A DNA stretch of 64,000 nucleotides from Acidovorax sp. GW101-3H11. Lineage in GTDB: Bacteria; Pseudomonadota; Gammaproteobacteria; Burkholderiales; Burkholderiaceae_C. The position numbers and the translations under genes are program-made. The DNA is taken from the NCBI RefSeq assembly GCF_001633105.1, contig NZ_LUKZ01000001.1, positions 151,350 through 215,349 of the forward strand, written 5' to 3'. Every line of letters begins with the position of its first letter. Within the stretch, counting starts at the first letter, position 1. This document shows, piece after piece, positions 1 through 64,000 of the stretch. The notes beneath the pieces were generated by a model. That model saw nothing but the letters and a program-made list of their open reading frames with translations, made no database searches and was not told the origin of the DNA.

Positions 1-1
1 C

Positions 2-2521
2 GCCACCGGCACCGGCACCGGCACCGGTGTGAGCACCAGCACCCACAACACGGGCAGCACACCGCCATCTGACAAGGCCCCTTTCGAGCTGCAAGCCGCG
101 CTCTCTACCCCGCAGCTGGACCTGTCCCTGCCCCCAGGCCAGGGCGCAGGTGGCGCCACCGCCGTGCAGCTGCGCGCCGTCAAGGCCGACCTCTCTGGCA
201 CCCTGGCGCAGGCTACGCTGGTGCTGGACGGCGAAGCGCGCCTCAACGCGTCCCAGCCCCGGCAGATGCAGCAGCTGGCCCTGCACACCCGCGCCACCGG
301 TGGGCTGGGCACACCCGCACAAGGCACACAAGGCGCACAAAGCGCGCAGGTCCAGATCAGCACACTGCGGCTGGTGGCGCAAGATGCCGCACGCCCCGGC
401 CCCTGGACGCTGCAGCTGGCCGAACCCCTGTCCCTCACCACGCGCGCCACCCCCAGCGCTGGTGCGTCGTCGCCAGCGGCGGGCTACACCGTGCAGGCCT
501 CGGCAGGCCAGGCCCGCCTGACCGGCCCCCTGCCCGGCACCGCCACGCTGCGTTGGCAACCCCTGCGCGTGGCCACCGGTGCCAACCCGCTGCAACTGCA
601 AACCCAGGGCACGCTGCAAGGTCTGCCCATGGCCTGGGTCGATGCCCTGGGCCTCGCCGACACACCCGCCGCCGCAGGCCGCCCCACCCAGCCGCTGCTG
701 GCCCGCATGGGGCTGGCCACCAGCATCGTGCTGGACGGGCAATGGAACGTGGACACCACCCAGGGCCCCTTGCGCGCCAGCGCCAGCCTGCGCCGGGCCA
801 GTGGCGACCTGCGCATCCTGGCGGGCGATGCCACCGCCATCACCGCTGTGCAAAGCAGCGGCCAGGGCACGGGCGCAGGCGCCACCACCGTGATCGCCAC
901 CGAGGCGTCGGCCAGCCCTGCGGGATCAGCCAATGCACCAGGCACCGCCGCCGGGGTGCGCCAGGCCGAGGTCACCATGGAAATCGACGGCGAAGCCCTG
1001 CGCGCCCAGCTGGCCTGGGCCAGCGAGCGGGCTGGCGAGGTGCAGGCCAGCGCCAGCACCCGCCTCACACCCGGGGCTCCGCCGGGGGCAGCCCTCGCCT
1101 GGGCGCCCGATGCGCCACTGGCTGGCACGCTGCGCGCGCGCCTGCCCGACGTGGGGGTGTGGTCGGCCCTGGCCCCGCCCGGCTGGCGCGTGCGCGGCAC
1201 GCTGGACGCAAGCGCCACCCTGTCAGGCACGCGCAATGCGCCGCGCTGGGCCGGCACGCTGGGCGCCGACGACATGGCCGTGCGCTCGGTGGTCGATGGC
1301 GTGGACCTGCAAGCGGGCCGCCTGCGCGCCACGCTGCAAGGCAACCAGCTGCAGATCACCGAGTTCCGCCTGCAGGGCGGGCGCGGCAGCGGCGCGCGCA
1401 TTGCAGGCTTCAGCGGCAACCGCACCGCCGCGCCACAAGACGGCGGCACGCTCACCGCCACCGGCAGCGTGGGCTGGGGCGACAGCGCTGCGGCAACCAC
1501 CGGCCTGTCGGGCATCACCATGGCCCTGCAGGCCGAGGCCAAGGCCTTGCAGGTGCTGGTGCGCGCCGACCGGCAGGTCAGCGTGTCGGGCCAGCTGCAG
1601 GCGCAGTTGCAGCAGGGCCAGATCAGCCTGCGCGGCAAGCTCACCACTGACCGCGCCACCATCATCCTGCCCGACGAAACCGCGCCCAGCCTGGGCTCGG
1701 ACGTGGTCGTGCGCTCTGCCGCCAAAGACCGCGAAGACCAGGCCCGGGCCCAGGCCGCCGCCAAGGCCAGCCAGGCGGCGGCGCAGGCGGAAACCGCCAA
1801 ACCACCCGACATCGCCATCACGCTCAACCTGGGGCGCGACTTTGCGCTCAGCGGCCATGGCATCACCACCCGGCTCACAGGCGAGGTGGACATCCGCAGC
1901 AGCGCCGTGCCCGGCGCCCCGCCGCGCGTGACCGGCGAGGTGCGCACCGACGAAGGCCGCTACCGCGCCTGGGGCCAGATGCTGGACGTGGAGACGGGCC
2001 TGATCCGCTTCAACGGCCCCTACAACAACCCCTCGCTCGACATCCTGGCGCTGCGCCCCAACATCAGCGTGCGCGCGGGCGTGCAGGTCACGGGCAGTGC
2101 GCAGGCGCCCCGCGTCAAGCTCTATTCCGACCCCGACCTGCCCGACGCCGAAAAACTCTCGTGGGTGGTGCTGGGCCGCAACGCCACCGCAGGCGGCGCT
2201 GAAGCCGCTGTGCTGCAGCAAGCCGCTCTGGCCCTGCTCGGCCGCAAGGGCGGCAACACCGGCACCGCCAACATCGCCAGCCGCGTGGGCCTGGACGAGA
2301 TCGGTTTTCGCGGCGCCACCCCGGGCGACGACGCCAGCACTGCGGCCCTCACCTTCGGCAAGCGCCTGTCCAAGGATTTGTACGTGACGTACGAGCGCAG
2401 CCTGTCCGGCACGCTGGGCACGCTCTACATCTTCTACGACCTCTCCCGCCGCCTCACGCTGCGCGGGCAGACGGGCGAGAAAAGCGCGGTGGACATCATC
2501 TACACGGTGAAGTACGACTGA
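2..2521 (+). CDS. tamB: TamB-like translocation and assembly module protein, C-terminal part
   Basis: The reading frame is open to the left edge of the window, so this is the 3' portion of a longer gene: about 839 residues, against roughly 1,200-1,400 for typical TamB proteins. TamB spans the periplasm from the inner membrane and works with the outer-membrane partner TamA in moving lipids and/or inserting proteins into the outer membrane. The visible part has low-complexity Ala/Gly/Thr-rich beta-strand repeats expected of the beta-taco domain. It ends in the conserved DUF490 region, with a stretch containing KLYSDPDLPDAEKLSWVVLG followed by alternating strands up to the final TVKYD. The first visible codons are a short ACCGGC tandem repeat (Thr-Gly repeat). 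A GTG at 29 is in frame but is unlikely to be the real start. The identity is well supported by the C-terminal domain; tamA is expected upstream, outside the window. Confidence 0.88.
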   Translation, partial: ATGTGTGTGVSTSTHNTGSTPPSDKAPFELQAALSTPQLDLSLPPGQGAGGATAVQLRAVKADLSGTLAQATLVLDGEARLNASQPRQMQQLALHTRATGGLGTPAQGTQGAQSAQVQISTLRLVAQDAARPGPWTLQLAEPLSLTTRATPSAGASSPAAGYTVQASAGQARLTGPLPGTATLRWQPLRVATGANPLQLQTQGTLQGLPMAWVDALGLADTPAAAGRPTQPLLARMGLATSIVLDGQWNVDTTQGPLRASASLRRASGDLRILAGDATAITAVQSSGQGTGAGATTVIATEASASPAGSANAPGTAAGVRQAEVTMEIDGEALRAQLAWASERAGEVQASASTRLTPGAPPGAALAWAPDAPLAGTLRARLPDVGVWSALAPPGWRVRGTLDASATLSGTRNAPRWAGTLGADDMAVRSVVDGVDLQAGRLRATLQGNQLQITEFRLQGGRGSGARIAGFSGNRTAAPQDGGTLTATGSVGWGDSAAATTGLSGITMALQAEAKALQVLVRADRQVSVSGQLQAQLQQGQISLRGKLTTDRATIILPDETAPSLGSDVVVRSAAKDREDQARAQAAAKASQAAAQAETAKPPDIAITLNLGRDFALSGHGITTRLTGEVDIRSSAVPGAPPRVTGEVRTDEGRYRAWGQMLDVETGLIRFNGPYNNPSLDILALRPNISVRAGVQVTGSAQAPRVKLYSDPDLPDAEKLSWVVLGRNATAGGAEAAVLQQAALALLGRKGGNTGTANIASRVGLDEIGFRGATPGDDASTAALTFGKRLSKDLYVTYERSLSGTLGTLYIFYDLSRRLTLRGQTGEKSAVDIIYTVKYD

Positions 2522-2575
2522 GGCTTCGGCGGCCAAAGAGGCCCGCGCGCGCCACTACAATGCGCGGCGGCTTAT

Positions 2576-2650
2576 CTCCTCGTAGTTCAATGGATAGAAC
2601 GAGTGCCTCCTAAGCGCTAGATACAGGTTCGATTCCTGTCGAGGGGACCA
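2576..2650 (+). tRNA. tRNA-Arg (anticodon CCT)
   Basis: A 75-nt cloverleaf can be folded by eye. The acceptor stem is CTCCTCG (2576-2582) with CGAGGGG (2640-2646) and one G-U pair. The D stem is GTTC/GAAC, the anticodon stem 2602-2606/2614-2618 carries the loop CTCCTAA, and the T arm is ACAGG-TTCGATT-CCTGT. The anticodon is CCT at 2609-2611, which reads AGG arginine codons, rare in this GC-rich genome. The CCA tail (2648-2650) is encoded. The gene lies 54 bp downstream of the tamB-like stop codon. Confidence 0.96.
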
Positions 2651-2667
2651 AAGTTTTGATACAAAAC

Positions 2668-2720
2668 GGCCCCTACCGCGCGACCATCAAGCGCTTATAG
2701 CTATTAAATTTATAGCAAAC
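2668..2720 (+). repeat. Dispersed Comamonadaceae-type short repeat, copy A
   Basis: The segment contains GCGCGACCATCAAGCGCT followed by a TATAGCTATTAAATTTATAGC tail. An almost identical copy lies at 16371-16442, and more diverged relatives are at 42661-42726, 58621-58682 and, inverted, 7519-7591. It sits between the tRNA gene and the promoter of the following operon. No coding potential is apparent. The AT-rich tail stands out sharply from the surrounding GC-rich sequence. Confidence 0.6.
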
Positions 2721-2806
2721 AACGTACCCACCTCCTGCGGTACGTGCCGATGGCCATCCCTGGCGCCCCGTTTCGCCGCACTTGCATTTGGTCACAAATG
2801 ATGATG

Positions 2807-2835
2807 TTGACATGATATGTCTGCATCCCTATTCT
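2807..2835 (+). promoter_or_regulatory. Likely sigma-70 promoter of the yjfI-pspA-flotillin-ATPase operon
   Basis: A perfect -35 box TTGACA (2807-2812) is separated by exactly 17 bp from TATTCT (2830-2835), which matches four of six -10 positions. Transcription would begin near 2842. That leaves an untranslated leader of about 60 nt before the GTG start at 2904 and would make the alternative ATG at 2844 almost leaderless. This is a prediction from sequence only. Confidence 0.6.
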
Positions 2836-2903
2836 CCTGATCCATGCAGGCACACGGAGCTTCCTCCGGCCGCCTGCCCCACCCGCAGGATGAAGGAGAC
2901 GCC

Positions 2904-3320
2904 GTGGCCACTTTGCTGGAACAACTCAACAACCTGGACGTGCTGACCTCGGCGCTCATGGGCGGTGTGGCGGTGCAGTTGCAGCCCATTGCGGGTGATG
3001 TGCCCGTGGTGCAGGTCAGCATCGAGGGGCGCGACGAGCTGCCCATTTTCGTGACCTGCTCGGACATGCAGATGATCTGCCTGTGCTATCTGTGGACCGA
3101 CGCCGACGTGCGGCCCGAGCGGCGGGCCGAGCTGATGGAAGCGCTGCTCGATTTGAATCCCTCCGTACCCCTGTCGGCCTTTGGCCGCGTGGATGGCCGC
3201 TTCGTGCTGGTCGGCGCCCTGAGCCGCGCGGCCCGCGCCGAAGATGTGGCGCACGAGGTGGCGGTGCTCAGCGACAACGCGCTCGATGCGCTCGATGCGC
3301 TGGCGGAATTCCTGCGCTGA
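2904..3320 (+). CDS. yjfI: YjfI family protein (DUF2170)
   Basis: This is a small cytosolic protein of 138 residues, close to the length of E. coli YjfI, of unknown biochemical function. In enterobacteria yjfI precedes yjfJ, which encodes a PspA/IM30-type protein, and the same pair occurs here. The sequence has a mixed alpha/beta pattern with conserved-looking segments around VSIEGRDELPIFVTCSD and LNPSVPLSAFGRVDGRFVL. I chose the GTG at 2904 because it is preceded by AAGGAG with a 5-nt spacer. The in-frame ATG at 2844 would add 20 unconserved-looking residues and lies almost on the predicted transcription start. It is the first gene of a seven-gene operon. Confidence 0.85.
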   Translation: MATLLEQLNNLDVLTSALMGGVAVQLQPIAGDVPVVQVSIEGRDELPIFVTCSDMQMICLCYLWTDADVRPERRAELMEALLDLNPSVPLSAFGRVDGRFVLVGALSRAARAEDVAHEVAVLSDNALDALDALAEFLR

Positions 3321-3388
3321 GCTACCCGCGCATTCCGCCGCCCCACCTTTCTTTCCCCAAGCTCTTTCGACATTGACAGGAGAACACC

Positions 3389-4132
3389 ATGTCGGTCATC
3401 AAGAAACTCGTCACCCTGCTGCGCGGCAGCGCCCGTGAACTGGGCCAGAGCGTGGTCGATGGCAACGCCACGCGCATCTATGAGCAAGAAATCATCGACG
3501 CCAAAAGCAGCATCACCGAGGCCAAGACCGAGCTGACCGGCGTGATGGCCAAGCAGATGCAGACGGCGCGCGACATCGAGCGCATCAAGGCCGATCTGCT
3601 GCGCCATGAAGACCTGGCCGTGCAGGCGCTGAACAAGGCCGAGGAAGGCCTTGCGCTGGAAGTGGCCGAGCGCGTTGCGGGGCTGGAAACCGAGCTGAAC
3701 GCGCAGACCCAGGCCCATGCCAGCTACGCCATGCAGGTGTCGCGCCTCAAGGACCTGATCCGCGCGGCCGAAACCCGTGTGCGCGAGCACGAACGCGAGA
3801 TCGGTATCGCCAAGACCACCGAGAGCGTCTACCGCGCCACGCAGAGCATCTCTGAAAGCATCGGCGCCACCGGCTCGCAGCTGACCAGCGCACGCGACTC
3901 GCTGGAGCGCATCAAGAAGCGCCACGAAGACCTGGCCGACCGCATGGCCGCCGCCGAGCAGCTGGACCAGGAGTTTGGCCACCGCGCGCTGGAGCGCAAG
4001 CTGGCCGACGCAGGCATTGGCGACAGCGACAAGGTGCGCGCCGCGCAGGTGATGGAGCGGCTGAAGGCGCGGCAGGCTGCAGCGGCAGCCGCCCCCGGCA
4101 CAACCACCACCACGCCCCCCTCCGCACCATGA
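3389..4132 (+). CDS. yjfJ: PspA/IM30 family protein (YjfJ-like)
   Basis: The 247-residue product is almost entirely alpha-helical coiled coil from about residue 20 to 215, with the N-terminal amphipathic helix (MSVIKKLVTLLRG) typical of PspA/IM30. Proteins of this family are bacterial relatives of ESCRT-III: they polymerise on the inner face of the cytoplasmic membrane and protect or remodel it under stress. The C-terminus is a disordered Ala/Thr/Pro tail (from about residue 228) not found in short PspA proteins. A good ribosome site (GGAG) precedes the ATG. The stop codon overlaps the next start (ATGA), which implies translational coupling. The neighbouring yjfI and flotillin genes match known PspA-family contexts. 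Confidence 0.88.
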   Translation: MSVIKKLVTLLRGSARELGQSVVDGNATRIYEQEIIDAKSSITEAKTELTGVMAKQMQTARDIERIKADLLRHEDLAVQALNKAEEGLALEVAERVAGLETELNAQTQAHASYAMQVSRLKDLIRAAETRVREHEREIGIAKTTESVYRATQSISESIGATGSQLTSARDSLERIKKRHEDLADRMAAAEQLDQEFGHRALERKLADAGIGDSDKVRAAQVMERLKARQAAAAAAPGTTTTTPPSAP

Positions 4133-4569
4133 GCCCCGCAGCACCGCGCAAGCCGGTGCGTTGGCAGGGCTCCGAGCCCGCCCTGCGCGCCGTGCAGGTC
4201 GCCTTCGATGTGGAAGAAGCGGTGATGGAAGCCATCCGGGTCGCGGCCTTCCACGCCAATGTGTCCACCTCCACCCAGATCCGCAGCGTGCTGAACCTGC
4301 CCGTGGCCGCGCGCCCCAAGCGTCCGCGCCTGACCGTGACGCTGGACACGGGCGACTACACGCTGCTGGCCGGGCGCTATGGCCTGGCACCCGACGACCG
4401 CCTGGGCATCAAGGAGGCTGCCACGCGTGAACTGATCGCGTTTGTGGAGCAGGTGCCCGCTGCCCCCTCGCAGGCCGCGCTGCCCGGCAAGCCCGCCAAG
4501 GGGGGCAACATCAAAACCACGGAGCAGCCTCCCCCACCACGCAAGGGCAAAGGAAAAAGCGGGCCCTGA
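4129..4569 (+). CDS. Small hypothetical protein with two ribbon-helix-helix-like halves
   Basis: I do not recognise a named family. The 146-residue protein has two segments of similar layout, each a short beta strand followed by two helices. The first starts at RAVQVAFDVEEAVMEAIRVA (about residue 22). The second starts at RLTVTLDTGDYTLLAGRYGL (about residue 66) and continues into a helix ending AFVEQ. This spacing resembles a ribbon-helix-helix unit duplicated in one chain, but that is a visual judgement, not a domain match. The C-terminal 40 residues are Pro/Lys-rich and probably disordered. It overlaps the PspA-like gene by 4 nt, so it is made with it and may regulate the operon or act as an adaptor. 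Confidence 0.6.
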   Translation: MSPAAPRKPVRWQGSEPALRAVQVAFDVEEAVMEAIRVAAFHANVSTSTQIRSVLNLPVAARPKRPRLTVTLDTGDYTLLAGRYGLAPDDRLGIKEAATRELIAFVEQVPAAPSQAALPGKPAKGGNIKTTEQPPPPRKGKGKSGP

Positions 4570-4637
4570 ACCCGGCGCAGCTTTCATCAAACAGTCCTCG
4601 ACACAGACACAACATACGAGGAACAGGAGGGAATTTC

Positions 4638-5282
4638 ATGTTTGCCAATCTCATCGCGGCGGCCACCAGCTTTCCGACCGCCATCTACACCGTGCTGCTG
4701 GGCGTGGTGCTGGTGTATTGGCTGCTGGCCATCGTGGGCATGGTGGATTTCGAATCCAGCGGCATTGACCTGGACATCGAGGCCCACGCCGACGCCAGCG
4801 CCGACGACCTGGGCGCCATCGCCAGCTACGTGGTGGCATTCGGCCTGAGCGGCGTTCCGTTCTCCATCGTGGTGAGCCTGCTGGTGCTGGTGGGCTGGAC
4901 GCTGTCGTGCCTGGCCGCCGTCACGCTGCAGGCGTGGATCCCTACCGACATCCTGCGCTGGCTGGCGGGCCTGGCCATCCTGGCCGTGTCGGCCGCGCTG
5001 TCGCTGGTGATCACGGCGCGCATCGTGCGGCCGCTGCGGGGCCTGTTTGTGCACCACACGGCGCAAAGCAATGCATCGCTGGTGGGCCAGACCTGCAAGG
5101 TGCTGACCGGCGTGGTGGACGAGCGCCAGGGCCGGGCCGAAGTGGCCCAGCGCGGCGCCAGCATCAATGTCCGCGTGTGGTCACCCAGCCCCAACACGCT
5201 CAAGCGCGGCGACACCGCCCTGATCACCGAATACGACGCAGGCACCCACCGGTACCTGGTGATGCCGATGCCCCCCGCGTGA
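4638..5282 (+). CDS. YqiJ-like inner-membrane protein with C-terminal OB-fold (DUF1449/NfeD-related)
   Basis: The 214-residue protein has hydrophobic segments near residues 15-37, 66-92 and 110-130. A soluble C-terminal domain (about 145-210) starts ASLVGQTCKVLTGVVDERQG and has the beta-rich pattern of the OB-fold of YqiJ/NfeD proteins. In E. coli, yqiJ sits directly before the flotillin gene yqiK, as the homologue does here. NfeD-type OB domains are thought to act with flotillins in membrane microdomains. The start at 4638 is supported by AGGAGGG seven bases upstream. Family placement is from architecture and context. Confidence 0.78.
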   Translation: MFANLIAAATSFPTAIYTVLLGVVLVYWLLAIVGMVDFESSGIDLDIEAHADASADDLGAIASYVVAFGLSGVPFSIVVSLLVLVGWTLSCLAAVTLQAWIPTDILRWLAGLAILAVSAALSLVITARIVRPLRGLFVHHTAQSNASLVGQTCKVLTGVVDERQGRAEVAQRGASINVRVWSPSPNTLKRGDTALITEYDAGTHRYLVMPMPPA

Positions 5283-5385
5283 CCCTGCCCAGGCCCGAGG
5301 TCTGGGCAGCGCAACACACCGGTTGCCCTGTTTTCCGTTTTTCACTGTTTTCTTCAGTTCCACCCTTTCAGCAGAAAGTGTTCTC

Positions 5386-7512
5386 ATGCAGCAATCCTTC
5401 ATGGTCATCCTGATTGCCGTTGGCGTTCTTGTCTTCCTGATCCTGGCGATGTTCGCCATGTTCGCGAAGTTCTACCGCAAGGTGGAACAAGGCCACGCGC
5501 TCATCATCAACACCCTGCGCTCCGAGCCCGAAGTCACCTTCACCGGTCGCATGGTCTACCCCATCATCCACAAGGCCGAGCTGATGGACATCTCGGTCAA
5601 GACCATCGAGATCGACCGCTCGGGCGACCAGGGCCTGATCTGCGCGGACAACATCCGCGCTGACATCAAGGTGAAGTTCTTCGTGCGCGTGAACAAGACG
5701 GCCGAGGACGTGCTGCGCGTGGCCCAGGGCATTGGCTGCGCGCGCGCCTCCAACCACGAGATTCTGGAAGACCTGTTCTCGGCCAAGTTCTCCGAGGCGC
5801 TCAAGACGGTGGGCAAGTCGCTCGATTTTGTGGACCTGTACCAGGCGCGCGACCGCTTCCGCGACAAGATCATCGAGCAGATTGGCGATGACCTGTCGGG
5901 CTATGTGCTGGAAGACGCGGCCATCGACTACCTGGAGCAGACGCCGCTGTCCAAGCTCGATGCCAACAACATCCTCGATGCGCAAGGTATCAAGAAGATC
6001 ACCCAGCTCACGGCCGTGGAACACGTGGTGACCAACGAGCTGCGCCGCAACGAGGAAATGCAGATCAAGAAGAAGAACGTGGAAACGCAGGAAGCCCTGC
6101 TGGAGCTGGAACGCCAGCAGGCCGACGCCACCGCGCGCCAGGCCCGCGAAGTGGCCACCGTGAAGGCACGCGAAGAAGCCGAAACCTCCAAGATCCAGGC
6201 CGAGGAGCGCACCCGCTCCGAAATGGCGCGCCTGCAGTCAGAGCAGCAACTGGCTGTGCAGCAGGAAAACGTGCTGCGCGAGAAGGAAGTGGCCGAGAAC
6301 AACCGCAAGCGCGCCGTGGTGATCGAGCAGGAACGCGTGACCCGTGCGCAAGAGCTGGAAGTGGTGGCGCGCGAGAAGGAAGTGACGCTGCAGCGCATTG
6401 AAAAAGACAAGGCCGTGGAAGTGCAGAAGAAGGCCATTGCCGACGTGGTGCGCGAACGCATCGTGGTCGAACGCACCGTGGCCGAGCAGGAAGAAGCCAT
6501 CAAGGAAGTGCGCGAAGTGGCCGAAGCCGACCGCACGCGCAAGTCCATAGTGATTGGCGCCGAGGCTGCGGCCGAAGAGAAGGTCATCATGGAAGTGAAG
6601 ACCGCCGAGGCGCAAGAGCGCAAGGCCCGCCACAAGGCAGCCGAAGACCTGGTGCTAGCCGATGCGCGCCTGAAGGTGGCTGAACGCGATGCCGAAGCCA
6701 AAAAGCGCGATGCCGAAGGCATTGAAGCCCTGACCGCAGCGCCCGGCCTGGCCGAAGCCAAGGTGCAGATGGCCAGTGCCAGCGCCAAGCTGGCCACCAT
6801 GGAGGCCGAAGCCAGCGGCAAGGAAAAAGTGGGCCGTGCCGAAGCCCAGGTCATCGAAGCCCAGGCCCAGGCCGAGGCCGTGGGCCTGCGTGCCCGCATG
6901 GAAGCCGAAGCCGCTGGCAAAGAGAAGGTCGGCCAGGCCGAAGCCCTGGTGCGCACCGTGGACGCCGAAGCCCTGGCCAAGATGGGCGATGCCGAGGCGC
7001 ACAACATCGATGTGAAGTTCAACGCCGAAGCGCGCGGCCTGAAGGAAAAGTTCGAGGCCATGAAGGCCATGAGCCCCGAGACCCGCGAGCACGAGGAATA
7101 CCGCATGCGCCTGGAGCGCGCACACACCGAAACCCTCAAGGGCATCGAGGCACAAACCGCCATCGCCAAGGAGCAGGCCGAGGTGCTGGGCGTGGCCCTG
7201 CAGAACGCCAAGATCGACATCGTGGGCGGCCAGGGCGACTACTTCGACAGCTTTGTGCGCGCGCTGTCGGTGGGCAAGGGCATCGACGCCACGGTGGGCA
7301 AGAGCCAGACGCTGCAGGTGGCCTTCAAGGACCAGCTGAGCGGCGAGCGTGATGTGGTGGAAGACGTCAAGCAGATCCTGAGCGCCGCCGGTGGGTCGGC
7401 CGGTGAGCTGCAGAACCTGAGCGTCTCGGCCCTGCTCACGCGCATTGCCACCCAGGGCACGGATAGCCAGAAGCAGGCGCTGCAGCAGCTGCTGCAAGGG
7501 CTTCGCAAGTAA
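5386..7512 (+). CDS. yqiK: Flotillin family membrane scaffold protein (YqiK-like)
   Basis: The 708-residue protein starts with one transmembrane segment (about residues 6-28), followed by a band-7/SPFH domain (about 30-200). A very long charged coiled coil rich in Ala, Glu, Lys and Arg (about 210-590) contains flotillin-type repeats such as AEAQVIEAQAQAEAVGL, and a C-terminal segment is rich in small residues. Flotillins form large oligomeric cages that define lipid domains in the inner membrane. It is longer than E. coli YqiK, mainly in the coiled coil. I chose the ATG at 5386: a TTG at 5323 in the same frame would add a stretch unlike the family. Its neighbours (YqiJ-like, PspA-like, giant ATPase) suggest a membrane-stress complex. 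Confidence 0.9.
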   Translation: MQQSFMVILIAVGVLVFLILAMFAMFAKFYRKVEQGHALIINTLRSEPEVTFTGRMVYPIIHKAELMDISVKTIEIDRSGDQGLICADNIRADIKVKFFVRVNKTAEDVLRVAQGIGCARASNHEILEDLFSAKFSEALKTVGKSLDFVDLYQARDRFRDKIIEQIGDDLSGYVLEDAAIDYLEQTPLSKLDANNILDAQGIKKITQLTAVEHVVTNELRRNEEMQIKKKNVETQEALLELERQQADATARQAREVATVKAREEAETSKIQAEERTRSEMARLQSEQQLAVQQENVLREKEVAENNRKRAVVIEQERVTRAQELEVVAREKEVTLQRIEKDKAVEVQKKAIADVVRERIVVERTVAEQEEAIKEVREVAEADRTRKSIVIGAEAAAEEKVIMEVKTAEAQERKARHKAAEDLVLADARLKVAERDAEAKKRDAEGIEALTAAPGLAEAKVQMASASAKLATMEAEASGKEKVGRAEAQVIEAQAQAEAVGLRARMEAEAAGKEKVGQAEALVRTVDAEALAKMGDAEAHNIDVKFNAEARGLKEKFEAMKAMSPETREHEEYRMRLERAHTETLKGIEAQTAIAKEQAEVLGVALQNAKIDIVGGQGDYFDSFVRALSVGKGIDATVGKSQTLQVAFKDQLSGERDVVEDVKQILSAAGGSAGELQNLSVSALLTRIATQGTDSQKQALQQLLQGLRK

Positions 7513-7518
7513 AAACAT

Positions 7519-7591
7519 AGCAGCCAGCGTTTAACGCACCAGAATTTCAAGCCTTTTGTCTTGAGACCACTGGGCACAAGCGCTGGCAGCT
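7519..7591. repeat. Inverted relative of the dispersed short repeat
   Basis: The arms AGCAGCCAGCG (7519-7529) and CGCTGGCAGCT (7581-7591) are inverted copies with one mismatch. The enclosed sequence read on the minus strand resembles the short repeat seen elsewhere in the window. It fills most of the 95-bp gap between the flotillin gene and the next gene. The hairpin could slow transcription within the operon, but there is no U-run typical of a terminator. Confidence 0.4.
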
Positions 7592-7607
7592 ACCCATTGA
7601 GCAGCAG

Positions 7608-7919
7608 ATGTTCGCCCAACCCTGGTTCTTGCCGGTCATCAGTTGCCTGCTCATGACCATCCCTGCCTTCCTGCTGCGACGCTGGATCACACGAAAAACC
7701 GGCCGAACGTCACTCCCCCTTAGTCACCCCTGGCAACTGCTGTTTGTGGCTGTGTGCGCCTACTTTGCGCCACACAACCTCTCCGATGCCTCTGCCTGGT
7801 GGCTGCTCTTTGGAGTCCTGCAAGCAGCGTCCGTGGCTGATCTGGCGCTGCAGTGCCTTGTTGGCAAAAGGGATCTGCCCGAAACGCCCCCACCCGCCCC
7901 AATGAACGATGCGCCATGA
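7608..7919 (+). CDS. Small two-helix membrane protein of unknown function
   Basis: The 103-residue protein is not recognised. It has a probable N-terminal membrane segment (about residues 5-24: FLPVISCLLMTIPAFLLRRW) and a second hydrophobic stretch around residues 45-85 containing AWWLLFGVLQAASVADLALQ. A short Pro-rich tail follows. The stop codon overlaps the start of the giant ATPase gene (ATGA), so the two are probably translationally coupled and the protein may help place the ATPase at the membrane. It could equally be a minor accessory gene. Confidence 0.65.
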   Translation: MFAQPWFLPVISCLLMTIPAFLLRRWITRKTGRTSLPLSHPWQLLFVAVCAYFAPHNLSDASAWWLLFGVLQAASVADLALQCLVGKRDLPETPPPAPMNDAP

Positions 7920-10900
7920 CTACTGCACCTAGCAGCACTGATACCCCCGTCGAAGACGCCGCCATCGACACCAGCGTGGCCGAAAGCAGCAGCTACGAGT
8001 TGCTGAAAAAGCGCCTGGAAGCCCAGGGCGACCAGCTGCTGTCCAAGGCCCAGGCGCTCAATGCGGCACGCATTGAACAGTTCGGCCAGCGCGACCAGCA
8101 GCTCCTGATGCGCCTGCGCGCGCGCACCGAGCACAACTGCGTGGCGCGAGACCTGGCCTACATCGGTGGCAACCGGTTGCTGTTTGGCTACAACGTGTTC
8201 ATGGGCCTCCGGCGCGAGACGCGGGTGGAGGACGTGTTTGCGCTGTACGAGCTGGCGCACCACGACACGAACAGTGAAGGGGTGGGCGCGCCCGAGAGCG
8301 ATGAACTGGTGCAGGTGCCCATGGCGGGCAGCTTTCTGGACGACCCGCGTTTTGTGGCCGACTTCAACGAGCTGTACACCTATTACAAGCAGGCCACGCT
8401 GCAGCTGCTGCGGCCCACACCGGAGTTTCTGCTGGCAGCGTTCCAGATCGGACAGCAGGCGCAGGACATCCGCGTGTTCCGCTGGCGGCGCGAAAGCGAT
8501 GGCTCGCTGAAGTACGTGGACAACCGGGGCGAGCGCGACCTGACGCCGCCGCCCAGCCACGACTTCAGCTGGACACCCCTGACGCGTGAGCACCATGTGG
8601 GCGGTGCCCACCCGCACATCAATGTGCTGGACACGGTGTTTGTCGAAACCGTGGGCGGCACGCTTACCGTGAAGGTCGAGAACAACACCGAGACCGGCCT
8701 GGGCATCTACGAAGAGCCCGTGGACGACGCCAACCAGGCGCTGGGCGACGCCGAGTTTGCCTATGCCAAGCTGGGCCTGTTGATCCTGCTGCAGGTGCGC
8801 CCCTACCGCGAGAGCACCACGCGCTACCTGGTGTTCAACCAGCGCACGCAGCAGGTGGTTCGCATCGACGCAATCGGCGCATCATGCATGCAGCTGCCGG
8901 AGGACCACGGCATCATCTTCCCCGGTGGCTACTACCTGCAGTCGGGCGAAACCAAGCGTTTTGACCTGCCCCCCGAGCTGACCGAGCAGCTGCGCTTCAC
9001 GCGCATGAAGCGCTCGCCCAACGGCGAGGACGTGGCCTACATCTTCTATGGCACCGTGCCGCCGCCGCAGGGCAGCCCAGCCACGCTGGATGCGGGCTGC
9101 TACGCCCTCTTCACCTACAACCTCATCGAAAAATCGCTCGCACCGCCCATCCTGGCCGACGGGTACAGCACCTTCCCCGATGGGCGCATGCTGGTGTTCC
9201 AGGCCGCGCGCGGCGAGGCCACGCGCGTGCACCCCATGCAGCTGTGGCGCACGCCGTTTGCGACCGAAGAACACGCCAGCCGCCAGCCCGCAGGCACGGG
9301 CTTTTTCGGGCGCGTGGGCAATGCCGACCTGGTGCGCGGCATTTCGGACCTGCTGGGCATTGCGCGCATGGTGCGCGAACAGGTCCCCACGCGCACTGCG
9401 TACGAAGACCTGATCCGCCAGTGCCAGCGCGCACGCGACGCCTACTTCTGGCTCGACGCGGGCGAGGTGCAGAACGCAGCGGCCGACCTGGGTGGCATCG
9501 AGCAGGCCGCGCAGGCCACGCTGGGCGAGTTTGAAAAGGTCGAAAGCATCCGCCAGGACACCACCCGCGCGCTGCACAAGGCCGAAGGCCAGCAGCGCGA
9601 GCTAATGACCGCCATTGCCAGCCAGCTGTGGCGCAGCCCCAGCGACTTTGTGCAGGCGCTGGACCGCCTGCGCCAGCGCCAGGGCGAGCTGCACCTGCTG
9701 CGTGAACTGCGCTATGCCGACCTGGCCACCATCGATGCGATGGCCGCGCAACTGACGGCCGAGCAGCAGCGTGTGGGCGAGCGCGCGCTGCAGTTCCTGT
9801 CCGACGAAAAAGCCTTTGACGGCCAGCGCCAGGCCCTGGCCAAGGTGGCTACCGCCCTGCCCCAGGCGACGACGGCGGGGCAGTTGGCCGAACACCTGAC
9901 CACGCTGGACACCGAAGCCGCGAGCCTCGACCTGCTCAGCGAACAACTGGGCAGCCTGCCCGGCGGCGATGCGGTACAGCGCACCACCATCCTCGACCGC
10001 ATTGCGCTGCTGTACGCCGACATCAACCGCCTGCGCGCCGATGCCCGCGCGCGCCGCCGCAACCTGGGTGCGGCCGAGCAGCGGGCCGAGTTTGGCGCGC
10101 AGTTCAAGCTGTTCGGCCAGGCGGTGGAAAACGCGCTGGAGCTGTCGGACACGCCCGAAAAGTGCGACGAAGCGCTGACCCGCCTGCTCGCGCAACTGGA
10201 AGACATTGAAGGCCGCTTTGCCGAGCAGGAAGAGTTTCTGGCCGACATCGCCACCCAGCGCGAAAGCGTGTACGAGGCGCTGTCGGCCCGCCGCCAAAGC
10301 CTGGTGGATGCACAACAGCGCCGCGCCAAGGCCCTGGCCGACGCGGCCACGCGCGTGCTGGACGGCGTGCCGCGCCGCATCGCGGGGTTTGGCGAGCTGG
10401 CCCAGGTGCACAGCTACTTTGCATCCGACCCCATGCTGGCCAAGCTGCGCGAGCAGGTGGCCGAGCTGCGCCGCCTGGGCGCGGCCGTGGCGGCGGACGA
10501 CATCGACACGCGCCTGAAAACCGCCCGCGACCAGGCCGTGCGCGCGGTGCGCGACCAGCGCGACCTGTCGGCCGGTACCGGAGGCGGCCTGAAGCTCGGC
10601 AGCCACACCTTCACCATCAACAAGCAGCCGCTGGATCTGACCCTGGTCGCCCACGGTGATGGCCTGGCCTGGCAGATCACCGGCACCGACTACCTGGCCC
10701 CGGCGCACCATGACCGGCTGGAGGCGCTGCGCCCCTTCTGGCAGCAGGCGCTGGTGTCTGAAGCACCGCAGCTGGCGCGCGCCGAATACCTGGCTGCTGA
10801 ATGGCTGGAGGCCCAGCAGCGCGGCGAGGCCGAGCCTGGCTGGAGCGAGCTGCTGGTGCAGCTGGCCGAGCACGCGCGCACCGATGGCACCGATGGCACC

Positions 10901-13546
10901 GACGGCACCGAGCCCAGCACCGCGCCCGCCGTGCTGCTGGATTCGCTGCGCCGCTTTGCTGCCAGCCGCTACCAGGAGGGCTACCAGCGCGGCATCCATG
11001 ACGACGACGCCCTGGCCATCGTGCGGGTGCTAGCGCCCATCCAGGACGCGGCTGGGCTGCTGGTCTATGGCCCGGCCGAACGCGCGCTGGCCAAGCTCTA
11101 TTGGCACCTGGGCCTGCGCGAGGAAAGCCGCCATTCCCTGGCGCGCCGCGCCCGCAGCGCACAGCACATTGCCCAGCTGTTTTCAAAGACCCACCTGCGC
11201 GACACGCTGGAGGCCGAATCCGCGCAAGGCCTGCGCCAGTTTGTGGAGCAGCACCCCGTGCTGGCCGCTGAATGGCTGCCCGAACTGGCCCAGGCACTGA
11301 GCATCGGCGATGCGGAAGGAGCAAGCGACGAGGCCCTGCTGCGCACGCTGGTGGAAGAGTCCGGTGCCTACCTGGTGCGTGAGCTGGCGCAGACCGAGAT
11401 CGGCACCGCCGAGCTGTCGCCCATTACACCCCAGTGGGTCATCAGCAACACCGGCGCGGACCTGGTGCAGGCCCTGCAGCGCGCGCTGGACCACGGCGGC
11501 CTGGCCAGCGCCTGGCTGCGCGATCTGAACGCGGCCGAGCCGCTGGAGCGCTGGCGCCTGGCGCGCGGCTGGCTGCGCGCGTTTGCGGCCACACAAGCCA
11601 CGGCCGATGGCACCACACCGGGCCTGGCATGGATTGATGACGCGGCCACGGCGCTGACCTTCCAAGGCACGCGCCGCCGCATCAACACCACGCTGGATGC
11701 GCAGGTGGCCGGGCTGCGCAGCGAACACACGCGCATCCAGCACGGCGCGCTGGCGTTCAACCTCAACGACTTTCGCCGCCGCGTGCGCCACCACCGCAGC
11801 CACGCAGTGCAGGGCTTCACGGAGCTGCAGGCCCTGCGGCACGAGCTGCTCGTGCAAGAAAAAGCGCGCCTGCACCTGGCGCAGTTCCAGGCCAAGCCGC
11901 TGGCCACCTTTGTGCGCAACCGGCTCATTGACGAGGTGTACCTGCCGCTGGTGGGCAACAACCTGAGCAAACAACTGGGCGCCGCTGGCGACAGCGCACG
12001 CACCGACCGCATGGGCATGCTGCTGCTGATCTCGCCGCCCGGCTACGGCAAGACGACGCTGATGGAGTACGTGGCCAACCGCCTCGGCCTGGTGTTTGTG
12101 CGCATCAACTGCCCCGCCCTGGGCCACGGCGTGACCAGCATCGACCCCAGCACCGCGCCCAACAGCGCGGCGCGGCAAGAGCTGGAAAAGCTCAACCTGG
12201 GCCTGGCCATGGGCAGCAACGTGATGCTGTACCTGGACGACATCCAGCACACGCACCCCGAGTTCTTGCAGAAGTTCATTGCGCTGGCCGATGGCACCCG
12301 CCGCATCGAGGGCGTGTGGCAGGGCCAGCCTCGCACCTGGGACATGCGCGGCAAGCGTTTTGCCATCGTGATGGCGGGCAACCCGTACACCGAGTCGGGC
12401 GACGTGTTCCGCATCCCCGACATGCTGGCCAACCGGGCCGACATCTACAACCTGGGCGATGTGCTCTCGGGCCGCGAGGCGGTGTTTGCGCTGTCGTACA
12501 TCGAAAACAGCCTGACCGCCCACCCCGTGACCCAGCCCCTGGCTGCGCGCGAGCCGCAGGATGTGCACCTGCTGGTGCGCATGGCCCAGGGCGAGGCCAT
12601 CGACACCAACAGCTTCGCCCACCCCTACAGTGCGGTGGAGCTGCAAGAGCTCAAGGGCCTGCTGCAGCGCCTGTTCAAGGTGCGCGACGTGCTGCTGAAG
12701 GTAAACCTGGCCTACATCGCCTCGGCCGCGCAGGACGACCGCTACCGCGAAGCGCCGCCCTTCCGCCTGCAAGGCAGCTACCGCAACATGTCGCGCCTGG
12801 CGCCGCAGGTCACGCCGCTGATGCAGGACGATGAACTGGACGCGCTGCTGCGCGACCACTACCGGGGTGAGGCGCAAACGCTGACCACCGGCGCCGAAGA
12901 AAACCTGCTGCAGCTGGCGCAGCTGATAGGCCGCCCCACGCCCCAAGAGCAGGAGCGCTGGGACCAGATCCGGGGCGACTACCAGCGCCAGCGCAAGATG
13001 GGCGGCGCCGAGGATGACCCGAGCGTGCGCGTGACGCGTGGCCTGCTGGACATTGCCCGCAGCGTGGAAGCACTGCAGCCCCGCAAAGCCACCGAGCAGC
13101 TCACGCAGCACATCACCCAACATGTCGCCCAGCCCCTGGCCGCGATTGCGCAGCACCTGGCGCAGCCCACGCCCGCACAGCAGGCGCAAGGTGCGGCACT
13201 GACCCGCATCGAGCCCGCTCTGGCCGCCTTGGCAGAACTGGCCCAGCACCTGCAGCAAGGCACCACCCAGACCCAGGCCCAGATGCGCGCCAGCCTGGAC
13301 GCCACGGCCCAGGCGCTGCAGGCCTTGCAGGCCAGCACACACACGCTGCACGCCCATAGCGACCAGGCCCAGGCCCAGCGCATGGTGGACGCGCTGCTGT
13401 CGCTGTCCGTCACCTACCGCCAGCTCATCATGCCGCTGGTGCGTGCTGTGGAAAGCCGCGTGGGTGCCGACGCCAAGATGCACCAGGAGGTGGAGCGGCT
13501 GGAGGGCATGATCGACAACCTGCGCGGCGCGCCGCCCGCCAAGTAG
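7916..13546 (+). CDS. Very large DUF3686 / AAA+ ATPase ('DNA repair ATPase' family)
   Basis: The 1876-residue protein is of the type annotated as DNA-repair ATPase, although its real role is not established. An N-terminal DUF3686-like region (about residues 30-480) is followed by long helical, coiled-coil-prone stretches (about 500-900). A C-terminal AAA+ module carries the Walker A SPPGYGKTT near residue 1375, the Walker B VMLYLDDIQ near 1437, and a sensor-like FAIVMAGNP. The last 250 residues are helical and Gln/Ala-rich. A 9-bp tandem repeat at about 10883-10912 encodes DGTDGTDGTE. The start at 7916 is fixed by the ATGA overlap with the small membrane protein gene. Its place after a PspA-like and a flotillin gene suggests that it remodels a membrane scaffold, much as Vps4 does with ESCRT-III; this is inference. 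Confidence 0.8.
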   Translation: MTTAPSSTDTPVEDAAIDTSVAESSSYELLKKRLEAQGDQLLSKAQALNAARIEQFGQRDQQLLMRLRARTEHNCVARDLAYIGGNRLLFGYNVFMGLRRETRVEDVFALYELAHHDTNSEGVGAPESDELVQVPMAGSFLDDPRFVADFNELYTYYKQATLQLLRPTPEFLLAAFQIGQQAQDIRVFRWRRESDGSLKYVDNRGERDLTPPPSHDFSWTPLTREHHVGGAHPHINVLDTVFVETVGGTLTVKVENNTETGLGIYEEPVDDANQALGDAEFAYAKLGLLILLQVRPYRESTTRYLVFNQRTQQVVRIDAIGASCMQLPEDHGIIFPGGYYLQSGETKRFDLPPELTEQLRFTRMKRSPNGEDVAYIFYGTVPPPQGSPATLDAGCYALFTYNLIEKSLAPPILADGYSTFPDGRMLVFQAARGEATRVHPMQLWRTPFATEEHASRQPAGTGFFGRVGNADLVRGISDLLGIARMVREQVPTRTAYEDLIRQCQRARDAYFWLDAGEVQNAAADLGGIEQAAQATLGEFEKVESIRQDTTRALHKAEGQQRELMTAIASQLWRSPSDFVQALDRLRQRQGELHLLRELRYADLATIDAMAAQLTAEQQRVGERALQFLSDEKAFDGQRQALAKVATALPQATTAGQLAEHLTTLDTEAASLDLLSEQLGSLPGGDAVQRTTILDRIALLYADINRLRADARARRRNLGAAEQRAEFGAQFKLFGQAVENALELSDTPEKCDEALTRLLAQLEDIEGRFAEQEEFLADIATQRESVYEALSARRQSLVDAQQRRAKALADAATRVLDGVPRRIAGFGELAQVHSYFASDPMLAKLREQVAELRRLGAAVAADDIDTRLKTARDQAVRAVRDQRDLSAGTGGGLKLGSHTFTINKQPLDLTLVAHGDGLAWQITGTDYLAPAHHDRLEALRPFWQQALVSEAPQLARAEYLAAEWLEAQQRGEAEPGWSELLVQLAEHARTDGTDGTDGTEPSTAPAVLLDSLRRFAASRYQEGYQRGIHDDDALAIVRVLAPIQDAAGLLVYGPAERALAKLYWHLGLREESRHSLARRARSAQHIAQLFSKTHLRDTLEAESAQGLRQFVEQHPVLAAEWLPELAQALSIGDAEGASDEALLRTLVEESGAYLVRELAQTEIGTAELSPITPQWVISNTGADLVQALQRALDHGGLASAWLRDLNAAEPLERWRLARGWLRAFAATQATADGTTPGLAWIDDAATALTFQGTRRRINTTLDAQVAGLRSEHTRIQHGALAFNLNDFRRRVRHHRSHAVQGFTELQALRHELLVQEKARLHLAQFQAKPLATFVRNRLIDEVYLPLVGNNLSKQLGAAGDSARTDRMGMLLLISPPGYGKTTLMEYVANRLGLVFVRINCPALGHGVTSIDPSTAPNSAARQELEKLNLGLAMGSNVMLYLDDIQHTHPEFLQKFIALADGTRRIEGVWQGQPRTWDMRGKRFAIVMAGNPYTESGDVFRIPDMLANRADIYNLGDVLSGREAVFALSYIENSLTAHPVTQPLAAREPQDVHLLVRMAQGEAIDTNSFAHPYSAVELQELKGLLQRLFKVRDVLLKVNLAYIASAAQDDRYREAPPFRLQGSYRNMSRLAPQVTPLMQDDELDALLRDHYRGEAQTLTTGAEENLLQLAQLIGRPTPQEQERWDQIRGDYQRQRKMGGAEDDPSVRVTRGLLDIARSVEALQPRKATEQLTQHITQHVAQPLAAIAQHLAQPTPAQQAQGAALTRIEPALAALAELAQHLQQGTTQTQAQMRASLDATAQALQALQASTHTLHAHSDQAQAQRMVDALLSLSVTYRQLIMPLVRAVESRVGADAKMHQEVERLEGMIDNLRGAPPAK

Positions 13547-13585
13547 GCCGGAACAGCGCGCAAGGCGCTGCGTCTGCGCCGGTGC

Positions 13586-14488
13586 TCAGGCCGGTTGCGG
13601 CGCCGCCCCCGGCGCTGCGGGCGCACGCGCCGTGAGCGCGCTGCCCATCGAGGCGGCCATGATGCAGCCAATGGCCAGCCACTGCACCACGCTCAGGTGC
13701 TCGCTCAGCAAGGCCATGGCGACCAGCGCGGCCACGGCGGGTTCCATGCTGATCATGATGCCGAAGGCCTCCTTGGGCAGGCGCTTCAGGGCCATCATCT
13801 CCAGCGATATGGGCACTGCGCTCGACACCGCTGCCACCGCCACGCCGATCAGCAACAGGCTGGGCGAGAGCAGCGCCGCGCCCGCATGCGCCACGCCCAC
13901 TGGCACCACCACCAGCGCTGCCACCAACAGGCCCAGCGACACCGAATGCCCCGCGTGCAAATGCCCCGCGCGTTTGCCAAACACGATGTACAGCGCCCAG
14001 AACACCGCCGCGCCCAGCGCGTAGGCCACGCCCACCGGGTCCAGCATGCTGCCGTTGAGCCCCAATGGCAGCAGCAGCCCCAGCCCCGCGATGGCCAGCA
14101 GCACCCAGACAAAATCCACTGCGCGGCGCGACGACCAGATGGCCACGGCCAGCGGCCCCGCAAACTCGATGGCCACGGCCAGGCCGAACGGCAGCGTGCG
14201 CAGCGACATGTAGAACATCAGGTTCATGCCGCCCAGGGCTGCGCCGTACAACACCACCGACTTCGCATCGGCCCGGCTCAGGTGCCAGCGCCAGGGCCGC
14301 CACAGCAACAGCACCACCAGCGCCGAGAACCCCACCCGCAGCGCCGTGGTGCCCTGCGCCCCTACGGCCGGAAACAGCCAGTGTTTGGCCCAGGATGTGC
14401 CAATGCCCAGCGCCGTCACAGAGCCAAGCACGGCAAGAAAGGGGAGAAAACGGTGGAACACCGCAGAGGTAGAGAAAGAAACTGGCAT
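13586..14488 (-). CDS. EamA/RhtA-type exporter of the drug/metabolite transporter superfamily
   Basis: The 300-residue, highly hydrophobic protein has about ten transmembrane helices in two EamA repeats. It resembles RhtA-type threonine/homoserine exporters (segments such as GTSWAKHWLFPAVGAQGTTALR and ISLEMMALKRLPKEAFGIMI). It would export amino acids or related small molecules across the inner membrane. The ATG at 14488 is preferred over an in-frame TTG at 14494. It is transcribed divergently from an Lrp-type regulator 99 bp away, a common arrangement in which the regulator responds to an amino acid and controls its exporter. The substrate cannot be read from sequence. Confidence 0.8.
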   Translation of the reverse strand: MPVSFSTSAVFHRFLPFLAVLGSVTALGIGTSWAKHWLFPAVGAQGTTALRVGFSALVVLLLWRPWRWHLSRADAKSVVLYGAALGGMNLMFYMSLRTLPFGLAVAIEFAGPLAVAIWSSRRAVDFVWVLLAIAGLGLLLPLGLNGSMLDPVGVAYALGAAVFWALYIVFGKRAGHLHAGHSVSLGLLVAALVVVPVGVAHAGAALLSPSLLLIGVAVAAVSSAVPISLEMMALKRLPKEAFGIMISMEPAVAALVAMALLSEHLSVVQWLAIGCIMAASMGSALTARAPAAPGAAPQPA

Positions 14489-14519
14489 GCGCAAAAATAT
14501 AGTTCGCTCACGCCGTGTT

Positions 14520-14544
14520 TTTGACTCTGATTTGAGGGGTCAAA
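14520..14544. promoter_or_regulatory. Dyad in the exporter-lrp intergenic region, possible Lrp operator
   Basis: TTTGAC (14520-14525) and GTCAAA (14539-14544) form an inverted repeat centred at 14532 between the divergent exporter and Lrp genes. One further pair near the centre is preserved. Lrp/AsnC proteins often bind AT-rich imperfect dyads next to their own gene. Assignment to the adjacent regulator is inference. Confidence 0.4.
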
Positions 14545-14587
14545 CGCAACTTTCACTCGCCCGTTCTCGCCCCGCACGAGGTTTCGC

Positions 14588-15076
14588 ATGACCGCACCCG
14601 CCGTACTCGACCGCTTCGACCTCGCCATCCTGGACATCCTGCAGTCCGACAACACCACGCCCCAGCGCGTGATCGCCCAGGCCGTGAACCTCTCGGCCCC
14701 GGCCGTGCAGCGGCGCATCCAGCGGCTGCAGAACACCGGCGTGATCCGCGCCAACGTGGCCGTGCTCGACCCGGAAAAGGTCGGCAAGCCCCTGACCATC
14801 ATCGTGGAGGTGCACCTGGAGAACGAACGCCCTGACCGCACCGCCCCGCTGCGCGCGCGCATCGCCGCCGAAGCGGCCGTGCAGCAGTGCTACAGCGTGA
14901 CAGGCGAGGCGGACTACCTGCTGGTGGTGACGGTGGCCTCGATGACCGACTACCAGGCGCTGACGCGGCGCCTGTTTGAAGGCGACGACAACGTGCGCTG
15001 GTTTCGGACCTCGGTGGCGCTGGAATGCATGAAGACGGGGCTGCGGGTGCCGCTGGACACCGGCCCCGGCATCTGA
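14588..15076 (+). CDS. Lrp/AsnC family transcriptional regulator
   Basis: The 162-residue protein has an N-terminal winged helix-turn-helix (about residues 5-60, with IAQAVNLSAPAVQRRIQRL as the DNA-reading part). A C-terminal RAM/ligand-sensing domain (about 68-150) includes CYSVTGEADYLLVV. Lrp-type regulators form octamers or dimers that bind amino acids and activate or repress nearby transport or metabolic genes. The divergent RhtA-like exporter is the obvious target. The stop codon touches the convergent panE stop. Confidence 0.9.
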   Translation: MTAPAVLDRFDLAILDILQSDNTTPQRVIAQAVNLSAPAVQRRIQRLQNTGVIRANVAVLDPEKVGKPLTIIVEVHLENERPDRTAPLRARIAAEAAVQQCYSVTGEADYLLVVTVASMTDYQALTRRLFEGDDNVRWFRTSVALECMKTGLRVPLDTGPGI

Positions 15077-16075
15077 CTACACCCCCAGCATCCGCCGCAT
15101 CTCTGCCCCGCCAAGCCGCAGCCTCGGCCCACCCAGCAGCTCGCACATGCGCGCATTCAGCGGCGCCGCCATGCCCTGCTGCGCCGCCAGCCGCACCACC
15201 GCACCGCACAGCGCATCAATCTCCGTCACCCGCCCGGCTTCCAGGTCGTCCCACATGGATGAGCGGGCGGTGGCGTCGATCTGCAGCATGCGTTTGGCCA
15301 GGCGGGTGAACAGCCAGTTGGGCAGGCGCAGTACAGAGGGCAGCATGGTGGGCGACACGGCCGTGACCTTTGCGGGCGTGATGCCTGCACGTGCCATCAC
15401 GCCCAGCGCTTCGGATTGCAGGGCGGCGAACACGCGGCGGCAGTCGCGGTCGAGCAGCTCCTGGCGCAGGGGCAGGTTGGACAGTGCGTTGACCGGGTTG
15501 TTGAGGTTGAGCAGCAGCTTGCCCCATTGCACGGCACGGATGTCGGGCGGCAGCACGATGGCCAGGCCTGCGGCGGCAAAGACCGGTGCGACGCGCTCGG
15601 TGGCCGCATCGCGCTGCAGTTGCAGATAGCCAGCGGTGGCACGGTGCACCTGCGCGCCGCGCAGCACCACGTTGTAGGGCACCATGCCCGCCAGCACATT
15701 CAGGCCCGACGCCAGCGCCTGGGCGCGGGCCACGTTGTCCACGCCGTTCTGCAATGAGATGACGGGGGTGCCGGGCGCACAGGCCGCAGCCAGTTCGCGC
15801 GCGGCGGATTCGGTGGCGCCGCTTTTGACGCACAGCAGGACGATGCTGTCCGCACCCGGCGTCACCTCGGCCAGGGTGGCCGCCAGCCGCAGCGCCGAGG
15901 CACCAGCGGGCACCGTGTGGTCAAAGCCGTCCAGGTCGGTCACGCGCAGGCCCTGCGCCGCGATGGGCTGCAGTGCGTGGGCGCGGCCTACCAACGTGAC
16001 GGCCTGGCCTTGCGCCGCCAGGCGGCCACCCACATAACAACCGATGGCGCCTGCGCCGAGAACGATGAAGTGCAT
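15077..16075 (-). CDS. panE: 2-dehydropantoate 2-reductase family protein (PanE/ApbA)
   Basis: The 332-residue protein begins with a Rossmann NADPH-binding motif (MHFIVLGAGAIGCYVGGRLA) and contains the family features KSGATESAAREL, SLQNGVDN and a KLLLNLNNPVNAL segment holding the catalytic-region Lys/Asn. The family reduces ketopantoate to pantoate in coenzyme A synthesis, though many genomes have several paralogues with other substrates, so the symbol is tentative. The ATG at 16075 begins right before the Rossmann strand. An upstream in-frame TTG at 16114 lies inside a mobile element (16082-16261) whose end is 7 bp from the start codon, so the native upstream region has been displaced. Confidence 0.82.
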   Translation of the reverse strand: MHFIVLGAGAIGCYVGGRLAAQGQAVTLVGRAHALQPIAAQGLRVTDLDGFDHTVPAGASALRLAATLAEVTPGADSIVLLCVKSGATESAARELAAACAPGTPVISLQNGVDNVARAQALASGLNVLAGMVPYNVVLRGAQVHRATAGYLQLQRDAATERVAPVFAAAGLAIVLPPDIRAVQWGKLLLNLNNPVNALSNLPLRQELLDRDCRRVFAALQSEALGVMARAGITPAKVTAVSPTMLPSVLRLPNWLFTRLAKRMLQIDATARSSMWDDLEAGRVTEIDALCGAVVRLAAQQGMAAPLNARMCELLGGPRLRLGGAEMRRMLGV

Positions 16076-16081
16076 GGTTAA

Positions 16082-16261
16082 GAGCCTATTCAAAGTCTTT
16101 TTGGAGTCACACAAGTCCCTTGCCCGAAGGGTTGGAGTGAAATCGGGCGATTGAACGCCCCGGCTGCTTGCATGGGCACGAGCCCATGCGGCGCATCCGA
16201 AGCATCCACTTCATCACGATGGCCCTCCAATGCGATCTCCAAAAAGACCTTGAACAGGCTC
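16082..16261. mobile_element. 180-bp MITE-like element with TAA target duplication
   Basis: Terminal inverted repeats start GAGCC and run 25 bp with two mismatches (16082-16106 against 16237-16261). The left arm contains CAAAGTCTTTTTGGAG and the right arm contains its near-complement. Each end is flanked by TAA (16079-16081 and 16262-16264), consistent with a 3-bp target-site duplication of TNA type as made by IS1031-group IS5-family transposases. The interior has no credible gene, so it is a non-autonomous element. It lies directly against the panE start codon. Confidence 0.75.
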
Positions 16262-16370
16262 TAAGAATCCTTGGAAAGTGGGCCGGGTGCCGGTGGCATT
16301 GTGCAGACCGGGCGGCCCGCAGTCTGGCGCGCAGGCGACGCTGGGCCCATCCATGCCCTTCTTTCGCTGA

Positions 16371-16442
16371 AATTTATGGCTTTTTTGGCCTTCTCCGCGC
16401 GACCATCAAGCGCTAATAGCTATCAAATATATAGCAAATAAC
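16371..16442 (+). repeat. Dispersed Comamonadaceae-type short repeat, copy B
   Basis: It contains GGCCTTCTCCGCGCGACCAT, then AAGCGCTAATAGCTATC and an AT-rich ATATATAGC tail, and is nearly the same as copy A at 2668-2720. It occupies the end of the 376-bp gene-free stretch between panE and the histidine kinase gene. The rest of that stretch is the MITE and about 100 bp in which I see nothing. It sits just downstream of the histidine kinase stop codon. Confidence 0.6.
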
Positions 16443-16451
16443 CCCATACCA

Positions 16452-17789
16452 TCAGCTAAACCGCAGTGTCACCCGCAGCCCGCCAAGGTGCGGAGAGCTG
16501 TCCAGCGCCACCACCGCACCATGCCGCTGCGCAATGGCTTGCACGATGGCCAGGCCCAGGCCGCTACCGGGGGCGCCTTCGGCGGTTTCGCGCACAAAAC
16601 GCTGCATCACGCGCTCGCGGTGCTCGGGGGCGATGCCGGGGCCGCTGTCTTCCACCGTGAGGAGGGCGCGGCCGTGGTCGGTGCTCACTTGCACATCCAC
16701 CTGGCCGCCGGGCGGGGTGTATTTGATGGCGTTGTCGAGCAGGTTGCGCACCAGCATGCGCAACGCCTCGGCGTTGCCCGGTACGGTGATCGCGTCGGAG
16801 TCGAGCAGGCCCACGTCCATGCCCCGTGCCTGGGCGGCGGGCGCCACATCTGCCAGGGCCAGCTGGGCGACGGTGCGCAGGTCCACGGGCTCGGATGCCG
16901 TGGAGCTGGCTTCCTGCCGTGCCAGCGTCAGCAACTGCTCGACCAGGCGTGTGGCGCGGTCGATGCCGGCCGACAGGCGTTCGATGGCCTGGGCGCGCGC
17001 GGCATCGTCGCCCGCGCGCTGCAGGCCCTGCAGCTGCAGGCGCAGCGCGGCCAGGGGCGAGCGCAGCTCGTGTGCGGCGTCGGCCACAAAATGTTCCTGT
17101 GCTTCGAAAGCCCGTTGCACGCGTTCGAACAGCAGGTTGAGTTCGCTCACCAGGGGCTGCACCTCGTCGGGCAGTTGCGCGTCGCTCACGGGCGAGAGGT
17201 CGTCGGCCTGCCGCTGGGCGAGCTGGCGGCGCACGCGCTCCACCGGGGCCAGCGAGCGGCTCACGCCCCACCACACGGCCAGCACCAAGAGCGGCGCCAT
17301 GAAGGCCAGCGGCGCCAGCGTGCGCAGCGCCAGGCTGCGAGCCATGCCCTGCCGCACGGCCATGTTCTGCGCCACCTGGATGACCTGCGAGCGCGTCTGC
17401 ATCGAGAACACGCGGTAGGTGCCGCCGCGTGCCTGCACGTTGGTGAAGCCCAGCACCGCAATCTGTGGCAGGGCCGCGCCCACAGCGGATTCAAAAATGC
17501 GCAGCCCCTCATTGGTCCACACCTGCACGATGAATTCGTGGTTCTCGTCCTCCGGGTCCAGCCCCGGGCCCAGGCCTTGGGCGTCCACCGGCAGGCCCGA
17601 GCGCAGGGCCAGCGCGGTCTGCTGCATGTGGTAGTCGAACAGCGCATCGGCCTCGTCCAGCGCGCTGCGGTAGGCCAGCACGCCCTGCACCGCCCCGGCC
17701 AGCACGATGGCGGCCAGCAAAAACACCAGCAGCCGCATGCGCAAGGAGCGAGGGAGCAGGCCCCGCAAGGCGTGAGAGAGCTTGTCCAT
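16452..17789 (-). CDS. Sensor histidine kinase, QseC/TctE-like
   Basis: The 445-residue inner-membrane kinase has transmembrane helices at about residues 18-40 and 158-176 around a periplasmic sensor region of about 115 residues. A HAMP linker follows, then the phosphoacceptor motif FVADAAHELRSPLAAL with H240 and an ATPase domain with N box LLDNAIKYTPPGG and the G boxes DSGPGIAP and GSGLGLAIV. It is the partner of the adjacent response regulator: the regulator's stop and this ATG share one base (TGATG). Periplasmic ligands of QseC-type kinases vary, and none can be inferred here. Confidence 0.9.
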   Translation of the reverse strand: MDKLSHALRGLLPRSLRMRLLVFLLAAIVLAGAVQGVLAYRSALDEADALFDYHMQQTALALRSGLPVDAQGLGPGLDPEDENHEFIVQVWTNEGLRIFESAVGAALPQIAVLGFTNVQARGGTYRVFSMQTRSQVIQVAQNMAVRQGMARSLALRTLAPLAFMAPLLVLAVWWGVSRSLAPVERVRRQLAQRQADDLSPVSDAQLPDEVQPLVSELNLLFERVQRAFEAQEHFVADAAHELRSPLAALRLQLQGLQRAGDDAARAQAIERLSAGIDRATRLVEQLLTLARQEASSTASEPVDLRTVAQLALADVAPAAQARGMDVGLLDSDAITVPGNAEALRMLVRNLLDNAIKYTPPGGQVDVQVSTDHGRALLTVEDSGPGIAPEHRERVMQRFVRETAEGAPGSGLGLAIVQAIAQRHGAVVALDSSPHLGGLRVTLRFS

Positions 17790-18448
17790 CACATTTTGGG
17801 TACGAGATGACCGACGCCGCGCACATTCAGCACCAGCTCGGGCCCCAGCTTCTTGCGCAGGCCGTGGACGTACACCTCCACCGCATTGCTGCTCACCTCA
17901 TCGCCCCAGCCGTAGAGCTTGTCTTCGAGCTGCTGGCGCGACAGCACCATGCCGGGGCGGGCGATGAGCGGCTCCAGCACGGCCCATTCGCGCCCAGACA
18001 GCACCACGGGCGTGCCGCGCACCGTCACCTCGCGCGTGGCGGGGTTGATGCTCACGCCCTGGTGTTCGTACACCGGCTCGGCGCGCCCGGCAGCACGGCG
18101 CAGCAGGGCGCGGATGCGGGCCAGCAGCTCGTCCAGGTCATAGGGCTTGAGCACGTAGTCGTCCGCCCCGGCATCCAGCCCCTCGATGCGCTGGGCCACG
18201 GCGTCGCGCGCGGTGGCCACCAGCACAGGAGTGCGGTCCTTGCGGGTGCGCAGGTCGCGCAGCACGGCCAGGCCATCGCGTTTGGGCAGGCCCAGGTCGA
18301 GCAGCACGAGGTCGTAGGGCTGGGTGCGCAAGGCCGTGTCGGCGGCATCGCCATCGCGCGCCCAATCCACGGCGTAGTGTTCGGCGCGCAGCAGGTCTTG
18401 CACGGCTTCGCCGATCATGGGGTCGTCTTCAACCAGCAACAGGCGCAT
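17789..18448 (-). CDS. OmpR-family response regulator, QseB-like
   Basis: The 219-residue protein has an N-terminal receiver domain with acidic pocket EDD at residues 7-9, phosphoacceptor D51 in LVLLDLGLPKRDG, and the conserved Lys in LKPYDLDELLARI. A winged-helix DNA-binding domain covers about residues 125-217. It is the first gene of a two-gene operon with the histidine kinase. Its start codon is 109 bp from the divergent TonB-receptor gene, so both share an intergenic region that also holds a Fur-box-like sequence. Confidence 0.92.
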   Translation of the reverse strand: MRLLLVEDDPMIGEAVQDLLRAEHYAVDWARDGDAADTALRTQPYDLVLLDLGLPKRDGLAVLRDLRTRKDRTPVLVATARDAVAQRIEGLDAGADDYVLKPYDLDELLARIRALLRRAAGRAEPVYEHQGVSINPATREVTVRGTPVVLSGREWAVLEPLIARPGMVLSRQQLEDKLYGWGDEVSSNAVEVYVHGLRKKLGPELVLNVRGVGHLVPKM

Positions 18449-18525
18449 GGCGGCGATCTACGAGGAAAGAAGAGAGCATGGCGCGAGGATAGCGGCTGCC
18501 AAGCGCGGCGCTTTGATCCAATTCT

Positions 18526-18552
18526 GTAATAATAATTATTTTCATTCTCATT
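18526..18552 (+). promoter_or_regulatory. Candidate Fur box upstream of the TonB siderophore receptor
   Basis: An AT-rich stretch in an otherwise GC-rich region contains AATAATAATTATTTTCATT followed by CTCATT. This resembles the GATAATGATAATCATTATC Fur consensus and lies only a few bases before the receptor ATG at 18558. It is consistent with iron repression of the receptor. It also lies upstream of the divergent two-component operon. Confidence 0.65.
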
Positions 18553-18557
18553 TGAAA

Positions 18558-20756
18558 ATGACATACCGCCGAACCGCCTTGCGCAGCCCCGCCGCCCCTT
18601 CTTGCACCTTTGCGCCGACCGCGCTGGGCCTGGCGTGCCTGCTGGCCTGTGCGGCGGCGCAGGCTCAGGGCACAGGTGATGCAGCCGCCACCTCGGCCCA
18701 GCTGGCCGACGTGACGGTGCGTGCCACCGCGCTGGAGGATGCGGCCGACCTGCAGCTTCGCCGTCCAGTCAGCGGAGGTGCACTGGGGGAGCGCAGTGCG
18801 CTGGAGACGCCCTACTCGAGCCGCGTGGTCACGGCCGAAACGATTGAACAGACAGCGCCCAACAAGCTGGGGGATCTGTTCTTTACCGAGGCATCGGTGT
18901 CGGACAACAGTGCCAGCGTGGGTGCCTGGGCCAGCTACCTCACGGTGCGCGGGCTGGATCTGGACTGGCAGAACGCCTACCGCATCGATGGGCGCCCCTT
19001 CATCAGCTACGTGACCACGCTGCCCTACGAACACATGGAACAGGTGGAGTTGCTCAAGGGCGCCACAGGCTTCATGTATGGCTTCGGCAGCCCCGGCGGC
19101 CTGGTGAACTATGTGACCAAGAAGCCGCCCGCGAGCGCGGCGGCGGCCGAGCGCAGCGTGGGCCTGGGCATAAACTCGAAAAGCCTGTGGCGCGCGCACG
19201 CAGACCTGGGCGGACGTGCAGGTGAGGAGGGCCGCTGGGGCTACCGCCTGAACGCAACACATGAGCAAGGCAACACCTTCAACGACGGGCATTTGCGGCG
19301 CAACGCGGTATCGCTGGCGCTGGATGCCCGGCTCACGCGCGACCTGAGCTGGGAGTTCCAGTCGCTCTACCAGGATCGCCTCTCGCGCGATGCCGAGCCC
19401 ACCATCACCACCGCATCCCTGGCAGGCACGCGGCTGCCTTCGCCCATCGCCAATGACAATGGCCGTCTGGTGGGGCCGGGCAACTTTGCAGACAACACGT
19501 TCCAATATGTCTCCACGGGCCTGAAGTACCAGATCGCACCCGACTGGCAACTGCGCAGCAGCTACAGCTACAGCTACAGCGGCACGCGCACGCGGCGCAA
19601 TGAGACGGTGCTGGACCTGCTGGACGCCGCAGGCAATTACCGCAACGACCGCTCGGACTATGGGGAGTCCTACCAGTTCAGGCACCTCGACGCAGTGCTG
19701 CAGGGGCGCCTTGTCACCGGCGCGTTGCAGCACCAGATCGTTGCCGGCGCCGCATGGCAGGAGCAAGCCAACGACTACTCTGCCAACGGGTTCTACGGCA
19801 CCGTGGGCACCGGCAACCTGGGCAGCCAGAACACCCTGGGCTACATCAGCCAAGGCGATCTGGCGAGCCTGGGGCTGTACCGCGCGGCGGAGGTCACGCA
19901 AAAGGCCGTGTTTGTGAGCGACACCATTGCGCTGTCTCCCCAGTGGTCTGTTCTGGCAGGCCTGCGCTACACCCACTACACGCAGCGCGGGTTTGCCACC
20001 GGTGGTGCAGAGACATCGCGCTACAGCAAGTCGGGCGTAATCACGCCGTCGCTGGCGCTGATGCACCACCTCACGCCTCAGACCATGGCCTATGCCAGTT
20101 TCGTCGAGGCCCTGCAGCCGGGCACCTCGGTGGGCAACCCGGCCTACACCAACTACGGCGCGCTGCTGGACCCGCTCAAGAGCCGCCAGTATGAGGTGGG
20201 CATCAAGACCGAACAGGCCAGCTGGGCAGGCACGGCGGCGCTGTTCCGCATCGAGAAAAAGGCCGAGTACGTGGCGGTGAACGGCGGCGCGAGCACCGTG
20301 GTGCAGGACGGGCAGTCCACCTTCCAGGGTCTGGAACTGGGCGCCACGGCACGCCTGGGCGCCCAGTGGCGCCTGGGCGGCAGCTTGATGCTGCTGGACA
20401 GCGAGTACGGACAGGGCAACGCCCACACCGGCAACCGCGTGGTGGGCGCACCCAAGACCGTGGCCACGGCCCAGCTGGCCTACCGGGTGGCACAGGTGCC
20501 TGGGCTGCAACTCACGGCGGGCATCAAGCACACGGGCAACACACCGCTGCGCCCCTCGGGCGAACTGAGCACGCCGGCCTTCACGCTGCTGAACCTGGGC
20601 GCCACCTACGACACACTGATGGGCGGCTATGCCACCACCTGGCGCGCGTCGATTAACAACGCGGCGGACAAAAAATACTGGCTTTACCAGTACGCCAACT
20701 ACGTGAAGGCGGGCGATCCGCGCACCTTCAACCTGAGCGCCACGGTTCGGTTCTGA
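18558..20756 (+). CDS. TonB-dependent siderophore receptor
   Basis: The 732-residue outer-membrane protein has a signal peptide (about residues 1-37, ending AAQAQ). The plug domain (about 45-190) carries a TonB-box-like LADVTVRA and the receptor motif VELLKGATGFMYGFGSPGG. The beta barrel follows and ends in the terminal aromatic F (TVRF). It would import a ferric siderophore using TonB energy. I chose the ATG at 18558 because it directly precedes the signal peptide; the in-frame ATG at 18417 lies inside the response regulator gene on the other strand. The Fur-box-like sequence just upstream supports iron control. The siderophore is unknown; no synthesis genes are nearby. Confidence 0.9.
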   Translation: MTYRRTALRSPAAPSCTFAPTALGLACLLACAAAQAQGTGDAAATSAQLADVTVRATALEDAADLQLRRPVSGGALGERSALETPYSSRVVTAETIEQTAPNKLGDLFFTEASVSDNSASVGAWASYLTVRGLDLDWQNAYRIDGRPFISYVTTLPYEHMEQVELLKGATGFMYGFGSPGGLVNYVTKKPPASAAAAERSVGLGINSKSLWRAHADLGGRAGEEGRWGYRLNATHEQGNTFNDGHLRRNAVSLALDARLTRDLSWEFQSLYQDRLSRDAEPTITTASLAGTRLPSPIANDNGRLVGPGNFADNTFQYVSTGLKYQIAPDWQLRSSYSYSYSGTRTRRNETVLDLLDAAGNYRNDRSDYGESYQFRHLDAVLQGRLVTGALQHQIVAGAAWQEQANDYSANGFYGTVGTGNLGSQNTLGYISQGDLASLGLYRAAEVTQKAVFVSDTIALSPQWSVLAGLRYTHYTQRGFATGGAETSRYSKSGVITPSLALMHHLTPQTMAYASFVEALQPGTSVGNPAYTNYGALLDPLKSRQYEVGIKTEQASWAGTAALFRIEKKAEYVAVNGGASTVVQDGQSTFQGLELGATARLGAQWRLGGSLMLLDSEYGQGNAHTGNRVVGAPKTVATAQLAYRVAQVPGLQLTAGIKHTGNTPLRPSGELSTPAFTLLNLGATYDTLMGGYATTWRASINNAADKKYWLYQYANYVKAGDPRTFNLSATVRF

Positions 20757-20771
20757 CAGCGCGCGCAAGGA

Positions 20772-22295
20772 TTACCCCAGGCGCACCGGCACAAAAATCT
20801 TGTTGCCGTCGCGCGCGATGAGCAGCGCCACCGACTTGCCTGCCTTGGCCATGGCCGCGCGCACCTGCTCGATGTTCTTGGCGGGTGCGCCGTTGATGGC
20901 CAGCAGCACGTCGCCCGGCTGCACACCGGCGGCCGCAGCGGGGCCACGCGCCTGCTCAATCACCAGGCCCTCGCTCACACCCACCTCCTGGCGCTCCTCG
21001 CGCTCCAGCGGGCGCAGCGACAGGCCCAGCTGGCCCTTGCCCACGGCATCGTCGTTGCGCGCCTGCTTGATCGCCTTGTCGCTGGCGTCGCCCAGGGTGG
21101 CGGTCAGCTCCACGGGCTTGCCCTGGCGCCACACCGACAGCTTGGCCTGCTGCCCGGGCTGGGCCTGGCCCACCCAGGCGGGCAGGTCGCCCGAGGCCAC
21201 GATGGGCTGGCCGTCCACCTGGCGGATCACGTCACCCGCCTGCAGGCCCGCCTTCTCTGCGGGGCTGCCCTTGCTGACACTGGCCACCAGCGCGCCTTCG
21301 GGCTTGTCGAGGTTGAACGACTCGGCAAACGCCTGGTTCACCTCTTGCACCGCCACGCCCAGTTGCGCATGGCGCACCTTGCCGGTGGCGACGATCTGGT
21401 CCTTGATCTTGGCGGCCAGTTCGATGGGGATGGAGAAGGACAGCCCCTGGTAGCCGCCCGAGCGGCTGTAGATCTGCGAGTTGATGCCCACCACCTCGCC
21501 GCGCGCATTGAACAGCGGGCCGCCGGAGTTGCCGGGGTTCACCGCCACGTCGGTCTGGATGAAGGGCACCAGGCTGTCGTCGGGCAGCGAGCGGCCCTTG
21601 GCGCTGACCACACCGGCCGTCACGCTGTTTTCAAAGCCAAAGGGCGAGCCGATGGCCAGCACCCATTCGCCCACCTGCAGGTCACGGGTGCTGCCCAGGC
21701 GCACCATGGGCAGATCTTTGGCGTCGATCTTGAGCACGGCCACGTCGGTCTTGGGGTCGGCGCCCAGCACCTTGGCGCGGAACTCGCGCCGGTCGGTGAG
21801 CTTGACGGTGACATCGCTCGCGCCCTTGACCACATGGGCGTTGGTCAACACCAGGCCGTCGGGGCTGACGATGAAGCCGGAGCCCTGGCCGTGCGTGGGC
21901 ACGTTGGGCTGTGCCTGGGGGCCCGCGCCGCCCGGAAAGCCGAACTGGCGGAAGAATTGGTAGAACGGATCGTTCGGGTCCATCTGCGGGCCCCGGCCCT
22001 GGCGCGCGGTGGGCTGGCCTTCGTCTTCGCCGTCGTCATCGGCCATCGCGGTCTTGGTGCTGCCCGTCACGCTGATGTTGACCACCGCCGGGCCATTCTG
22101 CGCGGTGATCTGCGCAAAGCTGGGCAGCGCGCCGCCAGGGGCGGCCGGGGTCTGCGCCACGATGGCGGGGGGCTGCGTCAAGGCGCGGGCCTGGTGCCCG
22201 GTGATGAGGCCCGCGCCCATGGCGCCCACGGCACCGGCGGCCACCAGGGCCAGAATGAGGCGGCGGGGGGTGGAGGTCAGCGTGGTCGTGTTCAT
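20772..22295 (-). CDS. DegP/DegQ-family periplasmic serine endoprotease
   Basis: The 507-residue protein has an N-terminal signal/anchor (about residues 12-33), a trypsin-like domain and two PDZ domains (about 300-390 and 420-505). The catalytic triad is visible: H154 in TNAHVV, D184 in TDVAVLKI and S257 in NPGNSGGP. It degrades or refolds misfolded periplasmic proteins. An acidic linker (ADDDGEDEGQ) near residues 85-95 precedes the LA-loop region FYQFFRQFGFPGG. It is convergent with the TonB receptor gene with only 15 bp between stops. The ATG is preceded by AAAGG. Confidence 0.92.
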   Translation of the reverse strand: MNTTTLTSTPRRLILALVAAGAVGAMGAGLITGHQARALTQPPAIVAQTPAAPGGALPSFAQITAQNGPAVVNISVTGSTKTAMADDDGEDEGQPTARQGRGPQMDPNDPFYQFFRQFGFPGGAGPQAQPNVPTHGQGSGFIVSPDGLVLTNAHVVKGASDVTVKLTDRREFRAKVLGADPKTDVAVLKIDAKDLPMVRLGSTRDLQVGEWVLAIGSPFGFENSVTAGVVSAKGRSLPDDSLVPFIQTDVAVNPGNSGGPLFNARGEVVGINSQIYSRSGGYQGLSFSIPIELAAKIKDQIVATGKVRHAQLGVAVQEVNQAFAESFNLDKPEGALVASVSKGSPAEKAGLQAGDVIRQVDGQPIVASGDLPAWVGQAQPGQQAKLSVWRQGKPVELTATLGDASDKAIKQARNDDAVGKGQLGLSLRPLEREERQEVGVSEGLVIEQARGPAAAAGVQPGDVLLAINGAPAKNIEQVRAAMAKAGKSVALLIARDGNKIFVPVRLG

Positions 22296-22428
22296 GGTGG
22301 TATACCTTTTCCATCGGAGTTGCGATGGAAGGCAGTGTGGGCACGCACGCTTAGACGAAACTTAGGCGCCGCCAGGAGACACCGGGAGGCACCACGCAAG
22401 ACCGGGAGAAGGCCGTGACGGCCGCAGG

Positions 22429-23418
22429 CTACGCCGCCCCGCGCCCCTTCTGGCTCTCGAAGTAGACCACCTTGCGCGCGCGCATCACGTCGCCCAGCGG
22501 GCGGTGCGCCGCCAGGGCCTGCCAGGGGTCGAACACGGCAGCCTCGACCTGCGCGGCCAATGTGGGGTCGGCTGCAGGGTCTTGGCGGGGCAAGGTCAGC
22601 CGGGCCACGGTGGTGTAGGGCGTGGGCCAGTCCACGCTGGCGTCTTCAATGGGGGTGCTGGCTTCGTCCACAAAGGGCTGCAGCTGCAGGTCCCACACCA
22701 GGTCCTGCTGGCGCAGGCGGGCGGAAAACTCGGCGTTCCAGTCGTCCTGCACCTGGGTGACCGGCGCGCCGTTGGAGACATGGGGCACCAGGCGCACACG
22801 CACCGCATACGGCCCGCACGCAATGGGCGCGGCGCTGTGCACGGCATGCGCGGCAAATCCGCCAAAGGGCCGCCCAAAGGTCTTGACCGTCTTGGCGATC
22901 TGCCTGGCGGCCCCCAGCAGCCCGTGGCGCTGCACCAGAAACTTGATCAGCGCGCCACCCCCATGCGATGCCGCCACCACAAAGTCCACGAACTCGCCAC
23001 TTTGGGGGAAGGCAAACTTCTCCTGGTTGATGAGCAGGAAGTCCTGGCTTTTGGCGGGTCCGTTGCCCAGGGCGGAATCGCCCTGCACCCCCAGCACGCT
23101 GAAGGCAAAGCCCCGGATGTCCGGCTTGCGGTCGGAGGTGGTGTCCATGCCGCCATTGCTCAGCCGCACCCGCACTTCGTACGACCCGGGCTGCGCAAAC
23201 AGCCCCTGGGCCGCAAACGCGGGCAGATCGCCCAGCACCTCCAGCTGGCCCCAGGCAGCTGTGAGCTGCTTGCGGTGCAGACCCCGCCCCTTGCCGTATT
23301 TTTGCGACTTGCGTGCCTGCAATTCGGCAAACTGGCGCGCATACCCGGCAAAGCGCTGCGCTTCGTCGGGAGCCACCACTTCTTTCCAGCCGGTGCTGGG
23401 GGTGTAGCGTGTGTCCAT
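22429..23418 (-). CDS. Catalase-family haem protein (short, SrpA-like)
   Basis: The 329-residue protein keeps the core catalase fold signature (YEVRVRLSNGG, then DIRGFAFSVLGVQG and SQDFLLINQEKFAF) but is much shorter than the roughly 480-residue classic catalases. It resembles the small catalase-related peroxidases. There is no obvious signal peptide. The ATG at 23418 has a strong AGGTGG ribosome site five bases upstream; an in-frame extension to 23556 has no support. Peroxidase rather than full catalase activity is likely from the family, but the haem ligands cannot be assigned by eye with certainty. Confidence 0.75.
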   Translation of the reverse strand: MDTRYTPSTGWKEVVAPDEAQRFAGYARQFAELQARKSQKYGKGRGLHRKQLTAAWGQLEVLGDLPAFAAQGLFAQPGSYEVRVRLSNGGMDTTSDRKPDIRGFAFSVLGVQGDSALGNGPAKSQDFLLINQEKFAFPQSGEFVDFVVAASHGGGALIKFLVQRHGLLGAARQIAKTVKTFGRPFGGFAAHAVHSAAPIACGPYAVRVRLVPHVSNGAPVTQVQDDWNAEFSARLRQQDLVWDLQLQPFVDEASTPIEDASVDWPTPYTTVARLTLPRQDPAADPTLAAQVEAAVFDPWQALAAHRPLGDVMRARKVVYFESQKGRGAA

Positions 23419-23495
23419 GGGCCACCTCTCGTTTGAAAGCCAGCGCGCATGGTAGCGCGCCACACCCCAAACCGGCACCCCCTGCAGCCGATGCG

Positions 23496-24608
23496 CTACA
23501 GGCTCAAGAACCGGTACACAATGGCCCCCTGCACCTCCTCGCCGGGTGCGAGCCACCGCACCGGAAAGGCGCGGTGGTTGGGCGCATCGGGGTACTCCAT
23601 GGGCTCCAGGCAGATGCCGTCGCCCGGCTGCCAGAGCCAGCCACCCAGCCCTGCCCCACGCCCCCGGTCCCGCGCAGGATCGGCCTTGAGGCCATGGCCT
23701 GCGTACACCTGCACACCGGGCGCAGTGCTCCAGACCTCCATGGCGCGGCCACTCACCGGCTCGCTGAGCAGCGCGGCCAGGCGCAGGCCGGGTGGGGTGG
23801 TGGATGCAGCCGGGGCGGCATGGAATGCGCCCGGTTCATCCAGCACCAGGTAATGGTCCAGCCCACCGGCCAAGGCCAGTTGCTCATGGGGCTTTGCGAT
23901 GGCCTCTTCCACACGGCGGGCCTGGCGGAAGTCGAACAGCGTGCCCGGCACACCTGCCAGCGCACCTGTGGGGCACACATCGGCGGCCAGTGGCACATAG
24001 CGGCTTGCGGGTACCTGCAAGCTGTGGCCATGGGTGCTGCCCTGGCCTGCCAGGTTGAAGAACGCATGCCCCGTGAGGTTGAGCACCGTGGGCGCGCGCA
24101 GCGCCATAGCCGTCCAGGCGATGTGCAGCGCGTTGTCGGCCGTGACCTGCAGGTGCAGCTGCACATGCACATCGCCCGGTACGCCATCGTCTTCGGTGCG
24201 AAAGGTGTGGCTCAGAGTGAGCGCATCGGCCTGCACCTCATCCACCGCAAACACCTGGAAGCGGCTGCCACGCGGCCCGCCGTGGTGGTGGTGTGGGCCG
24301 CTGTTGGTGGGCAGCTGCAGGTGCGAGCCATCGGGCAGGGTGAGCGTGCCCGCACGCAGCCGCCCGGCCCAACGGCCAATGAGTGCACCCATGGAGAGCT
24401 GGCCGTCCAGGTAGCCCTGCAGGCTGTCATAGCCCAGCGCCACATCGGCCAGGGCGCCCTGCCCGTTGGGCACCGCCACCTGCACCAGGCGGGCACCATA
24501 GTTGCTCACGGCCACCTGCAGGCCGCCCGCGCCGTGCAGGGTAAACAAATCGGTGCGCTGGCCATGCAGGTCGCGCTGGAATGCCTCGCGGGAGAGTGTG
24601 TAAGCCAT
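23496..24608 (-). CDS. galM: Aldose 1-epimerase (galactose mutarotase)
   Basis: The 370-residue cytosolic enzyme interconverts alpha and beta anomers of aldohexoses. Family features are NYGARL, the His-rich substrate-binding segment NSGPHHHHGG, the catalytic-His region NLTGHAFFNLAGQG, GLDHYLVL, and a C-terminal Glu in APGEEVQGAIVYRF, which fits the catalytic base. The variant NLTGH in place of the usual NLTNH is a conservative difference. The gene is followed closely by another minus-strand gene set but has its own spacing (77 bp) from the catalase-family gene. The next upstream gene (an EamA exporter) ends 9 bp away and may share its transcript. Confidence 0.88.
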   Translation of the reverse strand: MAYTLSREAFQRDLHGQRTDLFTLHGAGGLQVAVSNYGARLVQVAVPNGQGALADVALGYDSLQGYLDGQLSMGALIGRWAGRLRAGTLTLPDGSHLQLPTNSGPHHHHGGPRGSRFQVFAVDEVQADALTLSHTFRTEDDGVPGDVHVQLHLQVTADNALHIAWTAMALRAPTVLNLTGHAFFNLAGQGSTHGHSLQVPASRYVPLAADVCPTGALAGVPGTLFDFRQARRVEEAIAKPHEQLALAGGLDHYLVLDEPGAFHAAPAASTTPPGLRLAALLSEPVSGRAMEVWSTAPGVQVYAGHGLKADPARDRGRGAGLGGWLWQPGDGICLEPMEYPDAPNHRAFPVRWLAPGEEVQGAIVYRFLSL

Positions 24609-24617
24609 GCACCGAGT

Positions 24618-25547
24618 CTATTTCGTGAAGCTGGCTGCGTCGCGCGTGACCAGCCAGATGCCCCCGCACACCAGCACCAGGGCCAGCAGGTTCTTCCACT
24701 CCACCAGCGCTTCGCCCAGGAACAGCGCTGACAGTGCCGCGCCGAAGATCGGCACCGTGAAGTTGAACACCGTGACCTGGCTCACGCGGTTGTGCTTGAG
24801 CAAAATGCTCCACAGCGAGAACGCGGCCGACGACAGCAGCGCCAGGTACACCAGCAGCGCGGCCGAGGCCCAGGTGAAGCCCGTGAGCGAACCACCCAGC
24901 GCCCAGCCGATTGCCAGCAGCGCCGCGCCACCCAGACCCAGCTGCCAGCCTGTCATCACCACCGAGTCCATGCGCTGTGACACCTGTTTGCCGTAGATGC
25001 TGGCAGCGGCCAGCACCAAGGCAGCAATCACCACAAAGCCCTCGCCCAACAGCGTGAAGTCCATGTCCAGCGTACCGCGCCCCAGGTTCACCACCATCAC
25101 GCCCGCAAAGCCCACCAGGCAGCCCCACAGCTTGGCGTGGCTCAGGCGGTCGTTGTGATAGACCCAGTGGGCCAGCAGCACGCTGAAGAAGGTGCCGGTG
25201 GCGTTCATGATGGAACCCTTGACCCCCGTGGTATAGGCCAGCCCCACGTAGAAGAACACGTACTGCAGCGTAGTCTGCGACAGCCCCAGCACCACCAGCT
25301 GGCGCGCGCTGCCCGCACCCAGGTTCACGACGGCCTTGCGCTGGCTCAGCGCCCAGGCCAGCAGGATGAGCCCCGCCCCCAGGAAACGCCAGCCCGCGAA
25401 CACCAGCTGCGAGGGGATGTCGGTGCGGGCAATGCCGAACCAGGCGTAGCCGGTCTTGATGGCGGGGTAGGAGCTGCCCCAGAGCAGGCAGCACAGCAGC
25501 GCCAGCGCCACCACGACCTTGCGGTCGGAAAATCGGGTGTGACCCAT
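24618..25547 (-). CDS. EamA-family transporter (DMT superfamily)
   Basis: The 309-residue protein has about ten transmembrane helices and two EamA repeats, with the typical first helix ending LLWGSSYPAIKTGYAW. It is an inner-membrane carrier for an unknown small metabolite. The ATG at 25547 is chosen over an upstream in-frame ATG at 25649, because the extension is Pro/Ser-rich and overlaps a repeat hairpin. It lies 9 bp before the aldose 1-epimerase gene on the same strand, so the two are probably co-transcribed, hinting at a sugar-related substrate; this is weak evidence. Confidence 0.8.
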   Translation of the reverse strand: MGHTRFSDRKVVVALALLCCLLWGSSYPAIKTGYAWFGIARTDIPSQLVFAGWRFLGAGLILLAWALSQRKAVVNLGAGSARQLVVLGLSQTTLQYVFFYVGLAYTTGVKGSIMNATGTFFSVLLAHWVYHNDRLSHAKLWGCLVGFAGVMVVNLGRGTLDMDFTLLGEGFVVIAALVLAAASIYGKQVSQRMDSVVMTGWQLGLGGAALLAIGWALGGSLTGFTWASAALLVYLALLSSAAFSLWSILLKHNRVSQVTVFNFTVPIFGAALSALFLGEALVEWKNLLALVLVCGGIWLVTRDAASFTK

Positions 25548-25648
25548 GGGATTCGTCTTTCTCAAGTGAAAAAGCCCGTGCAACGACGGGCTGTAGGGCT
25601 GAGGTTGGGGAAGACAGTCTCGTACCGATCTGCATCCCCAAAACCCCA

Positions 25649-25710
25649 ACCGTTCACGCTGAGCCTGTCGAAGCGCCGCGCAAGGCTTCGACAGGCTCAG
25701 CCCGAACGGT
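25649..25710. repeat. Palindromic intergenic repeat (26-bp arms), possible terminator
   Basis: The arms 25649-25674 and 25685-25710 match at 24 of 26 positions around a 10-nt loop and contain CTGAGCCTGTCGAAGC and its complement. This is the widespread proteobacterial CTGAGCCTGTCGAAG-type repeat. It lies just past the end of the leftward hexuronate operon and would form a strong hairpin in that mRNA, so it may end or stabilise the transcript. Confidence 0.7.
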
Positions 25711-25746
25711 TGGCTGGATGGGCGGGAGTTCCGATCAAGGCCCCTA

Positions 25747-27324
25747 TCAGGTCACCGGCGCCGGATTGAACAGCACCAAGGCGTTGTGCAGCTTCCACTG
25801 CTCCGCCCAGGTCTTCTTGCGGCCACTGGCCACATCGAGCAGCAGGTGGAACATCTCCCAGCCCAGCTCCTCGATGGAGGCTTCGCCATCCGCTATCTTG
25901 CCCGCGTTGATGTCCATCAGGTCATGCCAGCGGCGCGCCAGGTCAGTGCGCGTGGCCACCTTGACCACCGGGCATTCGGCCAGGCCGTAGGGCGTGCCCC
26001 GGCCGGTGGTGAACACGTGCAGGTTCATGCCTGCGGCCAGTTGCAGCGTACCGCAGATGAAGTCGCTCGCGGGGGTGGCGGCGTACACCAGGCCACGCTG
26101 GTCGCGGCGCAGCTTTTCGCCGGGGGCCAGCACGTGCGAGATGGGCGCGGTGCCGCTCTTGATGATGGAGCCCATGGCCTTCTCGGCGATGTTCGACAGC
26201 CCGCCCGCCTTGTTGCCGGGCGTGGTGTTGGCGGCGCGGTCTACGCGGCCACGGTCCAGGTAGCGGTCGTACCAGCCCAGTTCGCGCACGATGGATTCGG
26301 CCACTTCGGGCGTGGCAGCGCGGCTGGTGAGCTGCTCCACGGCGTCGCGCACCTCGGTGTTCTCGCTGAACATCACCGTGGCACCCGCGCGCACCAGCAG
26401 GTCTGCGCAAAAGCCCACGGCCGGGTTGGCGGTGACGCCCGAGAACGCATCGCTGCCGCCGCACTGCACGCCCAGCACCAGCTCGCTGGCCCGGATGGTC
26501 TCGCGGCGGCGGGCGTTGAGGCGTTCGAGGTGCGGACGCGCGCTCTGCACGATGTGGTCGAGCATGGACATGAAGCCCACATGCTCGTCGGCCTGCAGGC
26601 ACACCGTCTCGGGCCCCAGGGCTGCATCGCGCTCGTCGGCGATGGGGAAGCTGCCCGCGGGTAGGAGGCGGTCAGGCTGCAGCTTTTCGCAACCCAGGCT
26701 GACCACCATGACCTCGCCACCGAAATTGGGGTTGAGGCTGATGTTGCGCAGCGTGCGGATGGGGATGATGGCGTCCGGCGCATCAATCGCCACGCCACAG
26801 CCGTAGGTGTGTTCGAGGCCGATCACGTCGTCAACCTGCGGATACAACGGCAGCAGTTCGTCCTTGATGCGGCGCACCGCGTTGGCCACCACACCCGCCA
26901 CGCACTGCACGGTGGTGGTGATGGCCAGGATGTTGCGTGTGCCCACCGAGCCATCGGCGTTGCGGTAGCCCTCGAAGGTGTAGCCTGTGAGCGGCTCCAG
27001 CACCGGCGGCTTCACCGTGGCCATGGGCAGGCCTTCGAGCGCGCGGGCCGAGGGCATCTGCAGCAGGCGCTCGTGCACCCAGCTTCCCGCCGGGATGGCC
27101 TTGAGCGCATAGCCGATGGGCACGTTGTAGCGGCGCACCACGTCCCCTTCGGCCATGTCCGACAACGCTACCTTGTGGCCCTGCGGCACCTTGTCACGCA
27201 ATGTGATGCCTGCGCCTGGCACGCCGGGCGGCAGCACCGTGCCGGCAGGCAGGCCCCCGTCGTTGGCGACGATGGCGACGTTGTCATCCGGGTGCATGCG
27301 GATGGTGAGGGCGGGTCGGTTCAT
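25747..27324 (-). CDS. garD: UxaA-family aldarate/altronate dehydratase, GarD-like
   Basis: The 525-residue protein matches the length and layout of galactarate dehydratase GarD. It has an N-terminal SAF domain (about residues 8-90), then the large catalytic part with family motifs [26 protein letters not shown] and [12 protein letters not shown]. GarD-type enzymes convert galactarate to 5-dehydro-4-deoxyglucarate, while the related UxaA enzymes dehydrate altronate. Uronate dehydrogenase, a lactonase and a semialdehyde dehydrogenase in the same locus favour the aldarate reaction. It is the last gene of the leftward operon, 34 bp after the lactonase gene. Confidence 0.82.
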
Positions 27325-27358
27325 CGGTGGCGCGGTCTCGTCAATTTATGCAATCTCA

Positions 27359-28390
27359 TCAGGCATCAGGCTGCATGGGCAGCACGGTGATCCAGTTCGG
27401 GTTGAGCCCCACATCGTGCTCGGCCACCTGGGTCAGGGCCCCGCTGCCAGGCGCGATCAAGTGCACACCCACGCGGTGGCTGATCTGGCCTGCGGCAATC
27501 AGGTGGCGCCCGTCCGGAGTGATGACAAAGCCCCGTGGCTGCAGTTGCGTAGACCAGTAGTCGATGGGGGCCAGCCGGCCGGTGACCGCATCGACGGCAA
27601 ACCCGGCCAGGGTGTGGCTGTTGCGTTCGCTGGTGTACAGCCAGTGGCCATCAGCGCTCAGGTGCAGGTCTGCGCCCCAGGCCGGGCCTGTGGAGCCCGG
27701 TGGCAATGTGGGCAGGCTTTGCAGCAGCTCCAGGCCGCCGCTGGCTTCGTCCCAGCCCAGCACATGCACGCAGGCATCCAGCTCCCCCAGCAGGTAGATG
27801 CGGTCGCCCCGCGCGTTGAAGCGCAGGTGCCGAGGACCTGTGCCTGCTGGCAGGGCGAACACGGCAGGGTCGGTGGGTTGCAGCGCGCCCGTGGCGGCGT
27901 CGAATCGGTAACGGTGCAATTGCCCGCCCCCCAGTGAGGCGGCCAGCACGAAGCGGTTGCCGGGGCTGGCCAGCGCACTGTGGGCGTGGCGACCGGTGGC
28001 GTATGTGGTGGCACCACGTCCCGCAGCGACCACCCCGTCGGCAGCGATGGCCTGCACTGCGACCAGGTCTGCGCCGTAGGAAGCACTCAGCAGCCAGCGC
28101 CCCGTGCCATCGGTCGCCACATGGGCCATGCTGGCGGGCAACGCAGCCTCGCCCAACACCTCAGCCCGGCCCGCGCGCGCATCCACCGCCAGGGTGACCA
28201 CGGCCAGCGGATCGCTACGGCGCGCCACATACAGGCGCTTGCCGTCCGGGCTGAGCGCCATGGGCATGAGCTGGCCGCCTAGCGCCAGGACCTGCTCAGT
28301 GCGCAGCAGCCCCGTTTCGGAGGACAGATGCAGTACGTGCAGTTCGCCGCTGTCCGCGCAGGAGACAAATACCAGGGTGTCGTTGTCCAT
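27359..28390 (-). CDS. Beta-propeller lactonase family protein
   Basis: The 343-residue protein has the repeated blade pattern of the seven-bladed lactonase/YbhE family (for example MALSPDGKRLYVARR, HLRFNARGDRIYLLGEL and GFVITPDGRHLIAAG). Family members hydrolyse sugar lactones, such as 6-phosphogluconolactone. Here, between the transporter and the dehydratase genes, the likely substrate is the galactaro- or glucaro-lactone made by uronate dehydrogenase. No signal peptide is seen, so it should be cytosolic. Its start lies 6 bp from the end of the large TRAP subunit gene. Confidence 0.8.
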   Translation of the reverse strand: MDNDTLVFVSCADSGELHVLHLSSETGLLRTEQVLALGGQLMPMALSPDGKRLYVARRSDPLAVVTLAVDARAGRAEVLGEAALPASMAHVATDGTGRWLLSASYGADLVAVQAIAADGVVAAGRGATTYATGRHAHSALASPGNRFVLAASLGGGQLHRYRFDAATGALQPTDPAVFALPAGTGPRHLRFNARGDRIYLLGELDACVHVLGWDEASGGLELLQSLPTLPPGSTGPAWGADLHLSADGHWLYTSERNSHTLAGFAVDAVTGRLAPIDYWSTQLQPRGFVITPDGRHLIAAGQISHRVGVHLIAPGSGALTQVAEHDVGLNPNWITVLPMQPDA

Positions 28391-28396
28391 GCCCGC

Positions 28397-29680
28397 TCAC
28401 AGTCCCATCGCGCGGGGCAGCCACAGCGAAATCGCGGGCACGTAGGTCACCATCAGCAACACCACAAACAGCGCCACAAAGAACGGCATCATGGCCCGGG
28501 TCACGATGCCCAGCGGCAGCTTGGCTACGGCAGCCCCGGTAAAGAGCACCGTGCCCACGGGCGGCGTGATGAGGCCAATGCCCAGGTTGACCATCATGAT
28601 CATGCCGAAGTGCACCGGGTCCACACCCAGCATCTTGACCACCGGCAACAGGATGGGCGTGAGGATAAGGATGAGCGGGGACATGTCCATCAGGCAGCCC
28701 AGCAGCAGCAGCATGATGTTGATCATGGCGAGGATGACGTACTTGTTGTCCGACAGGCTGGTGAGGAAGGCTGTGACCTTCATGGGGATCATCATCATCG
28801 TCATGAGGTAGCCAAAGGCCGCCGCAAAGCCGATGAGGATCATCACCACCGTGACGGTCTTCACGGTGCGGTGCACCAGCTTGGGCAGGTCGCGCCACTT
28901 GTAGTCGCGGTAGATGAACATGGTCACGAAGAACGCCCACACCACCGCAATCGACGCCGACTCGTTGGCCGTGAACACGCCCGACAGGATGCCGCCCAGG
29001 ATGATGACCATGGTCATCAGGCCCCACAGCGCCTCCACACAGATCTTGAGCGCCTGCTTGAGCGGGATCACCTCGCCCTTGGGGTAGCCTTCCCGGTGCG
29101 CGGTGAACAGGCACAACGCCGCGAGCGTGAGCCCCATGAGCAGCCCCGGCAGCACGCCGGCCATGAACAGCGCGGCAATCGACACCGTGCCCCCTGCCGC
29201 CAGCGAATACAGCACGGCGTTGTGGCTGGGCGGGATCAGGATGGCCTGCACCGAACCGCTGACCGTGACGGCCGTGGCGAACGGGCGCGGGTAGCCTTTC
29301 TTTTCCATCTCGGGAATCAACACCGAGCCAATCGAGGCCGTGTCAGCCACCGACGAGCCCGAGATGGCGCCAAAAAACGTGGACGCCAGGATGTTGACCA
29401 GCGACAGCCCGCCTCGGATAAAGCCCACCAGCACGCCCGCAAACGCCACCAGGCGCCGCGCCATGCCGCCCTCGGCCATGATCGCGCCAGCCAGCACGAA
29501 GAACGGAATGGCCAGCAGCGAGAACTTGTTGACGCCCGAAGCCACCTGGATCATGACCGCGTCCAGTGGCAGATCGATCCACAGCGCGCCCGCCAGCGCA
29601 GACAGGCCCAGCGAATACGCAATCGGCACGCCGATCATCATGAGCACAAAGAAGGTGCCCAGCAGTACCAAGGTATCCAT
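28397..29680 (-). CDS. TRAP transporter large permease (DctM)
   Basis: The 427-residue protein has around twelve hydrophobic helices. It shows DctM family features such as the N-terminal FFVLMMIGVPIAYSLGLSAL, IPFFVLAGAIMAEGGMARRL and LITPPVGTVLFTGAAVAKL. It forms the Na+-coupled translocation channel of a tripartite TRAP transporter together with the small subunit 2 bp upstream and the binding protein beyond it. The surrounding catabolic genes point to uronates or aldarates as cargo. Confidence 0.92.
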   Translation of the reverse strand: MDTLVLLGTFFVLMMIGVPIAYSLGLSALAGALWIDLPLDAVMIQVASGVNKFSLLAIPFFVLAGAIMAEGGMARRLVAFAGVLVGFIRGGLSLVNILASTFFGAISGSSVADTASIGSVLIPEMEKKGYPRPFATAVTVSGSVQAILIPPSHNAVLYSLAAGGTVSIAALFMAGVLPGLLMGLTLAALCLFTAHREGYPKGEVIPLKQALKICVEALWGLMTMVIILGGILSGVFTANESASIAVVWAFFVTMFIYRDYKWRDLPKLVHRTVKTVTVVMILIGFAAAFGYLMTMMMIPMKVTAFLTSLSDNKYVILAMINIMLLLLGCLMDMSPLILILTPILLPVVKMLGVDPVHFGMIMMVNLGIGLITPPVGTVLFTGAAVAKLPLGIVTRAMMPFFVALFVVLLMVTYVPAISLWLPRAMGL

Positions 29681-29682
29681 GA

Positions 29683-30201
29683 TCAGGCGCCTTCCGTCAG
29701 TTCTTCAAAACGCACGATGCGCCGGTGGTTCTGTGGCCCGAAGACCATCTTCTCCAGCACGAACAGCAGCGTGACGGCCGCGCCGATGGGCAGCGATGCA
29801 TAGGTGGCGCCCACAGGCAACCAGGGCAGCTCGGCAATGCCCTGTCCCCAGGTCTCGATGCACAGGTTGGTGCCGTACCAGGCCACAAAACCGCAGATGA
29901 CCAACATCAGCACATCCACCAACACCGCCAGCAGCCGCTGCAGCGGGGCGGGCAATTTTTCGGTGAGCATGTTGACGGCAATGTGGCCGCCCGCACGGTA
30001 GGCCGCCGCAGCGCCGATGAAGGTGAACACCATCATCAGCAGGATGGCAATGGGTTCGGGCCACTGCGACCCAGTGCCCATCACGTAGCGGCTGAACACG
30101 CCCCACGGGATGATCAGCGACATGAAGAAGATGGCCGTGCCGGCGGCCCAGATGGTGGCCAGGTACAGGCGGTCCATCCAGCGCAAGAAGGGGTGGTCCA
30201 T
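29683..30201 (-). CDS. TRAP transporter small permease (DctQ)
   Basis: The 172-residue protein has four hydrophobic helices and the DctQ-type pattern (VFSRYVMGTGSQWPEPIA and AAAYRAGGHIAVNML). It supports the large subunit and helps contact the binding protein. I chose the ATG at 30201, giving an N-terminus MDHPFLRWMDRLYLATIW as in the family; a longer start at 30255 is possible but unsupported. It lies 2 bp before the large permease gene. Confidence 0.88.
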   Translation of the reverse strand: MDHPFLRWMDRLYLATIWAAGTAIFFMSLIIPWGVFSRYVMGTGSQWPEPIAILLMMVFTFIGAAAAYRAGGHIAVNMLTEKLPAPLQRLLAVLVDVLMLVICGFVAWYGTNLCIETWGQGIAELPWLPVGATYASLPIGAAVTLLFVLEKMVFGPQNHRRIVRFEELTEGA

Positions 30202-30289
30202 ACAAGTGGGTCCAGGAGAGTTCCAGGGGACAAAGAAAAAGACGCAGACGCCCACCAGAAGCTTTGCCTGCGCAAGACTGGAGCGGTGC

Positions 30290-31279
30290 TTACTTCACCG
30301 CTTCGATGCGCTTCATCAGGTCCGCATAGTTGGCGCCGTACTTGGCGCGCACGGGGGCCGTGGCGTCATAGAAAGCCTTGGTGTCCACGTTGATGAACTC
30401 CACGCCCGCTGCCTTGAGCTTGGCGGTGTAGTCCTCCACGCTCTTGTCCCACAGGGCGCGCTGCTCCAGCTGCGCCTCGCGGCCAAACTTCTTGAGCAGG
30501 GCCTGGTCGTCCTTGCTGAGCTTGTCCCATGTGACCTTCGACACCACCAGCAGTTCGGGAATGATCAGGTGGTTGGTCTGCGTGTAGAACTTGGCGCCCG
30601 TGCTGTAGTGGTTGCTGGTGAAGAAGCTGGGCGCATTGTTTTCAGCGCCATCCACCACGCCGGTCTGCAGGGCAGTGAACACTTCGCCATAACCCATCGA
30701 GATGCCGTTGCCCCCCATGGCGTTCATGGTGTCCACAAACAGCGGGTTGCCCATCATGCGCACCTTCTGGCCCTTGAGGTCGGCGGGGCTGCGCACCGGC
30801 TTCTTGGTGTACAGGCTGCGCGAGCCTCCATCCATCCAGCCAATGGCCACCAGCTTGGCAGGCGATGCGCTGATCTTGGCCAGCAGCTCGTCTCCAATCG
30901 CGCCGTCGATCACCGCACGCATATGGTCCTGGCTGCGGAACACGAAGGGCATGTTGAACACGTTCACCTCAGGCACCACCGTGCCCACCGGGCCGAGCGA
31001 GGTGCGCAGGATGTTGATGGCGCCGAACTGCGTCTGCTCGATCATTTCCTTCTCGCCGCCCAGCACGCCACCGGGGAAGGTCTGGATCTTCAGGCGGCCA
31101 TTGGTGGCCGCGTCGAGCTTCTTGCCCATGTTCTCCACCGCCACCACGTTGGGGTAACCAGCGGGGTGCACGTCGGCCGCCTTCAGCACCATGGACTGGG
31201 CCCGGGCGGCAACGGGAAGCATTGCCATCGCGGCCACAGCGGCGGCGCAGGCAGTCAGCAGGGATCGGCGAAAGGTCAT
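30290..31279 (-). CDS. TRAP transporter periplasmic solute-binding protein (DctP)
   Basis: The 329-residue protein has a signal peptide (about residues 1-27, ending ARAQS) and the DctP fold. Motifs include VLKAADVHPAGYPNVVAVENM, the ligand-arginine region LKGQKVRMMGNPLF, and GVVDGAENNAPSF. The combination with uronate dehydrogenase and an aldarate dehydratase suggests that it binds galacturonate, glucuronate or an aldarate. It is the second gene of the leftward operon, 64 bp after the dehydrogenase gene. Confidence 0.92.
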   Translation of the reverse strand: MTFRRSLLTACAAAVAAMAMLPVAARAQSMVLKAADVHPAGYPNVVAVENMGKKLDAATNGRLKIQTFPGGVLGGEKEMIEQTQFGAINILRTSLGPVGTVVPEVNVFNMPFVFRSQDHMRAVIDGAIGDELLAKISASPAKLVAIGWMDGGSRSLYTKKPVRSPADLKGQKVRMMGNPLFVDTMNAMGGNGISMGYGEVFTALQTGVVDGAENNAPSFFTSNHYSTGAKFYTQTNHLIIPELLVVSKVTWDKLSKDDQALLKKFGREAQLEQRALWDKSVEDYTAKLKAAGVEFINVDTKAFYDATAPVRAKYGANYADLMKRIEAVK

Positions 31280-31343
31280 GGTTTGTCTCCGGTGGAATGG
31301 TTTTTGAGAGATGCGGAATGGACGGGAATCCCGGCGCCGGGGG

Positions 31344-32162
31344 TCATTCGAAAGGGCCGGTGTGCACGAACGGACCGCCCTGGTAGATCACAGCGGGGTC
31401 GGTCAGGTCGGGGTGCGGATCGGCGACTTCGACCTTGGCGCGGAAGGGCTCGGAGCTGTCCTCTGGCCGGTAGCCGATGTGACGCGCCAGGGTGTTGTCC
31501 CACCAGGTGGTGGTGTTGTCGCCCATGCCATAAATGATGCTGTGGCCCACCACGGGCGCGGTGAGGCTGGCGACCACCAGGCGCTCCAGGTCGTCGTAGC
31601 TCATCCAGGTAGCGAGCATGCGGCGGTTGCGCGGCTCGGGGAAGGAAGAGCCAATGCGCAGGCAGACGGTTTCGATGCCGTAGCGGTCGAAGTAAAAGCG
31701 CGAGAGGTCCTCGCCAAACGCCTTGGAGACGCCGTAGAGCCCATCGGGGCGCGCCGGGTCGCGCAGGCCGACCACCTCGTCCTGGCGATAAAAACCCGTC
31801 ACATGGTTGGAGCTGGCAAACACCACCCGTTTAACGCCTTGCTTGCGCGCCGCTTCATACAAGTTGTAGACGCCGACGATGTTGGCCTGCAGGATGGGTT
31901 CCCAGGGCTGCTCGGTGGACACGCCCCCGAGGTGCACCACGGCATCGACGCCCTCCAGCAGGCCGAGCACAGCGCCGGCATCTTCAAGGCGTGCGGGGCG
32001 CAGTTCCTCTCCTGCACCTTCATCGCCCAGGTTCGCGATGTCCGACAGGCGCAAGGTGGTGCAGTAGGCCTTCAGCCGGGTGCGCAGCTCCTGGCCCAGG
32101 CCTCCGGCAGCTCCGGTCAGCAGCAGGCGTTGAAAGCGAAGAGGCGTCGGGTGGCAAGGCAT
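31344..32162 (-). CDS. udh: Uronate dehydrogenase-like NAD-dependent short-chain/epimerase-fold enzyme
   Basis: The 272-residue protein has the Rossmann motif TGAAGGLGQ at residues 16-24, a conserved HLGGVSTEQPWEPILQANI segment and the catalytic pair in YGVSK (about residues 134-138). Length and the sequence around SSNHVTGFY match uronate dehydrogenases, which oxidise galacturonate or glucuronate to the aldaro-lactone with NAD+. The start at 32162 gives the family length; ATG 32219 lies within the operator-like region. It is the first gene of the leftward operon and is divergent from the FadR-type regulator. Confidence 0.85.
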   Translation of the reverse strand: MPCHPTPLRFQRLLLTGAAGGLGQELRTRLKAYCTTLRLSDIANLGDEGAGEELRPARLEDAGAVLGLLEGVDAVVHLGGVSTEQPWEPILQANIVGVYNLYEAARKQGVKRVVFASSNHVTGFYRQDEVVGLRDPARPDGLYGVSKAFGEDLSRFYFDRYGIETVCLRIGSSFPEPRNRRMLATWMSYDDLERLVVASLTAPVVGHSIIYGMGDNTTTWWDNTLARHIGYRPEDSSEPFRAKVEVADPHPDLTDPAVIYQGGPFVHTGPFE

Positions 32163-32207
32163 GGCGGTTACAAAGGCAGAGGTTCTTGGTACAGTGGAAG
32201 CACATTT

Positions 32208-32234
32208 GTTGAACGTCATCAGTTGTCGTACAAC
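32208..32234. promoter_or_regulatory. Operator-like dyads between udh and the FadR-type regulator
   Basis: GTTGAACGTCATC (32208-32220) is followed by the dyad GTTGTCGTACAAC (32222-32234). The first sequence matches 11 of 13 bases of GTTGTATGTCATC, found on the minus strand upstream of the semialdehyde dehydrogenase gene at 33141-33162. The shared element lies in both regulatory gaps of the locus, as expected for binding sites of the locus regulator. Confidence 0.6.
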
Positions 32235-32287
32235 GAAATGCAATGTACTGCTTCTGCCCCCGGCGCCCCATAGGGATAACACCAAGA

Positions 32288-33016
32288 ATGACCATTGACA
32301 CCACCCTTCGCCGCAAGCCCCGCACCCTGGCCCTGGAGCTGGTGGAGTCCCTCGGAGACCGCATCCGGGACGGCCGCCTGGCACTGGGCGACAAGCTGCC
32401 CACCGAGGCGGCCATCATGGCCGAGTTCAGCGTCAGCCGCACCGTGGTGCGCGAGGCGATCTCCAAGCTGCAGGCCTCGGGTCTGGTGGAAACGCGGCAC
32501 GGCATCGGCACCTTTGTGCTGGGGCTGGGCCAGGCACCTGGCTTCAAGATCACGCCCGACCAGTTCAGCACCCTGCGCGATGTGATTGCCGTCCTGGAGC
32601 TGCGTATTGGAGTGGAAACTGAAGCCGCCGCGCTGGCCGCGCAGCGCCGCACCGAGGCCAATCTGAAGGCCATGCGCGAGGCGCTGGACGCCGTGGCAGC
32701 CGCCGTGGATGCAGGCCGCGACGCGGTGGCGGCGGACTTCCAGTTCCACCTGGAAATCGCACGTGCCACGCAGAACAGCCACTTCGCCGAGCTGATGGGC
32801 ACGCTGGGCAGCATGATCATCCCGCGCGCGCGTTTGGCGGCCATGGATTCGGCCAACGATGAGCGCAGGCAGTACCTGCGGCGCGTCAATGGCGAACACG
32901 AAAGCATCTACGACGCCATCGTGGGCCAGGACCCGGACGCCGCCCGCGCCGCCATGCGCACCCACCTGGCCAACAGCCGCGAGCGTCGGCGCCGTGCGCA
33001 GGCAGAAGCCGGCTGA
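32288..33016 (+). CDS. FadR-type GntR-family regulator of hexuronate/aldarate genes
   Basis: The 242-residue protein has an N-terminal winged helix (about residues 10-78: ALGDKLPTEAAIMAEFSVSR, then TVVREAISKLQASGLVETRHG) and a C-terminal all-helical FCD domain (about 95-225). In this domain the metal/ligand-binding positions include the FQFHLEIA and GEHESIYDAI histidines. FCD regulators usually repress sugar-acid genes until their ligand binds. I chose the ATG at 32288; an upstream ATG at 32243 would add 15 unusual residues. It lies between two gene sets that share an operator-like sequence. Confidence 0.88.
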   Translation: MTIDTTLRRKPRTLALELVESLGDRIRDGRLALGDKLPTEAAIMAEFSVSRTVVREAISKLQASGLVETRHGIGTFVLGLGQAPGFKITPDQFSTLRDVIAVLELRIGVETEAAALAAQRRTEANLKAMREALDAVAAAVDAGRDAVAADFQFHLEIARATQNSHFAELMGTLGSMIIPRARLAAMDSANDERRQYLRRVNGEHESIYDAIVGQDPDAARAAMRTHLANSRERRRRAQAEAG

Positions 33017-33140
33017 GCATGAACGGCCCGCAGCGGCAACACCCCAGATGCCACCAGCCTAGCGCCCACCCCGCACTGCGGGACGGGTGCACAGGCAGTG
33101 GTCCCATGAGTAGTTACCCGCAGGCGCTCTCGACCATTTA

Positions 33141-33162
33141 TGTTGTACGATGACATACAACA
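33141..33162. promoter_or_regulatory. Operator-like dyad upstream of the semialdehyde dehydrogenase gene
   Basis: TGTTGTA (33141-33147) and TACAACA (33156-33162) form a perfect 7-bp inverted repeat with 8 bp between. On the minus strand it reads GTTGTATGTCATC, closely matching 32208-32220 in the divergent promoter region of the operon. It is likely bound by the adjacent FadR-type regulator. The 293-bp gap 33017-33309 holds nothing else that I can identify. Confidence 0.6.
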
Positions 33163-33309
33163 AAATCACTCCTGCCCGGCATGCGCCACGCACTGAGGCA
33201 CTGACTGGGGTTGCTGGCGCCATGGCACCCCACCCTGCGCGCCGGGTGCGCCTTGGCGCGCTACGGGCTTTGTTCTGATTTCTTCAACCCACCACACACC
33301 ACCACAGCC

Positions 33310-34749
33310 ATGCATGCAAACCTGATTGGCGGCGCCTGGACCGACGGCGTCCGCACCTACCAGAACACCAACCCCTCTGACACGCGCGACGTGATTGGCG
33401 ACTACGCCGTGGCCAGCCGCGAGCAGGCGCTGGACGCCGTGGCCGCCGCGCACGCGGCCTTCCCGGCATGGAGCCTCTCCACGCCCCAGCAGCGCTTCGA
33501 CATCCTGGACGCCGTGGGCAACGAGATCATCGCCCGCAAGGCCGAGCTGGGCGACCTGCTGGCCCGCGAGGAAGGCAAGACCCTGCCCGAAGCGATTGGC
33601 GAAGTGGGCCGTGCGGCCGCCATCTTCAAGTTCTTCGCTGGCGAGGCGCTGCGCCCCGGCGGTGAGGTGATGCCTTCGGTGCGCCCTGGCGTGGGCATCG
33701 AGATCACGCGCGAGCCGCTGGGCACCATCGGCATCATCACGCCGTGGAACTTCCCCATCGCTATTCCCGCGTGGAAAATCGCGCCCGCGCTGGCCTACGG
33801 CAATTGCGTGGTGTTCAAGCCTGCTGAAGTGGTGCCCGGTTCCGCCTGGGCTTTGGCCGACATCCTGCACCGCGCGGGCTTGCCAGCGGGCGTGTTCAAC
33901 CTGGTGATGGGCCGGGGTTCGGACGTAGGCGCCGTGCTGCTCGAAGACGAGCGCATTGCGGGCGTGAGCTTCACCGGCTCGGTGGGCACCGGCCAGCGTG
34001 TGGCCGCAGCCTGCGTGCCGCGCGGTGCCAAGGTGCAGCTCGAAATGGGCGGTAAAAACCCGTTTGTGGTGCTGGACGATGCGGACCTGAACGTGGCCGT
34101 GGGCGCGGCCATCAACAGCGGCTTCTTCTCCACCGGCCAGCGCTGCACCGCCAGCAGCCGCGTGATCGTGACCGAAGGCATCCATGACCGCTTCGTGGCC
34201 GCCATGGTCGAAAAGATGAAGACCCTGAAGGTGGACGACGCCCGCAAGGCCGGCACCGACATCGGCCCCGTGGTGGACGACCGCCAGCTGGCGCAGGACC
34301 TGGAATACATCGGCATCGGCCAGCAGGAAGGCGCCAAGCTCGCCTACGGCGGCGAAGCGCTGGAGAAGAACGCCGACGGCGCCCCGGGCTTTTACCTGCG
34401 CCCTGCCCTGTTCACCGAAACCACGCCCGGCATGCGCATCAACCGCGAAGAAATCTTCGGCCCCGTGGTCAGCGTGTTGCGCGCCAAGAACTACGAAGAA
34501 GCGCTGGCCCTGGCCAACGACACGCCCTTTGGCCTGGCCAGCGGCATCGCCACCACCAGCCTCAAGCACGCCACGCACTTCAAGCGCCACGCGCAAGCCG
34601 GCATGGTGATGGTGAACCTGCCCACGGCGGGCGTGGATTACCACGTGCCCTTCGGCGGCCGCAAGAGCAGCAGCTACGGCCCGCGCGAGCAGGGGCGCTA
34701 CGCGGCCGAGTTCTACACCACGGTGAAGACCGCGTACACGCAGGCATAG
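33310..34749 (+). CDS. Alpha-ketoglutarate semialdehyde dehydrogenase-like aldehyde dehydrogenase
   Basis: The 479-residue enzyme has the aldehyde dehydrogenase signature residues: Asn in TPWNFPIA, the cofactor loop FTGSVGTG, the catalytic Glu in LEMGGKNP and the catalytic Cys in GQRCTASS. Overall similarity and context place it as a 2,5-dioxopentanoate (alpha-ketoglutarate semialdehyde) dehydrogenase, which converts the last intermediate of the oxidative uronate pathway to 2-oxoglutarate. The ATG at 33310 starts the conserved N-terminus MHANLIGGAW; a start at 33211 lacks support. The gene is on the arm opposite the operon and is followed by a terminator-like hairpin. Confidence 0.85.
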   Translation: MHANLIGGAWTDGVRTYQNTNPSDTRDVIGDYAVASREQALDAVAAAHAAFPAWSLSTPQQRFDILDAVGNEIIARKAELGDLLAREEGKTLPEAIGEVGRAAAIFKFFAGEALRPGGEVMPSVRPGVGIEITREPLGTIGIITPWNFPIAIPAWKIAPALAYGNCVVFKPAEVVPGSAWALADILHRAGLPAGVFNLVMGRGSDVGAVLLEDERIAGVSFTGSVGTGQRVAAACVPRGAKVQLEMGGKNPFVVLDDADLNVAVGAAINSGFFSTGQRCTASSRVIVTEGIHDRFVAAMVEKMKTLKVDDARKAGTDIGPVVDDRQLAQDLEYIGIGQQEGAKLAYGGEALEKNADGAPGFYLRPALFTETTPGMRINREEIFGPVVSVLRAKNYEEALALANDTPFGLASGIATTSLKHATHFKRHAQAGMVMVNLPTAGVDYHVPFGGRKSSSYGPREQGRYAAEFYTTVKTAYTQA

Positions 34750-34762
34750 CCCTGCAGCGCGC

Positions 34763-34793
34763 TTGCGGGAGGCGTGGCACCGGGCTCCCGCAA
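34763..34793 (+). terminator. Terminator-like hairpin after the semialdehyde dehydrogenase gene
   Basis: The perfect 9-bp stem TTGCGGGAG (34763-34771) with CTCCCGCAA (34785-34793) encloses a 13-nt loop, 14 bp after the stop codon. The run after the stem (TTGAAAC) is not a good U-tract, so termination may be partial or Rho-aided. Confidence 0.5.
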
Positions 34794-34909
34794 TTGAAAC
34801 AGAGTGCATCAACCCGCGCCTACCCCCCGCGCCCAACGCCTGCCCCCGCTTATGATCCGCCGCGCTTTGCCAAAGCGCACGACACAACAACGGGGAGATG
34901 GGTGGTGGT

Positions 34910-36253
34910 ATGGCTCTGACACTGGAGGCGGTGGCCGCACTGGCGCCTGACGACGCCTCGGCCAAAGCGGCCAAAGGACTGACATCGGCCGCCAAATGGC
35001 CCACCCTGGGTGCCAACGACCAGACCGTCTGGGGCGAATGCCAGGGCAGCGGCTCCAAGCCCTACCAGACGCAGGTAGACCTGTCGGGCCCCGCATTCAA
35101 ATGCTCCTGCCCCAGCCGCAAGTTCCCCTGCAAACATGGGCTGGCACTGTTGATGCTGCAGGCCCAGAGCCCCACCCTGTTCACCGCCACCGAGGCCCCC
35201 GCCTGGGTGGCCGAATGGGTCGCATCGCGCTCTGAAAAAGCCCAGAAAAAGGAAGAGCGCCAGGCAGAAAAAGCCACCGCCCCTGTAGACGAACAGGCGC
35301 AAGCCCGCCGCGAAGCCCAGCGCTGGCAACGCATCGAAAACGCTGCAGAAGAGCTGCAACGCTGGCTGGGCGACCAGATGCGCCAGGGCCTGGGCGCCCT
35401 CACCAACGAGGTGCTGCAGACCTGGCACACCATGGCCGCGCGCATGGTGGACGCCCAGGCCCCCGGCTTGGCCCAGCGTGTGCGCGCAGCCACACAGGGC
35501 GTGCGCCAGGGCGAGGACTGGCCCGAGCGCACCCTGCACCGCCTGGGCCTGCTGCAACTGGCCTGCGAGGCATTGCAACGCCGCAGCAGCCTCTCGCCAG
35601 AACTGCAGGCTGAGCTGCGGGCCGTGGCGGGTTGGCCGCTGGACAAGGCCGAGGTGCTGGCCAGCGGCGAACAAGTAGAAGATGCCTGGACCGTGCTCGG
35701 CTGCGCCCAGGAAGAGCGCGACGACAAACTCATCGAACGGCGCGTATGGCTGCACGGCCACCGCAGCGGGCGCCGCGCCTGGCTGTGGGACCACGCCTTT
35801 GGCGGCAAAGGGTTTGAGCAGGCCTGGATACCCGGCACCTGCGTGAACGCCACCTTGGCCTACTTCCCCGGCACCACCGGGCTGCGCGCGCAGCCCGTCA
35901 ATGTGCACGGCGCCCCCACGGAGCCCCAGTGGCCCCAGAGCACCGCTGCGGACGAATGGGGTGCCATGGCACGCCGCGCCGCCGCCAGCCCCTGGGTGGG
36001 CTGGCACCCGCTGGTGCTGCCCGATGCCGTGTTGCAGCCCCTGGGCGCGCAGCCCGGCCTGCGCTGCGCAGACCGCTGGCTGCCGCTGCAGATGCCCGGC
36101 GACGACCTCTGGGTGCTGAACGCCGTGTCGGGCGGGAACCCGATCACGGTGGCGGGGGAATGGGATGGGCAGACCTTCGCCCCTCTCACCGCATGGCACC
36201 CGCACCCGCCCCAACCATCCGCCGCCCCCGCGTGGCAAAGGAGCCAGGCATGA
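34910..36253 (+). CDS. SWIM zinc-finger protein
   Basis: The 447-residue protein has a SWIM zinc-binding motif at C65-x-C67-x6-C74-x-H76 (CSCPSRKFPCKH) preceded by the family stretch WGECQGSG. The remainder is alpha-helical with a Lys/Glu-rich linker near residues 105-140 and no known catalytic motif. SWIM domains usually bind DNA or protein. ATG 34910 is chosen because it gives the family start MALTLEAVAALAPD; ATG 34898 is also possible. It is the first gene of a five-gene set (SWIM, DUF5691, MoxR, DUF5682, vWA), and its last codon overlaps the next start (ATGA). The process it serves is unknown. Confidence 0.85.
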   Translation: MALTLEAVAALAPDDASAKAAKGLTSAAKWPTLGANDQTVWGECQGSGSKPYQTQVDLSGPAFKCSCPSRKFPCKHGLALLMLQAQSPTLFTATEAPAWVAEWVASRSEKAQKKEERQAEKATAPVDEQAQARREAQRWQRIENAAEELQRWLGDQMRQGLGALTNEVLQTWHTMAARMVDAQAPGLAQRVRAATQGVRQGEDWPERTLHRLGLLQLACEALQRRSSLSPELQAELRAVAGWPLDKAEVLASGEQVEDAWTVLGCAQEERDDKLIERRVWLHGHRSGRRAWLWDHAFGGKGFEQAWIPGTCVNATLAYFPGTTGLRAQPVNVHGAPTEPQWPQSTAADEWGAMARRAAASPWVGWHPLVLPDAVLQPLGAQPGLRCADRWLPLQMPGDDLWVLNAVSGGNPITVAGEWDGQTFAPLTAWHPHPPQPSAAPAWQRSQA

Positions 36254-37821
36254 GCAACGCTGTCCACTGGGCGGCCCTGCTGCCTGCCGCCATGGTCGGC
36301 ACCGACCGCCAGCCCCTGGCGGCCACATCCCCGCTGCCTGGCCCGGTGGGTGCGCTGCTGAACGACACGCTCGCCCAGACCCCGGACAGCGCCACAGCCC
36401 TGCTGCGCGCTGCGGGCATCGTGGCCACCTGCAGCCTGGCGGGAGGCAACGGGCTGCACACCGGCGATGCGCCACCGGCCGCCGCAGCCCCGGACCAGCG
36501 CCCACCACTGCATGCCGGGCCTCTGATGGCCCTGCTGCCATGGGTGGTGGCAGAAGGCCCCCCTCGGCTGCACCAGGCCGTGTTTCAGGGCCTGGACCAC
36601 GCTGGCCTGCAACTGCCGCCCCGCTTTTTGCCAGCGGCTTTGGAGCTGGGCCGCCGCTCGGTCGCCCTGCGCCCCTGGCTGGCCCCGGTGCTGGGCGAGC
36701 GCGGCCGCTGGCTGGCTGCGCAGCGTGACGAGTGGCGCTATGCCACTGGCGCCAGCGACACCGCGCCGCCAGAAACACTGTGGAGCGAGGGCAACCTGGA
36801 GCAGCGCAAGGCCTTCTTGCACGCCGAGCGCACCCACAGCCCCGACGCCGCCCGCCAGCGCCTGAGCGACACCCTGGCCGAGCTGCCCGCCCGCGAGCGG
36901 GCCGAGCTGACCGCCGTGCTGGCCCAAGGCCTGGGCCCGGCCGACGAGCCCCTGCTGGACCGCCTGCGGCAAGACCGCAGCCGCGAAGTGCGCAGTGCCG
37001 CGCTGGCCCTGCTGCTGCGCCTGCCCGACGCGGCATTCACCCAGCGCGCCTGCGCCCGCATCGCCGCGCTGCTCAAACATGAACGCGCCCTGCTGCGCAA
37101 GCGCTGGACCATCGACGCCCCCACTGCCCTGCCCGCCGATGCCAAGGCCGACCAGTTGGACACGCCCCGCCCCCAGCACGATGCCCTCGGCGAACGCGCT
37201 TGGTGGCTGTACCAGTGCGTGGGCCAGGTGCCGCTGGCCTGGTGGGAGCAGCACATGGATGTGAGCCCCGCCGACCTGTTGGCCTGGGCCCAGACCACCG
37301 AATGGGCCAAGGCCCTGCTGCGTGGCTGGCGCGATGTGCTGCTCAGCACCGCCAACCCGGCGTGGTGCCATGCCTTTCTGCAGGCACCCGCCGCCGCACG
37401 GCAGTTGAACGACACCGACACCCTGGTGGCCCTGCTGCCCCGCGCCGACCGCGAAGCCTGGTGGCAGCAGCAGCTCCAGCACGGCGCGGCCACGCACCTG
37501 GGCCACTTCGCATCGCAGATGCTCACCGGCTGCCCGGCAGGGGAGACCTTGTCACAGCCGCTGTCCCTGGCGCTTGCCAGCCTGCTGCGCGAGCGCGCTC
37601 AGCACAACACGCTGGCCGATGACTACGGCCTGCGCCACCTGCTGGGCGAGCTGCTGTGCATCCTGCACCCCGACGCGCTGCACCTGCTGGACCCGTGGCC
37701 CCGCCACGCCGACGAAACCCCTTCATTTGCCGCCATCGCGCACGGGCTGACCCAGGTCATCGCCACGCAGCGCGCGCTGGTGCACCTTTCCATCCACTCT
37801 TCTTCCACTGCCACACCATGA
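36250..37821 (+). CDS. DUF5691 family protein
   Basis: The 523-residue protein is found beside SWIM-domain and MoxR genes. It is made of repeated helical units resembling HEAT repeats, for example REVRSAALALLLRLPDAAF around residues 244-262. It has no visible catalytic motif, so a scaffold role is likely. It is coupled by ATGA overlaps to the genes on both sides. Identification rests on the gene order and the general pattern of the sequence rather than on a sharp motif. Confidence 0.7.
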   Translation: MSNAVHWAALLPAAMVGTDRQPLAATSPLPGPVGALLNDTLAQTPDSATALLRAAGIVATCSLAGGNGLHTGDAPPAAAAPDQRPPLHAGPLMALLPWVVAEGPPRLHQAVFQGLDHAGLQLPPRFLPAALELGRRSVALRPWLAPVLGERGRWLAAQRDEWRYATGASDTAPPETLWSEGNLEQRKAFLHAERTHSPDAARQRLSDTLAELPARERAELTAVLAQGLGPADEPLLDRLRQDRSREVRSAALALLLRLPDAAFTQRACARIAALLKHERALLRKRWTIDAPTALPADAKADQLDTPRPQHDALGERAWWLYQCVGQVPLAWWEQHMDVSPADLLAWAQTTEWAKALLRGWRDVLLSTANPAWCHAFLQAPAAARQLNDTDTLVALLPRADREAWWQQQLQHGAATHLGHFASQMLTGCPAGETLSQPLSLALASLLRERAQHNTLADDYGLRHLLGELLCILHPDALHLLDPWPRHADETPSFAAIAHGLTQVIATQRALVHLSIHSSSTATP

Positions 37822-38909
37822 GCCCAACCGCCACCTCCGTGATGCGCCAGCACGCCGAACAACAGTTCGCCGAAGAGCTGGCCGAGCTGAAAAAGGCCGA
37901 CCAGCGCCAGCGGCCCGAGAACTGGGCCCTGTCGCCCTGGGCCGTGGTGCAGTACCTGATGGGGGCCACACTGGACAACGGCTTCCAGGTGAGCGCCAAG
38001 TACATCGGCAGCCCCCGCCTGATGGAAATTGCCGTGGCCACCTTGGCCACCGACCGGGGTCTGCTGCTGTACGGCGTGCCCGGCACCGCCAAGTCGTGGG
38101 TGTCCGAGCATTTGTCCGCTGCCATCAGCGGCGACTCCACTTTGCTGATCCAGGGCACCGCAGGCACCAGCGAAGAACAACTGCGCTACGGCTGGAACTA
38201 CGCGCAGCTGCTGGCCAACGGCCCGTCGGAACAGGCCCTGGTGCCCAGCCCGCTGATGCAGGCCATGCGTGCGGGCAAGATCGCCCGGGTCGAGGAACTC
38301 ACCCGCATCCCCGCCGATGTGCAGGACAGCCTGATCACCGTGCTGTCGGAAAAAACCCTGCCCATCCCGGAGCTGGGCAGCGAGGTGCAGGCCGTGCGCG
38401 GTTTCAGCGTGATTGCCACGGCCAACAACCGCGACAAGGGCGTGAACGAGCTGTCGGCCGCACTCAAGCGCCGCTTCAACACCGTGGTGCTGCCCGTGCC
38501 CGGCAATGAGGACGACGAGGTGGCCATCGTGGTCAAACGCGTTTCGGAAATGGGCCGCGCGCTGCAGCTGCCCGCCGAGCCCCCGGCGCTCAAGGAAGTG
38601 CGCCGCATCGTGCAGATCTTCCGCGAGCTGCGCAGCGGCAAGACCGAGGACGGCAAGACACAGATCAAATCGCCCACGGCCACGCTGTCCACGGCCGAGG
38701 CCATCTCGGTCATCAACAACGGCATGGCGCTGGCCGGGCATTTTGGCGACGGCGTGCTGCGGCCGCTGGACATGGCCTCGGGCCTGATCGGCGCCGTGGT
38801 GAAGGACCCGGTGCAGGACCAGGTGGTGTGGAACGAATACCTGGAAACCGTGGTGAAGGAACGCGCCGAGTGGAAGGACCTGTACCGCGCCTTCCGCGAG
38901 CTGGCTTGA
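37818..38909 (+). CDS. MoxR-type AAA+ ATPase
   Basis: The 363-residue protein has a Walker A variant GVPGTAKS near residues 85-92, a Walker B-like RVEELTRIP near residue 157, and sensor 1 in VIATANNRDKG near residue 200. MoxR ATPases usually work as chaperones with von Willebrand A-domain partners, inserting cofactors or activating other proteins. Such a partner is encoded three genes downstream. The ATG at 37818 overlaps the previous stop codon. The gap to the next gene is 22 bp. Confidence 0.88.
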   Translation: MSPTATSVMRQHAEQQFAEELAELKKADQRQRPENWALSPWAVVQYLMGATLDNGFQVSAKYIGSPRLMEIAVATLATDRGLLLYGVPGTAKSWVSEHLSAAISGDSTLLIQGTAGTSEEQLRYGWNYAQLLANGPSEQALVPSPLMQAMRAGKIARVEELTRIPADVQDSLITVLSEKTLPIPELGSEVQAVRGFSVIATANNRDKGVNELSAALKRRFNTVVLPVPGNEDDEVAIVVKRVSEMGRALQLPAEPPALKEVRRIVQIFRELRSGKTEDGKTQIKSPTATLSTAEAISVINNGMALAGHFGDGVLRPLDMASGLIGAVVKDPVQDQVVWNEYLETVVKERAEWKDLYRAFRELA

Positions 38910-38931
38910 ACGCATTGCTGCCCGCGAGCCG

Positions 38932-41298
38932 ATGAGCGAACCCCACTACTTTGGCGTGCGCCACCACGGGCCCGGCTGCGCGCGCAGCCTGGTGCGCGCG
39001 TTCGAGGCGCTGCAGCCCGACTGCGTGCTGATCGAAGGCCCGCCCGAAGGCGACAGCCTGCTGCCGCTGGTCGTCCACGCCGGCATGCAGCCGCCCGTGG
39101 CGCTGCTCAGCCACGCACCCGACGACACCGGCCTGGCCGTGTACCACCCGTTTGCCGTGTTCTCGCCCGAATGGCAGGCCGCACGGTGGGCCGTTCATGC
39201 CGAGGTGCCCGTGCGCTTTATCGACCTGCCCGTGGCCCACGGCCTGGCCCTGGAAAAGGCCCGGCGCGAAACACTGCAGGCAGAGGATGCCGAAGCCAGC
39301 GGTGTGGGAGAAACGCCGGAAGCCACGACGCCGCCCACCGCCGCCGACAACACCACCGATAGTGCCGCAGACATTGCCGCCGACGACACCAGCGCAGACA
39401 CCACCGAAGCCCCCCACCCCAGCCCCGACGGCGACCCGCTCACCTGGCTGGCCCAGGCCGCAGGCTATGCCGACGGCGAAGCCTGGTGGAACCACATGGT
39501 GGAAGAGCGCGGCGACGGCGAAGAACTGTTTGCCGCCATTGCCGAGGCCATGCTGGCGCTGCGCGCCGAATGGGGCGAGGAGCGCCACCGCAGCCCCGAG
39601 CACGCGCGGCGCGAAGCCCTGCGCGAGGCGCACATGCGCCAGTGCATCCGCGCGGCGCAGAAGGAAGGCTTTGAGCGCATCGCCGTGGTCTGCGGCGCAT
39701 GGCACCTGGGCGGCCTGCAGGGCAGCAAGACCACGGCCAAGGCTGACCAGGCGCTGCTCAAAGGCCTGCCCAAGCTCAAGGTGCAAAGTACCTGGGTGCC
39801 CTGGACCTACCGGCACCTGGCCAGCGCCAGCGGCTACGGTGCGGGCATCGACGCGCCCGGCTGGTACGAACACCTGTGGCTCAGCCACGAAAGCCGCCAG
39901 CCCCGTGCCGTGGGCTGGCTGGCGCGTGTGGCGCGGCTGATGCGCGAGCGCGACCTGGACTGCTCCAGCGCCCACCTGATCGAGGCCACCCGGCTGGCCG
40001 ATGCACTGGCCGCGCTGCGCCAGCGCCCTGCCCCCGGGCTGGAAGAACTGCACGAGGCCAGCCGCACCGTGCTGACCATGGGCGACGAATCGGTGCTGCG
40101 CTTTATCGAAGACGCTCTGGTCATCGGCGACCGCCTGGGCGCCGTGCCGCCCGATGTGCCCACCGTGCCCCTGCAGCGCGATGTGGAGCAGGCGCAGAAA
40201 AGCCTGCGCCTCAAGCCCGAGGCCACGCACAAAACGCTGGACCTGGACCTGCGCAGCGCCAACGACCTGGCCCGCAGCCACCTGCTGCACCGCCTGAACC
40301 TGCTGGACGTGCCCTGGGGCACGCTGGCTAAGGTGGGCCGCTCATCGCGCGGCACCTTCCATGAGGTGTGGAACCTACAGTGGCAGCCCGAGTTTGTGCT
40401 GCGCCTCATCGAGGCCAGCCAGTGGGGCCAGACGCTGGCCCAGGCCGCCACGGCGCGCGCCATCGACCACAGCCAGCGGGCGGACCACCTGGCCGAACTC
40501 TCGCAGCTGGTGGACCGTGTGCTGCTGGCCGACCTGGCCCCGGCCGTGGCCGCCGTCACGCACGCGCTAGAGGGCCGCGCCGCCCTCACCGGCGATGCGC
40601 TGCAGCTGCTGGCGGCCCTGCCGCCGCTGAGTAATGTGTTCCGCTACGGCAACGTGCGCCAGACCGATGCCGCCCAGGTGGGCCATGTGCTCGACAGCCT
40701 GATCGTGCGCGCCGCCATCAGCCTGCCACTGGCCTGCAGCGCGCTGGACGACAACGCCGCCGAAGCCCTGCGCGAAAAGCTGCTGGCTGCCCACGCCGCC
40801 GTGGGCCTGCGCCAGGGAGCCGAGCAAACCGAAGCCTGGCAGCGTGCCCTGGTGCAACTGGCGCGGCAGACCAGCGCGCACGAGTTGCTGCAGGGCGTGG
40901 CCGTGCGCCTGCTGCTGGACGAGGGCGCCTGGTCGGCCGACGAGGTGGCCAGCGCCCTGTCGCTGCACCTGTCGGCTGGCGCCGAGCCCGCGCGTGCCGC
41001 CGCGTGGCTGGATGGTTTTCTGAACCGCAACGCCGTGGTGCTGCTGCACGACGCCCAGGTGTGGCGCCTGGTGGACCAGTGGCTGGCCGGGCTGAACGAG
41101 GAGCACTTTGTGCGCGTGCTACCCCTGGTGCGCCGCACCTTCAGCGCCTTCGGCCCCAGCGAGCGGCGCGACCTGGCGCAGCGCACCAGCCAAGGCGCCC
41201 GCGCCGCGCCCACCGCCACGGCCCGCCCCACCTGGGACGAGGCCCACGCGGCCCTGCCCATCCCGCTGCTGCGCGACATCCTGGGACTGACTGCATGA
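38932..41298 (+). CDS. DUF5682 family protein
   Basis: The 788-residue protein is of unknown activity. Its start carries the striking GVRHHGPGC at residues 8-16, followed by VLIEGPPEGD (about 32-41) and later CGAWHLGGL near residue 255. Conserved His and Glu residues in that order recall the ChaN/TraB/TIKI-type hydrolase core, so a metal-dependent hydrolase is possible; I infer this from motif spacing only. A Thr/Asp/Ala-rich acidic insert occupies about residues 117-165. The rest is helical. It overlaps the downstream vWA gene by ATGA. Confidence 0.75.
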   Translation: MSEPHYFGVRHHGPGCARSLVRAFEALQPDCVLIEGPPEGDSLLPLVVHAGMQPPVALLSHAPDDTGLAVYHPFAVFSPEWQAARWAVHAEVPVRFIDLPVAHGLALEKARRETLQAEDAEASGVGETPEATTPPTAADNTTDSAADIAADDTSADTTEAPHPSPDGDPLTWLAQAAGYADGEAWWNHMVEERGDGEELFAAIAEAMLALRAEWGEERHRSPEHARREALREAHMRQCIRAAQKEGFERIAVVCGAWHLGGLQGSKTTAKADQALLKGLPKLKVQSTWVPWTYRHLASASGYGAGIDAPGWYEHLWLSHESRQPRAVGWLARVARLMRERDLDCSSAHLIEATRLADALAALRQRPAPGLEELHEASRTVLTMGDESVLRFIEDALVIGDRLGAVPPDVPTVPLQRDVEQAQKSLRLKPEATHKTLDLDLRSANDLARSHLLHRLNLLDVPWGTLAKVGRSSRGTFHEVWNLQWQPEFVLRLIEASQWGQTLAQAATARAIDHSQRADHLAELSQLVDRVLLADLAPAVAAVTHALEGRAALTGDALQLLAALPPLSNVFRYGNVRQTDAAQVGHVLDSLIVRAAISLPLACSALDDNAAEALREKLLAAHAAVGLRQGAEQTEAWQRALVQLARQTSAHELLQGVAVRLLLDEGAWSADEVASALSLHLSAGAEPARAAAWLDGFLNRNAVVLLHDAQVWRLVDQWLAGLNEEHFVRVLPLVRRTFSAFGPSERRDLAQRTSQGARAAPTATARPTWDEAHAALPIPLLRDILGLTA

Positions 41299-42536
41299 CT
41301 GCCGATTCCACCGATACCGACACCGCCAACGACACTGACACGGCCCCTATCGCCGCACCGCTTTCGCAAGAAGACCGCCTGCGCCGCTGGCGCCTGGTGC
41401 TGGGCAGCGAGGCCGCCACCCACTGCGGCGCCCTGACCGGCCGCGCGGCCGAGCTGGACCAGGCCCTGGCGGCGCTGTACGAAGCCGACGGCCCCGGCGG
41501 CCTGCAAGCCCGCGAGCGGCGCGGCGGGCGGGGCGGCTCGTCGCCCAGCGTGGCGCGCTGGCTGGGCGACATCCGCAAATACTTTCCCAGCTCGGTGGTG
41601 CAGGTGCTGCAGCGCGACGCCATGGAGCGCCTGAACCTGCGCGACATGCTGCTGCAGCCCGAGATGCTGGAGAGCGTGCAGCCCGACGTGCACCTGGTCG
41701 CCAACCTGATGGCGCTGTCGCACGTCATCCCTGCGGGCACCAAGGACACCGCGCGCATGGTGGTGCGCCGCGTGGTGGACGACCTGATGAAGCGGCTGGA
41801 AGACCCCATGCGCTCGGCCGTGAGCGGCGCGCTGGACCGCAGCCAGCGCAACCGCCGCCCGCGCCACGCCGAGATCGACTGGAACCGCACCATCCGCGCC
41901 AACCTGCGCCACTGGCAGCCCGACCTGCGCACCGTGGTGCCCGAAACCCTGGTGGGCTTTGGCCGCAAGGCGCGCCGCCCCCAGCGCGAGGTGGTGCTGT
42001 GCATCGACCAGAGCGGCTCCATGGCCAACTCGGTGGTCTATGCCAGCATCTTTGGCGCCGTGCTGGCCAGCCTGCCCGCCGTGGCCACCAAGCTGGTGGT
42101 GTTCGACACCGCCATCGTGGACCTGACGGAGCAGCTGGACGACCCGGTGGACGTGCTCTTTGGCGTGCAGCTGGGCGGCGGCACCGACATCAACGGCGCC
42201 GTGGGCTACTGCCAGTCACTCATCAAGGAGCCGCGCAACACTATCTTCGTGCTGATCTCCGACCTGTACGAAGGCGGCGTGGAAGCCAACCTGCTGCGCC
42301 GCGCGGCCGAGCTGGTGGACAGCGGCGTGCAGTTCATCACCCTGCTAGCCTTGAGCGACGAAGGTGCCCCCGCCTACGACCACGCCCTGGCCGCCAAGCT
42401 GGCCGCGCTGGGCGTGCCCTCGTTCGCCTGCACACCCGACGCCTTCCCCCAGCTCATGGCCGCCGCCATCCGCCGCGACGACATCAACGCCTGGGCAGCT
42501 ACCCAGGGCCTGGTGACCAGCGCAAAGGCGCGGTGA
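41295..42536 (+). CDS. von Willebrand factor A-domain protein of the MoxR set
   Basis: The 413-residue protein has a Thr/Asp-rich N-terminus, a helical region (about residues 20-225) and a C-terminal vWA domain. The MIDAS metal site is intact: DQSGS near residue 238, Thr in GGGTD near 297 and Asp in ISDLYEGG near 323. MIDAS-type domains bind Mg2+ and protein ligands, and the usual partner is a MoxR ATPase, which is encoded two genes upstream. The gene starts inside the previous stop codon, so stoichiometric production with DUF5682 is expected. Confidence 0.88.
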   Translation: MTADSTDTDTANDTDTAPIAAPLSQEDRLRRWRLVLGSEAATHCGALTGRAAELDQALAALYEADGPGGLQARERRGGRGGSSPSVARWLGDIRKYFPSSVVQVLQRDAMERLNLRDMLLQPEMLESVQPDVHLVANLMALSHVIPAGTKDTARMVVRRVVDDLMKRLEDPMRSAVSGALDRSQRNRRPRHAEIDWNRTIRANLRHWQPDLRTVVPETLVGFGRKARRPQREVVLCIDQSGSMANSVVYASIFGAVLASLPAVATKLVVFDTAIVDLTEQLDDPVDVLFGVQLGGGTDINGAVGYCQSLIKEPRNTIFVLISDLYEGGVEANLLRRAAELVDSGVQFITLLALSDEGAPAYDHALAAKLAALGVPSFACTPDAFPQLMAAAIRRDDINAWAATQGLVTSAKAR

Positions 42537-42660
42537 AGCCGGGCGGAGCGCGCTGAGGCGCGGTGGGGTGATGCGATGCAATGCGCCGGTGCACGCGCAC
42601 CCCGTGCGCCCACTGCCACCATGCGCCCTGCGAACCAGCGGCGCGGTGCATGTGCCGGAG

Positions 42661-42726
42661 AAATTCAAGCCAAATCGGCCTTCTCCGCGCTCCCATCATG
42701 CCCAAACAGCTATCATTTTTGAAGCA
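42661..42726 (+). repeat. Dispersed short repeat, diverged copy C
   Basis: The segment starts CAAGCCAAATCGGCCTTCTC and ends with CAGCTATCATTTTTGAAGC. It shares the GGCCTTCTCCGCGC part with copy B at 16371-16442 and the CAAGCCAAAT opening with copy D at 58621-58682. It lies in the 246-bp gap before the DUF2946 gene; the rest of the gap shows nothing. Confidence 0.5.
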
Positions 42727-42782
42727 TTCATCACCCCACGGAAGGGCAAAGCCACCACCAGGGCAAGGTATCATCGCGCCCC

Positions 42783-43142
42783 ATGACCGCCCCCCAACGA
42801 ACCTTTGCTGCGCTGCGCCTGTGGGTGCTGGCATGGTTCGTGGCATCGATGGGGGTGGCGATTGCATCGCCGCTGGTGAACCCGCAATCCTTTGAAGTGA
42901 TCTGCTCGGGCACCGGCGCCATCAAGCTGCTGGTGCAGACCGACGATGGCACGGTGGAGATGGGCGCCATGGGCATGGACTGCCCCTTGTGCTCCACCGC
43001 CAGCGCCCCGCCACCGACACCGGTGGCCGCCGTGCTGCCACCCCACCCCCTGGCCCATGCGCTGCAGCCCGTCGAGGCCGCCCGCATCGCGGCCGCCACA
43101 GCCGCTCCACTGCCCGCACGCGGGCCGCCATCCCGCTCTTGA
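42783..43142 (+). CDS. DUF2946 family protein
   Basis: The 119-residue protein begins with a signal or anchor helix (about residues 12-28) and contains the DUF2946-type motif MGMDCPLCSTA (about residues 60-70), whose Met and Cys residues suggest metal, often copper, binding. The C-terminal 40 residues are Pro/Ala-rich. It is followed by a TonB-dependent receptor gene, a common pairing for this family. The function is not established. Confidence 0.7.
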   Translation: MTAPQRTFAALRLWVLAWFVASMGVAIASPLVNPQSFEVICSGTGAIKLLVQTDDGTVEMGAMGMDCPLCSTASAPPPTPVAAVLPPHPLAHALQPVEAARIAAATAAPLPARGPPSRS

Positions 43143-43283
43143 TCTGAAGCCTGTTCGCAGCCCCTGAAACCTGGTGGGCGGGCGCTGCGCGTTTCCTTTT
43201 TCCGTGGCTTTCCAGACGGCGTCGCCCTGCGTGTTCTCCACGCGGGCCTGGCTGCGCTGTCGCTTCAAGACAAGAGCGTTTTC

Positions 43284-45509
43284 ATGTCCCGTATCTCCTC
43301 TGCCTCGCGCAGCGCTGCGGCTTTCCCGCGCCTGCCTCTTTCTCCTCTCTGCATCGGTGTACTCGCCACCTGCGCGCTGGCCTCGGTGCCAGCCCACGCA
43401 CAGACCCCCACCGCGCCCACACTCAAGGCCGTGGATGTAGTGGACTCCGCCGCATCGCCCAATGGCAAGCTCAGCCTGGACACGCCAGTGGACACCGGCA
43501 GCCGCCTGGGTCTGACGGCGCGCGAGAACCCCGCCTCCGTCACCGTGGTGGACCGCGCCACCATCGACGCACGCGGCGCGCAGGACACGCAAGAAATCCT
43601 GCGCGCCGTGCCGGGCGTGGTGGCGCACAACGCGCCGGGCTCGATGGCCGCCCACTACCGGGGCTTCACCAGCAACTCGGTGGCGCAGCTCTACAACGGC
43701 ATCAACCCGCAGTACGGCAGCGCCACGCGCGCGGTCGATAGCTGGATCTACGACCGCGTCGAAGCCATCGGCGGTGCGTCGAGCTTCTTGTTCGGCTCGG
43801 GCGGCGTGGGCGGCTCCATCAACTACATCACCAAGACGGCCGAGCGCAGTGACTTTGCCGAGGGCCAGCTGCGCCTGGGCTCCTACGACCTGAAGGAAGT
43901 GTCCGTGGGCCTGAACCGCCGCATAGCGGGCGGCGACGGCACTGCAGGCCCCGCGCACTACGCGCGCATCGACTTCAACCACCGCAACGCGGGCAGCTGG
44001 ACCGAGGGCACGCAAACACAGTCCACGCAGCTCGCCACGTCGCTGCTGTCGGACCTGGGCGGCGGCTTCAGCCACACGCTGGCCTACGAATACCAAAAGG
44101 ACCATGTGGACCGCCCCTACTGGGGCACGCCGGTGCTGAACCCCGCCGTGGGCGCACTGCATATCGACCCGGCCACGCGCTTCAAGAACTACAACAGCGC
44201 CGATGGCATGTACGAGCACCGCGTGCAGTGGCTGCGCTCGGTGGCGCAATGGCGCGCGTCCGATGCGCTGCAGCTCAAGAACACGTTCTATGTGTACGAC
44301 GCGCTGCGCGACTACCGCAATGTCGAGACCTACACCTTCAACGCGAGCAACACGGCCGTCACCCGCACGGCGCCCTATCTGCAACGCCACGACCAGACGC
44401 TGGTGGGCGACCGGCTGGAGGGCACCTACCAAGGCCAGCTCGCAGGCCGAAAGAGCGACTGGGCCTTTGGCCTGGACGTGAGCGTGAACAAGCAGACGCG
44501 TTTCCCGTTCGGCCCCTCGGTCACCGTGAGCACGGTCAACCCCTACAACTTCTCCACCGAGAACTTCTTCGCAATTCCCGGCATGTCGCCCGTCCTGAAC
44601 CCGGACAAGGACAACAAGATCACCAATACCGCGCTGTACCTGGAAAACCGCACGCTGGTCGCGTCCGGGGTAAACCTCGTCACCGCACTGCGCCACGAGC
44701 GCATCGAGCTGGACCTGGTCAACCGCCGTGCGGTGACGGCCACATCACCCGCCACCTTCAGCCGCAGCTACCACCCCACCACCGGCCGCCTGGGCGTGGT
44801 GTGGGAGATTGCGCCCGGCGCCAACCTGTATGCGCAGGCCTCCAACGCGGCCGACCCGCCATCGGGTTCGCTGGCCTCGGCCTCGTTTGCCGATGTGCGC
44901 AACAACAGCGAACTGACCACGGGCCGCCAGGTCGAGGTGGGCAGCAAGTTCGACTTCTGGGACGGCAAGGGCAGCGCCACGGTAGCGGCCTTTGAAATCC
45001 GCCGCAAGAACATCGCCTCGCAAGACCCGTCCAACCCCAACCTCACGGTGCTGGTGGGCGAGCAGTCGTCCAAGGGCATTGAGCTGTCGGCAGGCATCCG
45101 CCCCACGCCGCAGTGGCAACTGCAGGGCAACCTGTCACTGATCCGCGCGCGGTATGAAAACTTTGTGCAGGGCGGTGTCTCGCGCGCGGGCAATGTGCCG
45201 CAACTGGTGCCGCAACTGGTGCCGCAGCAGGTCGCCAACCTGTGGGCGTCGTACGCGATCACGCCCACCGTCACCGCCAGCGCGGGCGTGCGCCATGTAG
45301 GCAAGGTCTATGGCAATGCGGCCAACACCAAGTTCTGGCCGTCGTACACGCTGCTGGACCTGGGCCTGGCGTGGAAGGTCAACAAGACCACCACCCTGAC
45401 GGGCCGCGTGCGCAACGCCACCGACCGCATCTACGCGGCCGAGACACGCGACCAGGTCTACCTGGGTGCACCGCGCACGCTGGACGTGACGCTGCACACC
45501 GCGTTCTGA
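43284..45509 (+). CDS. TonB-dependent receptor (siderophore/metal type)
   Basis: The 741-residue outer-membrane receptor has a signal peptide (about residues 1-40, ending AHAQ). Its plug domain includes ENPASVTVVDRATIDARG, ILRAVPGV and the motif IGGASSFLFGSGGVGG. The barrel ends in TLHTAF with the terminal aromatic residue. It is coded between a DUF2946 protein and a PepSY membrane protein, suggesting uptake of a metal complex followed by reduction or processing. No Fur-like box is obvious in the 141-bp gap upstream. The ligand is unknown. Confidence 0.9.
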   Translation: MSRISSASRSAAAFPRLPLSPLCIGVLATCALASVPAHAQTPTAPTLKAVDVVDSAASPNGKLSLDTPVDTGSRLGLTARENPASVTVVDRATIDARGAQDTQEILRAVPGVVAHNAPGSMAAHYRGFTSNSVAQLYNGINPQYGSATRAVDSWIYDRVEAIGGASSFLFGSGGVGGSINYITKTAERSDFAEGQLRLGSYDLKEVSVGLNRRIAGGDGTAGPAHYARIDFNHRNAGSWTEGTQTQSTQLATSLLSDLGGGFSHTLAYEYQKDHVDRPYWGTPVLNPAVGALHIDPATRFKNYNSADGMYEHRVQWLRSVAQWRASDALQLKNTFYVYDALRDYRNVETYTFNASNTAVTRTAPYLQRHDQTLVGDRLEGTYQGQLAGRKSDWAFGLDVSVNKQTRFPFGPSVTVSTVNPYNFSTENFFAIPGMSPVLNPDKDNKITNTALYLENRTLVASGVNLVTALRHERIELDLVNRRAVTATSPATFSRSYHPTTGRLGVVWEIAPGANLYAQASNAADPPSGSLASASFADVRNNSELTTGRQVEVGSKFDFWDGKGSATVAAFEIRRKNIASQDPSNPNLTVLVGEQSSKGIELSAGIRPTPQWQLQGNLSLIRARYENFVQGGVSRAGNVPQLVPQLVPQQVANLWASYAITPTVTASAGVRHVGKVYGNAANTKFWPSYTLLDLGLAWKVNKTTTLTGRVRNATDRIYAAETRDQVYLGAPRTLDVTLHTAF

Positions 45510-45528
45510 CCCAAGCGGAGCAACAGAC

Positions 45529-47088
45529 ATGCCACACGCCAAACGCTGGCTGTACCTCGTCCACCGCTGGCTGGGCGTGCTGCTGTGCGCCTTCTTCGCC
45601 ATGTGGTTCCTCTCGGGCGTGGTGATGATGTACGTCGGCTACCCCAAGCTCACACAGGCCGAGCGCCTGGCCCATCTGCCGCCGCTGCGCAGCGCCACGC
45701 TGGGCCCCGACCGCCTGCTGGAGCCCGCCGACGCCCTGGCGCGCGCGGGCCTGGCGGGGCCGCTGCAGGACCTGCGGCTGGCCGTGGCCAGCGGCGGGCG
45801 CGCGGTGTACCTGGTGGTGCCCGCCGCCCCCACCGGCGACGCCGCGCCACGCCCGCGCAGAGCACCTGCTGCGGTTGTGATCGACGCCATCACCGGCGAA
45901 AAACTGCAGCAGGTGGACACAGAACGGGCCATCGCCTCGGCCCGCACCTTCGCTCAGCAGCCCGATGCCACCATCGACTACCAGGGCACGCTGGACGAAG
46001 ACGCCTTCACCCATTCGCGCGCGCTGGATGTGCACCGCCCGCTGCACCGCCTGCACCTGGGCGACAGCGCGAGCACCGTGGTCTATGTGTCGGGCACCAC
46101 GGGCGAGGTGGTGCGCGATGCGCCGCTGCAAGAGCGCGCCTGGAACTACGCCGGTGCCTGGATCCACTGGCTGTACCCCTTCCGGGGCAATGCCTTCAAC
46201 GACTACTGGACCGACATCGTCAACTGGCTGTCCATCGCAGGCATCGTGCTCACCGTGACGGGCACGGTGGTGGGCGTGCTTCGCTGGCGCTTCAAGGGCC
46301 GGTACAAGACCGGCTCGCGCACACCCTACCGGGGGTTCATGATGCGCTGGCACCATGTGTTCGGACTGGTGTTCGCCGCCATCACCTTCACCTGGATCTT
46401 CAGCGGCCTCATGTCCATGAACCCCTGGAAGATTTTCGACAGCGGTGCCGCGCCGTTGCGCCAGCAGGCCATGCATGGCGGCCCACTGGTGCTGCCCACG
46501 CAGGCCGCCACCGTGCATGCGCTGTTCTCGGCTGGGTCCCCCAACACCCGCGAACTGCGCTGGGTGCGCAGCGCAGGCCACACGCTGGTGCTTGCAAGCA
46601 GCCCCACCGGTGCACCTGCGGTGCTGGACGCTGCCACAGCCATGCCCCACACCTGGGCCATGGGCGCCGTGGCCCAGGCCGCCACGCAGCTGCTGCCCCA
46701 CGCCGTGGTGCGCACCGACACCCTCACCGCCTACGACCTGCACTACTACGACCGCGCCGCCCACACCATGACCGGCGGCGCCGAGAAGCCTTTGCCGGTA
46801 CTGCGCGTGGTGTTTGACGACCCCCACGCCACCTGGGTCCACATCGACCCCCACACCGGCGCCGTGCTCGGCCGCACCGACAGCCACCGCCGCACCAGCC
46901 GCTGGCTGTTTGCCATGCTGCACAGCTGGGACTGGCTGCCCCTGCTGGAACGCAGGCCGCTGTGGGACGTGCTGCTCATCGTGCTGAGCCTGGGCGGGGC
47001 GGTGATGAGCGTGACGGGGGTGGTGATGGGGTGGCGCAGGCTGGGGACCAAGCTGCGCCACCCTGCAATCCAGAACGCCCGCCCGTGA
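45529..47088 (+). CDS. PepSY-associated transmembrane protein
   Basis: The 519-residue membrane protein has helices near residues 14-36 (LGVLLCAFFAMWFLSGVVMM), 235-258, 280-300 and 480-500, and PepSY domains in the periplasmic stretches. Proteins with this layout are often encoded with TonB receptors and are thought to act in ferric or cupric reduction at the inner membrane, as seen for FoxB/PiuB-type proteins. It starts 19 bp after the receptor stop and so is in the same operon. The conserved His residues (VHRWLG and MRWHHVFG) could bind haem. Confidence 0.82.
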   Translation: MPHAKRWLYLVHRWLGVLLCAFFAMWFLSGVVMMYVGYPKLTQAERLAHLPPLRSATLGPDRLLEPADALARAGLAGPLQDLRLAVASGGRAVYLVVPAAPTGDAAPRPRRAPAAVVIDAITGEKLQQVDTERAIASARTFAQQPDATIDYQGTLDEDAFTHSRALDVHRPLHRLHLGDSASTVVYVSGTTGEVVRDAPLQERAWNYAGAWIHWLYPFRGNAFNDYWTDIVNWLSIAGIVLTVTGTVVGVLRWRFKGRYKTGSRTPYRGFMMRWHHVFGLVFAAITFTWIFSGLMSMNPWKIFDSGAAPLRQQAMHGGPLVLPTQAATVHALFSAGSPNTRELRWVRSAGHTLVLASSPTGAPAVLDAATAMPHTWAMGAVAQAATQLLPHAVVRTDTLTAYDLHYYDRAAHTMTGGAEKPLPVLRVVFDDPHATWVHIDPHTGAVLGRTDSHRRTSRWLFAMLHSWDWLPLLERRPLWDVLLIVLSLGGAVMSVTGVVMGWRRLGTKLRHPAIQNARP

Positions 47089-47143
47089 CCGAGGTGGGCC
47101 GCCCGCCTATGATGCCTGCAGTTGCGTTTGGAAACACCTGCCC

Positions 47144-48937
47144 ATGACGGCTCCTGCATCGCCTCCCGCCATCCCCTCCTTCGCGCACCCAGGGTCCGAC
47201 GGCCCGCCACCGCCGTCCAAGCGGCCATCCAGCCTGCCCCTGCGCACTATGGTGGCATGGGGCACAGCCCTGGTCTTGCTCATGGCCTGGGCCACGGTGG
47301 CCATCCTGATGAATGTGTCCTGGCGCGATGCCATGAATGCGCAGATCCGCCAGAACAGCAACCTGGCCCTGAGCCTGGGCGAACAGACCGTGCGGGTCAT
47401 GGCGGCGGTGGACCAGGCGACCATCCGCATGCGTGACGCGGTCCAGGCCAACGACTTTGAAAAGGCGGATTTCACGCGGTTTGCCAACGAAACCGGGCTG
47501 GCACCGCAAATCCTGACCCAGCTCTCTCTGGTAGGCCCCGATGGCTGGTTTGTCGGCAGCAACATCGATCCTACGGGCGAAAAAACCGGCCATGTGGAGC
47601 TATCGGACCGCGAGCATGTGCAGGTGCACCTGAACCCCGCAGCGGCAGCGGCGGCGCATCTGCAGCAAACGCCCAACGGATTGTTTGTGGGCAAGCCCGT
47701 GGTCGGCAAGGTGTCGGGCAAGGCCACCATTCAGCTGTCACGCAGGATTCCGGACGCCAACGGCGGCATTGCGGGCATAGTGGTGGCGTCCGTGAATCCC
47801 GGCTATTTTGAGGATGTCTATCGGGGCGTGCAGCTGGGGGGCGTCGGGGTGGTGACCCTTGTGGGCAACGACAGCACCGTGCGCGCCCGTGTCATCGGAG
47901 GGCAAAGCCTGGGCATGGGCAGCGTGGTGGCGCGAGCCGCCAACAACAACATGGAAGAACTCGGCCCCGGCGGCAACTATGTGCGATCCAGTGGCCTCGA
48001 CGGCATCGAACGCATCTATGCCTACAGCCGTGTGGGCGACTATCCACTGCTGGTGGTGGTGGCCACCGGTACCGACGAGGCTTTGCAGGAATGGCGCGCC
48101 AGCCGCAACGTGGCCCTGTTCACCATGGCTCTATTCAGTGTGGCGCTGGTAGGCGCTGCGATCATTTTTGTGCGCAGCGTGCGCCAGCTGGAGAGCACCA
48201 ACGCCGCCCTGCGCATCAGTGAGGCCGAGGCGCGCTCGGCCAGCCAGGCCAAAAGCGAGTTCCTGGCAGCCGTGTCGCACGAGTTGCGCACGCCCCTCAC
48301 CAGCATCCGGGGGTTTGCCGAGCTGATGGAATTGCGGCTGGATCAGCCTCGCTACAAGGAGCAGGCCGGACTGATCCGCAAGGCAGCCGATCACCTGAAC
48401 GCGTTGCTCACCGAAATCCTCGACCTCGCCAAGGTGGAGGCAGGCGCCATGCCACACCTTCCCACGGAACAGAACGTGGCGGACATCGTGCAGTCCACGG
48501 CCGACTTCTTTGCCGTCACGGCCGCCAACAAGAACCTGGACATGCAGGTGCAGATCGCGCCCGATGCGCCCGCCACACTGGTGTGTGATGGCCTGCGCCT
48601 GAAGCAGGTGCTCAACAATCTGCTCTCCAACGCCATGAAATTCACCGATACAGGCGCCGTCACCATCGAAGTGGATGCCACGGCAGACGCTGTGCGTTTT
48701 CATGTGGTGGATACCGGCCCTGGTATCCCCGCCCACCTGCACGAGGCGATCTTCGAGAAATTTCGCCAGGGCAACGACCAGGTTAGCTACCAGCACGGCG
48801 GTACGGGCCTGGGACTGGCGTTGTCGCGGGCATTGGCCGTGCTGATGGGGGGCACGCTCACGCTGTCCTCCTCGGAGGGCCAGGGGTCGCGCTTCACACT
48901 CACTTTGCCCCATAGCCCGGGCACTGAGCCTCAGTAA
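47144..48937 (+). CDS. Cache/PDC-type sensor histidine kinase
   Basis: The 597-residue kinase has a transmembrane helix at about residues 35-58, a periplasmic PDC/Cache-like sensor domain of about 260 residues, and a second helix near 325-345. The dimerisation motif AAVSHELRTPLTSIRG has its phosphoacceptor at H379, and the ATPase domain has LLSNAMKFTD, DTGPGIPA and GGTGLGLALS. There is no receiver domain and no response regulator next to it, so it is an orphan. Cache domains usually sense small organic acids or amino acids. It begins 55 bp after the PepSY gene, so co-transcription is possible. Confidence 0.88.
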   Translation: MTAPASPPAIPSFAHPGSDGPPPPSKRPSSLPLRTMVAWGTALVLLMAWATVAILMNVSWRDAMNAQIRQNSNLALSLGEQTVRVMAAVDQATIRMRDAVQANDFEKADFTRFANETGLAPQILTQLSLVGPDGWFVGSNIDPTGEKTGHVELSDREHVQVHLNPAAAAAAHLQQTPNGLFVGKPVVGKVSGKATIQLSRRIPDANGGIAGIVVASVNPGYFEDVYRGVQLGGVGVVTLVGNDSTVRARVIGGQSLGMGSVVARAANNNMEELGPGGNYVRSSGLDGIERIYAYSRVGDYPLLVVVATGTDEALQEWRASRNVALFTMALFSVALVGAAIIFVRSVRQLESTNAALRISEAEARSASQAKSEFLAAVSHELRTPLTSIRGFAELMELRLDQPRYKEQAGLIRKAADHLNALLTEILDLAKVEAGAMPHLPTEQNVADIVQSTADFFAVTAANKNLDMQVQIAPDAPATLVCDGLRLKQVLNNLLSNAMKFTDTGAVTIEVDATADAVRFHVVDTGPGIPAHLHEAIFEKFRQGNDQVSYQHGGTGLGLALSRALAVLMGGTLTLSSSEGQGSRFTLTLPHSPGTEPQ

Positions 48938-49007
48938 GCAATATCGCTCTGAGGCAACGCGTACACCGCAGGGCCCACGCGGCCCGGCGCACTATGGCGT
49001 TAGGGGA

Positions 49008-50678
49008 TCAGTTTCGGCTGCGCAGCGTCCGACTCAGCAAAATCACCGGCACCAGCCCCACAGCCACCAGCGCCAGTGATGGCAAGGCAGCTTCCCCTAG
49101 CCGCTCGTCGCGCGCCAGCTGGTAGGCCACCACGGCCAGGGTGTCGCTGTTGAAGGGGCGCAGCACCATGGTGGCGGGCAGCTCTTTCATCACGTCCACA
49201 AACACCAGCAGCGCGGCGGCTGCGGTGGAGCGTTTGAGCAGTGGCCAGTGCACGCGCGCCAGCAGGCCCGCGCTGCCAGTGCCCAGCATGCGGGCGGAGT
49301 CGTCCAGGCTGAGGGGGATGCGCGCGTAGCCGCTTTGCATGGACTGCAGGGCCACGGCACAAAAGCGCACCAGGTAGGCCCAGACAATGCCCAGCGCCGT
49401 GGCCGTGACCAGCGCGCCCACGCCCCACTGCGGCATGGCCGCCTGCAGCCAGCCCACGGGCAGCAGCAGGCCCACCACAATGACGGCGCCGGGCACGGCG
49501 TAGCCCACGCTGGCCAGTTGCACCACGCTGCGCGTCACGGCATCGGGCTGGCGGCGCACCGCAAAGGCCAGCGCCAGCGCAATGGCCACCGCCAGCACAG
49601 CGGTGATGCCCCCAAGGCGCACGCTGTGCCAGGCCCATTCCATGAAGCGCTCCCAGGGCAGCACCGACCAGTCGGCCGCCAGCGGGCGCAACATGAAGAC
49701 CACCGGCGCCACAAAACCCATGAGCACGGGCAGCACACACACCGCCCAAGCCGCCCAGCGGCGCGCCCCGCGCAGGGCCAGCGGCTGCGCCTCGGCCGAG
49801 CCTGCGCGCCCGCCGCCAGTGGCAAAACGCATGCGCTTTTGCGCGCGGTGCTCCAGGTGCAGCAGCGCCATCACCACCACCAGCAGCATGGTGGCCAGTT
49901 GCGCAGCCGCCAGGCGGTTGTCCATCGAGAGCCAGGCCTTGTAGATGCCGGTGGTGAAGGTCTGGATGCCAAAGTAGCTGGCCACGCCAAAGTCGGCCAG
50001 GGTTTCCATCAGCACCAGCGCCACCCCGGCGGCCACGGCCGGGCGTGCCAGCGGCAGGGCCACGGCGCGGATGCGGCGCGGCAACGGTGCGCCCAGCAGG
50101 CGTGCGGCCTCCATGAGGTGGGCGGCGCGCTCGCCCAACGCCGTGCGCGCCAGCAGGTACACATAGGGGTAGAGCGAGAAGATGAACACCCACACCGCGC
50201 CGCCCAGGCTGCGCACCTCGGGCAGCAAGCGGCCTTCCAGGCCAAAGGTGTTGCGCAGGCCCACCTGCAGCGGGCCGCTGAACTGCAGGAAGTCGGTGTA
50301 CGCATAGGCCGTCACATAGGCGGGCATGGCCAAGGGCAGCAGCAACAGCCATTCAAAGGTGCGGCGGCCCGGAAACTCGAACAGCGTCACGGCGGCCGCC
50401 GCCAGGGTGCCCACCAGGGCCGCGCCCAGCGCCACCAGCACGCTGAGCCACAGCGTGGTCCACACATAACCAGGCAACACAGTGGCGGCCATTTCGCGCA
50501 GGATGGCGCCCGCCTGCGCGTCGCCCTGCCCGGGCGCCGATAATGGCAGCCACGACGCCAGCACCGCCAGCACCGGCAAGGCCAGAAAGCCTGCAAACAG
50601 GATCAGCGGGACGCTGCGAAGGACAGAAGACGGGGTGCGGCGCAAGGCGGTGGGCTCGGCAGAAGGAGGAAAGCGCAC
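49008..50678 (-). CDS. fbpB: Ferric iron ABC transporter permease (FbpB-like, duplicated)
   Basis: The protein has about 556 residues, around twelve membrane helices and two permease halves. Each has the EAA-type loop for ABC ATPase contact (EAARLLGAPLPRRIRAVALP and DDSARMLGTGSAGLLARVHW). This layout is typical of FbpB-type ferric permeases in the periplasmic-binding-protein-dependent iron uptake family. I place the start at a GTG near 50678, because longer in-frame extensions run into a palindromic element; a GTG at 50624 is also possible. It is divergent from fbpC, and no fbpA (binding protein) is near. Other inorganic substrates cannot be ruled out. Confidence 0.82.
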   Translation of the reverse strand: MRFPPSAEPTALRRTPSSVLRSVPLILFAGFLALPVLAVLASWLPLSAPGQGDAQAGAILREMAATVLPGYVWTTLWLSVLVALGAALVGTLAAAAVTLFEFPGRRTFEWLLLLPLAMPAYVTAYAYTDFLQFSGPLQVGLRNTFGLEGRLLPEVRSLGGAVWVFIFSLYPYVYLLARTALGERAAHLMEAARLLGAPLPRRIRAVALPLARPAVAAGVALVLMETLADFGVASYFGIQTFTTGIYKAWLSMDNRLAAAQLATMLLVVVMALLHLEHRAQKRMRFATGGGRAGSAEAQPLALRGARRWAAWAVCVLPVLMGFVAPVVFMLRPLAADWSVLPWERFMEWAWHSVRLGGITAVLAVAIALALAFAVRRQPDAVTRSVVQLASVGYAVPGAVIVVGLLLPVGWLQAAMPQWGVGALVTATALGIVWAYLVRFCAVALQSMQSGYARIPLSLDDSARMLGTGSAGLLARVHWPLLKRSTAAAALLVFVDVMKELPATMVLRPFNSDTLAVVAYQLARDERLGEAALPSLALVAVGLVPVILLSRTLRSRN

Positions 50679-50701
50679 ACCTGCCGAAAGGCATGGGCAC
50701 C

Positions 50702-50868
50702 CTAGTGCAGTGTTGCACGCTATCTGGCACTTTAAAACCGCGTCTTTTCGGCCAGGGCTGCGTTGCAAATCCTCGCGATACCTACAGGTATCGCTGTGGT
50801 TTGCGCCTTGCCCTGACCAAAAATCCATCGGTTTTCAATGTGCCATCCAGCGCGCAACACTACACCAG
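50702..50868. repeat. 167-bp imperfect palindrome between fbpB and fbpC
   Basis: The left half (from CTAGTGCAGTGTTGC) is an imperfect inverted copy of the right half (ending GCAACACTACACCAG). The centre is GCGATACCTACAGGTATCGC (50775-50794). Shared pieces include TGGCAC/GTGCCA, AAAACCG/CGGTTTT and CCAGGGC/GCCCTGA. No open frame inside is convincing. It occupies the shared promoter region of the divergent fbpB and fbpC genes and looks like a miniature mobile element or a large REP-type element. Confidence 0.7.
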
Positions 50869-50927
50869 CGCCCAGGAATGCAAATGCGAATTTTAAGCAT
50901 TCGCCCCTGCCCACCTAGAATCGGGGC

Positions 50928-51992
50928 ATGTTTCTAGAGGTCTCCCAACTCGAAGTGCGCTATGCAGGCCGCGCACAGGCCGCCGTGCACGGCGTCACGC
51001 TCAGCCTGAAAGCCGGTGACATCGGGGTGCTGATTGGCCCTTCGGGTTGCGGCAAGACCACCCTGCTGCGCGCTGTGGCCGGGCTGGAGCCGGTGACGGG
51101 GGGCGAGATTCGCCTGACCAAAAGCGTGGTCAGCAGCGCCCAGCTGAGCCTGCCGCCCGAGCAGCGGCGCATTGGCATGGTGTTCCAGGACTACGCGCTG
51201 TTCCCGCACCTCTCGGTGGGCCGCAATGTGGCGTTTGGCATCCACCAGCTGCCCAAGGCTGAGCAGGCCGCGCGCGTGGCCGAGGTTCTGCAGCTCGTGG
51301 GGCTGGAAGGCAGCGAGCACCGCTTTCCGCACGAACTCTCGGGCGGGCAGCAGCAGCGCGTGGCCCTGGCGCGGGCGCTGGCGCCGCGCCCCCAGCTCAT
51401 GCTGCTGGACGAGCCTTTCTCCAACCTGGATGTGGACCTGCGCGAGCGCCTGGCGCACGAGGTGCGCGGCATTCTGAAAGCTGCAGGCGCCACGGCCCTG
51501 TTCGTGACGCACGACCAGTTCGAGGCGTTTGCGATTGGCGACGTGATTGGCGTGATGCACGACGGCCATCTGCACCAGTGGGATGACGCTTACACCCTGT
51601 ACCACCGCCCCGCCACGCGCTTTGTGGCCGACTTCATCGGCCACGGCGTGTTCGCCCCCGCCACACTGGAGCAGCGCGGCGACAACGTGGTGGCGCAAAC
51701 CCCCTTGGGCGAGCTGACCGACCTGGACGAATGCCCCCTGCCCGGCAGCTACCCCGGTGGCGCCTGCGACGTGCTGCTGCGCGCCGACGACATCGTGCAC
51801 GACGACCACGCGCCGGTGCAGGCGCAGATCGTGCGCAAGTCGTTCCGGGGTTCGGAGTTTTTGTACACCCTGCGTCTGGCCAGCGGCCACACCCTGCTGG
51901 CCCATGTGCCCAGTCACCACGACCACGCGCTGGGCGAGTGGATCGGCATCCGCGCCCAGGTGGACCATGTGGTGACGTTTCCACGCGCCTGA
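50928..51992 (+). CDS. fbpC: Ferric iron ABC transporter ATP-binding protein (FbpC-like)
   Basis: The 354-residue protein has Walker A GPSGCGKTT (about residues 37-45), Q-loop FQDYALFPH, signature LSGGQQQRVALARAL, Walker B LMLLDEPFSNLD and H-loop VTHDQ. A C-terminal regulatory TOBE-type domain (from about residue 235) is of the sort found in FbpC and maltose/iron importers. It pairs with the divergent permease fbpB. The substrate-binding protein is missing locally, so iron as substrate is inferred from the overall similarity and from the permease. Confidence 0.85.
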   Translation: MFLEVSQLEVRYAGRAQAAVHGVTLSLKAGDIGVLIGPSGCGKTTLLRAVAGLEPVTGGEIRLTKSVVSSAQLSLPPEQRRIGMVFQDYALFPHLSVGRNVAFGIHQLPKAEQAARVAEVLQLVGLEGSEHRFPHELSGGQQQRVALARALAPRPQLMLLDEPFSNLDVDLRERLAHEVRGILKAAGATALFVTHDQFEAFAIGDVIGVMHDGHLHQWDDAYTLYHRPATRFVADFIGHGVFAPATLEQRGDNVVAQTPLGELTDLDECPLPGSYPGGACDVLLRADDIVHDDHAPVQAQIVRKSFRGSEFLYTLRLASGHTLLAHVPSHHDHALGEWIGIRAQVDHVVTFPRA

Positions 51993-52186
51993 GGATTTTC
52001 TGCACGAATCGAGCGGCGAGTGTGCGCTGCAGATCAGGATGGGCTGCAAGGCGCGAAACGCAGCAATAGCCGCAGTTGCGTCCTACTCACCGAGGGCTGC
52101 GCGCCGGAGTTCGTGCCTAGCGCATGGAGGCATTTCCTAATGCAACGGATGAACCGCGCGAGAAGCCGCTGAAGGCAGGAGCGAAC

Positions 52187-52852
52187 TCAGAAGGGTGGCT
52201 CTTTGAGTTTCTGAACGGCTTCGGCACGAAATGCCGTGAGCCCCTTGTCCACGATCTCCAACCATGCCCCATCGTTAGCTATTTGGCGCGATTCCTGAAC
52301 CTGCACGCTCACCGTGGTATCCGCCTTCGTTCCCGACACGCTCAAAGTGGTCTCAATATTGGAGTTCAGCGTCAAAGCCCAGAACCCGGGCTGCATCCAT
52401 GACCAGAATTTTTTGATCCGGACATCCACGATCAAGGGATTGCGGCCCGCGTTGGCCTCATCCGTCACACGATAGCCCAGTTGCTGAAAAGCGCTGGTCA
52501 AGTTTTCACGAACGAGTCCGCTGACCGACTGGCCCTCCTGCAGCAACACGTCGCCCATGGCTTTGCCGTAACTATTGCGCTTGCGGGCTATTGCACGCTC
52601 CTTGATAGCGACCGGTGCCTTGTCGGCACCTTCGCCTCCCAGAGACGGCGTGCTGGCCACCGGCGGCGCGTTCTCGAACACGCGATCATCCTGGACAGTC
52701 CGGATCACCACAGCACGGGCCTTCGTCACGGTGGCAGTGGTGGGCGCGGCAGCAGCCGCAACCTTGATTTCACTTCGACTGGCTGCGCAGCCACTCAAGA
52801 CAACAGTCGCAGCGATCAAAAACGCAGTCACGCCATAACGCTTTGTATTCAT
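52187..52852 (-). CDS. YajG-like lipoprotein
   Basis: The 221-residue protein has a lipoprotein signal with lipobox LSGC, the modified cysteine at residue 22 followed by AAS. The N-terminal part is low-complexity Ala/Thr. The remainder fits the YajG-type pattern, including EGQSVSGLVRENLTSAFQQL and VDVRIKKFWSWMQPGFWALT. It should be anchored in the outer membrane, with unknown function. The ATG at 52852 has a GGAGAA ribosome site. The 194-bp gap after fbpC (51993-52186) contains nothing clear except weak inverted repeats. Confidence 0.7.
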   Translation of the reverse strand: MNTKRYGVTAFLIAATVVLSGCAASRSEIKVAAAAAPTTATVTKARAVVIRTVQDDRVFENAPPVASTPSLGGEGADKAPVAIKERAIARKRNSYGKAMGDVLLQEGQSVSGLVRENLTSAFQQLGYRVTDEANAGRNPLIVDVRIKKFWSWMQPGFWALTLNSNIETTLSVSGTKADTTVSVQVQESRQIANDGAWLEIVDKGLTAFRAEAVQKLKEPPF

Positions 52853-53192
52853 ATTTCTCCCGGGCAATTCTGATGTTGTACATGTGAGCCAAGCTTGCAA
52901 AAGCGAGGCGGGTGCAATGTATCACCGGATGGAGAGTGCTCTTGGATGGCAGTTCCCAGGCGCCCTGCGACACTCAATGCAAGGGCGCGTGGCACGCCGC
53001 GACGCAGTGGCCGCACGTAGCGCTCGACATGCATGAGGTGCAAATGATCCGGCGAATTCGAATCAGGTCGCCAAAACATGCCGGATTCTTGGCGCATAGT
53101 GGAGCTATCGCGCAGGCTATGGCGAGCCTTTGCTTGCGGCATGCTAATGGTTCTTGGCCGGATGAGCGGGCATGGCGGGTTCGTTCACCTTC
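52853..53192. other. 340-bp gene-free stretch
   Basis: No convincing gene, hairpin or repeat is seen between the YajG-like gene and the Yip1 gene. A plus-strand open frame from 52912 to 53355 runs into the Yip1 gene and lacks any family-like sequence. Its composition is a little more AT-rich than the surrounding genes. The leftmost part must hold the promoter of the lipoprotein gene. Confidence 0.5.
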
Positions 53193-54425
53193 TCAGGACT
53201 TGCCCTTGCGCTGCAGCCCCTCCAGCCCGTTCAGGTCCACCTGCGACATCAGGCCCTGTAACTCTTTCACACCGATCTTGTCACCTTCGATGCTGACCAC
53301 CAGGCCGTTCTTGAGGATGGTCTTGAACTCGGCATGGCTGCCGTCTTTCTCGTAGCGGGTGTGCAGCGTGCGGCCACCTTCTTGCCAGGTCTTCTCGGCG
53401 CGGGTCTGGTCTTCTTTTTCACCCTGGGCCATGCCCATGGCCATCGCGGCCATCTGGCCCAGGCCGCCAATGTCCACGATCTCCAGGCGCAGCTGCTTGT
53501 CGTCGTTGCCATACTGCGCACTGGCCTGGCTGGTGGGCAGGCCCAGGGCCGCGCCGTCCTGCACGTCAAAACCGGTGCGGGGCAGGCCTGCCAGCTTCTC
53601 GGGCAGGGCCGCCTTGAGCGCCTGCGCCGCAATGGCCTGGCCGCCACCCAGCAGGCCCGCAGCGGCCTTAGCGGCGTCGCCCGTGGCAGCAGCGATCGCG
53701 GCCGGGTCCTGGCTCTTCTGGGCCTCTTCCATCTTGCGGGCGGCTTCCTCCATCTTCTTGCCTGCGGCTTCCAGGCCCGCCGTGTCGATGGACACCTTGC
53801 CGCCGGGCGTGTTCATGGTGATGGCCGGGGCCCCGGCACCACCAAACAGCGCCCCACTGCGCGGCATGAACAGCGCGCTGACAGCACCGATGACCACGCC
53901 CATCACGATGGCGGCAACGATGACCACCACGGTGTAGCCCACCGACTTCTCGGGCGCGCTGCGCATGAGCACGGGCAGGCCCGTATAGAGCAGGTAGATG
54001 GAATACAGCGCCGCCAGCAGCCCCAGCATGGACAGCGCGGGCAGCAGGCTGAAGATGCCGCCCAGCAGGGCCGCCGTGCTGGCGTACACCGCCACCTTCA
54101 CCGCCTGGATCTGGTTCTTCTGGCCGCCAAAGGTGGGCGCCAGCGCATCGATGATCAGGCCCAGCACGAAGATGCCGACGAGACTGAGCACGTACGAAAT
54201 GACCATGTTCATCAGGCCCGAGACAAAGGGCACACGGATGGTGACGCCAAAGCCCCCAAAGCCGATCAGCGACATGCCGATGAAACCGCACACGGCGGGA
54301 ATGGCCGCGAGGACCATCGCATAGCGCGTGAACAGCGTGGCCACATCGGTGCTCTCGCCATCAATGGTGGCCCAGGTGTCCTTGGGTTGCAGAAGAATGC
54401 TCTTGGCGCGTTCGATCAGGTTCAT
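53193..54425 (-). CDS. Yip1-domain membrane protein with soluble C-terminal region
   Basis: The 410-residue protein starts with the Yip1-type conserved [21 protein letters not shown] and has about five transmembrane helices (about residues 30-190). A long soluble part follows, with an Ala/Lys/Glu helix around 225-255 ([20 protein letters not shown]) and a beta-rich tail. Yip1 proteins are poorly characterised in bacteria, so no function can be given. The ATG at 54425 is preceded by GGGAGG. The C-terminal extension is unusual for bare Yip1 proteins. Confidence 0.75.
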
Positions 54426-54702
54426 GGTGTCCTCCCGGCAGTTTGGATGGACCTGCCGACGCATCTGCATGCACGACCAGTCCGAAAGACGCGGACGATA
54501 CGGGACGAAACGCAGCTTTGAACGCCACCGGCAAATCATGCGCCCCCCAAAACGTGGAATATGCACGGTTTCCAACCGGCGGATTGCCCCAATGATCTGC
54601 AGCGGCGGGCCCGGCAATTCAGCGGCGTCATCCCACCGGGGATAGGTCCGGCGTCAGAACGATGGAGGCCCAACAAGATGGAAGGCCGCCGTTTGCGCCA
54701 TG

Positions 54703-56394
54703 TCAGGGACGCCCAGTCCTCAGGATCTGCAAAATTTCATTTTTCTTGCGCTGGCGCTTCAGGTCCACAATAGGCGGATACGGCAAAGCAGTGGGACATA
54801 CACCATAGGACGCACAAGGGGCTGGAGGAACCACTTCCGACAGGCTTTCTGCGGCCTCAAGGGCTGGCTGAACCGGAGCCTCGCGATTCATGCGATTCAT
54901 GCGAACCTGCAAGGGCACACCCCGCTCCACCAAGAACCGCACCACGGCTGGCTCATACATGGAGATCGCAATGCCCAATGCACTTTCTCCCCAAGCAGTG
55001 GCCCCACCAAGGTCCAGTCCGCGTTCGTGCATAGCCTCCAGCACAGGCAGCGCCACCTCTCCCTGGCGGGCCACATGCACCACTACCTCGGCTACTTCCG
55101 AGATCGGCACCCCGTTGCGCACCATCCATATCTGGTTGGCGGCGATTCGGGTACCCCGCAAATTTGCTGGGCCCAGGCTATTGATATCGGCCCCTGCCTG
55201 CTTCATGAAATCAAGGACTTCCACACTGGCGTAGCTCACAGCCTCTTCCAGGGGGGTCGTTTCCGGGTTAGATCGATAGGTGCGCCCCTTGGCATTGATA
55301 TCCAGGCCCCCATCGAGCAGGCGCTGCACATCGGCCACGGTCTGAAGCCGAGACGTGTGGAACAGCGTGGTGCCATGCACAGTCCGGCTCGCCAGATTGC
55401 CGCCCCAGGCCAGCAGGCGGTCCAGGACCTCTGGGCTGCCGCCAGCTTCGACGACCAGGTCTGCATCGATGAATCGCTGGGCGCCACCGGCAAGATAGGC
55501 CTCGACCACTGGGGCGTTACGGTGCGTCACCGCGCATTGCAAGCCCTCTCGCGTGCGGGATACCGCACCCGCTGCATGCAGCATACGGATGACAGCGGCG
55601 CGCTCAAGCACACTGCCCTCTCCCGTGCACGCTCCTTTCAGCAGCGCGTCTCGTTGAGCGCCCTCCAGAGAACGCCCCTCGCCGCGTAGCCAGTTCTTGA
55701 AGTAGTCAAACTTTCCGAAAGCCAAGGCCATTTGGGCAATTTCGATCCGCTGCAAGCGGGTGGTTGCTATGCCCGCGTGCGGCAAGCGTGTGAACAAATC
55801 ATCCCGCCGCCTTTGCAATGCGATGCGGTACAGGCTGGGCACTCGCACCCATCCCGTGCGAGCGAGAGATCGGGCAACCACCATGGCAGAGTCGCCTTCC
55901 AGCGCGAGAAAAGACTGCACCCACCGCAAGTCAGCACAGTGACTGGAATGAGACCGGACAGAGTGATCACGCGTCGCCGGAAAAACCACTTCCATCTCGG
56001 CCCTGCGATTCTTTGCGCTGCCCTCGTCTGTGTTGTTGTCCGCAATAGGCTGGCGTGCGCCTTTGGCCTCGGCGTATACCCTGATGGCACCCCACTCTGT
56101 GTTGTCCGCAAACCATTGCTTCACAGCGAGCGCCCTTGCCATCGACAAGGCCTGTGCATTGCGTTCACGCGACGAGGCGTGCCCAACGACAATCAACACA
56201 TCTATCGGCGTCGTTCCCACACGGCACTTCAGCCTGTCGAGCTGGTCTATTTGCTCGCCGTGGAGGACTGACGAGCCTGGTTCAAAAAAAACATCGGCCG
56301 CTATCTGGAGAGGGCTAGAAGCCCAAGAGAGAGACGGCACCAGCGCTATCGCCAGCAACGTTGCCTGTGTGAAGGTGCGAAGTACGAACAGCAT
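54703..56394 (-). CDS. OmpA-like plus ankyrin-repeat fusion protein
   Basis: The 563-residue protein has a signal peptide (about residues 1-26, ending WASS), an OmpA-like peptidoglycan-binding domain (about 30-140) and a middle helical region. Its C-terminal half shows ankyrin-type repeats, for example LLDGGLDINAKG near residue 350 and LDFMKQAGADINSLG near residue 385. The design suggests a periplasmic or surface protein tethered to the cell wall that binds other proteins through ankyrin repeats. It could be an effector, immunity or adhesion factor. I chose ATG 56394 because a GTG two codons upstream adds nothing. The 277-bp gap to the Yip1 gene shows nothing clear. Confidence 0.75.
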   Translation of the reverse strand: MLFVLRTFTQATLLAIALVPSLSWASSPLQIAADVFFEPGSSVLHGEQIDQLDRLKCRVGTTPIDVLIVVGHASSRERNAQALSMARALAVKQWFADNTEWGAIRVYAEAKGARQPIADNNTDEGSAKNRRAEMEVVFPATRDHSVRSHSSHCADLRWVQSFLALEGDSAMVVARSLARTGWVRVPSLYRIALQRRRDDLFTRLPHAGIATTRLQRIEIAQMALAFGKFDYFKNWLRGEGRSLEGAQRDALLKGACTGEGSVLERAAVIRMLHAAGAVSRTREGLQCAVTHRNAPVVEAYLAGGAQRFIDADLVVEAGGSPEVLDRLLAWGGNLASRTVHGTTLFHTSRLQTVADVQRLLDGGLDINAKGRTYRSNPETTPLEEAVSYASVEVLDFMKQAGADINSLGPANLRGTRIAANQIWMVRNGVPISEVAEVVVHVARQGEVALPVLEAMHERGLDLGGATAWGESALGIAISMYEPAVVRFLVERGVPLQVRMNRMNREAPVQPALEAAESLSEVVPPAPCASYGVCPTALPYPPIVDLKRQRKKNEILQILRTGRP

Positions 56395-56554
56395 GGCCAC
56401 ACTCTAATGCAGCGTGGCGGCCGTCAAAATTTGACCCATTTGAAACCATGGGTCGGTGCAAGTAGCCGCGTGTTCAAGCCCTGGAGCACGGTGGCCCTAG
56501 CGCTGATGATGAAGGCCAGGACCGCCTCACAGTGACGACGGGGGCTTTCCGCCC

Positions 56555-57292
56555 TCAGCTGCGGCGCAACCGGTCTACCGCCTGCTGGAGATCCTGCGTA
56601 AACACACGCCGATCGCGGTCACCGGGCAGCTCCGGCGGGCCATAGTGCACCACGGCCTCGATGGGCGGGGCGCTGAGCGTGCGCCAGATGGACCCTACCA
56701 GGGTTTCGTCGCCGATGTAGCTGGGTGCAAAGCTGGTGGCGCCCGTGGCCTGGTCGGCAAAGCGCAGGCCCACGGGCTGCACCGGTGCCTGCGCGGCCAC
56801 GGCGGCCTGCAACAGGTTGGCGTGGAAGGGCAGCATCTCGCGCCCGTCGCCCGTGGTGCCTTCGGGGAACACGGCCAGCACCTCGCCGCGCGCGAGCGCC
56901 TCTTGCATGGACCGCACCATGCGCAGCGCGTCGCGGCGCGAGCTGCGTTCGATGTAGAGCGTGCCGGCGGCCGTGGCCAGGGTACCGATCAGCGGCCAGC
57001 CCTGCACGTCGGACTTGGAGACAAAACGGCAGTGGCGCGCCGCGTGCATCACCGGAATGTCGAGCCACGAGATGTGGTTGGCCACCAGCATCACCGGCCC
57101 GGCGACGGGCGGCTGGCCCAGGATGCGCAGGCGGATGCCCGCGTGCGCGAGCAGCTCCAGCGACCACGCCTGCACACGGGCGTGCTGCTGGTCGGGCGAA
57201 AGCGCCGGAAACCGCAGCGCCACGATGGCCAGCCCTTTGACGATGTGACCGAGCAGACGCAGCAGGCGCCAGCAGGCACGCAAAGACTTCAC
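56555..57292 (-). CDS. 1-acyl-sn-glycerol-3-phosphate acyltransferase (PlsC family)
   Basis: The 245-residue membrane-associated enzyme adds the second acyl chain to lysophosphatidic acid or a related lysolipid. The catalytic motif NHISWLDIP (H73, D78) and the second conserved block VFPEGTTGDG (about residue 140) are both present. An N-terminal hydrophobic helix (about residues 10-30) anchors it. It follows the inactive dihydroorotase gene at 27 bp on the same strand and could be at the end of that operon. A paralogue elsewhere may be the essential plsC, so no symbol is given. Confidence 0.88.
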   Translation of the reverse strand: MKSLRACWRLLRLLGHIVKGLAIVALRFPALSPDQQHARVQAWSLELLAHAGIRLRILGQPPVAGPVMLVANHISWLDIPVMHAARHCRFVSKSDVQGWPLIGTLATAAGTLYIERSSRRDALRMVRSMQEALARGEVLAVFPEGTTGDGREMLPFHANLLQAAVAAQAPVQPVGLRFADQATGATSFAPSYIGDETLVGSIWRTLSAPPIEAVVHYGPPELPGDRDRRVFTQDLQQAVDRLRRS

Positions 57293-57319
57293 CGCAGGGC
57301 CCCGCAGCGTCGCACCACC

Positions 57320-58615
57320 TCAGCCTCGGTCAAAGGCGACCTGGCCGCCGACCAGCGTCATGCGCACGCTGCCGGGCAGTTCGTAGCCCGAGAAGGGGGT
57401 GTGTTTGCCCTGGCTGCGCAGCGCGTCGTCTTGCACGGTCCACGCGGCCTGCGGGTCCAAAATGCACAGGTCGCCCACGCCGCCTTCCACGATCTGGCCC
57501 ACGCTGGCCTGCAGCGTGCCCAGGGCGCTGCCCAGCACGCGTGCGGGTTCGGACGTGACGGTGGCCAGCGCCCGCTGCAGGGGCACACCGCTGTCCCGCG
57601 ACCACTTGAGCGCGAGCGACAGCAGCAGCTCCAGCCCCGTGGCACCGGGTTCGGCCTCGGCAAACGGCAGTGTCTTGGCGTCTTCATCGACCGGGTTGTG
57701 GTCGGACACCAGGGCGTCGATGGTGCCGTCGGCCAGCGCGGCATTGAGTGCGTCGCGGTCGCGCTGCTGGCGCAGCGGGGGCGACAGGCGCGCACGGCTG
57801 TCGAAGAAGCCAATGTCCACATCGGTGAGGTGCAGCGAGTTGATGCTCACGTCGGCCGTGACCTTCAGGCCCTCGGCCTTGGCGCGGCGCAGCAGCTCAA
57901 CACCCGCAGCACTGCTGATGCGGCACAGGTGCACGCGGGCGCCGGTGGTTTTGAGCAGTTCAAAAATGGTGTGCAGCGCAATCGTTTCGGCCGCCACGGG
58001 CACGCCCGACAGGCCCAGGCGCGTGGCCAGCGGGCCGCTGGCCGCCACGCCCTTGCCCAGGTGCATCTCTTGCGGGCGCAGCCACACGGTGTAGCCAAAG
58101 GTGGCGGCGTACTGCAGCGCGCGCTGCAGCACCTGGGTGCTGGCCAGCGGCACCTCGGCCTGGCCAAAGCCCACGCAGCCGGATTCGGTCAGCTCGGCCA
58201 TCTCGGTCAGCACCTCGCCCGCCAGGTTGCGGGTGAGCGCGCCCAGCGGGAACAGGCGCGACTGGTGCAGCTTTTCGGCGCGGAACTTGAGCATCTCGAC
58301 CAGGCCCGGCTCATCGAGCACGGGGTCGGTGTCGGGCGGGCAGACCAGGCTGGTCACGCCACCGGCCACGGCGGCGGCCATCTCGGATTCGAGCATGCCT
58401 TCGTGTTCGTGGCCGGGCTCGCGCAGGCGCGCGGCCAGGTCCACCAGGCCGGGCAGCACGATGCAGCCGGAGGCGTCCACCACGCGCTTGGGCGCGAAGT
58501 CGGGCGGCACGCGGTTCACACCCACGATGCGGCCTGCGGCAATCGCAATGTCACCGGTCTGGTCGAGGCCCGAAGCGGGGTCGATCAAGCGGCCGTTCTG
58601 GATCAGTATCTTCAT
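57320..58615 (-). CDS. pyrX: Non-catalytic dihydroorotase homologue (PyrX/PyrC' type)
   Basis: The 431-residue protein has the dihydroorotase fold, but the metal-binding motif usually read as D-x-H-x-H-x-R is VDLAARLREPG here: the two histidines are A61 and R63. A second zinc-related His is also replaced (HLCRISSA). It therefore cannot bind the usual zinc pair. Such proteins assemble with aspartate carbamoyltransferase and are needed for its activity or stability in pseudomonads and relatives. The adjacent pyrB supports this. The ATG is at 58615. A true dihydroorotase must be encoded elsewhere. Confidence 0.85.
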   Translation of the reverse strand: MKILIQNGRLIDPASGLDQTGDIAIAAGRIVGVNRVPPDFAPKRVVDASGCIVLPGLVDLAARLREPGHEHEGMLESEMAAAVAGGVTSLVCPPDTDPVLDEPGLVEMLKFRAEKLHQSRLFPLGALTRNLAGEVLTEMAELTESGCVGFGQAEVPLASTQVLQRALQYAATFGYTVWLRPQEMHLGKGVAASGPLATRLGLSGVPVAAETIALHTIFELLKTTGARVHLCRISSAAGVELLRRAKAEGLKVTADVSINSLHLTDVDIGFFDSRARLSPPLRQQRDRDALNAALADGTIDALVSDHNPVDEDAKTLPFAEAEPGATGLELLLSLALKWSRDSGVPLQRALATVTSEPARVLGSALGTLQASVGQIVEGGVGDLCILDPQAAWTVQDDALRSQGKHTPFSGYELPGSVRMTLVGGQVAFDRG

Positions 58616-58620
58616 GATTT

Positions 58621-58682
58621 CAAGCCAAATTGGCTGCTTGCGCGCATCTGGCATACGCTAGCAGCTATGAAAACAGGAGCAT
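58621..58682 (-). repeat. Dispersed short repeat, copy D, between pyrX and pyrB
   Basis: The segment starts CAAGCCAAATTGGCTGCTTG and continues to GCTAGCAGCTATGAAAACAGG. It shares the CAAGCCAAAT opening with copy C and the AGCTATNAAA core with A and B. It fills the gap between the pyrB stop and the pyrX start, so it is co-transcribed with them. Confidence 0.55.
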
Positions 58683-58694
58683 TCATTCCAAACT

Positions 58695-59657
58695 TCATGC
58701 TTCGTTGCCAGCAACGATGGACATCACGGCCATGCGCACGGCAATGCCGAAGGTGACCTGCGGCAGGATCACGCTTTGTTTGCCATCGACCACGGCGGAG
58801 TCGATCTCCACGCCCCGGTTGATGGGGCCGGGGTGCATGACAATGGCGTCGGGCTTGGCCAGCTGCAGCTTTTCCTGCGTGAGGCCGAAGCTCTTGAAAT
58901 ACTCCTGGCTGGACGGCAGCAGCGCACCGCTCATGCGCTCGTTCTGCAAGCGCAGCATGATGACCACGTCGGCATCCTTGATGCCTTCTTCGAGCGTGTG
59001 GCACACGCGCACACCCATCTGCGCCATGTCGGACGGCACCAGCGTGCGCGGGCCCACCACACGCACTTCGGCGCAGCCCAGCGTGGTGAGGCCGTGGATG
59101 TCAGAACGCGCCACGCGCGAGTGCAGCACGTCGCCCACGATGGCCACCGTGAGGTTGCTGAAGTCCTTCTTGTAGTGGCGGATGGTGTACATGTCCAGCA
59201 GCCCCTGCGTGGGGTGGGCATGCCGGCCGTCGCCCGCATTGATCACGTGCACATGGGGCGCCACATGCTGCGCAATCAGGTACGGCGCGCCCGACTCGCT
59301 GTGCCGCACCACGAACAGGTCGGCCGCCATGGCCGAGAGGTTGGCGATGGTGTCGAGCAGCGACTCGCCCTTGCTGGCCGAGCTGCGCGCGATGTCGAGA
59401 TTGAGCACGTCGGCCGACAGGCGCTTGGCCGCGATCTCGAAGGTGGTGCGCGTGCGCGTGCTGTTCTCGAAGAACAGGTTGAACACGCTCTTGCCGCGCA
59501 GGAGGGGCACTTTCTTCACTTCGCGGTCGTTCACGCTCACGAAGTTGGCGGCCGTGTCGAGGATGTGCGTGACGATGTCGCGCGGCAGGCCCTCGATGGA
59601 CAGCAGGTGGATGAGTTCGCCGTTGCCGTTGAGTTGGGGATTGCGCTTGTGCAGCAC
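58695..59657 (-). CDS. pyrB: Aspartate carbamoyltransferase catalytic subunit
   Basis: The 320-residue enzyme condenses carbamoyl phosphate and aspartate, the first committed step of pyrimidine synthesis. The carbamoyl-phosphate motif STRTR is at residues 66-70 and the HPTQGLLD motif lies in the middle. Length and start ([10 protein letters not shown]) match the pyrimidine ATCase of betaproteobacteria. It lies 2 bp after pyrR and 79 bp before pyrX, in the same operon. No pyrI is present: the inactive dihydroorotase next door is the usual partner in this type. Confidence 0.95.
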
Positions 59658-59659
59658 GG

Positions 59660-60181
59660 TCAGGCCTCTTTGACTTGGAATTGGAAGATGCCGCTGTCGT
59701 CACGCGCCAGGGCCAGCGACTGGGCGGCAGGCAGGGCCACGCGGGCGGCGGCAAAGTCGGCCTGCACCGGCAGCTCGCGCCCGCCCCGGTCCACCAGCAC
59801 GGCCAGGCGCACGCTGGCGGGGCGGCCATAGTCGAACAGCTCGTTGAGCACGGCGCGGATGGTGCGGCCGGTGTAGAGCACGTCGTCAAGCACCAGCACG
59901 TCAGCGCCGTTCACGTCGAACGGCAGCGCGGTCTGCGCGCTGGCCGACAGGCCGCGCTGGGCGAAGTCGTCGCGGTGCATCACCGACGAAAGCACACCGG
60001 CAGGGCCTTCGAAGCCCAGGTCTTTTTGCAGACGCTCGGCCAGCCATGCGCCGCCCGAGGCAATGCCCGCCAGGCGCGTGGTGGGGGTGAGCATGCTGCG
60101 CACGCCGCGCAGCAGTTCGCGGTACAGCGCTTCGGCGTCGAGCACCAGGCTGCCGGACATTCCGGGGGATGGGGTGGTCAT
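59660..60181 (-). CDS. pyrR: Bifunctional pyrimidine regulator/uracil phosphoribosyltransferase
   Basis: The 173-residue protein has the type I phosphoribosyltransferase motif [18 protein letters not shown] around residues 96-113. PyrR-type proteins make UMP from uracil and PRPP, and in some bacteria bind RNA to control the pyr genes. In proteobacteria the RNA attenuation role is less certain. It overlaps ruvX and precedes pyrB by 2 bp. Confidence 0.9.
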
Positions 60182-60609
60182 GGGAGATTCCTCAAAAACT
60201 GTTCCAGGATGATGCAGGCCGAGGCGGCATCGGCATCCTTGGCGCCCCCGGCGATGGCTTCGGTGGTGCTGTAGCGCTCGTCCACCTCGAACACCTGCAA
60301 ACCAAAACGGCCGCGCAGCTGGCGGCCGAACTTGAGCGCCCGCGCAGTGTTCTCGTGGCTGGCGCCGTCGGGGTGGTAGGGCACGCCGATCACCAGCGCG
60401 TCGGGCTGCCATTCCTTGATGCGCTCGGCCACCTGGGCAAAACGGGCGTCGCCCTCGGCCTGGATGGTGCGTTGCGGCGTGGCACTGCGCAGCATGCGGT
60501 TGCCCGACGCCACGCCCGTGCGCTTGAGGCCGAAGTCGAAAGCAAGAAAGGTCTGGAAATGCGCAGGAACGGCTGGCGGCTGGAGGGGCTGAGCGGGCGC
60601 GCCGGTCAT
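60178..60609 (-). CDS. ruvX: Putative Holliday junction resolvase/YqgF nuclease
   Basis: The 143-residue protein contains the RNase H-like active-site pieces FLAFDFGLKRTG, LVIGVPYHPDG and FEVDERYSTTEA, with the acidic residues expected for metal binding. YqgF/RuvX proteins act in ribosome RNA maturation and possibly in recombination. It overlaps algH upstream and pyrR downstream by 4 bp each. Confidence 0.92.
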   Translation of the reverse strand: MTGAPAQPLQPPAVPAHFQTFLAFDFGLKRTGVASGNRMLRSATPQRTIQAEGDARFAQVAERIKEWQPDALVIGVPYHPDGASHENTARALKFGRQLRGRFGLQVFEVDERYSTTEAIAGGAKDADAASACIILEQFLRNLP

Positions 60610-61205
60610 GCGTGGCCCGCCTCGGGCGACAGCATCCAGGCCTGCAGGCCCAGCAGCGACAGGGCCCGGTCATAGCGCTCGGGTACAGGGGTGTCGAAAA
60701 TCACCGACAGGTCGGCCGCCACGGTGAGCCAGGCGTTTTCGGCCAGTTCTGTCTCCAGCTGCCCCTCGCCCCACGACGAGTAGCCCAGCGTGATGAGCAC
60801 GCGGCGCGGCCCGGCGCCGGTGGACAGGGCTTCGAGCACATCCTTGGAGGTGGTCATCTCCAGCCCGCCGGGGATGGTCATGGTGGAGGCATAGGCCGAC
60901 TCGTCGGTCTCGGCCTTGTCCATGAGCATGGGTTCGTGCAGCACAAAGCCGCGTTCGGTCTGCACCGGGCCGCCCTGGAAGACGGGCTCCCGGGTGAGGT
61001 CTTCGCGCCGCAGCGACAAATCGACTTTGTCAAACAGGCTTTTGAGGGTGATGTCGGAGGGCTTGTTGATGATGAGCCCGAGTGCGCCACGTTCGCTGTG
61101 CTCGCACAGGTAGACCACACTGCGCGCAAAAGACTCATCTTCCAGGCCGGGCATCGCAATCAGGAAGTGATGCGTCAGGTTGATGGGCGCAGAATCGAAA
61201 GACAT
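60606..61205 (-). CDS. YqgE/AlgH family protein
   Basis: The 199-residue protein matches YqgE/AlgH by length and by the motifs LTHHFLIAMPGLEDESFARSVV, GALGLIINKPSD and the glycine-rich GPRRVLITLGYSSWGEGQLE. The family has unknown biochemistry; in pseudomonads it affects alginate regulation. It is the first gene of the ruvX-pyrR-pyrB-pyrX operon. Only 21 bp separate it from the divergent photolyase start. Confidence 0.9.
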   Translation of the reverse strand: MSFDSAPINLTHHFLIAMPGLEDESFARSVVYLCEHSERGALGLIINKPSDITLKSLFDKVDLSLRREDLTREPVFQGGPVQTERGFVLHEPMLMDKAETDESAYASTMTIPGGLEMTTSKDVLEALSTGAGPRRVLITLGYSSWGEGQLETELAENAWLTVAADLSVIFDTPVPERYDRALSLLGLQAWMLSPEAGHA

Positions 61206-61226
61206 TCCTCAATTTTAACGGTGAAC

Positions 61227-62729
61227 ATGGCGCCCTCTTCCAGGCCTTGCGGACCTTCCGAGTCTTCTTACCTCAGCGGCCTTGTCTGGTTCCGCCGCGA
61301 CCTGCGCACCGCGGACCACGCCGCCCTGTACCGGGCGCTGACGCAGTGCAAGCAGGTGCACTGCGCCTTCGTGCTGGACCGGGAGATTCTGGACGGCCTG
61401 CCCCGCAGGGACCGGCGGGTGGAATTCATCCTCGCGTCGCTGGAGGAACTGGATGCCTCGCTGCGCGCCCTGTCTGGCCAGCCGCAGGGCGGGCTCATCG
61501 TGCTGCATGCCGTGGCCAGCGAGGCGATCCCGGCCCTGGCGCACAGCCTGGGCGTGCAGGCTGTGTTTGCCAACCACGATGACGAGCCCCTGGCGCTGGC
61601 ACGCGACAGCCTGGTGCGCACCCGCCTGGCGGCTGCGGGCAAGGCATTCCACACCTTCAAGGATCACACGATTTTTGAACGCAGCGAGGTGCTGACGCAG
61701 ACCGGCAACCCCTACAGCGTGTTCACGCCCTACAAGAACGCCTGGCTCAAGAAAATCGATACTTTTCAGCTCACAAGCTACCCGGTGGAGCGCCACGCGC
61801 ACCGCCTGGCGCCGCGCCCACCGGGACATTGCCACCCAGTGCCCGCGCTGGCGTCGCTGGGGTTCGAGGCCAGTGCATCGCCAGCCCCCGGGCTGCCCAC
61901 CGGCGCCCGTGGCGCGCAGCAGCTGTTTGATGATTTTCTGGGCCGTATCGAGCGCTACGACCATGCGCGCGATTTTCCAGCCGTCAAGGGCCCCAGCTAC
62001 CTCAGCGTGCATTTGCGCTTTGGCACCATCTCGCCACGGGTGCTGGCGCGCACCGCGCACGGGCTGGTGCAGGCGGGCAACCCTGGCGCCGCGACATGGC
62101 TGAGCGAGCTGATCTGGCGCGACTTTTATTTTCAGATCCTGCACCACCACCCCCATGTGGTGGGCCACAGCTTCAAACCCGCCTACGACGCCATCCAGTG
62201 GGAAACCGGCCCCGAAGCCGACGCCCTGTTTGTCGCCTGGTGCGAGGGCCGCACGGGCTACCCGCTGGTGGATGCCGCCATGGCGCAAATCAACCAGACG
62301 GGCTACATGCACAACCGCCTGCGCATGGTGGTGGCGAGTTTTCTGGTGAAGGACTTGGGGCTGGACTGGCGCCGGGGCGAGGCGTACTTTGCCACGCACC
62401 TCAATGACTTCGACCTGGCCGCCAACAATGGCGGCTGGCAGTGGGCCAGCTCCAGCGGGTGTGATGCGCAGCCCTATTTCCGCATCTTCAACCCGGTGAG
62501 CCAGAGCGAGAAATTCGACCCAGAGGGCAAGTTCATCCGCCGCTACCTGCCCCAGCTTGCGGCGCTACCGACGAAGGCATTGCACGCCCCCTGGCTGGCG
62601 CGCCCCCTGGAGCTGCAGGAAGCCGGCGTGCGCCTGGGAGACACCTACCCCTTGCCCGTGGTGGAGCACGATGCCGCACGGCAACGCACGCTGCAGCGGT
62701 ATGCCGTGGTGAAGACGGCTGCAGGGTAG
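61227..62729 (+). CDS. phrB: Deoxyribodipyrimidine photo-lyase (class I CPD photolyase)
   Basis: The 500-residue flavoprotein repairs UV-induced cyclobutane dimers using blue light. Features include the N-terminal LVWFRRDLRTADHAAL, then WRDFYFQILHHHP, and the FAD/DNA region GRTGYPLVDAAMAQ, MHNRLRMVVASFLVKDL and ANNGGWQWASSSGCDAQPYF. ATG 61227 starts shortly before the conserved N-terminus and is divergent from algH. Confidence 0.93.
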   Translation: MAPSSRPCGPSESSYLSGLVWFRRDLRTADHAALYRALTQCKQVHCAFVLDREILDGLPRRDRRVEFILASLEELDASLRALSGQPQGGLIVLHAVASEAIPALAHSLGVQAVFANHDDEPLALARDSLVRTRLAAAGKAFHTFKDHTIFERSEVLTQTGNPYSVFTPYKNAWLKKIDTFQLTSYPVERHAHRLAPRPPGHCHPVPALASLGFEASASPAPGLPTGARGAQQLFDDFLGRIERYDHARDFPAVKGPSYLSVHLRFGTISPRVLARTAHGLVQAGNPGAATWLSELIWRDFYFQILHHHPHVVGHSFKPAYDAIQWETGPEADALFVAWCEGRTGYPLVDAAMAQINQTGYMHNRLRMVVASFLVKDLGLDWRRGEAYFATHLNDFDLAANNGGWQWASSSGCDAQPYFRIFNPVSQSEKFDPEGKFIRRYLPQLAALPTKALHAPWLARPLELQEAGVRLGDTYPLPVVEHDAARQRTLQRYAVVKTAAG

Positions 62730-62771
62730 CAACACACGGCTCTGCGGATTGAAGCAGGCCACCGCCGTGCA

Positions 62772-63944
62772 TTAGCGATGCGCCACGGGCGGTGGGTCGC
62801 CCGGTGGTGGTTCCTCTGGCGTCATCTGCATGCCCTCGCCACCCAGCGAGGCACCGGCTGCCAGCCGCAGGCGCAGGCGCACATCGGTGCGGTTGTCGGC
62901 ATTGGCTATCGCTTCTGCGGGTGAGATGACACCCAACTCGACCATGGACAACAGGGACTGGTCAAAGCTCCACATGCCCTGCTCCCCGCTGCGGGTGATG
63001 GCCGTCTTGAGTTCGTCAATCTGGCCTTTCTGGATCAGTTCGGCCACGTAGGGGGTCAGCAGCATGATCTCTGTGGCGGGCACCAGGCTCCCGGCCAGCC
63101 CTGCGACCAGCCTCAAAGCCACCACCGCGCGCAGATTGAGCGACAGGTCCATGAGTAGCTGGCGGTGGGCATCTTCGGGGAAAAAGTTCAGGATGCGCTG
63201 CACCGCCTGGTTGGCGTTGTTGGCGTGCAGGGTGGACACGCACAGATGCCCGGACTCGGCATAGTGCAGCGCATGCTGCATGGTGGCACGGTCACGGATC
63301 TCGCCGATCAGGATCACATTGGGGGCCTCGCGCATGGCCCGCCGCAGGGCCTCGTCGTAGGACAGCGTATCCAGCCCCACTTCGCGCTGGGTGACCAGCG
63401 ACTTCTTGTGGGTGTGCAGGTATTCAATCGGGTCTTCCACGGTCAGGATATGCCCGCCCGCGTGGGTGTTGCGGTGGTCCAGCAATGCGGCCAGCGTGGT
63501 GGTCTTGCCCGAACCCGCAGCCCCCACCGTCAACACCAGACCGCCCTTGAGAAACGCCAGTTGCTGCAGCACCGGGGGCAGGCCCAGCGTCTGCAGGTCG
63601 GGTATTTTCGCAATCACATGCCGTATCACCATGCCCACCTGTCCACGCTGGCGGTGCACATTGACGCGAAAACGCTCGCCCTCGGGGGTCTGGAACGAGA
63701 GATCGCACTCCATGGTGGTCTCGAACTCGTGCCGTTGGGCTTCCCGCAGGATGGAGTAGGCCATCTGCCGAACGTCGTCCGCCGACAGCATCTGCTGGGC
63801 AATCGGCGCAAACGCGCCCTGCCGCTTGATGGTGGGCGGCGCACCCGCCAGCAGGAAAAGATCGGAGGCCCGCTCCCTGGCCACAAAGGCCAGGCACGCC
63901 AGCAAGCGAGGATCGGCAGAGGGCGACGGCGCTGCCGGGTCCAT
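62772..63944 (-). CDS. pilU: Type IV pilus twitching motility ATPase, PilU-like
   Basis: The 390-residue secretion-type ATPase has an N-terminal PAS-like region, Walker A GAAGSGKTTT, the Asp box/Walker B region VILIGEIRDRATM and the His box STLHANNANQAV. These retraction ATPases power twitching motility. It resembles PilU rather than PilT by the N-terminal sequence around ERASDLFLLAGAPPTIK. I chose ATG 63944; a few codons upstream start only with TTG. PilT is usually encoded upstream, outside the window. Confidence 0.85.
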   Translation of the reverse strand: MDPAAPSPSADPRLLACLAFVARERASDLFLLAGAPPTIKRQGAFAPIAQQMLSADDVRQMAYSILREAQRHEFETTMECDLSFQTPEGERFRVNVHRQRGQVGMVIRHVIAKIPDLQTLGLPPVLQQLAFLKGGLVLTVGAAGSGKTTTLAALLDHRNTHAGGHILTVEDPIEYLHTHKKSLVTQREVGLDTLSYDEALRRAMREAPNVILIGEIRDRATMQHALHYAESGHLCVSTLHANNANQAVQRILNFFPEDAHRQLLMDLSLNLRAVVALRLVAGLAGSLVPATEIMLLTPYVAELIQKGQIDELKTAITRSGEQGMWSFDQSLLSMVELGVISPAEAIANADNRTDVRLRLRLAAGASLGGEGMQMTPEEPPPGDPPPVAHR

Positions 63945-64000
63945 CAGCACCCCTGCCCTCTGCAAAAGGCGGGCTGCAGCGGGCCAGCTGCGGGGCCGAC

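Follow-up and report, generated by a model that had tools for sequence, protein, structure and literature searches.

The stretch of Acidovorax DNA analysed here (64,000 nt, hereafter the window; all coordinates are positions within it on the forward strand) carries in its region 2807..13546 an operon that joins PspA, a YqiJ-flotillin pair and a giant ATPase of predicted MoxR type, and it is probable that the product of its third gene is the operon's own ribbon-helix-helix (RHH) repressor, acting on the palindrome GACAT-N3-ATGTC over the -35 box. This reading builds on the gene order and its conservation, on the palindrome and its position in the promoter, and on the association of the palindrome with gene 3. 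It turns a gene cluster known mainly as a list of parts into a stress circuit with a predicted off-switch of its own. If true, the repressor family and its exact 13-bp operator would provide a handle on PspA-type protection in cells without PspF, and one regulon would bring together PspA, the SPFH/NfeD scaffolds and a MoxR-type motor.

Seven ORFs on the same strand, real genes that are conserved in relatives, span 2844/2904 to 13546, in agreement with the seven-gene operon of a preliminary description of this DNA; DUF2170, PspA_IM30 and DUF3686 were matched by Pfam. Gene 1 (2904..3320, +) encodes YjfI/DUF2170 (PF09938, E 1.8e-27, matched on the 2844 frame). GTG 2904 is more likely to be its start than the ORF opening at 2844, because it is preceded by aaggag and aligns with the starts in relatives. 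DUF2170 has been described as CesT/Tir-like (Ravi et al., PMC11237479). Gene 2 (3389..4132, +) is a PspA/IM30 family gene (PF04012, E 1e-33) and the sole PF04012 match in the host genome. It is followed by gene 3 (4129..4569, +), encoding a predicted tandem RHH protein and predicted autorepressor, gene 4 (4638..5282, +), encoding a YqiJ/NfeD2-type membrane protein with hydrophobic segments, and gene 5 (5386..7512, +), encoding a flotillin/YqiK-type SPFH protein with one N-terminal hydrophobic segment, for which ATG 5386 is the more likely start. For genes 4 and 5, Pfam was without a match and the sequence search of solved structures gave none at E up to 1; the YqiJ-flotillin assignment was recovered with profiles built from each gene and its relatives, which matched a DUF1449-annotated gene (gene 4; in L099) and SPFH/flotillin-annotated genes (gene 5; in L096, L098 and L101). 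Gene 6 (7608..7919, +) encodes a 103-aa protein with two hydrophobic segments and occupies a variable slot; relatives of it were absent from the other 87 loci, and a zinc-ribbon or EF-hand-like gene stands there instead in many of them. Gene 7 (7916..13546, +) encodes the DUF3686 ATPase of 1876 aa (PF12458, E 5.7e-180).

Instead of three 4-bp overlaps or short gaps, as had been claimed, two 4-bp overlaps were found (genes 2/3 at 4129-4132 and genes 6/7 at 7916-7919), and the other junctions, with the starts as assigned here, are gaps of 68, 68, 103 and 95 bp. The search of PHROGs returned no match for any of the seven proteins. The G+C content of the operon is 0.666 versus 0.672 for the window, and there is no sign in the sequence of a recent arrival, although DUF3686 is patchy across genomes. 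A tRNA-Arg (cct) gene (2576..2650, +; ARAGORN) lies upstream, outside the operon; it was considered as an integration site and rejected: of the 45 direct-repeat families at 2400-20000, none of the 20 listed repeats the tRNA end. The text of the preliminary description is silent on genes 3 and 6.

The operon is preceded by a sigma-70-like promoter, TTGACA-17-TATTCT (2807..2835, +). As a pattern match this promoter, already proposed earlier, is weak alone (1 found versus 0.8 expected in the shuffled region), yet it is conserved in relatives. Overlapping its -35 box is the palindrome GACATGATATGTC (2809..2821), the predicted operator of the gene-3 protein, whose consensus GACAT-N3-ATGTC is fused to the -35 box upstream of DUF2170. 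There is just one perfect match in the window versus 0.04 expected, and GACATNNNATGTC occurs at two places in the 5.44 Mb host genome, the operon promoter and C9:593762. The latter copy, whose centre is rich in G+C and which by eye lies within an opposite-strand ORF, was left out of the regulon. A sigma-54 promoter found no support from a strict -24/-12 pattern, which was without a match here and in the upstream regions of the 60 gene-1 loci; these include the Pseudomonas loci, although such a site has been proposed in P. aeruginosa.

Gene 3 gave no Pfam family match, and among its relatives RHH_1 was matched in 2 of 26 (best E 7.6e-4). In the predicted model, strands (E) and helices (H) are arranged as E22-24 H30-43 H47-54 and E70-72 H74-84 H91-108, with a pLDDT of 62-92 in this block, from which gene 3 is predicted to encode a tandem RHH protein of two beta-alpha-alpha units. 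Two such units per chain are also present in 9f0x_G, which we take to be TraY, and in single-chain Arc 1u9p; the identity to these structures is 9-20% over the aligned part, and their targets are different. The sequence search of solved structures with gene 3 gave weak, uninformative matches.

The association of gene 3 with the palindrome was revealed in two sets of loci. The first comprised every DUF2170 locus (51) in a sample of 398 genomes; here a perfect site upstream of DUF2170 was found in 20/20 loci with gene 3 versus 2/31 without it, and a resampled control gave 2 of 10,200. In the ATPase set, from which 12 of 88 loci were excluded for a missing first gene or missing upstream DNA, the corresponding numbers were 33/35 and 1/41 (control, 3 of 7,000). 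All 44 perfect sites in 835 kb of gene-3 loci lay upstream of gene 1; the loci lacking gene 3, 971 kb in all, contained one perfect site. Genome-wide, DUF2170 was present in 20 of 21 gene-3 genomes, with G203 as the exception, after the weak gene-3 matches in G063 (E 2.8e-12) and G187 (E 4.1e-5) had been left out of the gene-3 counts. In genome G007 the genes are split between two contigs, the first with gene 3 and DUF2170-PspA, the second with YqiJ-flotillin-ATPase, and the site is found at both promoters.

From these sequence comparisons, repression of the operon by gene 3 via the palindrome appears most likely. That the palindrome is read by another regulator, with gene 3 as an accessory DNA- or protein-binding factor, is quite unlikely. 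The association does partly track lineages, two loci (L057, L079) break the pairing, and two genomes (G168, G269) have the site without a detected gene 3; against this, family f13 alone shows the site in 5/5 members with gene 3 versus 0/7 without, genome G154 has two sites at the DUF2170 locus beside gene 3 and none at its second DUF2170 locus, which is without gene 3, and TTGACATNNNATGTC is found genome-wide in 19/20 gene-3 genomes versus 2/24 without gene 3. It is very unlikely that the gene-3 protein acts at the palindrome as an activator and not as a repressor: binding close to the -35 box is possible for activators too and the sign of control is invisible in sequence, but the site is joined to an exact TTGACA in 49/51 loci with a perfect site, and overlap with the -35 hexamer is a typical repressor position.

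The co-occurrence of DUF3686 with the other genes, proposed earlier as a check, revealed the ATPase to be almost always beside YqiJ-flotillin and usually beside DUF2170-PspA in the sampled loci; the refuting outcome named there, DUF3686 lying mostly apart from PspA/flotillin genes, did not occur. YqiJ-flotillin adjoins the ATPase in 80/82 loci with sufficient upstream DNA, and the two ATPase genomes without this adjacency have a flotillin elsewhere. DUF3686 was present in 8/398 genomes, and its flotillin partner in the same 8. Plasmid records with DUF3686 number 12, including some of chromosome size; in the 11 loci fetched from such records, flotillin was found in 11/11. The constant partner of the ATPase is YqiJ-flotillin, not PspA, which makes the flotillin scaffold, in place of PspA or DNA repair, the focus for work on the DUF3686 ATPase. 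The idea that the ATPase is instead a Vps4-like disassembly motor of the PspA filament, merely placed by flotillin, is unlikely. PspA is adjacent to the ATPase in 58/77 loci, DUF2170 is found in 8/8 DUF3686 genomes versus 42 of the other 390, and ATP-dependent remodelling has been proposed by analogy (Ravi et al., PMC11237479); however, no PspA was found in three genomes that hold YqiJ-flotillin-ATPase, and PspA is absent from the stretch in 9 of the 11 plasmid-record loci. The Vps4 analogy of the preliminary description is weakened because of these three genomes and because the AAA+ domain is predicted to be MoxR-like.

This domain, for which the Pfam AAA match in gene 7 is weak, was placed at residues ~1320-1675 by the structure model and fold searches, preceded by a very large N-terminal region that includes DUF3686 and DUF7902. 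Walker A (GYGKTT) and Walker B, reported earlier as intact in this 1876-residue protein, are so in 86/86 aligned sequences, the Walker B acidic pair being Asp-Asp. Equally invariant in 86/86 are N1489, R1507 and GSYRN1620-1624, presumably sensor 1, the arginine finger and sensor 2, respectively. A pre-sensor-1 beta-hairpin is present in the predicted AAA+ core, and in the structural realignment of the domain the best 10 rows were all NorQ/CbbQ. Vps4 was not among the matches listed, an absence that does not exclude Vps4; Pfam matched no MIT domain. The sequence search of solved structures with the ATPase gave weak, uninformative matches. A DNA-repair ATPase, as the database names have it, is highly improbable. 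The Pfam text reads 'ATPase involved in DNA repair', several plasmid records read 'DNA repair ATPase', RuvB ranks first by Foldseek E-value, and 8 loci, of which 7 are Pseudomonas loci, have a recJ-like gene (by eye) ~3 kb downstream; yet the structural realignment places MoxR proteins above RuvB, the recJ-like neighbour was seen in this one group only, and DUF3686 loci are conserved beside membrane-protein genes across phyla.

In the proposed circuit, the gene-3 protein would occupy 2809-2821 under no stress and block RNA polymerase. Upon membrane damage the block would be relieved, possibly because PspA or YjfI is recruited elsewhere or acts on the gene-3 protein. PspA, partnered by YjfI in a chaperone-like role, would coat and support inner membrane that is damaged, and YqiJ-flotillin would form a membrane-anchored scaffold on which the ATPase would mainly dock, using ATP to remodel complexes there. 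The ATPase would in this respect be more like NorQ/CbbQ/RavA or FtsH-HflKC than Vps4.

Escherichia coli psp, which is under PspF and sigma-54 control, resembles the window operon in having a PspA-family protein in a membrane-stress operon, whereas a PspF-type gene is absent among the seven genes here and RHH control is predicted. With the MoxR AAA+ proteins NorQ, CbbQ and RavA, the window ATPase shares the predicted AAA+ core, the pre-sensor-1 beta-hairpin, a candidate arginine finger and the sensor-2 motif; it differs in its very large N-terminal part and its Walker B Asp-Asp, and no VWA domain was matched by Pfam among the seven operon proteins. HflKC, which controls FtsH (PMC13086221), likewise pairs an SPFH scaffold with an AAA+ machine; unlike FtsH, the window ATPase has no protease domain called by Pfam and, with one borderline hydrophobic segment, lacks a clear membrane anchor.

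The operon had been thought under-described, which does not apply to the gene combination and apparently does apply to its regulatory circuit. Ravi et al. 2024 (PMC11237479) describe an operon class of CesT/Tir(DUF2170)-PspA, TM-band-7-flotillin, YqiJ and a large AAA+ protein with an N-terminal beta-propeller, with a PLD gene in some members, and make the ESCRT comparison. The window operon has the same genes, with DUF2170 and then PspA adjacent, and from the identical context we infer that the DUF3686 protein is the large AAA+ protein of that class. The available text on this class gives neither a regulator or operator nor a MoxR assignment; an RHH factor mentioned there concerns another, spermine-synthase operon class. 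The overlapping bacABCDEF operon of Pseudomonas aeruginosa has been studied (PMC10948618, PMC13086221), with BacA being DUF2170, BacB PspA-like, PA14_16160 a short NfeD and PA14_16180 an SPFH protein, and with co-transcription by RT-PCR. For bac a sigma-54 promoter was proposed, in contrast to the sigma-70-like promoter with palindrome of the window operon. PA3729 was recorded at 1.3-fold in pull-downs (PMC8926400), which was taken as background.

Several relatives have additional palindrome copies ahead of SPFH and pspA genes, and extra sites in gene-3 genomes are found upstream of pspA, SPFH/NfeD, sigma-factor, nhaA, Tim44-like and M16 genes. By hand tally, 21 gene-3 genomes carry 34 extra sites, of which 10 adjoin PspA/SPFH/flotillin genes, versus an expectation of 0.15 that is based on a guessed 15 such genes per 3,500; in 6 of these 10 the PspA/SPFH gene stands second, after a small gene or NfeD, co-transcription being assumed. 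The reversed pattern, used as control, occurred in 10/44 genomes and in 2/22 of another set, and some extra sites are therefore due to chance. The chances are evenly balanced that an unrecognised phage-shock-like regulon, independent of PspF, has the gene-3 family as its master repressor, acting via TTGACAT-N3-ATGTC; a single membrane-repair machine would then be made up of PspA, SPFH scaffolds and a MoxR-type motor. Its units, on the same reading, would be scattered in several relatives (YjfI-PspA, canonical pspA, NfeD-SPFH, YqiJ-flotillin-ATPase, a heat-shock-type sigma gene, Tim44-like and M16), and in Betaproteobacteria, the window included, the core units would be fused to one operon with a single operator. 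The 34 sites include, as misses, those without a clear target (G320 C1, G342 C3 and C25:77114, G203, G406 C4) and those with seemingly non-membrane targets (glnE, S51 peptidase); outside the 34 stand the single Ramlibacter site, which is without a clear target, and a second Andreprevotia site.

Seven genes were found on one strand of the window, extending from 2904 (or 2844) to 13546 in the ORF listing. Gene 1 (start at 2904 or 2844) encodes DUF2170/YjfI, gene 2 PspA/IM30, gene 3 a 146-aa predicted tandem ribbon-helix-helix protein with no Pfam match, gene 4 YqiJ, gene 5 flotillin/YqiK, gene 6 a 103-aa protein with two hydrophobic segments, and gene 7, ending at 13546, the 1876-aa DUF3686 ATPase. 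Upstream lie a tRNA-Arg gene and a long ORF (29-2521) which, by eye, looks TamB-like; by the same means, an opposite-strand ORF (13586-14494) is the likely next gene downstream. A 48-bp direct repeat of 92% identity, present just upstream of the promoter (2676-2723) and 13.7 kb apart at 16395-16442, is probably an interspersed genomic repeat. The host genome (5.44 Mb, 38 contigs) gave one match each for DUF3686 and PF04012, the latter being the operon's own PspA. Among the best 80 of 560 confirmed contig-search loci, the closest ATPases by best segment were those of Giesbergeria (91%) and of Acidovorax and Xenophilus (82%), so that the host probably belongs to the Comamonadaceae.

The preliminary description held the joint operon to be under-described; the operon itself is, however, already in print (Ravi et al. 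2024, PMC11237479). According to the respective papers, the P. aeruginosa bac operon, with bacA encoding DUF2170 and bacB PspA, is a single transcript by RT-PCR, and five downstream proteins accumulate 6.1- to 13.5-fold in a bacA mutant (PMC10948618); PA14_16160 and PA14_16180 are assigned to the short NfeD and the SPFH proteins, respectively (PMC13086221), YqiJ is classed with the NfeD partners of flotillins (PMC2636767), and shorter operons of flotillin and YqiJ, in some cases with the ATPase, also occur (Ravi et al. 2024, PMC11237479). In the open-licence literature, no paper on DUF3686 was found, and searches linking ribbon-helix-helix proteins or repressors to PspA, flotillin/SPFH or DUF2170/YjfI, which brought up the Ravi et al. 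paper, the BacA paper and a Pf4 phage paper, yielded no regulator of this operon. Nor did that literature turn up a description of the regulator-palindrome pair or of the regulon that it seems to govern; the two open the control of this branch of PspA systems to direct testing.

The palindrome, GACAT-N3-ATGTC at 2809-2821, overlaps the -35 element of the promoter (2807-2835). As an independent check, the 398-genome sample was examined at every one of its 51 DUF2170 loci, a set that shares only the window and L014 with the ATPase loci described below. The perfect site was present at 20/20 loci with gene 3 versus 2/31 without (Fisher 3e-12, kinship ignored), compared with 2/10,200 in a resampled control. 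The contrast was seen within family f13 (5/5 versus 0/7) and within a single genome (G154); in f39 the counts were 6/6 versus 2/3. Among 51 loci carrying a perfect site, the -35 hexamer was exactly TTGACA in 49, and the -10-like hexamer, for which spacings of 16, 17 and 18 bp were scored and the best one kept, was often weak. RNA polymerase does not depend on a particular sequence in the spacer of a promoter, and the downstream half-site falls in this spacer; that it is conserved nonetheless suggests that a regulator reads it.

In searches of whole genomes, TTGACATNNNATGTC was found in 19 of 20 gene-3 genomes tested versus 2 of 24 without gene 3; a pattern search revealed it to be absent from the genomes of L057 and L079, two ATPase loci that break the association. 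It was present in all 14 further chosen gene-3 Betaproteobacteria, in 12 of them at a single place, and also in Ottowia; the site therefore looks dedicated to the operon in the window's relatives. Several other gene-3 genomes carry extra sites, namely ahead of canonical-looking pspA genes (2), SPFH genes (7; solitary, paired with NfeD or preceded by a small gene), an rpoH-like sigma-factor gene (3, one genus; Pfam on two), nhaA (1), glnE (3; Pfam on one), Tim44-like (2) and S51 (2) genes, and an M16 peptidase gene (one in Motilimonas, another in Andreprevotia, a betaproteobacterium). Motilimonas eburnea has two sites ahead of DUF2170-PspA, with gene 3 behind these, and eight further sites elsewhere, none of which is in front of its YqiJ-flotillin-ATPase genes.

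The ATPase set of 88 loci joined to the window 80 loci of the contig search, whose selection favours near relatives, and 7 of the phylum sample; neighbours were called by profiles built from those same loci. Where 3.5 kb or more of upstream DNA was available (82 loci), these profiles detected YqiJ and flotillin in 80; where 7 kb or more was available (77 loci), DUF2170, PspA, YqiJ and flotillin were present together in 58. Gene 3 was present in 36/88. The exceptions to YqiJ-flotillin adjacency, Ottowia (L022) and an Azoarcus MAG (L040), have flotillin and PspA elsewhere; in the former, genes 1-5 are clustered and accompanied by the palindrome ~80 kb away from the ATPase. The ATPase also occurs in 12 plasmid records; the 11 that were fetched span Proteobacteria, Deinococcota, Actinomycetota and Bacteroidota, with flotillin in 11/11, YqiJ in 10/11 and PspA in 2/11; a Hymenobacter plasmid has the order CesT_Tir, PspA, DUF1449, flotillin-like, ATPase. 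PspA was looked for in 20 genomes, namely the two exceptions, 17 with YqiJ-flotillin-ATPase lacking an adjacent PspA, and the window's own; it was found somewhere in 17 and not in two Aquabacterium and one Ramlibacter, for which assembly completeness is not given. DUF3686 and this flotillin type (E ≤ 1e-60) occurred in the identical 8 of 398 genomes; DUF2170 occurred in 50, including 8/8 with DUF3686. By these counts, the primary association of the ATPase is with YqiJ-flotillin, and that with YjfI-PspA comes second.

The most economical account of the observed gene order, its conservation and the palindrome is an autoregulated membrane-stress operon. PspA, with YjfI, and the YqiJ-flotillin scaffold would be its membrane parts, the gene-3 protein would repress its own operon until an inducing signal arrives, and the MoxR-like ATPase would be the motor, with the scaffold as putative client. 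The folds of the gene-3 protein and the ATPase domain are predicted.

Gene 6 was detected by profiles in the window only among the 88 loci. The slot between flotillin and ATPase is variable, holding a zinc-ribbon gene (28-locus cluster) or an EF-hand-like gene (13-locus cluster) elsewhere; clusters were formed by BLAST, with Pfam run on one member each and the EF-hand match below cut-off. The Zn_ribbon_TFIIB protein (L029, 9425-9970, and relatives) occurs in many Betaproteobacteria. PLD-like (35-locus cluster) and rhomboid genes (25-locus cluster) recur mostly downstream of the ATPase, the window being absent from both clusters; in Vibrio campbellii (L102, 13843-15621), genes of the PLD-like and TelA (toxic anion resistance) types follow the ATPase. 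Plasmid pQBR103 (L096, 1043-14247) joins, in one run, yjfI, J, K, L, M and C-like genes (products YjfI, PspA, DUF2491, DUF350, DUF1190 and glutathionylspermidine synthase), a rhomboid gene, YqiJ, flotillin and the DUF3686 ATPase; the E. coli counterparts form two separate loci. In L012 (genome G007), an in-frame TGA splits the DUF3686 gene, and the palindrome ahead of the operon is intact. The Walker B motif of the ATPase (12236-12241) reads Asp-Asp, not Asp-Glu, in 86/86 sequences, as it does in DnaA.
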